Assembly: GCF_001556865.1 (NCBI RefSeq)
Contig: NZ_LSJY01000129.1
Location: 1-29,016, forward strand
Length of the DNA: 29,016 nucleotides
Source: Sphingobium sp. CCH11-B1
GTDB taxonomy: Bacteria > Pseudomonadota > Alphaproteobacteria > Sphingomonadales > Sphingomonadaceae
Reading direction: 5' to 3'
The translations under genes and the position numbers were made by a program. Below the pieces are notes generated by a model. That model saw nothing but the letters and a program-made list of their open reading frames with translations, searched no databases and was not told where the DNA came from. Position 1 is the first letter of the stretch, and each line of letters opens with the position of its first letter. Below, one piece after another: positions 1 through 29,016 of the stretch.

Positions 1-612
1 CGTTTCAGCCCCCCGCCCCGCCCCCGTGCGCCTGTCGCCATGATCCTGCACCCGCACCCGCAGGGCGGCGGCACGATGAACGACCGCATCACCCAGGCGC
101 TCTACAAGACCTTCGTGAAACGCGGCTTCGCCACATTGCGGTTCAATTTCCGGGGCGTGGGCCGCAGCCAGGGGACGTTCGACAACGGCATCGGGGAACT
201 TTCCGATGCCGCCGCCGCGCTGGATTGGGTGCAGAGCTTCCATCCCGAAGCGCAGACCACATGGATCGCCGGCTTCTCCTTCGGGGCGTGGATCGGCATG
301 CAGCTGCTGATGCGCCGCCCGGAAATCCGCGGCTTCATCTCGGTCGCGCCGCCCGCCAACATGTACGACTTCTCGTTCCTGGCCCCTTGCCCGTCGAGCG
401 GCATCATCGTTCAGGGAACGGCCGACGAGGTCGTCACCGCGAGTGCGGTGCAGAAGCTGGTGGACAAGCTGCGCACGCAGAAAGGCATCACCATCCATCA
501 TGATGAAATCCGGGGCGCCAACCATTTCTTCGAGCATGAACTCGACCAGTTGATGAAGTCGGTCGACAACTATCTGGACATGCGCCTGTCGCCGGACTCG
601 CCGATCCGCTGA
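1..612 (+). CDS. Alpha/beta hydrolase, 5' end outside window
   Basis: The reading frame is open from base 1, and the first internal ATG at 40 falls inside a conserved strand (APVAMILHPHP). The true start therefore lies upstream, probably 10-25 codons away. Numbered from that internal Met, the nucleophile elbow is GFSFG (Ser80), the acid is Asp129 in GTADE, and the His is His162 in GANHFF, giving a complete Ser-Asp-His triad. The HPHPQGGGTMN and FNFRGVGRSQG motifs are typical of the small cytoplasmic COG2945-type hydrolases of about 210-220 residues, whose substrate is generally unknown. A strong terminator follows the stop codon, so this is the last gene of a plus-strand unit. Family assignment is confident; substrate cannot be given. 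Confidence 0.88.
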   Translation, partial: RFSPPPRPRAPVAMILHPHPQGGGTMNDRITQALYKTFVKRGFATLRFNFRGVGRSQGTFDNGIGELSDAAAALDWVQSFHPEAQTTWIAGFSFGAWIGMQLLMRRPEIRGFISVAPPANMYDFSFLAPCPSSGIIVQGTADEVVTASAVQKLVDKLRTQKGITIHHDEIRGANHFFEHELDQLMKSVDNYLDMRLSPDSPIR

Positions 613-633
613 ACGGCAAGGATGATCAGGACG

Positions 634-660
634 GGGGCTGCCGAAAGGCGGCCCCTTTTC
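634..660 (+). terminator. Rho-independent terminator after the hydrolase gene
   Basis: A 9-bp stem (GGGGCTGCC with GGCGGCCCC, one G-T wobble) encloses a GAAA tetraloop and is followed by TTTTC. It begins 21 bases after the hydrolase stop codon. The T tract is on the plus strand, so it ends plus-strand transcription just before the convergent histidine-kinase-like gene. Confidence 0.85.
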
Positions 661-2042
661 TATTGGCTGGCGGCAGGCAAGGACAGAATGAAACGCGCGC
701 CTTCGCCCGGCGCGCCGCCGATCAGGATGTCGCCGCCCATCGCCCGGGCAAGGCGACGCGAGATGTAGAGGCCAAGGCCGCTGCCGCCGGCATCGTCGCG
801 GCCCAGCCGCTCGAATTTGTCGAAGATGCGTTCCCGGTCGGCCTGATCGATGCCCGTGCCCTGATCGACGATCGCGATCCGCGCCTGCCCGCTTTCCCAC
901 TCGGTGAAAATGCGGACCTGCGTCCCTTCGGGCGAATAGCGGACGGCGTTGCCCACCAGATTGACGAGGATTTGAAGCACGCGGCGGAACTCGCCCACGG
1001 CGAGCAAAGACGCGTCGAGAGGCGGCGCGACGATGACGATCTGGCGGTCGAGCGCCTTTACCGCCAACAGCCCCGCCGCGCGGCGGCCAAGATCGGCCAG
1101 GTCGATCTCCTCCGACGCCACGCTGAAGTCGGGGCGGTCGATCGCTTGCAGATCGGCAAGATCGTCCACCAGCGCCAGCAGGTGCCGCCCCGCCGCAGCG
1201 ATGTCGCTGGCATAATCGGCATAGTCAGACCGCAACGGCCCTTCCAGCTGCGCACTGATCGTGTCGGCATTCGCGATGATGCGGCCCAATGGCTGGCGCA
1301 GCGAACGATCAAGCCGACGACCGAATTCCGCCGGATAGAGCGTGGGCGGCGCATCCTGCTCCAATGGCGCAGGAAAGGTTCGCTCCATGGGAACTGCGGT
1401 GCCGCGATAACCGGTGAGCTGGCCAGACAGATCGAACGTCGGGAAGGCAGAAAGGATGACAGTCTGCGCCGGATCGGCGGCGATCACTGCCCGCTGGTCG
1501 CGAAAAGGGCGGCGCTGCGCGATCCCGCGCAGCATCGCCATGTCGCCATCTTCATCCGGTTGAAGCTGGAAATAGCTGGAGAAGCGCGCACCAGGCCGGG
1601 GGGGATCGGAAGGCAGATGGTCGCCGTCCGCATGCCCCGCCAGCGCCATCACGAACCGAAGGTGGGTGTCGATCTGCCAGGTCCAGCCTTCCGCCATGGC
1701 GGCGATGTCCGCATCCCTACGGCCCATGTCGCCGGGCATCGCGGATGCCGGCCGTTCGCGCCAATCGATGATGGACAGGGTCACATGCGCGTCGTCCGGG
1801 CGCGCGCGTACCCACATGTCTATGTCGCCGCGCTCTGCGGCTGCGGTCGCGGGCCGCGATATCGTCACGCCCAGCCGGGCGGCAAGCCGCGCGATAGCTG
1901 CCAGTTGCGGCACCGCCAACGGATCGCCCAGCGCAGCCCCGGCTTCGCGCTGCAACGCCACGATCGGCGCGTCGGCGCTCAGCAACCGTCCTTCGGCAGA
2001 CAGCGTGGCACGCAGCACCGTCGAGTGCGGGGGCATGTTCAC
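660..2042 (-). CDS. PAS-PAS histidine-kinase-like protein lacking the phospho-accepting His
   Basis: 460 residues with no clear membrane helix. Residues about 7-98 and 118-220 look like two PAS domains; the second has WTWQID at 120-125 and an LTGYRGT ending. A DHp-like helix starts near 238. The usual H-E-L-R-x-P-L box reads D-R-S-L-R-Q-P-L, with Arg246 (CGT, bases 1305-1307) where the phospho-accepting His is expected. The ATP-binding domain looks complete: N-box with Asn361 and Asn365, G1 box D393-Q-G-T-G, F-box IFDKF at 407-411, and G2 box GGSGLGL at 419-425. The start is a GTG that overlaps the upstream stop as GTGA; an ATG two codons in is the alternative. It is last in a minus-strand group of four. 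It may sense a ligand and signal without accepting phosphate, as Caulobacter DivL does with Tyr. Fold is confident; function is open. Confidence 0.85.
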   Translation of the reverse strand: MNMPPHSTVLRATLSAEGRLLSADAPIVALQREAGAALGDPLAVPQLAAIARLAARLGVTISRPATAAAERGDIDMWVRARPDDAHVTLSIIDWRERPASAMPGDMGRRDADIAAMAEGWTWQIDTHLRFVMALAGHADGDHLPSDPPRPGARFSSYFQLQPDEDGDMAMLRGIAQRRPFRDQRAVIAADPAQTVILSAFPTFDLSGQLTGYRGTAVPMERTFPAPLEQDAPPTLYPAEFGRRLDRSLRQPLGRIIANADTISAQLEGPLRSDYADYASDIAAAGRHLLALVDDLADLQAIDRPDFSVASEEIDLADLGRRAAGLLAVKALDRQIVIVAPPLDASLLAVGEFRRVLQILVNLVGNAVRYSPEGTQVRIFTEWESGQARIAIVDQGTGIDQADRERIFDKFERLGRDDAGGSGLGLYISRRLARAMGGDILIGGAPGEGARFILSLPAASQ

Positions 2043-3127
2043 GCGGGCGAAACTCCGCGCAGATGATCCAGCCGGGTGCGGAAGGCTACAGGCGTACGAA
2101 GCGCCGTGACGGCGGCATCAGCGTCGGACTGGCGCAATCCGGCATAGCGTTCCGCAGCCGCGACGATCGCTGCATCGGTAAGAGAAGGACGCACCGGCCG
2201 CAGCGTGAGAAGAAGGAGGCGGTAGTCGGCGTCGCTCCCGCCCAGGGCACGGCACAGCGCGGCGACCTGCCGAACGGGACCAAGCAGGAGGATGGCGATC
2301 AACTCCGTTGTCGGGAGCCTTAGCCGCCGCGCCGCCAGCGCGCAGAACAGCAGGAACCGCCGCTGATCCAGCGCGATGCCGATCAGGGATGGATCGTCGG
2401 TCGCCTCGCCCAATTGCCGGACCAGCCTGTCCGCCTGCGCGATGGGATTGGCGCCTTCATCATGATCGGCAAGCACTGCCCAGGACGACCGGTCGAACGC
2501 CGCGAAAACCGCGCCCTCATCGTCGGGCGTCGCCCGCTGCACGGCATTGGCCAAACAGGCGGCCACGGTCCAGAGAAGGTCCGCGAACAATTCGGCCGGC
2601 AGGTCGGGTCGGATCGGTTGATCCTCTCCCCCCGGCATCAGCCATCGTCCCTCGGCCAGCGCCAGCGCAGCCACGGCCGCACCCAGATCGGGGTCGGCCG
2701 CCGACGGCAGCCGCTCGTCCGACGCATCTCCCATCTGCTCAAGATCGCCCTGCCCATATTGGCGCAGCATCAGGGCAACTGCGGCGCGCATGCGCATGTG
2801 CGCCATCAGCGGCGGGCTGATCAGGGTTGGCTGCGCCCGCAGGACCGGCCATGCGATGGAGGCGGGCGCTGCGTCGAGGGCGGTCGCAACCGCTGGCGCG
2901 TGGGCCAGCGACAAGCGCAGGGCCATTTCCACCGCCGCGACGCAGCCGCCCAATTGCCTTCGGGTTTCTGTGAGCAGCGCGTCGTGCCGCGCATCATCCT
3001 CTTCCCCGAACATGTAGGCGAGGTCGATGGCATGGCCCACGGGCACGGCGGACGCGCCCGCAAGGACGCGCGCCATGGGCCAGCTGTCGGCCATGATCAT
3101 GCCGGCCAGGGGGGAATGGGCGCTCAT
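2039..3127 (-). CDS. DUF2336-like protein
   Basis: 362 residues from the ATG at 3127 (MSAHSPLAGM). The frame stays open further upstream, but that part overlaps the next gene's 3' end and reads as low-complexity shadow sequence. The protein is Ala/Leu-rich and predicted to be mostly alpha-helical and soluble. Its C-terminal half (ALDQRRFLLFCALAARRL) resembles the alphaproteobacterial DUF2336 family, which has no established function. I recognise it by style rather than by a diagnostic motif, so that label is tentative. Its stop overlaps the GTG of the histidine-kinase-like gene, which argues for coupled translation and a shared role. A CtrA-like site lies 26-40 bases before the start. Confidence 0.6.
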   Translation of the reverse strand: MSAHSPLAGMIMADSWPMARVLAGASAVPVGHAIDLAYMFGEEDDARHDALLTETRRQLGGCVAAVEMALRLSLAHAPAVATALDAAPASIAWPVLRAQPTLISPPLMAHMRMRAAVALMLRQYGQGDLEQMGDASDERLPSAADPDLGAAVAALALAEGRWLMPGGEDQPIRPDLPAELFADLLWTVAACLANAVQRATPDDEGAVFAAFDRSSWAVLADHDEGANPIAQADRLVRQLGEATDDPSLIGIALDQRRFLLFCALAARRLRLPTTELIAILLLGPVRQVAALCRALGGSDADYRLLLLTLRPVRPSLTDAAIVAAAERYAGLRQSDADAAVTALRTPVAFRTRLDHLRGVSPA

Positions 3128-3152
3128 ATCGTCGGACGATATCCGCACGTCC

Positions 3153-3167
3153 TTAACAGGCACTAAA
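3153..3167. promoter_or_regulatory. CtrA-like box, TTAA-N7-TAAA
   Basis: The sequence matches 7 of the 8 fixed bases of the TTAA-N7-TTAA consensus recognised by the alphaproteobacterial cell-cycle regulator CtrA. It lies in the 56-bp gap upstream of the DUF2336-like gene, 26 bases before its ATG. A single near-match in a GC-rich genome is suggestive only. Confidence 0.3.
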
Positions 3168-3183
3168 CCGTGCTGCAGAAATT

Positions 3184-4350
3184 TCAGGCAGAGCGTTTCA
3201 GCACGATCGCGCCGATCGACGCGATGGCCAGCAGCATCGCCGCCCTGATGCCCAGCGCGACAGCCCCGGCCGAGCCAAACAGGACCAGCAGCAGCAGCGC
3301 GCTCGCCGGCGTGAAGATCATCCACGGGCGGAGGCCGCCCGTCTTTCGCCACCGATCGGCCAGCATCACGATGGCGAGGATGAGCGCCAGATCGACGGAC
3401 AGCGGCGTGCCGCCCGCGCGAACGATGCCGATCAGGCCCAGCGTCGGCGCGGCGAAGCCCGTCCAGCTCGAAGGCGGCACGCGCAGCGCCAGGCTGTCCA
3501 GCCGATCGCTGACCTCCGCCAGCAACAGAGCCACCAGCAGAAGGGCAAAGCCGGTCCCTGGCCATTGCAGTTCGATCGGCACCAGCGCGATGGCGGCCAG
3601 GGCGATGGCGGCAATCCGCACCTGAAGCGCCGGCACCTGCATCCGCATCAGCGCGGGGCTGGCCATGCGGGCAAGCGGCGCCAGCAGATAATGGTCGATC
3701 CCGCCCCGTATCTGCCGCGCCGGCGCGCCCGCCGCCATCACGGCGCTTGCCACGAGATCGGCCTGCTGCTGCGTCTCGACGATGGCGACGCGGCCTTCCA
3801 GCAGATCGTCCTGCGGCACGGTGATACGCCGCGCGCCCTTCTGGACGGCGGCACGGATCAGGGTGAGGGCAAGATCCCAGTCACCGATCATGTCGAGCGT
3901 GCCGAACAGCAGCGCCGGACTGATCCGCGCGATTCCAGCCCAGCGTTGCCCCGCATCGATCCGCTCGAACGGCGCGCTGGCGCGGCTGTCGTCGGTCACG
4001 AGCAACGTATCGCCATCCGCGGTGCCCAGCGCATCCACATGGGCCTGCGACACGACTGCGCCATCCGCGATCAGCAGCACGTCGCTGTCGCGCGGCGCAT
4101 CCCGCACCATGGACACCATGTCGCGGATCAGTGCCACGGCGATGCCATCGGCGCTCAGCCGATCGACGGCCTGCGAAAGGGCCGGCGTGATGACGCTGAC
4201 CAGGATCATGATGCGGTCGGCACCGGCCTGCGTCGCCTGTCGGGCCTGATATTCCACCAGCGTCTGCCCGGCGAAATGCAGGCCGGCGCGCAAGGCGCCC
4301 GGCGAATCGCCCGTCGCCCGGTTGGCGCTCAGAATGGCGGCGAAACTCAT
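3184..4350 (-). CDS. Membrane protein: nucleotidyltransferase-like N-terminus plus degenerate CDP-alcohol phosphotransferase-like C-terminus
   Basis: 388 residues from the ATG at 4350 (MSFAAILSANRATG); an in-frame TTG 16 codons upstream at 4398 is possible. No strong ribosome-binding site precedes either. Residues 1-215 follow the plan of a MobA/IPCT-type NTP-transferase (AAILSA near the start, then GLHFAGQTLVEYQARQA), but the nucleotide-binding G-x-G-T-R loop is not recognisable. Residues about 218-388 contain several hydrophobic helices. ...GIDHYLLAPLARMASPALMR leads into LLAEVSDRLDSLALR, where D282-R-L-D285 sits at the place of the CDP-alcohol phosphotransferase D-x2-D-G-x2-A-R motif but lacks its Gly, Arg and later Asp residues. 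The layout recalls the bifunctional IPCT/DIPP synthases of inositol-phosphate metabolism. Loss of key residues suggests a non-catalytic or altered role. It lies between the Hpt-like and DUF2336-like genes. Confidence 0.55.
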   Translation of the reverse strand: MSFAAILSANRATGDSPGALRAGLHFAGQTLVEYQARQATQAGADRIMILVSVITPALSQAVDRLSADGIAVALIRDMVSMVRDAPRDSDVLLIADGAVVSQAHVDALGTADGDTLLVTDDSRASAPFERIDAGQRWAGIARISPALLFGTLDMIGDWDLALTLIRAAVQKGARRITVPQDDLLEGRVAIVETQQQADLVASAVMAAGAPARQIRGGIDHYLLAPLARMASPALMRMQVPALQVRIAAIALAAIALVPIELQWPGTGFALLLVALLLAEVSDRLDSLALRVPPSSWTGFAAPTLGLIGIVRAGGTPLSVDLALILAIVMLADRWRKTGGLRPWMIFTPASALLLLVLFGSAGAVALGIRAAMLLAIASIGAIVLKRSA

Positions 4351-4435
4351 ATCGTTACGCGTGTGGACCCAATCATTGTGTGTCCGCCCTTGTTGCAAGG
4401 CAGCCCGCGCAACGCAAGCGACGCTTTGCGAAGGA

Positions 4436-4738
4436 TCACTCCTGCTCCAACGCCGCCAGCGCAGTGCGCAATTGTCGCAGGACGGCGGGATCGCCGGGTG
4501 CGGCCTGCGCCGCGTCTTCCGCCAGCGCCATCAGCGCCGTCAGTCCGAAGCTCGCCGCCAGCCCCTTGAGCCGCCATGCGGCCAGTTGCCAGTTGGCGTC
4601 GCAACGGGCGCGCCCCAGAAGGTCGATCTGCCGGGCGGCGCTATCCATGAAGGCCGTGCGAAGGTCGGCGATCAGCGCGCTGTCTTCGCCGACGGCGGCC
4701 GCCAATGCGGCATGAAGGGCGCCAGGATCATAGGACAT
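4436..4738 (-). CDS. Hpt-like helical protein without the phospho-His
   Basis: 100 residues, all predicted helical and soluble. The core reads A-A-W-R-L-K-G-L-A-A-S-F-G, which aligns with the Hpt-domain signature A-H-x-L-K-G-x-A-x-x-x-G. Trp55 (TGG, bases 4574-4576) takes the place of the phospho-accepting His; the rest of the signature (Leu57, Lys58, Gly59, Gly65) is kept. Length suits a stand-alone Hpt module. It is the first gene of the minus-strand group ending in a histidine-kinase-like protein that also lacks its His. Its ATG is 79 bases from the divergent start of the long coiled-coil gene. Family call is moderately sure; it should not be able to relay phosphate through this position. 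Confidence 0.65.
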   Translation of the reverse strand: MSYDPGALHAALAAAVGEDSALIADLRTAFMDSAARQIDLLGRARCDANWQLAAWRLKGLAASFGLTALMALAEDAAQAAPGDPAVLRQLRTALAALEQE

Positions 4739-4817
4739 GGCGGCAGACGCTATCGGGCGTACGTTAAGTTTTGGTAACAGGCATTTCCGACGGCGGAAAA
4801 GATGCTAGGATGCGGAT
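4739..4817. promoter_or_regulatory. Divergent promoter region, Hpt-like gene / coiled-coil gene
   Basis: These 79 bp separate two divergent starts, so promoters for both genes should lie here or just inside them. I see no convincing -35/-10 pair. TTAA-N6-GTAAC at 4764-4778 resembles a CtrA box with one base too few in the spacer. AGGA at 4807-4810 is a well-placed ribosome-binding site for the ATG at 4818. Confidence 0.45.
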
Positions 4818-7493
4818 ATGACAGGGGGAAGCACCATAGTGGAATTCTGGCGCGACAATCAGGGCGCTGCCGGACGGGAAGCGCAAGCCGACGATACGCT
4901 GCTGTTGCAGCAGGTGGCTTCGGACATGGACGAGGACGCCGATGTCCTGCCGGGTGGCGCGGACCGGACCGCGCGCCGGTTGCGATGGGGCCTCGGCCTT
5001 CTGGCCGCCGGCTGGACGGGCTTTGCCATATGGGCGACGATCACCTCCGGGGGCCTGGCGGCAGGCCCTTCCGCCTGGGTTCAGGCAATCGTGACGATCA
5101 CGGTTCCGTTGATCCTGATTGGCGTCGCCTATCTCCTGCTGATCCGCAGCAGCCGCACCGAATCGCGCCGCTATCTCGACACCGCCCGCGCATTGCGCAT
5201 GGAGGCGGATGTGTTGGAACTGCGTCTGGCGCGCATCACATCCCAACTCGATGCGGCGCGCCAGACCATGCAGGACCAGGCTCAACTGCTCGACAGCTAC
5301 GGCGCGGCGGCCAGCAGCAACATGGAAGCATCGGCCGAACTGATCGCGGCGCGATCGCACAGCACGGCGGAACGCGCCGAAGCGGCCGAACGCGCCGGCC
5401 TGGCGTTGGTCGAGCGGATGGACATGCTGATCGGCACGATGCCGGAACTGGAGGAGCGGGCCAGCCGCATGGCGGCGCAGATCATGGACAATGGCCATGC
5501 GCTCGCCGAGCGGATCGACATGCTCGAAGCCCGGCTGCACAATCTCAACGAAGTGTCCGACGAAGCCCGCGCCCGCACCCTGGCCGCCACCAAGAGCCTG
5601 TCGAGTCAGTTGACCCAGGTTCAGGAAGCGACCCATGCCGCGACGCGGGAGGTCACGGGGATGGCGGACATCGCCGTCGGACGCATCGAAGCGACAGCCC
5701 GCAGCGCGCAATCCGCCATCAGCGAAAGCCGGGCGGAGCTGGATGCCCAGTCGGACCGGCTCGGCACGCTGGTCGAAGCCGCGCAGAGGGGCGTGACGGT
5801 GACCAGCGAGCAGGTTCGCGCGCGCTTGACCGAAGACCTGGACGTGATCGATCGCGACCTCAATCGCCGCGTAGACACGGTGCTTGACCGGGTCCGCGGC
5901 ATGTTCGCCGCGACCGACGACGGCATTGCCCGCCGGGCAGAGGCCTTGCAGACGCTGGTGGCGGGCGCGCAGTCCGGCATCGGATCGACGAGCGAGGAAG
6001 CGATGGCCGCGCTCAGCCGTGACATGGACGCGATCGACAGCGACCTGCGGCAGCGGCTGGATGCGGTGCTGGAACGCGCGCAGGATGCCCTTGCCGCCAC
6101 CGACGCAGGGCTGACCGGTCAGGCCGCCGCGCTGGACGACCTGATCGCCCGGTCACGGTCCAGCCTCGATTCGATCGGCCGCGACACGGTCGTTGGCCTC
6201 AGCGATGCCGTCGCCGACGTCGAAGGCCGATTGCACCAGATCAACGACATGGTCGAAGGACAACGTAGTCTGATGGCCGGCATCCATGCCGGGCTGCAGG
6301 AGACGATCGCCTCGACCGAAGGACGCTTCGCGGCTCTTGAAGACGGCGCCTTGGCGCGCGGCGAGCGGCTGACCGCTGCACTCATGCGCCTGACCGAGGA
6401 AACGCAGCGTATAGACGACGCGCTGGCGGCGGGAGGCATGACCGCCGAAAGGCTGATCAGCAGCGCCGAAACCTTGTTGGTCGCCCTCGATTCCGGCGTG
6501 CGCGAGCTGGACGAAACCTATCCCGCCGCGCTGGGGCGGTTCGACAGCCGGGTCGAGGCGAGCCGTGCGCTTCTGGGCAGCGCCACGCCGGAGATGGAAC
6601 GGCTGGAAGCGATTTCCGAGGCGCTGGTTGGGCGCGCGGAAGAAGCCGAATCACTGCTCCGCGGACAGGGCAGCCGCCTCACCGAATGGCTGGAAAGCAC
6701 GCAGGGCGGGCTTCAGGCCAACCGCGAACTGGTCGATCGTCTGCGCACCGCCCTGGATGCCGCGGACCAGGATGCGCGCCGCATCACCGACGGCGCCGGG
6801 CCGCTGCTGGTAACGGCGCTGTTGCGGGTAAAGGATACCGCCGATCAGGCGGCGGAGCGCGCGCGCCAGGCACTGGCACGGGCCATCCCCGACGCGGCCC
6901 AGCAATTGGCGGAGGCAAGCGACGACGCGCTGCAAAGCGTGATCGGGGAAAAGGTGACGGCGCAGATTGAACAGGTGGCGCGCGTCGCGGACGACGCGGT
7001 CAAGGCGGCGCATCAGGCATCCGAACGGCTGACCCGTCAGTTGCTGACCATCGCGGACACCAGCGCCGCGCTGGAGCAACGCATCGCCGAGGCGGGCCAG
7101 GCGGCGGAGGATCGCGATCGCGATCACTTCTCCCGCCGGTCGGCGCTGTTGATCGAATCGCTCAACAGCACGGCGATCGATGTAGCCAAGATCCTGTCCA
7201 ACGATGTGACCGATTCGGCCTGGTCAGCCTATCTGAAGGGGGACCGGGGCGTGTTCACGCGTCGCGCGGTCAAACTGCTGGATGCAGGCGAATCGCGGGA
7301 GATCGCGCTTCACTACGATAATGACGCCGAGTTCCGCGACCATGTGAACCGCTACATCCACGATTTCGAATCCATGCTTCGGATCATTCTGTCGGCGCGG
7401 GACGGCAACGCGCTGGGCGTCGCCATCCTCTCGTCTGACATGGGCAAGCTCTATGTCGCCCTGGCGCAGGCGATCGAGCGGCTGCGGCAGTGA
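4818..7493 (+). CDS. Large membrane-anchored coiled-coil protein (TipN-like layout)
   Basis: 891 residues from an ATG preceded by AGGA at 7-base spacing. A short acidic N-terminal stretch is followed by two membrane helices (about 57-76 and 88-109). About 650 residues of Ala/Glu/Arg/Asp-rich helical coiled coil come next, then a distinct C-terminal segment (about 770-891). Two gap-free 62-residue tandem repeats lie at residues 315-376 and 377-438, 30 of 62 positions identical. There is no HAMP or methyl-accepting signalling domain and no peptidase or ATPase motif. Size and layout match the Caulobacter polarity landmark TipN, which is about 890 residues with two N-terminal membrane helices and a long coiled coil. 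I cannot show homology from the sequence alone. It is divergent from the Hpt-like/histidine-kinase-like group. A structural or scaffolding role at the inner membrane is likely. Confidence 0.7.
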   Translation: MTGGSTIVEFWRDNQGAAGREAQADDTLLLQQVASDMDEDADVLPGGADRTARRLRWGLGLLAAGWTGFAIWATITSGGLAAGPSAWVQAIVTITVPLILIGVAYLLLIRSSRTESRRYLDTARALRMEADVLELRLARITSQLDAARQTMQDQAQLLDSYGAAASSNMEASAELIAARSHSTAERAEAAERAGLALVERMDMLIGTMPELEERASRMAAQIMDNGHALAERIDMLEARLHNLNEVSDEARARTLAATKSLSSQLTQVQEATHAATREVTGMADIAVGRIEATARSAQSAISESRAELDAQSDRLGTLVEAAQRGVTVTSEQVRARLTEDLDVIDRDLNRRVDTVLDRVRGMFAATDDGIARRAEALQTLVAGAQSGIGSTSEEAMAALSRDMDAIDSDLRQRLDAVLERAQDALAATDAGLTGQAAALDDLIARSRSSLDSIGRDTVVGLSDAVADVEGRLHQINDMVEGQRSLMAGIHAGLQETIASTEGRFAALEDGALARGERLTAALMRLTEETQRIDDALAAGGMTAERLISSAETLLVALDSGVRELDETYPAALGRFDSRVEASRALLGSATPEMERLEAISEALVGRAEEAESLLRGQGSRLTEWLESTQGGLQANRELVDRLRTALDAADQDARRITDGAGPLLVTALLRVKDTADQAAERARQALARAIPDAAQQLAEASDDALQSVIGEKVTAQIEQVARVADDAVKAAHQASERLTRQLLTIADTSAALEQRIAEAGQAAEDRDRDHFSRRSALLIESLNSTAIDVAKILSNDVTDSAWSAYLKGDRGVFTRRAVKLLDAGESREIALHYDNDAEFRDHVNRYIHDFESMLRIILSARDGNALGVAILSSDMGKLYVALAQAIERLRQ

Positions 7494-7561
7494 AAGCGCC
7501 AATGCCGTAACCGCGCTATATATTATACCGGCTGAGTTTCCCGGCGCCGTCCGGGGAGCAG

Positions 7562-8027
7562 CTACCCTGGAATCCTCCGGCGAAAATAAACGACCCGCTC
7601 GGTCTCGGCAAACCCGACCGAGCGGTGGAATGCGTGGCTGGCCTGGTTGGCGATGTCGGCGTCGGAGGCGAGTTCGGTGCATCCCCGTTCCTGCCCCCAC
7701 CGAATGACGGCATCGACGAGCGCCTGCGCGCATCCTGAGCGGCGTGCGACAGGATCGACGAAAATCCCTTCGAGAAAAGCGACGGGACTGGTGTCGCATC
7801 CGTTGACATAATCGCGCCGGATGGCAGCTTCGGCCAGCCCCACCGCTACGCCCATGGCGTCAAGCGCCAGGAAAGCGGCGGCGTGGACTGGCCGCGCGCA
7901 GCAGGTCCAGCGCCTCCTCCCGATGTTCGGCCAGAGGCTGTTCAGGCCAGAGCCCCTGCCGCAGCAAGGCCCAGCGTTCCACACAGGACGCATCCGCCTG
8001 GACGATCTGAAACGATGGCCGGCTCAC
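7562..8027 (-). pseudogene. GNAT acetyltransferase (AAC(6')-like fold), frameshifted
   Basis: The C-terminal part is a clear GNAT domain: RRDYVNGCDTSPVAFLEGIFV, acetyl-CoA loop region VDPVARRSGCAQALV, and SHAFHRSVGFAETERVVYF. Its own frame gives a senseless N-terminus. The matching N-terminus lies in another frame: GTG at 8027 followed by a plausible helix (VERWALLRQGLWPEQPLAEH) that hits a stop at 7860-7862. Removing one base in the GCC-rich stretch around 7875-7886 joins the two halves into a protein of about 155 residues, the normal family length. The GTG overlaps the DUF1467 stop as GTGA, the pattern used throughout this operon, which supports the start. It is either a recent one-base frameshift or a sequencing error. 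The acceptor substrate is unknown; members often carry aminoglycoside acetyltransferase names without proof. Confidence 0.8.
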
Positions 8028-8293
8028 GATGCCGCGTGATAGCCCGGCAGCATGTCGATCGTCAGCCAGCCCTCGACATAATTGGCATAATAAAGGCCCA
8101 GCAGGATAGCCGACAAAATGGTCGCGCGCAGCGCCACCCTACCCGGACGGAAATTGCTCGGCGCGCTGTCCGCCTGCCCCTTCAGCAGTACCTCACCCGT
8201 TTCGTCGGGGGTGCGGATGCCGAAGGGCAGCATAATGAAGGCGCTGATGACCCACATCAGGAAGTAGATGGCGAAGGCGGCGTACCAGTTCAT
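8024..8293 (-). CDS. DUF1467 family small membrane protein
   Basis: 89 residues from the ATG at 8293 (MNWYAAFAIYF); the frame is open further upstream but that part overlaps rnj. Two membrane helices (about residues 4-24 and 56-76) flank a short loop with PFGIRTPDE and an SAP motif, the alphaproteobacterial DUF1467 pattern. The family function is unknown; members commonly sit beside rnj. It starts 10 bases after the RNase J stop and its own stop overlaps the GNAT start, so it appears co-transcribed with both. Confidence 0.88.
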   Translation of the reverse strand: MNWYAAFAIYFLMWVISAFIMLPFGIRTPDETGEVLLKGQADSAPSNFRPGRVALRATILSAILLGLYYANYVEGWLTIDMLPGYHAAS

Positions 8294-8303
8294 GCCAGCC
8301 AGA

Positions 8304-9941
8304 TTAGGCGCGGATGAGCAGCACGTCCACCACAGGCTTCTTGCCGGTCCATCGGGTCGCGGTTCGGCGCACGGCCAGGCGAATTCGTTCCCGCAGCGCC
8401 TCTTCCTCCTGCGATCCCTTCGACAGGACGGAGGTGGCTTCGTCCGCTGCTTCCGCGAGGAAGGCAAGCTTGTCCTCCTCCACCGGCACGCCCTGCGTAC
8501 GCAGGACGGGATCGCCGATCAGCTTCCCCTTGCGATCCAGCGCCACAGCGACGCTGATCTGCCCATGCAGCGCGACCTTGCGCCGTTCGTTCATCGTGGA
8601 CCCATCGGCGGGCAGGATAACGTCGCCGTCCAGCACCAGGCGGCCCGTTTCCTGTTGGCCGATGATCTGCGGCGCGCCGGGCGCGAGCCGGAGCAGATCG
8701 CCGTTCGACTGCACGACCGCATAGGCGATGCCGCTGGCGATGCCAAGCCGGGCCTGCTCCGCCATATGGCGACGCTCGCCATGGACGGGGAGCAGGATCG
8801 CGGGCCGTATCCAGCGATACATGGCTTCCAGTTCGGGCCGGCCCGGATGCCCGGACACATGAACCTCTGCCTGCCGGTCGGTGACCATCAGGATGTTCTT
8901 TTCGGCCAGGGCGTTCTGGATGCGGCCGATCGCGATCTCGTTGCCCGGAATCTGCTTGGAGGAAAAGACGACCATGTCGCCTTCGCTGAGCTTGATCGGA
9001 TGACTGTCGAAAGCAACGCGAGCGAGCGCCGCGCGCGCTTCGCCCTGACCGCCGGTGGCGATGATCATCACCTCGTTCCGGGGCAACGCCATGGCGTCAT
9101 CCCAGTCGACGAGCGGCGGGAAATCCTTCAAATACCCCGCGGCCTTCGCCGTTCCGATGATCCGGTCCAGCGAACGGCCGGCGACGCAGAGCTTGCGGCC
9201 GGTCGCCGCGGCGACCTCACCCAGCGTCTGCACACGCGCTGCGTTGGACGCAAAGGTGGTGACGAGCACCCGGCCCTTCGCGCCGGCGATGGTCTGCATC
9301 AACCCTTCCCGCACGTCGCTTTCGGACCCGCTGGCCTCGGGATTGAAGACGTTGGTGCTGTCGCACACCAGCGCCAGCACGCCTTCGTCGCCGATCGCGG
9401 CGAGTTCCTGCGGGGTCGAAGGCTGGCCAAGCAGCGGCTGTTCGTCCAGCTTCCAGTCACCGGTATGGAAGACGCGGCCATAGGGCGTTTCGATCAGCAC
9501 GGCATTGCCCTCGGGTATCGAGTGGGCCAGCGGCACATAGCGGAAGCCGAAGGGACCAAGCGCGAAGCTGCCCTCATTATCGATGACGTGCAGTTCGACC
9601 TCGTTGGTCAGCCCCTCTTCCTCCAATTTGAGCCGGATGAGCCCGGCCGTGAAGGGCGTGGCATAGAGCGGCACGCCAAGATCGGCCGCAAGATAGGGGA
9701 TCGCACCGATATGGTCCTCATGCCCGTGCGTCAGCACGATGCCGAGCAGGTCGTCGCGTCGATCCTCGATAAAGGAAAGGTCGGGCAGCACCAGCTCCAC
9801 GCCGGGATAGGCAGGATCGGCGAAGGTCAGGCCCAGGTCGACCATGACCCATTTGCCCTGACAGCCATAGAGATTCACGTTCATGCCAATCTCTCCCGAC
9901 CCGCCAAGGGCCAGGAAGAGCAGCTCGTTTCCGGGTGTCAT
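8304..9941 (-). CDS. rnj: Ribonuclease J
   Basis: 545 residues from the ATG at 9941, which overlaps the coaX stop as ATGA. The metallo-beta-lactamase core has the zinc motif H72-x-H74-x-D76-H77, with further ligands expected at His140 and Asp162 (FHTGDW). The beta-CASP region carries [17 protein letters not shown] and [10 protein letters not shown], and a C-terminal dimerisation-type domain follows. Length and motifs match bacterial RNase J, a cytoplasmic exo/endoribonuclease acting in mRNA decay and rRNA maturation. Alphaproteobacteria often have this enzyme alongside RNase E. It is translated with coaX and is followed at 10 bases by the DUF1467 gene. Confidence 0.95.
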
Positions 9942-10720
9942 TCTGTTTTCAAACTCCGTTCGTGCAGCAGCGCCAGTCCCTGAATGGTGAGGTCTGGCGC
10001 GATCGCATCGAAGATATCGCTGTTGTCGTTGAAGAGGACCGCAAGGCCCCCGGTTGAAACCACCCGTGCCGGGCGGCCGATTTCGGCGCGCATTCGCGCC
10101 ACCAATCCTTCCATCATGGCCACATAGCCCCAGAAAACGCCGATATGCATCTGCGATTCCGTGTTGCGACCGATCACCGATTTGCTTTCCGGCGGGGCGA
10201 TCGCGATCTTCGGCAGCTTCGCGGCCGCAGCGACCAGCGCGTCGAGCGACAGGTTGATGCCCGGCGCTATGATCCCGCCCTTGTACGCGCCCGTGTAATC
10301 GACCACGTCGAATGTCGTCGCCGTGCCGAAATCGATCACGATCAGGTCGCCCTGGTAAAGATGGTGGGCAGCTATGACGTTTACAACCCGGTCCGCGCCC
10401 ACGGAGGCGGGTTCCGCCACATCCAGTTCGATGCCCCATTCCACCGGTGCCTGCCCGGCGACCAGCGCCTTCGTACGGAAATATTTGTCGGCCAGCACCT
10501 GAAGATTATGAAGCGCGCGCGGCACGACGGTAGCGATGATGACTGCTGTCACATCGCCGATGGCATAGCCCTCCAGCATCAGCAGCTGGTTCAGCCAGAC
10601 CGCATATTCGTCCGCGGTGCGGCGCGGATCGGTGGCAATCCGCCAGCGCGCGCGGATGTTCTGCCCGTCGAGCAGCGCAAACACCACATTGGTGTTGCCA
10701 GCGTCAATCGCGAGAAGCAT
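9938..10720 (-). CDS. coaX: Type III pantothenate kinase
   Basis: 260 residues from the ATG at 10720, chosen over the ATG at 10744 because AAGGA precedes it at good spacing and the family begins at the phosphate-binding motif. D6-A-G-N-T is at the N-terminus, followed by GADR at 108-111, DFGTATTFD from 130, and GGIIAPG. These are the hallmarks of CoaX. It phosphorylates pantothenate, the first step of coenzyme A synthesis, in the cytoplasm, and this type usually needs a monovalent cation and is not inhibited by CoA. It lies between birA and rnj, a common alphaproteobacterial order downstream of nuo. Confidence 0.95.
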
Positions 10721-10744
10721 GGCTGCGTTTCCTTCGCTACACAT

Positions 10745-10818
10745 CCGTTCGCTTCGAGCGAAGTCGAGAAGCGGCCAGCACGGCGCCGATGTTGTTCGAC
10801 CTCACTCCAAACGAACGG
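10745..10818. repeat. Imperfect palindromic repeat between birA and coaX
   Basis: Ends are CCGTTCG (10745-10751) and CGAACGG (10812-10818). Inside, the left arm (TTCGAGCGAAGTCGAGAA) and the reverse complement of the right arm agree at about two thirds of positions, so the 74 bases could fold into one long hairpin. The TTCGAGCGAAGTCGA core is a type of short dispersed palindrome I recall from sphingomonad intergenic DNA. It fills most of the 117-bp gap inside the operon. Confidence 0.65.
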
Positions 10819-10837
10819 CGAAATTCCATCCCGCCCA

Positions 10838-11587
10838 TCATGGCAGATGGACGTCGCCGGCGTGAATGGCACGGCTCTCCCCATTCGCCAAGCGAAGGAT
10901 CAGCATGCCTTGCCGATCAAGCGTATCGAACGCGCCCTCCACAACCTCGCCATCGGGCAGGGCAACACGCATCGGCGTGCCCGGAGGATGGGCATTGAGC
11001 AGCCAATGGGTCCGCACCGGGTCGAGCCCCTGCGCCCGCCAGATGCCGAGCCAATGGGCGAAGAGGGCCGACAGGCGCTCGAGCAAGGCCCCCGCCTCCA
11101 GGTCGCCTGCACCCTGTGCCGCCAGGCTGGTGACCGGACGGTCGAGGCCGGTCGGATGGCCGGTCACATTGATGCCAATGCCGATCACGATCGCGTCGCC
11201 CACGCGCTCCAGCAAGATGCCGGCGATCTTCGCTCCGTCGACCAATATGTCGTTGGGCCACTTGATCTTGGCGTTTCCCGGCCCGCCGCCCGCTTGTCCC
11301 CCTACAGACGCGGAAGGACCGCCCGTGCCGCATAAGGGCGCAACCAGCGCATGGACAGCATTCGCTGCGACCAGCGCCAGCGTATGGGGTACGGGATCAT
11401 GCGGTCCCACCCGCACCAGCGTGGAGCAATAAAGATTGCCATCGGGGCTTTCCCATGACCGCCCCATGCGCCCCCTGCCCCCGGTCTGGCGGCCGGCGCG
11501 CAGCCACATACCCTCGGCCGCGCCCTGCTCCGCCAGCGCCAGCATGTCGGCGTTGGTGGAACCGGTTTCCTCGACGTACTGGATCAA
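10838..11587 (-). CDS. birA: Biotin--[acetyl-CoA-carboxylase] ligase
   Basis: About 249 residues, beginning with a TTG at 11587 that lies 3 bases past the nuoN stop; no better start is visible. The ligase core is complete: ETGSTN near the start, the biotinyl-AMP loop G-R-G-R-M-G-R-S-W at 38-45, KWPNDI at 109-114, and GIGINV. It activates biotin with ATP and attaches it to the carboxylase carrier protein. There is no N-terminal helix-turn-helix, so it is a monofunctional enzyme rather than a BirA repressor. Residues about 86-105 are a Gly-rich stretch with no counterpart in the compact family core. Position after nuoN suggests co-transcription with complex I. Confidence 0.93.
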   Translation of the reverse strand: MIQYVEETGSTNADMLALAEQGAAEGMWLRAGRQTGGRGRMGRSWESPDGNLYCSTLVRVGPHDPVPHTLALVAANAVHALVAPLCGTGGPSASVGGQAGGGPGNAKIKWPNDILVDGAKIAGILLERVGDAIVIGIGINVTGHPTGLDRPVTSLAAQGAGDLEAGALLERLSALFAHWLGIWRAQGLDPVRTHWLLNAHPPGTPMRVALPDGEVVEGAFDTLDRQGMLILRLANGESRAIHAGDVHLP

Positions 11588-11589
11588 GC

Positions 11590-13026
11590 TCAGAACAGCG
11601 CCGCCGCCGCCGCCGCGCTCGCCGCATCCAGCACAGGGTTCAGCAGATAGCCGAACACGATCACCACGGCGCAGGTCGTCAGGATGATATTCTCGACCGC
11701 CCCGCCCTTCGCTTCATAGGCGGCGGCCGGTTCGTCGAAATAGATCGTCTTGATGATCTTGAGATAATAGAAAGCGCCGATCACCGAGGCTGCGATACCA
11801 AAGGCGGCGAGCGCGGTGAGGTTTGCGGCCACCGCAGCGTCGAACACCAGGAACTTCGCCCAGAAGCCGAAGAGCGGCGGGATGCCGGCCATGGAGAACA
11901 TGAAGATGGCGAAGGCGGCGGCCAGGCCCTTGCGCGACTGCGACAGGCCGGACAGGCTGGCGATGCTTTCGACCGGGCGCCCTTCGGCATCGCGCATCTG
12001 AAGGATGCAGGCAAAGCCGCCGATGGTCATGACGACATAGATCGCCATATAGCTCATCGTCGCCGCGACGCCGGCGGGCGTGCCGCAGGCGAGGCCGATC
12101 AGCGCGAAGCCGACATTGTTGATCGACGAATAGGCCATCAGACGCTTGATGTTCGTCTGGCCGATGGCGGCCACCGCGCCCAGGATGATGGAGGCCAGCG
12201 CCACGAAGATCACGATCTGCTGCCAGTCGAGTCCGGCCGGTCCCAGCGCCTCGATCGCGACGCGGACGGCAAGGCCCATGGCGGCAACCTTGGGCGCGCT
12301 GCCGAAGAAGGTGGTGACGGGCGTCGGCGCGCCTTCATAAACGTCGGGCGTCCACATGTGGAACGGCACGGCGCTCATCTTGAAGGCGAGGCCGGCGAGC
12401 AGGAACACCATGCCGAACAGTTCGCCGTTCGACACGCCATCGCCCATCGCGACCGCGATGCCATCGAACGCCGTGGTGCCGGTGAAGCCATAGAGCAGCG
12501 CCGACCCATAGAGCAGGATGCCGCTCGCCAGCGAACCCAGCACGAAATATTTGAGGCCCGCTTCGGACGAGCGCCCGTCCTGCCGCATGAAGCTCGCCAG
12601 CACATAGGCGGCAAGGCTCTGCATTTCGAGGCCGACGTAGAGGGTCAGCAGATCGCCCGCCGACACCATCATGCCCATGCCGATGCTGCTGAACAGGATC
12701 AGTACCGGATATTCGGGCCGTTCCTTGCCATCGCTCTGGAAGAAACGCGGCGCGAGCAGGATCGCCGCAGCGGCCGCACCGTAGATCAGCGCCTTGGCGA
12801 AGGCCGAGAAGGCGTCGGCCCGGACGAGGCCGTCAAAGGCATCGGGGCCGTTCGCCACCGATGTCGAGATGGAAACGCCGGCAACAGCCAGCGTCACGAC
12901 TGACAGCCAGTTGACGACGCGCGCGCTGCCGTCGCCGCCAAAGGCCGCGACCAGCATCAGCACCAGGCCCCCTGCCGTCAGGATGAGTTCCGGCAGGACC
13001 GCCAGAAGGGAAGCGGAATCGACCAT
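11590..13026 (-). CDS. nuoN: NADH-quinone oxidoreductase subunit N
   Basis: 478 residues, about 14 membrane helices, the antiporter-like (Mrp-type) fold of complex I. The core has KMSAVPFHMWTPDVYEGAP and the helix-7/8 motif IKRLMAYSSINNVGF, with the lysines expected for proton transfer. It is one of three homologous pump subunits (L, M, N) in the inner membrane. The ATG shares its A with the nuoM stop (TGATG). It is the last nuo gene; birA follows almost without a gap. Confidence 0.97.
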   Translation of the reverse strand: MVDSASLLAVLPELILTAGGLVLMLVAAFGGDGSARVVNWLSVVTLAVAGVSISTSVANGPDAFDGLVRADAFSAFAKALIYGAAAAAILLAPRFFQSDGKERPEYPVLILFSSIGMGMMVSAGDLLTLYVGLEMQSLAAYVLASFMRQDGRSSEAGLKYFVLGSLASGILLYGSALLYGFTGTTAFDGIAVAMGDGVSNGELFGMVFLLAGLAFKMSAVPFHMWTPDVYEGAPTPVTTFFGSAPKVAAMGLAVRVAIEALGPAGLDWQQIVIFVALASIILGAVAAIGQTNIKRLMAYSSINNVGFALIGLACGTPAGVAATMSYMAIYVVMTIGGFACILQMRDAEGRPVESIASLSGLSQSRKGLAAAFAIFMFSMAGIPPLFGFWAKFLVFDAAVAANLTALAAFGIAASVIGAFYYLKIIKTIYFDEPAAAYEAKGGAVENIILTTCAVVIVFGYLLNPVLDAASAAAAAALF

Positions 13027-14573
13027 CAGTGCGCCTCCCCGTGCGCGGATACTTCTTCATGATGGGTCTCGCCGGCCGGCTTGGCCGCCCCCATCTTGAT
13101 GTGAGAATCGCCTGCGGGCGCCGCAGGAGCGAGCCGCGCTTCGAGCGCGCGGATGTCGGCGCGCATCGGCGCCAGGAAGCTCTCCGGATAGACGCCCATC
13201 CACAGCACCGCCGCCGCGATCGGCACGAGCAGCGCCAGTTCGCGGGCCGACAGGTCGGGCATGGCCGCCGCATCCGCATTCACCTGCTCGCCATAGGCGA
13301 TGCGGCGATAGAGGTAGAGCATATAGGCCGCGCCCAGGATGATGCCCGTGGTGCAGACCAAGGCCACCCAGCTCGACGCCTGGTAGATGCCCATCAGCGA
13401 CAGGAATTCGCCTACGAAGTTGGATGTGCCCGGAAGTCCCACCGACGCCATGGTGAACAGCAGGAACAGCACCGCATATTTGGGCATGTTGATGCTGAGG
13501 CCGCCATAACGGCTGATCTCACGCGTGTGCAGGCGATCGTAGATGACACCCACGCACAGGAAGAGCGCGCCAGACACCAGGCCGTGGCCCAGCATCACCA
13601 TCATCGCGCCCTCGATCCCCGCCTGGTTGAAGGCGAACAGGCCCACGGTCACGATCGCCATATGCGCCACCGACGAGTAGGCGATCAGCTTCTTCATGTC
13701 GCTCTGCACCAGCGCGACGAGGCTGGTATAGACCACCGCCACCATCGACAGCCCCCAGACCAGCCATGCCAGCTGGGCGGACGCTTCGGGGAACATCGGC
13801 AGCGAAAAGCGGATGAAGCCATAGCCGCCCATCTTGAGCAACACGCCCGCCAGGATGACCGAACCCGCGGTCGGCGCCTGGACGTGCGCGTCGGGCAGCC
13901 ACGTGTGGACCGGCCACATCGGCATCTTGACCGCGAAGCTCGCGAAGAAAGCGAGGAACAGCCAGGTCTGGACATGCGGATCGAAATTATAGGCCATCAG
14001 GGCCGGGATTTCGGTCGTGCCCGCCTCATGCACCATCCACATCATCGCGATCAGCATCAGCACGGAGCCGAGCAGCGTGTAGAGGAAGAATTTGTAGCTG
14101 GCGTAGATGCGGTCCGCACCGCCCCAGATGCCGATGATGAGATACATCGGGATGAGGCCGGCTTCGAACATCACATAGAAGAGGTAGAGGTCCTGCGCCG
14201 CGAAGACGCCGATCATCAGCACCTCCATAAACAGGAATGCCGCCATATATTCGCCGACGCGCTTCTGAATGGCTTCCCAGCTCGCGCCGATGCAGATCGG
14301 CATCAGGAACACAGTGAGCGCGATCAGCATCAGCGCGATGCCATCGATCCCAAGCGCCCAGGCAAAGCGGCCGAAGATCGGATAATATTCCTGATACTGC
14401 CACTGGAGTCCGCCCTGGTCGAAATTCGCCCAGAGAAGGATGCCCAGCACCAGATCGACCAGCGTGGCGATCAGCGCGATCCAGCGCGCGGCATTGGCGC
14501 CCGCGAAGAGACAGGCGATGGCCCCCGCCATCGGCACTGCCATCATCAGGGAAAGGATGGGGAAGCCGTCCAT
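13026..14573 (-). CDS. nuoM: NADH-quinone oxidoreductase subunit M
   Basis: 515 residues with about 14 membrane helices. Signature stretches include KMPMWPVHTWLPDAHVQAP, KKLIAYSSVAHM and GLPGTSNFVGEFL, typical of the middle antiporter-like subunit that pumps protons. The extra His-bearing C-terminal tail (about residues 485-515, HHEEVSAHGEAH at the end) is hydrophilic. The start ATG overlaps the nuoL stop as TAATG, and its stop overlaps the nuoN start. Confidence 0.97.
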   Translation of the reverse strand: MDGFPILSLMMAVPMAGAIACLFAGANAARWIALIATLVDLVLGILLWANFDQGGLQWQYQEYYPIFGRFAWALGIDGIALMLIALTVFLMPICIGASWEAIQKRVGEYMAAFLFMEVLMIGVFAAQDLYLFYVMFEAGLIPMYLIIGIWGGADRIYASYKFFLYTLLGSVLMLIAMMWMVHEAGTTEIPALMAYNFDPHVQTWLFLAFFASFAVKMPMWPVHTWLPDAHVQAPTAGSVILAGVLLKMGGYGFIRFSLPMFPEASAQLAWLVWGLSMVAVVYTSLVALVQSDMKKLIAYSSVAHMAIVTVGLFAFNQAGIEGAMMVMLGHGLVSGALFLCVGVIYDRLHTREISRYGGLSINMPKYAVLFLLFTMASVGLPGTSNFVGEFLSLMGIYQASSWVALVCTTGIILGAAYMLYLYRRIAYGEQVNADAAAMPDLSARELALLVPIAAAVLWMGVYPESFLAPMRADIRALEARLAPAAPAGDSHIKMGAAKPAGETHHEEVSAHGEAH

Positions 14574-16672
14574 TATCGTGTCATCGCCCAGGTTGCGGCC
14601 GCGGCGAGGCCAATCAGCATCACCAGCGCGTAGGTGTAGAGGTAGCCGGACTGGATCCGACGGGTGATCTTGTTGCCCTGCACGACCAGCGCGGCGAGCC
14701 CGTTGGGGCCGAAGCGGTCGATGAAGCCGATGTCACCGAACTTCCAGAAGAAGCGGCCGATGGCGAAGGCGGGCTTCACGAACAGGACGTTGTAGAGCTC
14801 GTCGAAATACCATTTGTTGAGCAGGAACTGGTAGAGCGCGCCGAACTGCGAAACGAAGCGCTGCGGCCAGTCCGTGTTCTTGATGTAGGCCAGCCACGCG
14901 ATCGCCAGGCCTATGAGCATCACCGTGAACGGCCCGAACTTGACCCAGGTCGGCACCTCGTGCGCCGCGTGCATCAGGTGGCTGTCGAATGCGAGTGCCC
15001 CCTTCCAGAACTCGACGCCGCCTTCCGGCCCGATGAACTGATCGTGGAACAGGAAGCCGGCGAACACCGCGCCCAGGCTGAGCACCACGAGCGGCACCAG
15101 CATGACCCATGGGCTTTCGTGCGGATGATATCCGCCGGTGCCGGTGGGCAGCGCGTGCGCATCCGCCTCGGCCCCGTGCGGATCATGGCCCGCATCTTCC
15201 TGCGCCGGGGCATTGTCATGCTCCGATCCGTGGCCGTGCGTCGCGTGATCGTCATGCCCGTGGCCGTGCGCGTCGTGAAGCGAATGCTGGATATGCTCCG
15301 ACGCGGCCCAGCGCGGCTTGCCGAAGAAGGTGAGGAACACCAGCCGCCAGCTGTAGAAGCTGGTAAGCAGAGCCGCGAAGACGCCGACATAATAGGCGCC
15401 CACGCCCGAACCGCCCGACGCGAAGGCCGCTTCCAGAATGCCGTCCTTCGAATAGAAGCCGGCAAAGCCATAGCCGATGAGCGGCAGGCCGACGCCGGTG
15501 ATGGCGAGCGTACCCAGCGTCATCGTCCAGAAGGTGATCGGGATCTCTTTCCTGAGGCCGCCATAATAGCGCATGTCCTGCTCATGGTGCATCGCGTGGA
15601 TGACCGAACCCGCGCCCAGGAACAGCAAAGCCTTGAAGAAGGCGTGGGTGAAAAGGTGGAACATCGCCGCGCCATAGGCGCCGACACCCGCCGCGAAGAA
15701 CATGTAGCCGAGCTGCGAACAGGTCGAATAGGCGATGACGCGCTTGATGTCGTTCTGCACCGTGCCCACCGTCGCCGCGAACAGGCAGGTGGCTGCGCCG
15801 ATGAAGGTCACGAAGCCAAGCGCCGTCGGCGACGTTTCGAACATGGGCGACAGGCGGCACACCATGAACACGCCCGCCGTCACCATGGTCGCCGCGTGGA
15901 TCAGCGCAGACACGGGCGTCGGGCCTTCCATCGCGTCGGGAAGCCAGGTGTGCAGGCCAAGCTGCGCCGATTTGCCCATCGCGCCGATGAACAGCAGCAG
16001 GCAGAGCACGGTCATCGTGTCGAAACGATGGCCAAGGAAACCGATGGTCGACCCCGCCATGGAAGGCGCGGCGGCCAGGATGTCGGGGATCGAGATGGTG
16101 TTGAACACCAGATAGGTGCCGAAAATGCCCATCATGAAACCGAGGTCGCCGACGCGGTTGACCACGAACGCCTTGATCGCGGCGGCATTGGCGCTGGGCT
16201 TGCGGAACCAGAAGCCGATCAGAAGATAGGAAGCAAGGCCCACCCCTTCCCAGCCGAAGAACATCTGCAGCAGGTTGTTCGCCGTTACCAGCATCAGCAT
16301 CGCGAAGGTGAAGAGCGAGAGATAGGCAAAGAAGCGCGGCTGATCCGGCTCCTCTTCCATATAGCCCCAGCTGTACAGATGGACGAGGCTGGAAACGCTG
16401 GTGATGACCACCAGCATGACCGCCGTCATCGTGTCGACGCGCAGCGCCCATTGGGCATTGAAGCTGCCGCTTTCGATCCAGGTGAACAGCGGCTGGACAT
16501 AGGCTTCGCTATGGCCGGTGAGGAAACCGATGAAGATCGGCCAGCTCATGGCGCAGCTCGCGAAGAGCGCGCCGGTGGTGACGATCTTCGCCGGCAGCTT
16601 GCCAAGGGCCTTGTTGCCAAGCCCGGCAATGGCCGCGGCCAGCAGCGGAAGAAGGACGATAAGCTGGATCAT
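14573..16672 (-). CDS. nuoL: NADH-quinone oxidoreductase subunit L
   Basis: 699 residues, larger than the roughly 610 of E. coli NuoL. The antiporter-like core has [30 protein letters not shown] and [16 protein letters not shown]. The C-terminal part should supply the long lateral helix that runs along the membrane arm. A His/Asp-rich hydrophilic loop with 15 His lies at residues 460-518, between membrane helices, and accounts for part of the extra length. It forms the distal proton pump of complex I. nuoK lies 8 bases upstream. Confidence 0.97.
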
Positions 16673-16680
16673 GAAACGGC

Positions 16681-16986
16681 TCAGCCCTTCATCTGATTGA
16701 TGTCGTCGACGGCGATGGTGCCGCGACCGCGGAAGTAGATGACGAGGATGGCAAGGCCGATGGCCGCCTCACCCGCCGCGACGGTCAGCACGAACATGCT
16801 GAACACCTGTCCCACCAGGTCGCCCAGGAACGCGCTGAAGGCCACGAGGTTGATGTTCACGCTCAGCAGGATCAGTTCGATCGCCATCAGGATGATGATG
16901 ACATTCTTGCGGTTGATGAAGATGCCCAGCACCCCCATCACGAAGAGGATCGCGCTGACCACCATATAATGCTGAAGGCCGATCAC
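16681..16986 (-). CDS. nuoK: NADH-quinone oxidoreductase subunit K
   Basis: 101 residues with three membrane helices. The buried glutamates used in proton transfer are visible in [11 protein letters not shown] and [11 protein letters not shown]. The start is GTG at 16986, overlapping the nuoJ stop as GTGA; the long open frame upstream is only a shadow of nuoJ. Length is typical for the family. Confidence 0.96.
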
Positions 16987-17594
16987 AGCTCTACCCCCTG
17001 CCCCACGGGCTGATTGACGTTGCGCACGGCGTCCTGCGGGCGGCGGCGGTTCTGTTTCGCGATATTCTGGCCCCGCACCCCGCCGCGTGCGCGATGGGTC
17101 AGCACGATCGCACCGATCATCGCGACGAGCAGAACGATGCCGGCCGCCTCGAACAGGAAGATGTAGCGGGTGTAGAGCAGCCCGCCGATCGCCTGGATGT
17201 TGCTGAGTTCCGGGTTGGCCGGAGCGGCACGCTGCGCCAGCTCGATGGGACCGGCGCTCCACAGGCCAATGCCCAGCACGATCTCCGCCAGCAACACCAG
17301 CGCGATCAGCAGGCCGAAGGGCAGATAGTCGACGAAGCCGGCGCGCAGTTCGGCGAAATCGATGTCGAGCATCATGACGACGAACAGGAACAGCACCGCG
17401 ACCGCGCCGACATAGACGATGACCAGAAGCATCGCGATGAACTCGGCGCCCAGCAGCACCATCAGGCCCGCCGCGTTGAAGAAGGCCAGGATCAGCCAGA
17501 GCACCGAATGGACCGGATTGCGCGACAGGATCGTCAGCGCGCCGCTGCACACCACCAAGGTGGCGAACAGATAGAAGGCAAGCACGTGAATCAC
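16983..17594 (-). CDS. nuoJ: NADH-quinone oxidoreductase subunit J
   Basis: 203 residues, five membrane helices, with the conserved [18 protein letters not shown] and [18 protein letters not shown] stretches; the latter region forms the pi-bulge helix that connects quinone chemistry to pumping. A basic, hydrophilic C-terminal tail of about 35 residues ends the protein. The start is GTG at 17594 ([10 protein letters not shown]); AAGGGGA lies upstream, and a three-codon ATG-ATC-CTG-TGA reading frame sits between it and the GTG. The stop overlaps nuoK. Confidence 0.95.
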
Positions 17595-17623
17595 AGGATC
17601 ATATTCCCCTTGGCGCGCGCGGC

Positions 17624-18109
17624 TTAACGATAGGGTGCATCAGCGGCAAGGTTCGCGGCGATCGCGCGCTCCCATTTGTCGCCATTTTCAAGAAGCTTGG
17701 CCTTGTCGTAGATCAGCTCCTCGCGGGTTTCGGTCGAAAATTCGAAATTCGGCCCTTCCACGACCGCGTCCACCGGGCAGGCTTCCTGGCAGAAACCGCA
17801 ATAGATGCACTTGGTCATGTCGATGTCGTAGCGCGTGGTGCGGCGGCTGCCGTCCTCGCGCGGCTGCGCCTCGATCGTGATCGCCTGCGCTGGGCAGATC
17901 GCCTCGCACAGCTTGCACGCGATGCAGCGTTCCTCGCCGTTGGGATAGCGACGCAACGCATGCTCGCCCCGGAAGCGCGGGCTGATCGGGTTCTTCTCAT
18001 AGGGATAGTTGATCGTCGCCTTGGGCTTGAAAAAATATTTCAAGGTCAGCCAGTGCGCCTTCACGAACTCCCAGAGGGTGAAGCTTTTGACGTAGTAACC
18101 GAGGCTCAT
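17624..18109 (-). CDS. nuoI: NADH-quinone oxidoreductase subunit I (2x 4Fe-4S)
   Basis: 161 residues. Two ferredoxin motifs bind clusters N6a and N6b: C62-x2-C65-x2-C68-x3-C72 and C101-x2-C104-x2-C107-x3-C111. Each cluster's fourth ligand is the Cys preceding Pro in the other motif, as in other 8Fe ferredoxins. It passes electrons from NuoG toward NuoB. The N-terminal amphipathic helix ([19 protein letters not shown]) rests on the membrane. The ATG overlaps the nuoH stop as ATGA. Length and motifs are standard. Confidence 0.97.
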
Positions 18110-19155
18110 TGTGCGCCTCCATAGCGCGTCAGCATGAGGAAGCCCGACACCAGGAACACGAACAGCAGCGAGGTCGGCAGGAAGATTTTCCAGCCCAGCC
18201 GCATCAACTGGTCATAACGGTAGCGGGGCACCGTCGCCTTCACCCAGGAGAAGACGAAGAAGAAGAACAATATCTTGGCGAACAGCCAGAGGATGCCCGG
18301 CACCAGATAGAGCGGCGCCCAGTCCACGGGCGGCAGGTATCCGCCCCAGAACAGGATGGCGTTGAGCGCGCACATGAGGATCACGTTGGCATATTCGCCC
18401 AGCCAGTAGAGCGCGAAGGCCATGGACGAATATTCGGTCTGATAACCCGCGACCAGCTCGCTTTCCGCCTCGGTGAGGTCGAAGGGCGCGCGCGCCGTTT
18501 CCGCCATGGCGCTGATCAGGAACATGATCGCCATCGGGAAGAGCAGCGGGTTGAAGCCGTTGCCGTTCAGGAAGCCATAATAGCCCTTCTGGCTCTCGAC
18601 GATCTGGGTCAGGTTGAAGCTGCCGGCCCACAGCACCACCGTGATCAGGATGAAGCCGATCGAGACTTCATAGGAGATCATCTGCGCCGACGCGCGGATC
18701 GCGGAATAGAAGGGATATTTGGAGTTGGACGCCCAACCCGCCAGAACCACCCCATAGACGCCCAGCGACGAGATGGCGAGAATGTAGAGCAGGCCGACAT
18801 TGATGTTGGCCAGCACCACGCCCACCTGGAACGGCACCACCGCCCAGGCCATAAGCGCCACGGTGAAGGTGATGATCGGCGCGATCAGGAACAGGGTCTT
18901 GTTGGCGGCCGACGGGACGATGGTTTCCTGCAGGAAGACCTTGAGCCCGTCCGCGAAGGATTGGAGCAGGCCGAACGGGCCGACCACGTTGGGGCCGCGC
19001 CGCAGCGCCATCGCCGCCCAGATCTTGCGGTCGGCATAGATGATCATCGCGACCGCCAGCATGACCGGCAGCGCGATCAGCAAAATGCCGATGATGGTCG
19101 ACAGGAACCAGGCTCCCTCGAACGGGAGGCCGAGATTTTGAAAGAAAGCAGTCAC
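18106..19155 (-). CDS. nuoH: NADH-quinone oxidoreductase subunit H
   Basis: 349 residues with about eight membrane helices. It carries the quinone-site loops [19 protein letters not shown] and the acidic E-rich loop [21 protein letters not shown] that contacts NuoD/NuoB. The start is GTG at 19155, overlapping the nuoG stop as GTGA; the open frame upstream of it lies inside nuoG. Complex I subunit that closes the quinone chamber and starts proton translocation. Confidence 0.97.
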
Positions 19156-21158
19156 TCTGCGGCCTCCGCGAAGCTCTCTCCGTGGATCAGCTCGGCCGAG
19201 CATTGCTGCATCGTCGGGCTGGCGCGGCAGATCGCGTTGGTGAGGTAGAAATCCTTGATCGGAGAGGCCAACTCGCCGCTCGCTCCGGTCGGAAGCTGCG
19301 GCACGGACCAGCCATAATCGGCCAGCCCCTCGACGCCCAGCGCCGGCACCGCCGCCGCCATCCGGGCGCGGAGTTCATCGAAACTGTCGAACGGCAGGCG
19401 CACGCCCAGCACGTCGGACAGGGCGCGCAGGATCGACCAGTCCTCCCGCGCGTCGCCCGGCGCGAACACGGCCTTGTCGCCGCGCTGAACCCGGCCTTCC
19501 AGGTTGACGTAGGTGCCGGCCTTCTCGGCGTAGCTCGCGCCCGGCAGGATCACGTCCGCCGCGTGCGCGCCCTTGTCGCCATGATGGCCGACATAGACCT
19601 TGAAGCTGCCCTCAAAAGCCGAATAGTCGACTTCGTCCGCGCCCAGCGAGAAGACCAGCTTCGGCTTCGCGGCCGCCATCGCCTTGATCCCGCCGTCGAC
19701 TGCATAGCCGAGCATCAACGCACCCATGCGCGCTGCCGCGAAGTGCAGCAGATTATAGCCGTTCCAGTCGCCCTTGATGAGGCCCAGCGTTTCCACCAGC
19801 GCCAGCGTGTCGCCATGCGCCCCCGGTGTGGCGAGCACGCCGCCGCCCACGATCATCGCAGGACGCGCCGCGCCGCCAAAAGCGTCCAGCACCGCCTGCG
19901 GCAGCTTCCCGAGCAGCGAGGCGTCGTTGCCCAGCCATTCCACCTTGTAGGTGAGGTCGAATTCGGGGCCGATGGCAAAGACCTTCGCGCCCTTTTTGAT
20001 CGCCTTGCGGATTCGGGTGTTCACCAGCGGCGCTTCCCAGCGCAGGTTGGTGCCGACCAGAAGGATGACGTCGGCCGTCTCCAGATCGGCGAGCGGCGTG
20101 TTGAACACGACCGCCGACAGGCTGGACACGTCATAGTCCATACCGGTCTGCCGCCCTTCCAGCATCGTGCCGCCTAGCTTTTCGACCAGCAGCTTGCCCG
20201 CGAACATGGTTTCGCAATCAAGCAGGTCGCCCGCGATCGCCGCCACGCTGCCGCCATGCTGCACGGCGGCAATGGCCTTGAACGCCTCTTCCCATGTGGC
20301 GGGGACCAGCTTGCCATCCTTGCGGACAAAAGGCTTGTCGAGCCGCTTGCGGACGAGGCCGTCGACATTGTGCCGCGTCTTGTCCGACGCCCACTCCTCG
20401 TTCACATCGTCATTGATTCGCGGTACGGCGCGCAGCACCTGACGGCCGCGGCTGTCGAGGCGGATGTTGGTGCCGACCGCGTCCATCACGTCGATGGCAT
20501 GGGTCTTCTTCAATTCCCACGGACGCGCTTCGAACGCATAGGGCTTGGATGTCAGCGCGCCGACCGGGCAGAGATCGACCACATTGCCTGACAGCTCGCT
20601 CTTGGCGGCATGCTCCAGATAGGTGGTGATCTGCATATTCTCGCCGCGATAGATGGCGCCGATTTCCGGCACGCCCGCGACTTCCTCGGCAAAGCGCACG
20701 CAGCGGGTGCACTGGATGCAGCGGGTCATCACCGTCTTGACGATCGGCCCCATATATTTTTCGGTAACAGCGCGCTTGTTCTCGTCGAAGCGGCTGCCGC
20801 CGCGGCCATAGGCCATCGACTGGTCCTGCAGGTCGCATTCGCCGCCCTGGTCGCAGATCGGGCAGTCGAGCGGGTGGTTGATGAGCAGGAATTCCATCAC
20901 CCCTTCGCGCGCCTTCTTGACCATTTCGGTCTGGGTGAAGATTTCCTGATTGTCGGCGGCGGGCAGCGCGCAGCTCGCTTGCGGCTTGGGCGGTCCGGGC
21001 TTCACCTCGACCAGGCACATGCGGCAATTGCCGGCGATCGACAGGCGCTCATGATAGCAGAAGCGCGGGATTTCCTTGCCCGCAAGTTCGCATGCCTGGA
21101 GGACCGTCGCGCCCGCCGGGACTTCGATCTCTATGCCATCCACTTTGACTTTGGGCAT
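19152..21158 (-). CDS. nuoG: NADH-quinone oxidoreductase subunit G
   Basis: 668 residues. The 2Fe-2S cluster N1b is held by Cys34, 45, 48 and 63, cluster N5 by His95 with Cys99, 102 and 108, and cluster N4 by Cys147, 150, 153 and 197. The additional Cys set for cluster N7 found in E. coli NuoG is not present, as in mitochondria and other alphaproteobacteria. A molybdopterin-oxidoreductase-like domain without cofactor makes up the C-terminal two thirds. It channels electrons from NuoF to NuoI. It starts two bases after the stop of the small embedded gene. Confidence 0.97.
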
Positions 21159-21159
21159 A

Positions 21160-21390
21160 TCAGTGTTCCGTATCCTGAAGGCCGAGACGCTTTTCGATCA
21201 GATCGACCCGGATTTTCAGGTCTGCAATATCGGCCTGCATGCCGTAAATGGACGTCATGATGCCGCGCTGGTGATCCTCCATGGCATGGAGGCGAATACC
21301 CTGCGAGGCTTGCTCACGCTTGATCGCAGAAATGTCGCCCTGGATGGATTTCAGTATCTCCAGCACGAGGTCGGTGCAGTCGTCGTTCAC
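21160..21390 (-). CDS. Small coiled-coil protein of unknown function inside the nuo operon
   Basis: 76 residues. Start is GTG at 21390, overlapping the nuoF stop as GTGA; the stop is one base away from the nuoG ATG (TGATATG), so translation looks coupled on both sides. The sequence is hydrophilic with a heptad-like spacing of Leu/Ile ([34 protein letters not shown]), suggesting a short two-stranded coiled coil. It has one Cys and no membrane helix or metal motif. I do not recognise a named family. Its embedding between two peripheral-arm subunits suggests a complex I accessory or assembly role, but that is inference from position only. Confidence 0.72.
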
Positions 21391-22724
21391 TCCGCTGCCT
21401 CCATGACGGGGGCGCTACCCTTGTTTTCCGCGATCCGGCGCTCGATTTCCGGGCGGAAATGCCGGATGAGGCCCTGGATCGGCCATGCCGCCGCGTCGCC
21501 GAGCGCGCAGATGGTGTGGCCTTCGACCTGCTTGGTGACCTGGAACAGCATGTCGATCTCGCTCTGGTCAGCATCGCCGGTGCGCAGCCGTTCCATCACG
21601 CGCCACATCCAGCCGGTGCCTTCGCGGCACGGCGTGCACTGGCCGCAGCTTTCATGCTTGTAGAAGTAGCTGAGGCGGCTGATCGCGCGGACGATGTCGG
21701 TGGATTTGTCCATCACGATGACGGCAGCGGTGCCAAGGCCCGAACCGAGCGCGCGCAGGCCGTCGAAATCCATCGGCGCGTCCATGATTTCCTTTGCAGG
21801 AACCAGAGGCACCGAGGAACCGCCCGGAATGACCGCCAGCAGATTGTCCCATCCGCCCCTTATGCCGCCGCAATGGCGGTCGATCAGTTCGCGGAACGGG
21901 ATCGACATCGATTCCTCGACCACGCAGGGCTTGTTCACATGGCCGCTGATCTGGAACAGCTTGGTACCGCGATTATTCTCGCGCCCGAAGCTGTTGAACC
22001 AGGCCGCGCCGCGCCGGAGGATCGTCGGGCTGACCGCGATGCTCTCGACATTGTTCACGGTCGTCGGGCAACCATAGAGGCCAGCGCCCGCCGGGAAAGG
22101 CGGTTTCAGGCGCGGCTGGCCCTTCTTGCCTTCCAGGCTCTCGATCTGCGCGGTTTCCTCGCCGCAGATATAGGCGCCCGCGCCGCGATGGACGAACACG
22201 TCGAAATCATAGCCCGACCCGCAGGCGTTCTTGCCGATGAAACCCTTTTCATAGGCCTGTTCCACGGCGGCGAACAGCACCTTCGCCTCGTAGATGAACT
22301 CGCCGCGAATGTAGATATAGGCGGCGCGCGCCCGCATGGCGAAGCCGGCGATCAGCGCGCCTTCGATCAGCTTGTGCGGATCGTGGCGGATGATCTCGCG
22401 GTCCTTGCAGGAACCGGGTTCGGATTCGTCGGCGTTGATGACCAGGAAGCTGGGACGGCCGTCCTTGCTTTCCTTGGGCATGAAGCTCCACTTCATGCCG
22501 GTCGGGAAGCCCGCGCCGCCACGGCCGCGCAGGTTCGACGCCTTGATGATGTCGATGATGGCGTCCTGCCCCAACTCCATCAGCTTTTTCGTATTGTCCC
22601 AGTCGCCGCGCTTCATGGCGGCGTCGACGCCCCAATCCTGGAAGCCGTGGACGTTGGTGAAGATGCGGTCCTTGTCGGCCAGCGGGCCGACGAAGGGGGC
22701 CGGTGCAGCGGGTGCGTCGGTCAT
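21387..22724 (-). CDS. nuoF: NADH-quinone oxidoreductase subunit F
   Basis: 445 residues. Flavin/NADH site: [13 protein letters not shown] at 67-79 and [12 protein letters not shown] at 181-192. The 4Fe-4S cluster N3 is bound by Cys360, 363, 366 and 406. This is the subunit that oxidises NADH through FMN in the cytoplasmic arm. GGGAGGT lies just upstream of the ATG and gives a strong ribosome-binding site, unlike the overlapping junctions elsewhere. A palindromic repeat separates it from nuoE. Confidence 0.97.
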
Positions 22725-22741
22725 GCGCGACCTCCCAGATA

Positions 22742-22817
22742 CGTCATGCCAGCGAAGGCTGGCATCTCAGGCGCATGCGCGCTGAGGATGGAGATCCCAG
22801 CTTTCGCTGGGGTGACG
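22742..22817. repeat. 76-bp palindromic dispersed repeat between nuoE and nuoF
   Basis: The arms CGTCATGCCAGCGAAGGCTG... and ...CAGCTTTCGCTGGGGTGACG match at about 23 of 27 positions as inverted copies, and the centre holds a second short pair, CTCAG/CTGAG. One frame reads PAKAGI...EIPAFAGVT, a peptide pattern I associate with abundant short palindromes in proteobacterial genomes. It fills most of the 106-bp gap inside the operon and would form a stable mRNA hairpin. Confidence 0.8.
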
Positions 22818-22830
22818 AGATTGGCACCTG

Positions 22831-23499
22831 TCATGCCCACTCTCCCCGATAGTCATGATTTTCCGTGACCATCTCCTTGAGCGTGGTCGGGCCGCCTTCG
22901 GGCGCGCTGGTCTGACGGTCGATCTGCGGCCCGATCTTGGGCTGGCCGCCGGCGGCCAGCGTCTCCAGCACGGCGCTCATGCTGTCATAGGTCAGGTCTT
23001 CGTAATTATCGTCGTTGATCTGCACCATCGGCGCATTGGCGCAAGCACCCAGACATTCGACCTCGGTCAGCGTGAACAGTCCGTCGGGGGTGGTCGCGCC
23101 CTTGACCAGACCCTTATTCTTGCAGGCCGCGAACACATCGTCGGAGCCGCGCAACATGCAGGGCGTCGTACCGCACACCTGCACATGATAGCGGCCCACG
23201 GGCGCGAGGTTATACATGGTGTAGAAGGTCGCGACCTCATAGACGCGCATGTACGGCATATCGAGCTGCCGCCCGATATATTCCATCACCGGCACGGGCA
23301 GCCACCCTTGAGTCTGCGTCTCCGCGCCGACCTGCCGCTGGGCAAGGTCGAGCAGCGGCATCACCGCCGACTGCTGGCGACCCGCCGGATAACGGGCGAT
23401 GATCTTTTTCGCCTGCTCGGCATTTTCGGCGGTCCACTCGAACGCGCCCCAGCGCGCGCGGGTTTCGGCTTCGTCGGGGATATGCACTGCGTCAGCCAT
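22831..23499 (-). CDS. nuoE: NADH-quinone oxidoreductase subunit E
   Basis: 222 residues. The thioredoxin-like C-terminal domain binds the 2Fe-2S cluster N1a through Cys109, Cys114, Cys149 and Cys153 (QVCGTTPC and ECLGAC). It pairs with NuoF in the NADH-oxidising module. The C-terminal tail after about residue 190 is hydrophilic and slightly longer than in the E. coli protein. The ATG overlaps the nuoD stop (TAATG). A repeat element follows before nuoF. Confidence 0.97.
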   Translation of the reverse strand: MADAVHIPDEAETRARWGAFEWTAENAEQAKKIIARYPAGRQQSAVMPLLDLAQRQVGAETQTQGWLPVPVMEYIGRQLDMPYMRVYEVATFYTMYNLAPVGRYHVQVCGTTPCMLRGSDDVFAACKNKGLVKGATTPDGLFTLTEVECLGACANAPMVQINDDNYEDLTYDSMSAVLETLAAGGQPKIGPQIDRQTSAPEGGPTTLKEMVTENHDYRGEWA

Positions 23500-24734
23500 T
23501 AGCGGTCACATTCTCCAAACACGATGTCCATGGCGCCGAGGACAGCGGTCGTATCGGCCAGCATGTGGCCCTTCATCATGAAGTCCATCGCCTGCAGGTG
23601 GCTGAAGGCGGTCGGGCGGATCTTGCAGCGATAGGGCTTGTTGCTGCCGTCGCTGACCAGATAGACGCCGAATTCGCCCTTGGGGCTTTCGGTCGCCACA
23701 TAGACTTCGCCGGCGGGCACATGGAAGCCCTCGGTATAGAGCTTGAAGTGGTGGATCAGCGCTTCCATCGAGCGCTTCATCTCGCCGCGCTTGGGCGGCA
23801 CCACCTTGCGGTCGAAGCTGGCGATCGGTCCTTCGGGCATCTCATTGAGGCACTGCTTCATGATCCGCGCGGACTGGCGCACTTCCTCGACGCGGACCAT
23901 GAACCGGTCGTAGCAGTCGAAATTGGTGCCGACCGGAACGTCGAATTCCATCCGGTCATAAACGTCATAGGGCTGCGCCTTGCGGATGTCCCAGGGAATG
24001 CCGCTGCCCCGGATCATCGGGCCGGAAAAGCCCCATTTCAGCGCGTCTTCCTTGCTCACCACGGCGATGTCGACATTGCGCTGCTTGAAGATGCGGTTGT
24101 CGACCACCAGGCTCATCGCGTCCTCGAACAGGCGCGGCAGGCGCGTGTCGAGCCAGTCGGCGATGTCGGTCAGCAGCTTCAAGGGCACGTCCTGATGGAC
24201 GCCGCCCGGCCGGAAATAGGCGCTGTGCATCCGCGCGCCGGACGCGCGCTCGAAGAAGTTGAGGCAATCCTCGCGGATTTCGAACAGCCACAGGTTCGGC
24301 GTCATCGCGCCCACGTCCATCACATGGCTGCCGAGGTTCAGCATATGATTGCAGATGCGGGTCAGTTCCGCGAAGAACACGCGCAGATATTGCGCGCGCA
24401 GCGGCACTTCGAGGTTCAGCAGCTTCTCGATGGCCAGCACATAGCTGTGCTCCATGCCGAGCGGCGAGCAATAGTCGAGCCGGTCGAAATAGGGCAGCGC
24501 CTGCAGATAGGTCTTGTACTCGATCAGCTTTTCGGTGCCGCGATGCAGCAGCCCGACATGCGGGTCGCAGCGTTCGACGATTTCGCCGTCCAGCTCCATG
24601 ACCAGACGCAACACGCCGTGCGCGGCGGGGTGCTGGGGACCGAAGTTGATCGTGTAGTTCTGGATTTCCGTATCGCCCAGCGTCGGATCGCTGGCGTCGG
24701 TGCGGTGCTCCAGTTCGTCCAGATAATCGGCCAT
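23499..24734 (-). CDS. nuoD: NADH-quinone oxidoreductase subunit D
   Basis: 411 residues. A stand-alone NuoD, not fused to NuoC as in E. coli. Family signatures include [16 protein letters not shown] near the N-terminus (the beta-hairpin with the quinone-contacting His), [12 protein letters not shown], and the C-terminal DIVFGECDR. Related to the large subunit of NiFe hydrogenases but without the metal-binding Cys pairs. It forms the quinone site together with NuoB. It shares TAATG junctions with nuoC and nuoE. Confidence 0.97.
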
Positions 24735-25570
24735 TACGCCTTGTCCTCCGGCTTGGCTGCGCCCTTACCCTCATCGGTATGCGCGGCGGGCTTGACCGGC
24801 GCGTCGGCCGATTTCGCCTCTGCCGCCTTGTTTGCCGCCTCGCCCGCGCCTGTGTCGGCCTTCTTCTCCGTCACCTTCGGCGTCGCGGCAGCCGCGTCGC
24901 CCTTGGGCGCGGACGGCGGAGGAGGCGGCGCAGCGGTCGGCGACGGCGCGCCGGGCGCATGAGGAGCCTTCTCATCGCCGGGCAGGATATATTCCGCGCC
25001 TTCCCACGGGCTCATGAAGTCGAAGCTGCGGAAATCCTGGGCCAGTTTCACCGGCTCATAGACGACGCGCTTGTCCTCCTCGGAATAGCGCAGCTCGACA
25101 TAGCCGGTCAGCGGGAAGTCCTTGCGCTGCGGATGACCGCGGAAGCCATAGTCGGTCAGGATGCGGCGCAGGTCGGCATTGCCCTGGAACACCACCCCAT
25201 ACATGTCGAACACCTCGCGCTCCAGCCAGCCGGCGACCGGCCAGATGTGCGTCACGGTGGGAACAGGCATATCCTCGTCGGTCGTCACCTTGATGCGGAC
25301 GCGGTGGTTCCGCGTGACGCTGAGCAAATGATAGCAGACCTCGAACCGTTCGGCCCGGTCCGGATAATCGACCCCGGCAATCTCCATGAGCTGCTGATAA
25401 TGCGCGCGCTCGCGCAGCAGCGCCATGGCATCGGCCAGGCTCTCCCGAACCACGGTGAAGCTATATTCGTCGGCATGATGGACGGTGTCGATCAGCATGG
25501 AGCCGAGCAGGCCGCCGATTTCCTCGGCAATGCCGTCGATGGTCGCGATTTTCGGTGCGGAATGGCCCAT
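24734..25570 (-). CDS. nuoC: NADH-quinone oxidoreductase subunit C with a long C-terminal tail
   Basis: 278 residues. Residues 1-200 are a normal NuoC/30-kDa subunit with the signature [12 protein letters not shown] at 118-129 and [20 protein letters not shown] at 135-154. Residues about 201-278 are a low-complexity Ala/Pro/Lys/Glu tail with no hydrophobic helix. The subunit is part of the quinone-connecting arm and has no cofactor. It begins 15 bases after nuoB. The tail is not needed for the known fold; it may be a flexible linker or a lineage-specific addition. Confidence 0.96.
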
Positions 25571-25585
25571 ATCAGCGCGAGCCCC

Positions 25586-26140
25586 TCAACGTTCTATCGT
25601 TCCGATGCGGCGGATTTTCCGCTGCAACTGCATCACGCCGTACAGCAGCGCCTCGGCGGTCGGCGGACAGCCGGGCACATAGATGTCGACCGGCACGATG
25701 CGGTCGCACCCGCGCACCACGGAATAGCTGTAATGATAATAGCCGCCGCCATTGGCGCAGCTGCCCATCGAAATCACATATTTCGGGTTGGACATCTGGT
25801 CATAGACCTTGCGCAGCGCCGGAGCCATCTTGTTGCACAGCGTGCCCGCGACGATCATCACGTCCGACTGGCGCGGGGATGCGCGCGGGGCGGCGCCGAA
25901 GCGCTCCATGTCGTACCGCGGCATGTTGACGTGGATCATCTCCACCGCGCAGCAGGCAAGGCCGAAGGTCATCCACCAGAGCGAGCCGGTGCGTGCCCAT
26001 TGGAACAGCTCCTCGGTCGAGGTGACGAGGAAACCCTTGTCGGTGACTTCACTGTTCAGCGAGTCAAAGAAGGCCTGATCGGGCTGCGTGCCGGCGGGCA
26101 GAAGCGTGCCGGGCGCGGGCCGTTCGAGTTCTACTCCCAA
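25586..26140 (-). CDS. nuoB: NADH-quinone oxidoreductase subunit B
   Basis: 184 residues from the TTG at 26140, chosen because AAGGGAG precedes it by seven bases; the in-frame GTG at 26161 (seven codons longer) has no ribosome-binding site. Either start lies inside the nuoA 3' end. Cluster N2 ligands are the tandem Cys63-Cys64 ([10 protein letters not shown]), Cys128 ([16 protein letters not shown]) and Cys158 ([11 protein letters not shown]). N2 is the last cluster and reduces the quinone. The protein length and motifs match alphaproteobacterial NuoB. Confidence 0.95.
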
Positions 26141-26505
26141 TCGAGTGCTCCCTTCTTCCACGCATAGACGAGGCCGAGCACCAGCTCCGCTATGAAGATC
26201 ATCATCGTCGCCCAGCCGGCCCAGCCGATCTGGTCAAGGCTCACCGCCCAGGGAAACAGGAACGCCGCTTCAAGATCGAAAATGATGAAGAGGATGGCGA
26301 CCAGATAGAAACGCACGTCGAACTGGCTGCGCGGCTCCTCGAACGCCGGGAAGCCGCACTCATATTCGCTGAGTTTGGCCGGGTCGGGCTGATGCGCGCC
26401 GGTCAGGCGGCCGACCAGCATCGGCAGGAACACGAATGTCCCCGAAAGCAGCAAGGCGATCCCGAGAAAGATCAGGATCGGCAGATATTGGCTAAGATCG
26501 ACCAA
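26131..26505 (-). CDS. nuoA: NADH-quinone oxidoreductase subunit A
   Basis: 124 residues from a TTG at 26505 ([13 protein letters not shown] after the start), preceded by AGGGGA at five bases. The frame runs upstream to an ATG at 26604, but that extension overlaps the terminator of the preceding operon and is not part of the family. Three membrane helices; the loop with [20 protein letters not shown] carries the conserved Cys that moves during the active/deactive transition. First gene of the complex I operon. Confidence 0.94.
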
Positions 26506-26537
26506 CGGAATCCCCTGGGCGAAAAGGTTGTGGCCGC

Positions 26538-26566
26538 GCTTTAGGCCTGCTGCATATGCGAAGCAA
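26538..26566 (-). promoter_or_regulatory. Possible nuo operon promoter
   Basis: On the minus strand TTGCTT (26566-26561) and TAAAGC (26543-26538) are 17 bases apart, about 33-60 bases upstream of the nuoA TTG. The hexamers match the consensus only partly, but a promoter is expected here because a terminator closes the upstream unit. Confidence 0.25.
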
Positions 26567-26593
26567 GGGGCGACGGCAGTGAGAATGAATCGC

Positions 26594-26623
26594 AAAAAGG
26601 CCAAGTGCTTGAAGCGCTTGGCC
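26594..26623 (-). terminator. Rho-independent terminator after the IMPase gene
   Basis: On the minus strand GGCCAAGCGC and GCACTTGGCC form a 10-bp stem with one wobble pair around a TTCAA loop, followed directly by TTTTT. It starts 8 bases past the stop codon of the inositol-monophosphatase-family gene and separates that unit from the nuo operon. Confidence 0.9.
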
Positions 26624-26631
26624 CTTACACG

Positions 26632-27447
26632 TCAGCGCAACGCGCCAGCCACCAATTTATGCAATTTGGAATGAATAGCGTCGTTGCCGGCGATCACTTC
26701 CTTGCGGTCGATCATCTGGTCGCCGCCCCGGAAGTCGCTGGTGAAGCCGCCCGCTTCCCGCACAAGCAGCAGGCCCGCCGCCACGTCCCAGGGCTGGAGC
26801 CCGCTTTCCCAGAACCCGTCATAGCGGCCCGAAGCGACATGCGCGAGGTCGAGCGCGGCCGCGCCGAAACGGCGAATACCCGCGACCGAAGGAGCCACCG
26901 CGCCGAAGATGCGCGTCCATTGCGCCATGTCGCCATGGCCCATGAAGGGAATGCCGGTGGCGATCAGGCAGTCGCCAAGGTCGCGGCGCGACGACACGCG
27001 CAATCGCTGGTCATGCCGCCACGCGCCCCGGCTCTTTTCCGCCCAGTAGCTTTCGTCCGTGACCGGCTGATAGACGAGCCCGGTCGTCACTTCCCGCTTC
27101 TGCCCCCCGAAGAGCGGCTCCTCGACCGCGATTGAGATGGCGAAGTGCGGAATGCCGTGCAGGAAGTTGGTGGTGCCGTCCAGCGGATCTATGATCCAGC
27201 GCGGCTTGGTGGGATCGCCGGCGATCTCGCCGCCCTCCTCCAGCAGGAAACCCCAGTCGGGGCGGGCCTTCTGCAATTCCTCGACCAGCGTGCGCTCCGC
27301 CTGCTGGTCCGCCTTGGACACGAAGTCGGCCGGCCCCTTGCGGCTGACCTGAAGATGCTCGACCTCGCCAAAGTCGCGGCGGAGCTTGGAGCCCGCCTTG
27401 CGCGCGGCGCGTTCCATGACGGTGAGAAGGCCGGAGTGCGATACCAT
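26632..27447 (-). CDS. Inositol monophosphatase family protein
   Basis: 271 residues from the ATG at 27447. The Mg-dependent phosphatase motifs are present: LLEEGGEI (metal-binding Glu region), IDPLDGTTNFLHGIPHFA with the conserved D-x-L-D-G-T-T, and QPWDVAAGLLLVREAGG near the C-terminus. It is likely to hydrolyse a small sugar or inositol phosphate in the cytoplasm; the SuhB name is possible but not proven. It is the last gene before a strong terminator, downstream of the small secreted protein gene. Confidence 0.93.
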   Translation of the reverse strand: MVSHSGLLTVMERAARKAGSKLRRDFGEVEHLQVSRKGPADFVSKADQQAERTLVEELQKARPDWGFLLEEGGEIAGDPTKPRWIIDPLDGTTNFLHGIPHFAISIAVEEPLFGGQKREVTTGLVYQPVTDESYWAEKSRGAWRHDQRLRVSSRRDLGDCLIATGIPFMGHGDMAQWTRIFGAVAPSVAGIRRFGAAALDLAHVASGRYDGFWESGLQPWDVAAGLLLVREAGGFTSDFRGGDQMIDRKEVIAGNDAIHSKLHKLVAGALR

Positions 27448-27458
27448 TATATGTCTCC

Positions 27459-27478
27459 CTTCCCCGCCGGCGGGGAAG
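27459..27478. repeat. 20-bp perfect palindrome (CTTCCCCGCC / GGCGGGGAAG)
   Basis: Perfect 20-base inverted repeat in the 47-bp gap between the small secreted protein gene and the IMPase gene, followed on the plus strand by a G-rich GGGTTGGATGGGGG stretch. I recall such CCCCGCCGGCGGGG palindromes from many intergenic sites in sphingomonads. There is no T tract, so it is not a classic terminator. Confidence 0.6.
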
Positions 27479-27494
27479 ATGGGTTGGATGGGGG

Positions 27495-27890
27495 TCAGCG
27501 GCTCTTGGGCTGCTGCGGCGGGCCGGACTTGGGCGCAGCGCCCTTGGGCGGAACGCCGGGCGGCGGCGGGGCCGTCCCACCGGGACGAAAGCCGCAGACG
27601 CCCGCCATGACCGTCAGCACCTTGTTCGGGTCCGTGGGGCTGAGCTTGTTGCCCGTCAGCACCCTGGTCGTGGCGTCGCTGATCTTGCCGAAGGGATTTT
27701 CGTAGAAGCAGACGAACAGCGCGTTCTTGATCGGCTCGTCGACCTCCTTCGACTGGAGCGCGCTCATCAGCACCTTGAGGTGGAAGGCAGCCGTGTCCAG
27801 CTGCGCCTTGGTCGGCGTGGCCGGTCCGGCGGCGAGCGCGGGCGCCGACAGGGCGGCGGCCGCGATCAGGAACGCGCTGCGGGCGATCAT
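27495..27890 (-). CDS. Small secreted protein of unknown function
   Basis: 131 residues from the ATG at 27890, which overlaps the efp stop as TGATG. Residues 1-21 are a signal peptide (ARSAFLIAAAALSAPALAA) with an ALA-type cleavage site. The mature part is about 80 residues with two Cys that could form a disulphide, followed by a Pro/Gly/Lys-rich tail (about 103-131). I do not recognise a named family. Likely periplasmic and co-expressed with efp. Confidence 0.8.
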   Translation of the reverse strand: MIARSAFLIAAAALSAPALAAGPATPTKAQLDTAAFHLKVLMSALQSKEVDEPIKNALFVCFYENPFGKISDATTRVLTGNKLSPTDPNKVLTVMAGVCGFRPGGTAPPPPGVPPKGAAPKSGPPQQPKSR

Positions 27891-28453
27891 CAATCGGCCC
27901 GCTTCACATATTCGCGTTCATAGACGTCGACGACGATGCGGGTGCCGGTGACGATGTGCGGCGGCACCATGACGCGCACGCCATTGTCCAGGATCGCGGG
28001 CTTGTAGCTGGCGGACGCGGTCTGCCCCTTCACCACGGCGTCGGCCTCGACCACGGTCGCCTCGATCGTTTCGGGCAGTTGCACGCTGATCGGACGATCT
28101 TCATACATTTCGAGCGTCACGCCCATGCCGTCCTGAAGGAAGGCGGCGGCGTCGCCGATCAGGTCCTGCGCCAGGTTGATCTGTTCGTAGGTTTCGGTGT
28201 CCATGAACACCAGCATGTCGCCTTCGGCGTAGAGATACTGGAAATCCTTGGTGTCGAGGCGGATGCGCTCAACCGTCTCCGCCGACCGGAAGCGGACATT
28301 GTTCTTGCGGCCGTCGATCAGGTTTTTCAGTTCCACCTGCATATAGGCGCCACCCTTGCCGGGCTGCGTGTGCTGGATTTTCACGGCGCGCCACAGGCTG
28401 CCTTCATATTCGATATTGTTGCCGGGACGGATGTCCACGCCGCTGATCTTCAT
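27890..28453 (-). CDS. efp: Elongation factor P
   Basis: 187 residues from the ATG at 28453 ([11 protein letters not shown]). The in-frame extension to 28612 is Cys/Arg-rich and overlaps a terminator, so it is not used. Three beta-barrel domains, with the tRNA-contacting loop P31-G-K33-G-G. Lys33 at the tip suggests the lysine-type (EpmA/EpmB-like) or unmodified class rather than the Arg/rhamnose class. The end of domain 3 ([20 protein letters not shown]) is conserved. It relieves ribosome stalling at polyproline; nearby NuoC contains five consecutive Pro. Confidence 0.96.
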
Positions 28454-28482
28454 CGGAAGAGCCTGCCTATATGTCTGATTGT

Positions 28483-28512
28483 GGAAAAGAGCCGGCCTCG
28501 CATGAGGCTGGC
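28483..28512 (-). terminator. Rho-independent terminator or efp leader hairpin
   Basis: On the minus strand GCCAGCCTC and GAGGCCGGC (one wobble) enclose ATGC and are followed by TCTTTTCC. It lies about 170 bases beyond the peptidase stop and 38 bases before the efp ATG, so it either ends peptidase transcription or acts in the efp leader. Confidence 0.65.
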
Positions 28513-28515
28513 GCG

Positions 28516-28544
28516 CATTTACAGCGCCGCAGGCCGAAGGGCAA
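28516..28544 (-). promoter_or_regulatory. Possible efp promoter
   Basis: TTGCCC and TAAATG are 17 bases apart on the minus strand. A start about 7 bases downstream of the second hexamer would fall inside the hairpin at 28491-28512, letting efp mRNA escape it. The -10 match is weak. Confidence 0.2.
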
Positions 28545-28558
28545 GAGGGCCGCGCCCC

Positions 28559-28678
28559 GTAGGACAAACAGCGCTTAACTTCGCATATTTCCCGCAGAAA
28601 TCGACATTTCATGTCCTGGGTAGGACATTTTCCTGCGCGCCTGCCACGTTTATAAAGACGCGGCCGCCCGGTAGGACA
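28559..28678. repeat. Three direct copies of GTAGGACA with an inverted partner
   Basis: GTAGGACA occurs at 28559-28566, 28620-28627 and 28671-28678, all in the same orientation, within the 227-bp non-coding stretch between the peptidase and efp genes. The middle copy forms an inverted repeat with TGTCCT (28612-28617), and GACAT-TTC-ATGTC overlaps it on the left. This looks like an operator array or short tandem element; I cannot name a regulator. Apart from this and the terminator and promoter noted, I see nothing else in the stretch. Confidence 0.5.
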
Positions 28679-28680
28679 GG

Positions 28681-29016
28681 TCAGCGACGGATGAGCAGCG
28701 GATAGGGATTGATGGCCCGCCCGCCATACCAGGGATCGGCTGGCTCCATCACATGGATCGCGAAATGCAGGTGCGGCGCGGACGGATCGGCATTGCCGGT
28801 GCTGCCCACCGTCGCGATGCGCTGCCCTCGCCGCAGCCGCTGCCCTTCATGAATGCCGGGCGCATAGCCGTCGAGATGCGCGTAATAATAGGACAAGCGC
28901 CCGTCCGCCGAGCGCTGGTAGAGGGTGCGGCCGCCCGCGTCGCTCCAGAATATCTTTTCGACCCACCCATCGGCAACGGCGCGGACCCCCGCGCCCCGAG
29001 GCGCCATGATGTCGAT
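28681..29016 (-). CDS. M23 family metallopeptidase, 5' end outside window
   Basis: The last 111 codons of a LytM/M23 peptidase; the frame is open to the window edge ([11 protein letters not shown]), so the ATG at 29007 is internal. The Asp before IMAPRG is the expected zinc ligand. YYYAHLDGY and the H-x-H of APHLHFAIH supply the catalytic and metal His residues. [21 protein letters not shown] is the standard lead-in. These enzymes cut peptidoglycan cross-bridges in the periplasm; export signals would be in the missing part. Transcription runs toward efp. Confidence 0.88.

Follow-up and report, generated by a model that had tools for sequence, protein, structure and literature searches.

Why would a bacterium keep a histidine-kinase-like protein and an Hpt-like protein that both lack the phospho-acceptor histidine, next to the gene of a large coiled-coil membrane protein? 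The question is raised by five genes within positions 660-7493 of the stretch of Sphingobium sp. CCH11-B1 DNA analysed here (the window, 29,016 bp, 64.7% GC), four on the minus strand and one divergent from them on the plus strand. An initial annotation, made from the letters alone, had proposed that they form one non-canonical signalling or polarity module, and all five were found at the positions it had given (Table 1). The kinase and DUF2336 genes overlap by 4 bp, DUF2336 overlapping the kinase start; the remaining gaps are 56 and 85 bp, and then 79 bp for the divergent gap. No gene for a partner response regulator was found within the five-gene locus. The preservation of these genes without their active residues suggests the conversion of a working relay into a non-catalytic polarity module.

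Table 1. Features of the locus, with positions in the window, and of three related loci
Feature	Position	Strand	Remarks
Pseudo-histidine kinase, 460 aa	660-2042	minus	two PAS-like regions, DHp, HATPase; ATP site intact
DUF2336-family protein, 362 aa	2039-3127	minus	
Membrane pseudo-enzyme, 388 aa	3184-4350	minus	eroded nucleotidyltransferase domain; CDP-alcohol phosphotransferase fold, D..DG..AR motif lacking
Pseudo-Hpt, 100 aa	4436-4738	minus	W55 for the phospho-acceptor His, LKG kept
16-bp element GTTAAGTTTTGGTAAC	4763-4778	plus	divergent intergenic region
Coiled-coil membrane protein, TipN family, 891 aa	4818-7493	plus	
C-terminal domain of the coiled-coil protein, residues ~770-891	7125-7490	plus	common to TipN and other alphaproteobacterial coiled-coil proteins
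Small conserved protein, L233	-414..-40 relative to the TipN-like start		
Small conserved protein, L235	-418..-155 relative to the TipN-like start		
Small conserved protein, L143	-503..-198 relative to the TipN-like start		

In the kinase-like protein Pfam recognises HATPase_c (1.4e-25), and HisKA stays below its threshold (25.5 vs 26.9 bits). No transmembrane segment was detected in the window protein, and confidence in its predicted structure is low to moderate (mean pLDDT 61.5). The phospho-acceptor position is occupied by R246 (codon ~1305-1307) and that of the acidic neighbour by S247. The replacement of His by Arg, already noticed in the initial annotation, was confirmed and is invariant in the 25 Sphingobium-type loci holding the genes (26 were retrieved, L025 being only a fragment). 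In the Sphingomonadaceae-type kinases the acceptor column reads R36 P21 G6 E3 Q2 with V, T, D, S and A once each; His is present in 0/73 rows (59 distinct segments), counting only rows of at least 200 bits, with the window included and one genome counted twice (L002/L059). Here and below, Sphingomonadaceae-type means a C-terminal profile score of at least 220 bits for the Hpt counts or at least 229 bits for synteny, not checked taxonomy. Three kinase rows have a His within 8 positions, at the stretch ends and never at the acceptor position. The acidic H+1 residue is kept in 0/71 kinases and the Arg at H+3 in 70/73 rows, and the dimerisation-helix motif LR.P..RIIANA is largely preserved. The N, G1, F and G2 boxes of the ATP domain are present, with N361, N365, D393, G395, G397, F407, G420, G422 and G424 invariant in 71/71. 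In a tree with few outgroup rows, one of them duplicating L251, and with the bootstrap not settled, the pseudo-kinases form one clade (support 98/100) on a long stem. In one locus (L090, genome G087) the pseudo-kinase frame lies in two pieces of 80 and 361 aa, with one TGA within the profile match, possibly a sequencing error or a recent loss.

An intact ATP domain leads to the question whether the kinase-like protein could still be an enzyme, which phosphorylates another protein in trans, either the His of another kinase or a product of the locus. The invariance of the nine ATP-site positions fits this explanation and differs from DivL, for which weak ATP binding is described (PMC4211667). 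However, the acidic residue beside the His has been lost in every one of the 71 kinases, and the retention of most of LR.P..RIIANA is what would be expected of a docking surface; we regard a trans-acting kinase as rather unlikely and prefer a protein working without phosphoryl transfer.

The Hpt-like protein scores just above the Pfam Hpt cut-off (26.0 vs 24.6 bits), and the codon of its W55 lies at ~4574-4576. The Trp for His reported for it earlier stood up to comparison: it is invariant in 25/25 Sphingobium-type loci holding the genes, and the Sphingomonadaceae-type acceptor column reads W30 L13 M10 G2 with A, T and R once each, His being found in 0/58 (and in 0/50 of an overlapping smaller set that includes the window). 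The pseudo-Hpt adjoins the TipN-like gene in at least 58/76 Sphingomonadaceae-type loci, a lower bound because at least L075 and L105 also have a pseudo-Hpt and L025 is cut off. In the TipN-like loci outside Sphingomonadaceae, an Hpt was found on the divergent side within 2.7 kb in 22/59, and His is kept in 22/22. These His counts omit the loci where no divergent Hpt was found by profile, 18/76 of the Sphingomonadaceae-type and 37/59 of the others; one of the two profiles was seeded with the His-containing motif and the other with His-less proteins, and a His-less Hpt outside the group that is invisible to both would escape the count. The profile used did not reach the 20 Caulobacteraceae loci, which therefore belong to neither group.

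The outgroup Hpt is not always adjacent to the TipN-like gene, since a small frame of ~90-125 aa lies between them in L233, L235 and L143 and a larger one in L128 and L129. The small frame encodes a conserved protein (...EPGGKLPLFD..G..I...TIRSC...GW..PW), which outside the family separates the TipN-like gene from the canonical Hpt (Table 1). Canonical Hpts are present in 12 of the 20 loci L230-L249. A pattern search of the same 20 loci detected, in 17, a second Hpt-like protein (motif HDMKGQGGTFGYPL or close variants) ~0.7-2.4 kb upstream of the TipN-like genes. A receiver protein adjoins it in L233, L235 and L241, the three loci that were inspected; in L233 and L235 the two continue the row, the second Hpt scoring 23.7 against the cut-off of 24.6.

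The coiled-coil protein has a body rich in Ala, Leu, Arg and Glu, and its residues 640-891 are 99% identical to a Sphingobium olei protein. Its last ~115 residues correspond to a domain found in 100/289 alphaproteobacterial genomes (E 1e-5), at a single site in 98/100. Within the family taken as Caulobacteraceae, 31/40 genomes match the domain at E 1; 29 of them reach E 1e-3 or better, and in 27 of the 29 the frame measures 606-1203 aa. One of these, an 885-aa protein (L194), groups with proteins named 'polar localization protein TipN' and is 92% identical to a Caulobacter segnis one. The protein of L129 was also considered as TipN for its size and was rejected, as its named relatives are from Parvibaculum and other hypotheticals.

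Profile-profile comparison of the family with the TipN alignment gave a probability of 97.7% (E 2.1e-12), and a Sphingomonadales-only profile gave 84.9% (E 6.5e-6); when the window protein was compared with one TipN in a two-sequence comparison, 28% identity was found over 81 aa at both C-termini (E 0.003). A TipN-only HMM built on the last 150 residues did not match the window protein in hmmsearch; therefore the link to TipN rests on the broader profiles and on a weak pairwise match. A PDB sequence search with the coiled-coil protein gave no match at E 0.1. The C-terminal profile links to Caulobacter TipN bear out the comparison with TipN made in the initial annotation, and the protein is a distant relative of TipN within the TipN family. 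TipN consists of two N-terminal transmembrane segments followed by a long coiled coil. The two helices claimed for the window protein were recovered in part: a Kyte-Doolittle scan placed one segment (91-109) above threshold and a second, weaker hydrophobic stretch below it. In both, coiled-coil membrane proteins of similar length (882 aa in TipN vs 891 aa), the homologous domain occupies the same end, and almost every genome carrying the domain has one match of it. They differ in surroundings: the sphingomonad gene is flanked by the pseudo-Hpt and the other genes, while none of these four was found near the 20 Caulobacteraceae tipN loci, leaving uncounted matches of 23 and 13 bits (304-aa and 319-aa frames) and a 51-bit generic kinase match. 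In Caulobacter TipN is described as a new-pole scaffold for organelle placement, acting there together with ParA (PMC7083601, PMC10127582).

The membrane protein, in which eroded enzyme motifs had been suspected, has the helical membrane fold of the CDP-alcohol phosphotransferase family, and the enzyme families can now be named: it is an eroded nucleotidyltransferase/CDP-alcohol phosphotransferase. The D..DG..AR motif is missing in 73/74 of the proteins examined, which distinguishes them from the IPCT-DIPPS/CDP-alcohol phosphotransferases (4mnd, AF2299). The sole carrier of the motif is L100 in genome G109, where none of the other locus genes was found next to it. In the AlphaFold model the pLDDT is mostly below 50 up to residue 213, so that the N-terminal domain is unusable.

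The DUF2336 assignment (PF10098) of the window protein is just below the cut-off (31.2 bits vs the gathering score of 34.6), and a relative (L027) reaches 34.9, with its neighbours in the frame. The gene is absent from 2/25 Sphingobium-type loci and, near the membrane protein, from 9/49 wider loci. The two Sphingobium loci without it, L014 and L021 (genomes G003 and G004), keep the pseudo-kinase, the membrane protein and the pseudo-Hpt, and PF10098 had no match at E 0.001 in either genome. No literature on DUF2336 was found. A mirror image of the window pseudo-kinase, with the acceptor kept and the ATP domain degenerate, was seen in L252:5789-7561, L253:6934-8685 and L254:3164-4900, which have a good HisKA with His and no Pfam HATPase match at E 1. 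These are different kinases (~80 bits), whose N-terminal 95-130 residues match the DUF2336-protein profile at 33-43 bits in a three-sequence search; Pfam did not report DUF2336 in them, and they may represent a fusion linking DUF2336 to kinases.

The conservation of the gene group was surveyed in 147 genomes of the order. Profiles replaced the single-sequence survey (50/147 genomes, of which 49 were retrieved and G018 was dropped), because the latter misses diverged members. Of the 61 genomes in which a high-scoring TipN-like gene was found, all but one also encode the membrane protein (60/61), when the top 61 rows of each profile search are compared (at least 96 and at least 229 bits) and weaker enzyme-like rows are left uncounted. 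In 46/60 no more than 2.7 kb separates the C-terminal-domain match from the membrane protein, the genes being always divergent, and in 14/60 the two are apart. Among the 14 split genomes, 11 (L130, L210-L215, L217, L220-L222) have the pseudo-Hpt next to the TipN-like gene and none has it next to the membrane protein, while the pseudo-kinase is beside the membrane protein in 13. Thus two sub-blocks can be distinguished, TipN-like gene with pseudo-Hpt, and membrane protein (with DUF2336) with pseudo-kinase. One genome (G133) has every locus gene except the membrane protein. In this neighbourhood survey, of the kind called for by the initial annotation, the gene group is conserved across Sphingomonadaceae-type genomes, and the His losses are genuine, old and likewise conserved. 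The claim of a single five-gene module is supported in part, as the genes do not form an unbreakable unit: in the 14 split genomes positions are scattered, which the initial annotation had said would speak against it, and DUF2336 is sometimes missing.

The separation in 14/60 genomes, together with the tendency of each sub-block to stay together, would also be explained if the two blocks were unrelated units that are neighbours by operon inertia only. Against this, the blocks are adjacent and always divergent in the other 46, the membrane protein and the TipN-like gene co-occur in 60/61 genomes, and the kinase and the Hpt lack His in the same group, while both have it in G057. Inertia alone appears unlikely to us.

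The state of the relatives outside the group bears on the origin of the losses. The closest full-length kinase relatives found, L250, L251, L255 and L256 (208-306 bits), carry the canonical MSHELRTPLNAI with His in 4/4; they come from seven loci picked among the high-scoring rows, L252-L254 being the other three, and are a small sample. Directly upstream of each lies a DUF2336 gene, confirmed by Pfam in L250 and L251 and by profile in L255 and L256. The DUF2336-kinase pair stands beside flagellar hook-type genes in 3/4 of these outgroup loci: L250 and L251 directly follow flgK- and flgL-type genes; in L255 the gene ahead, at the contig start, belongs to the flagellin family; L256 has no such neighbour. 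Both His are retained, at separate places (L224, L250), in genome G057, whose TipN-domain score is intermediate (144 bits). Orthologues with both His, which would have counted against the initial annotation, were found only outside the family, as in G057, and are read as the ancestral state. Since His is lost in the group and kept in the outside relatives and in G057, the data fit the loss of both acceptors on one stem, and we infer that this is how they were lost. The evolution of the His losses is in our opinion well supported; the mechanism considered below is inferred.

The resemblance to DivL deserves comment, as it too is a histidine kinase core without a phospho-acceptor His in which the response-regulator-contact Arg is kept. 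The kinase-like protein could accordingly be taken for the sphingomonad DivL itself, which is quite improbable: DivL ranks ninth of 33 chains by sequence, behind e.g. 7z8n (GacS) and 6qrj (ShkA), the acceptor position holds R/P/G/E/Q and singletons but never Tyr, and the canonical relatives are DUF2336-linked kinases with His. In contrast to DivL, the sphingomonad kinase has R/P/G for Tyr, a fully kept ATP site, no transmembrane segment found and a DUF2336-linked lineage.

Selection was assessed in five close locus pairs, which exclude the window itself and in which frame starts are uncurated. The dN/dS of the kinase was 0.03-0.14; the corresponding ranges were 0.09-0.18 (DUF2336), 0.03-0.17 (membrane protein), 0.01-0.11 (Hpt) and 0.06-0.11 (coiled-coil gene). 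Purifying selection acts on all five genes, which are not decaying; with values of 0.01-0.18 throughout, the His substitutions are therefore more than chance. That the locus is a decaying relic of drifting inactive proteins, as the loss of three different active sites and the lost or broken genes of some lineages might suggest, is hardly credible in view of these values, of the long frames and of an ATP site that is invariant throughout the group.

The reading we prefer is that both acceptors were lost on one stem and that the proteins work without phosphoryl transfer and connect a response regulator with the TipN landmark; taken as a whole, we judge it about as probable as its opposite. A wider version is more tentative and somewhat doubtful, namely that an entire phosphorelay branch (a kinase and a phosphotransferase) and a lipid-headgroup-type enzyme were stripped of their chemistry in one ancestor, gathered at the TipN gene and now serve as a purely structural or sensory polarity module, which would read or hold response regulators with no phosphoryl transfer at all. 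The most likely function is that of a DivL-like, phosphate-free regulator or scaffold joining the response regulator to the landmark. The phosphate-carrying roles would be gone and the docking surfaces would remain. With its ATP pocket intact and the Arg in its DHp, the soluble pseudo-kinase may sense or sequester the response regulator or pair with another kinase. In DivL, as described in PMC4211667, the kinase core has been turned into a sensor of the phosphorylated response regulator, and R553, the counterpart of the H+3 Arg, is required for DivK binding. The DUF2336 protein would be the partner of the pseudo-kinase, a partnership suggested because of the gene overlap and the conserved pairing. 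The pseudo-Hpt could bind a receiver domain as a dead-end adaptor, and the membrane pseudo-enzyme and the TipN-like landmark may hold the partners at the membrane or the new pole. The probable output would be control of polarity, of the polar flagellum or of a CtrA-type cell-cycle pathway; the flagellar neighbours of the outgroup pairs fit a link to polar flagella.

To our knowledge, pseudokinases such as DivL are known only one at a time. RetS is of another lineage and domain make-up than the sphingomonad pseudo-kinase. The plant pseudo-HPts of the AHP6 type have the Hpt fold without His and act as inhibitors, in the cytokinin pathway and with no tie to a polarity landmark. At this locus several proteins appear to have been stripped of catalytic residues in one lineage, beside a TipN-family gene. 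Pseudokinase and landmark each have precedents; no description was found of the two combined with a pseudo-Hpt and a pseudo-phosphotransferase, and a search by title and abstract, thin on subscription journals, found no publication describing this locus. Sister families still have the active forms, which makes the step from a relay to a non-catalytic module directly testable. The Sphingomonadaceae would also join the organisms with a TipN-family protein, and DUF2336 would gain a proposed partner.

The divergent intergenic region contains a 16-bp element, GTTAAGTTTTGGTAAC, identical in 26/26 aligned Sphingobium-type regions, the window included. It is an imperfect dyad, GTTA-N8-TAAC, matched exactly at just one site in each of 4 searched genomes, and is perhaps a locus-specific operator. 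A regulon for the element was considered and rejected, as only one further match, with two mismatches, turned up in the four genomes and a backwards control also matches once. A CtrA site in the divergent promoter was likewise rejected, TTAA-N7-TTAA being present in none of the Sphingobium-type loci L001-L026. This motif occurs in 4/76 Sphingomonadaceae-type upstream regions and 0/59 others, vs 0.35% of random 340-bp windows, and with one mismatch allowed in 18/76 and 11/59 vs 2.4%, the random background being mostly coding DNA. Further along the window, at 8304-25570, the translations judged by eye show an ordinary set of genes: a nuo (complex I) cluster on the minus strand, after which come BirA-like, CoaX-like and RNase J-like genes.
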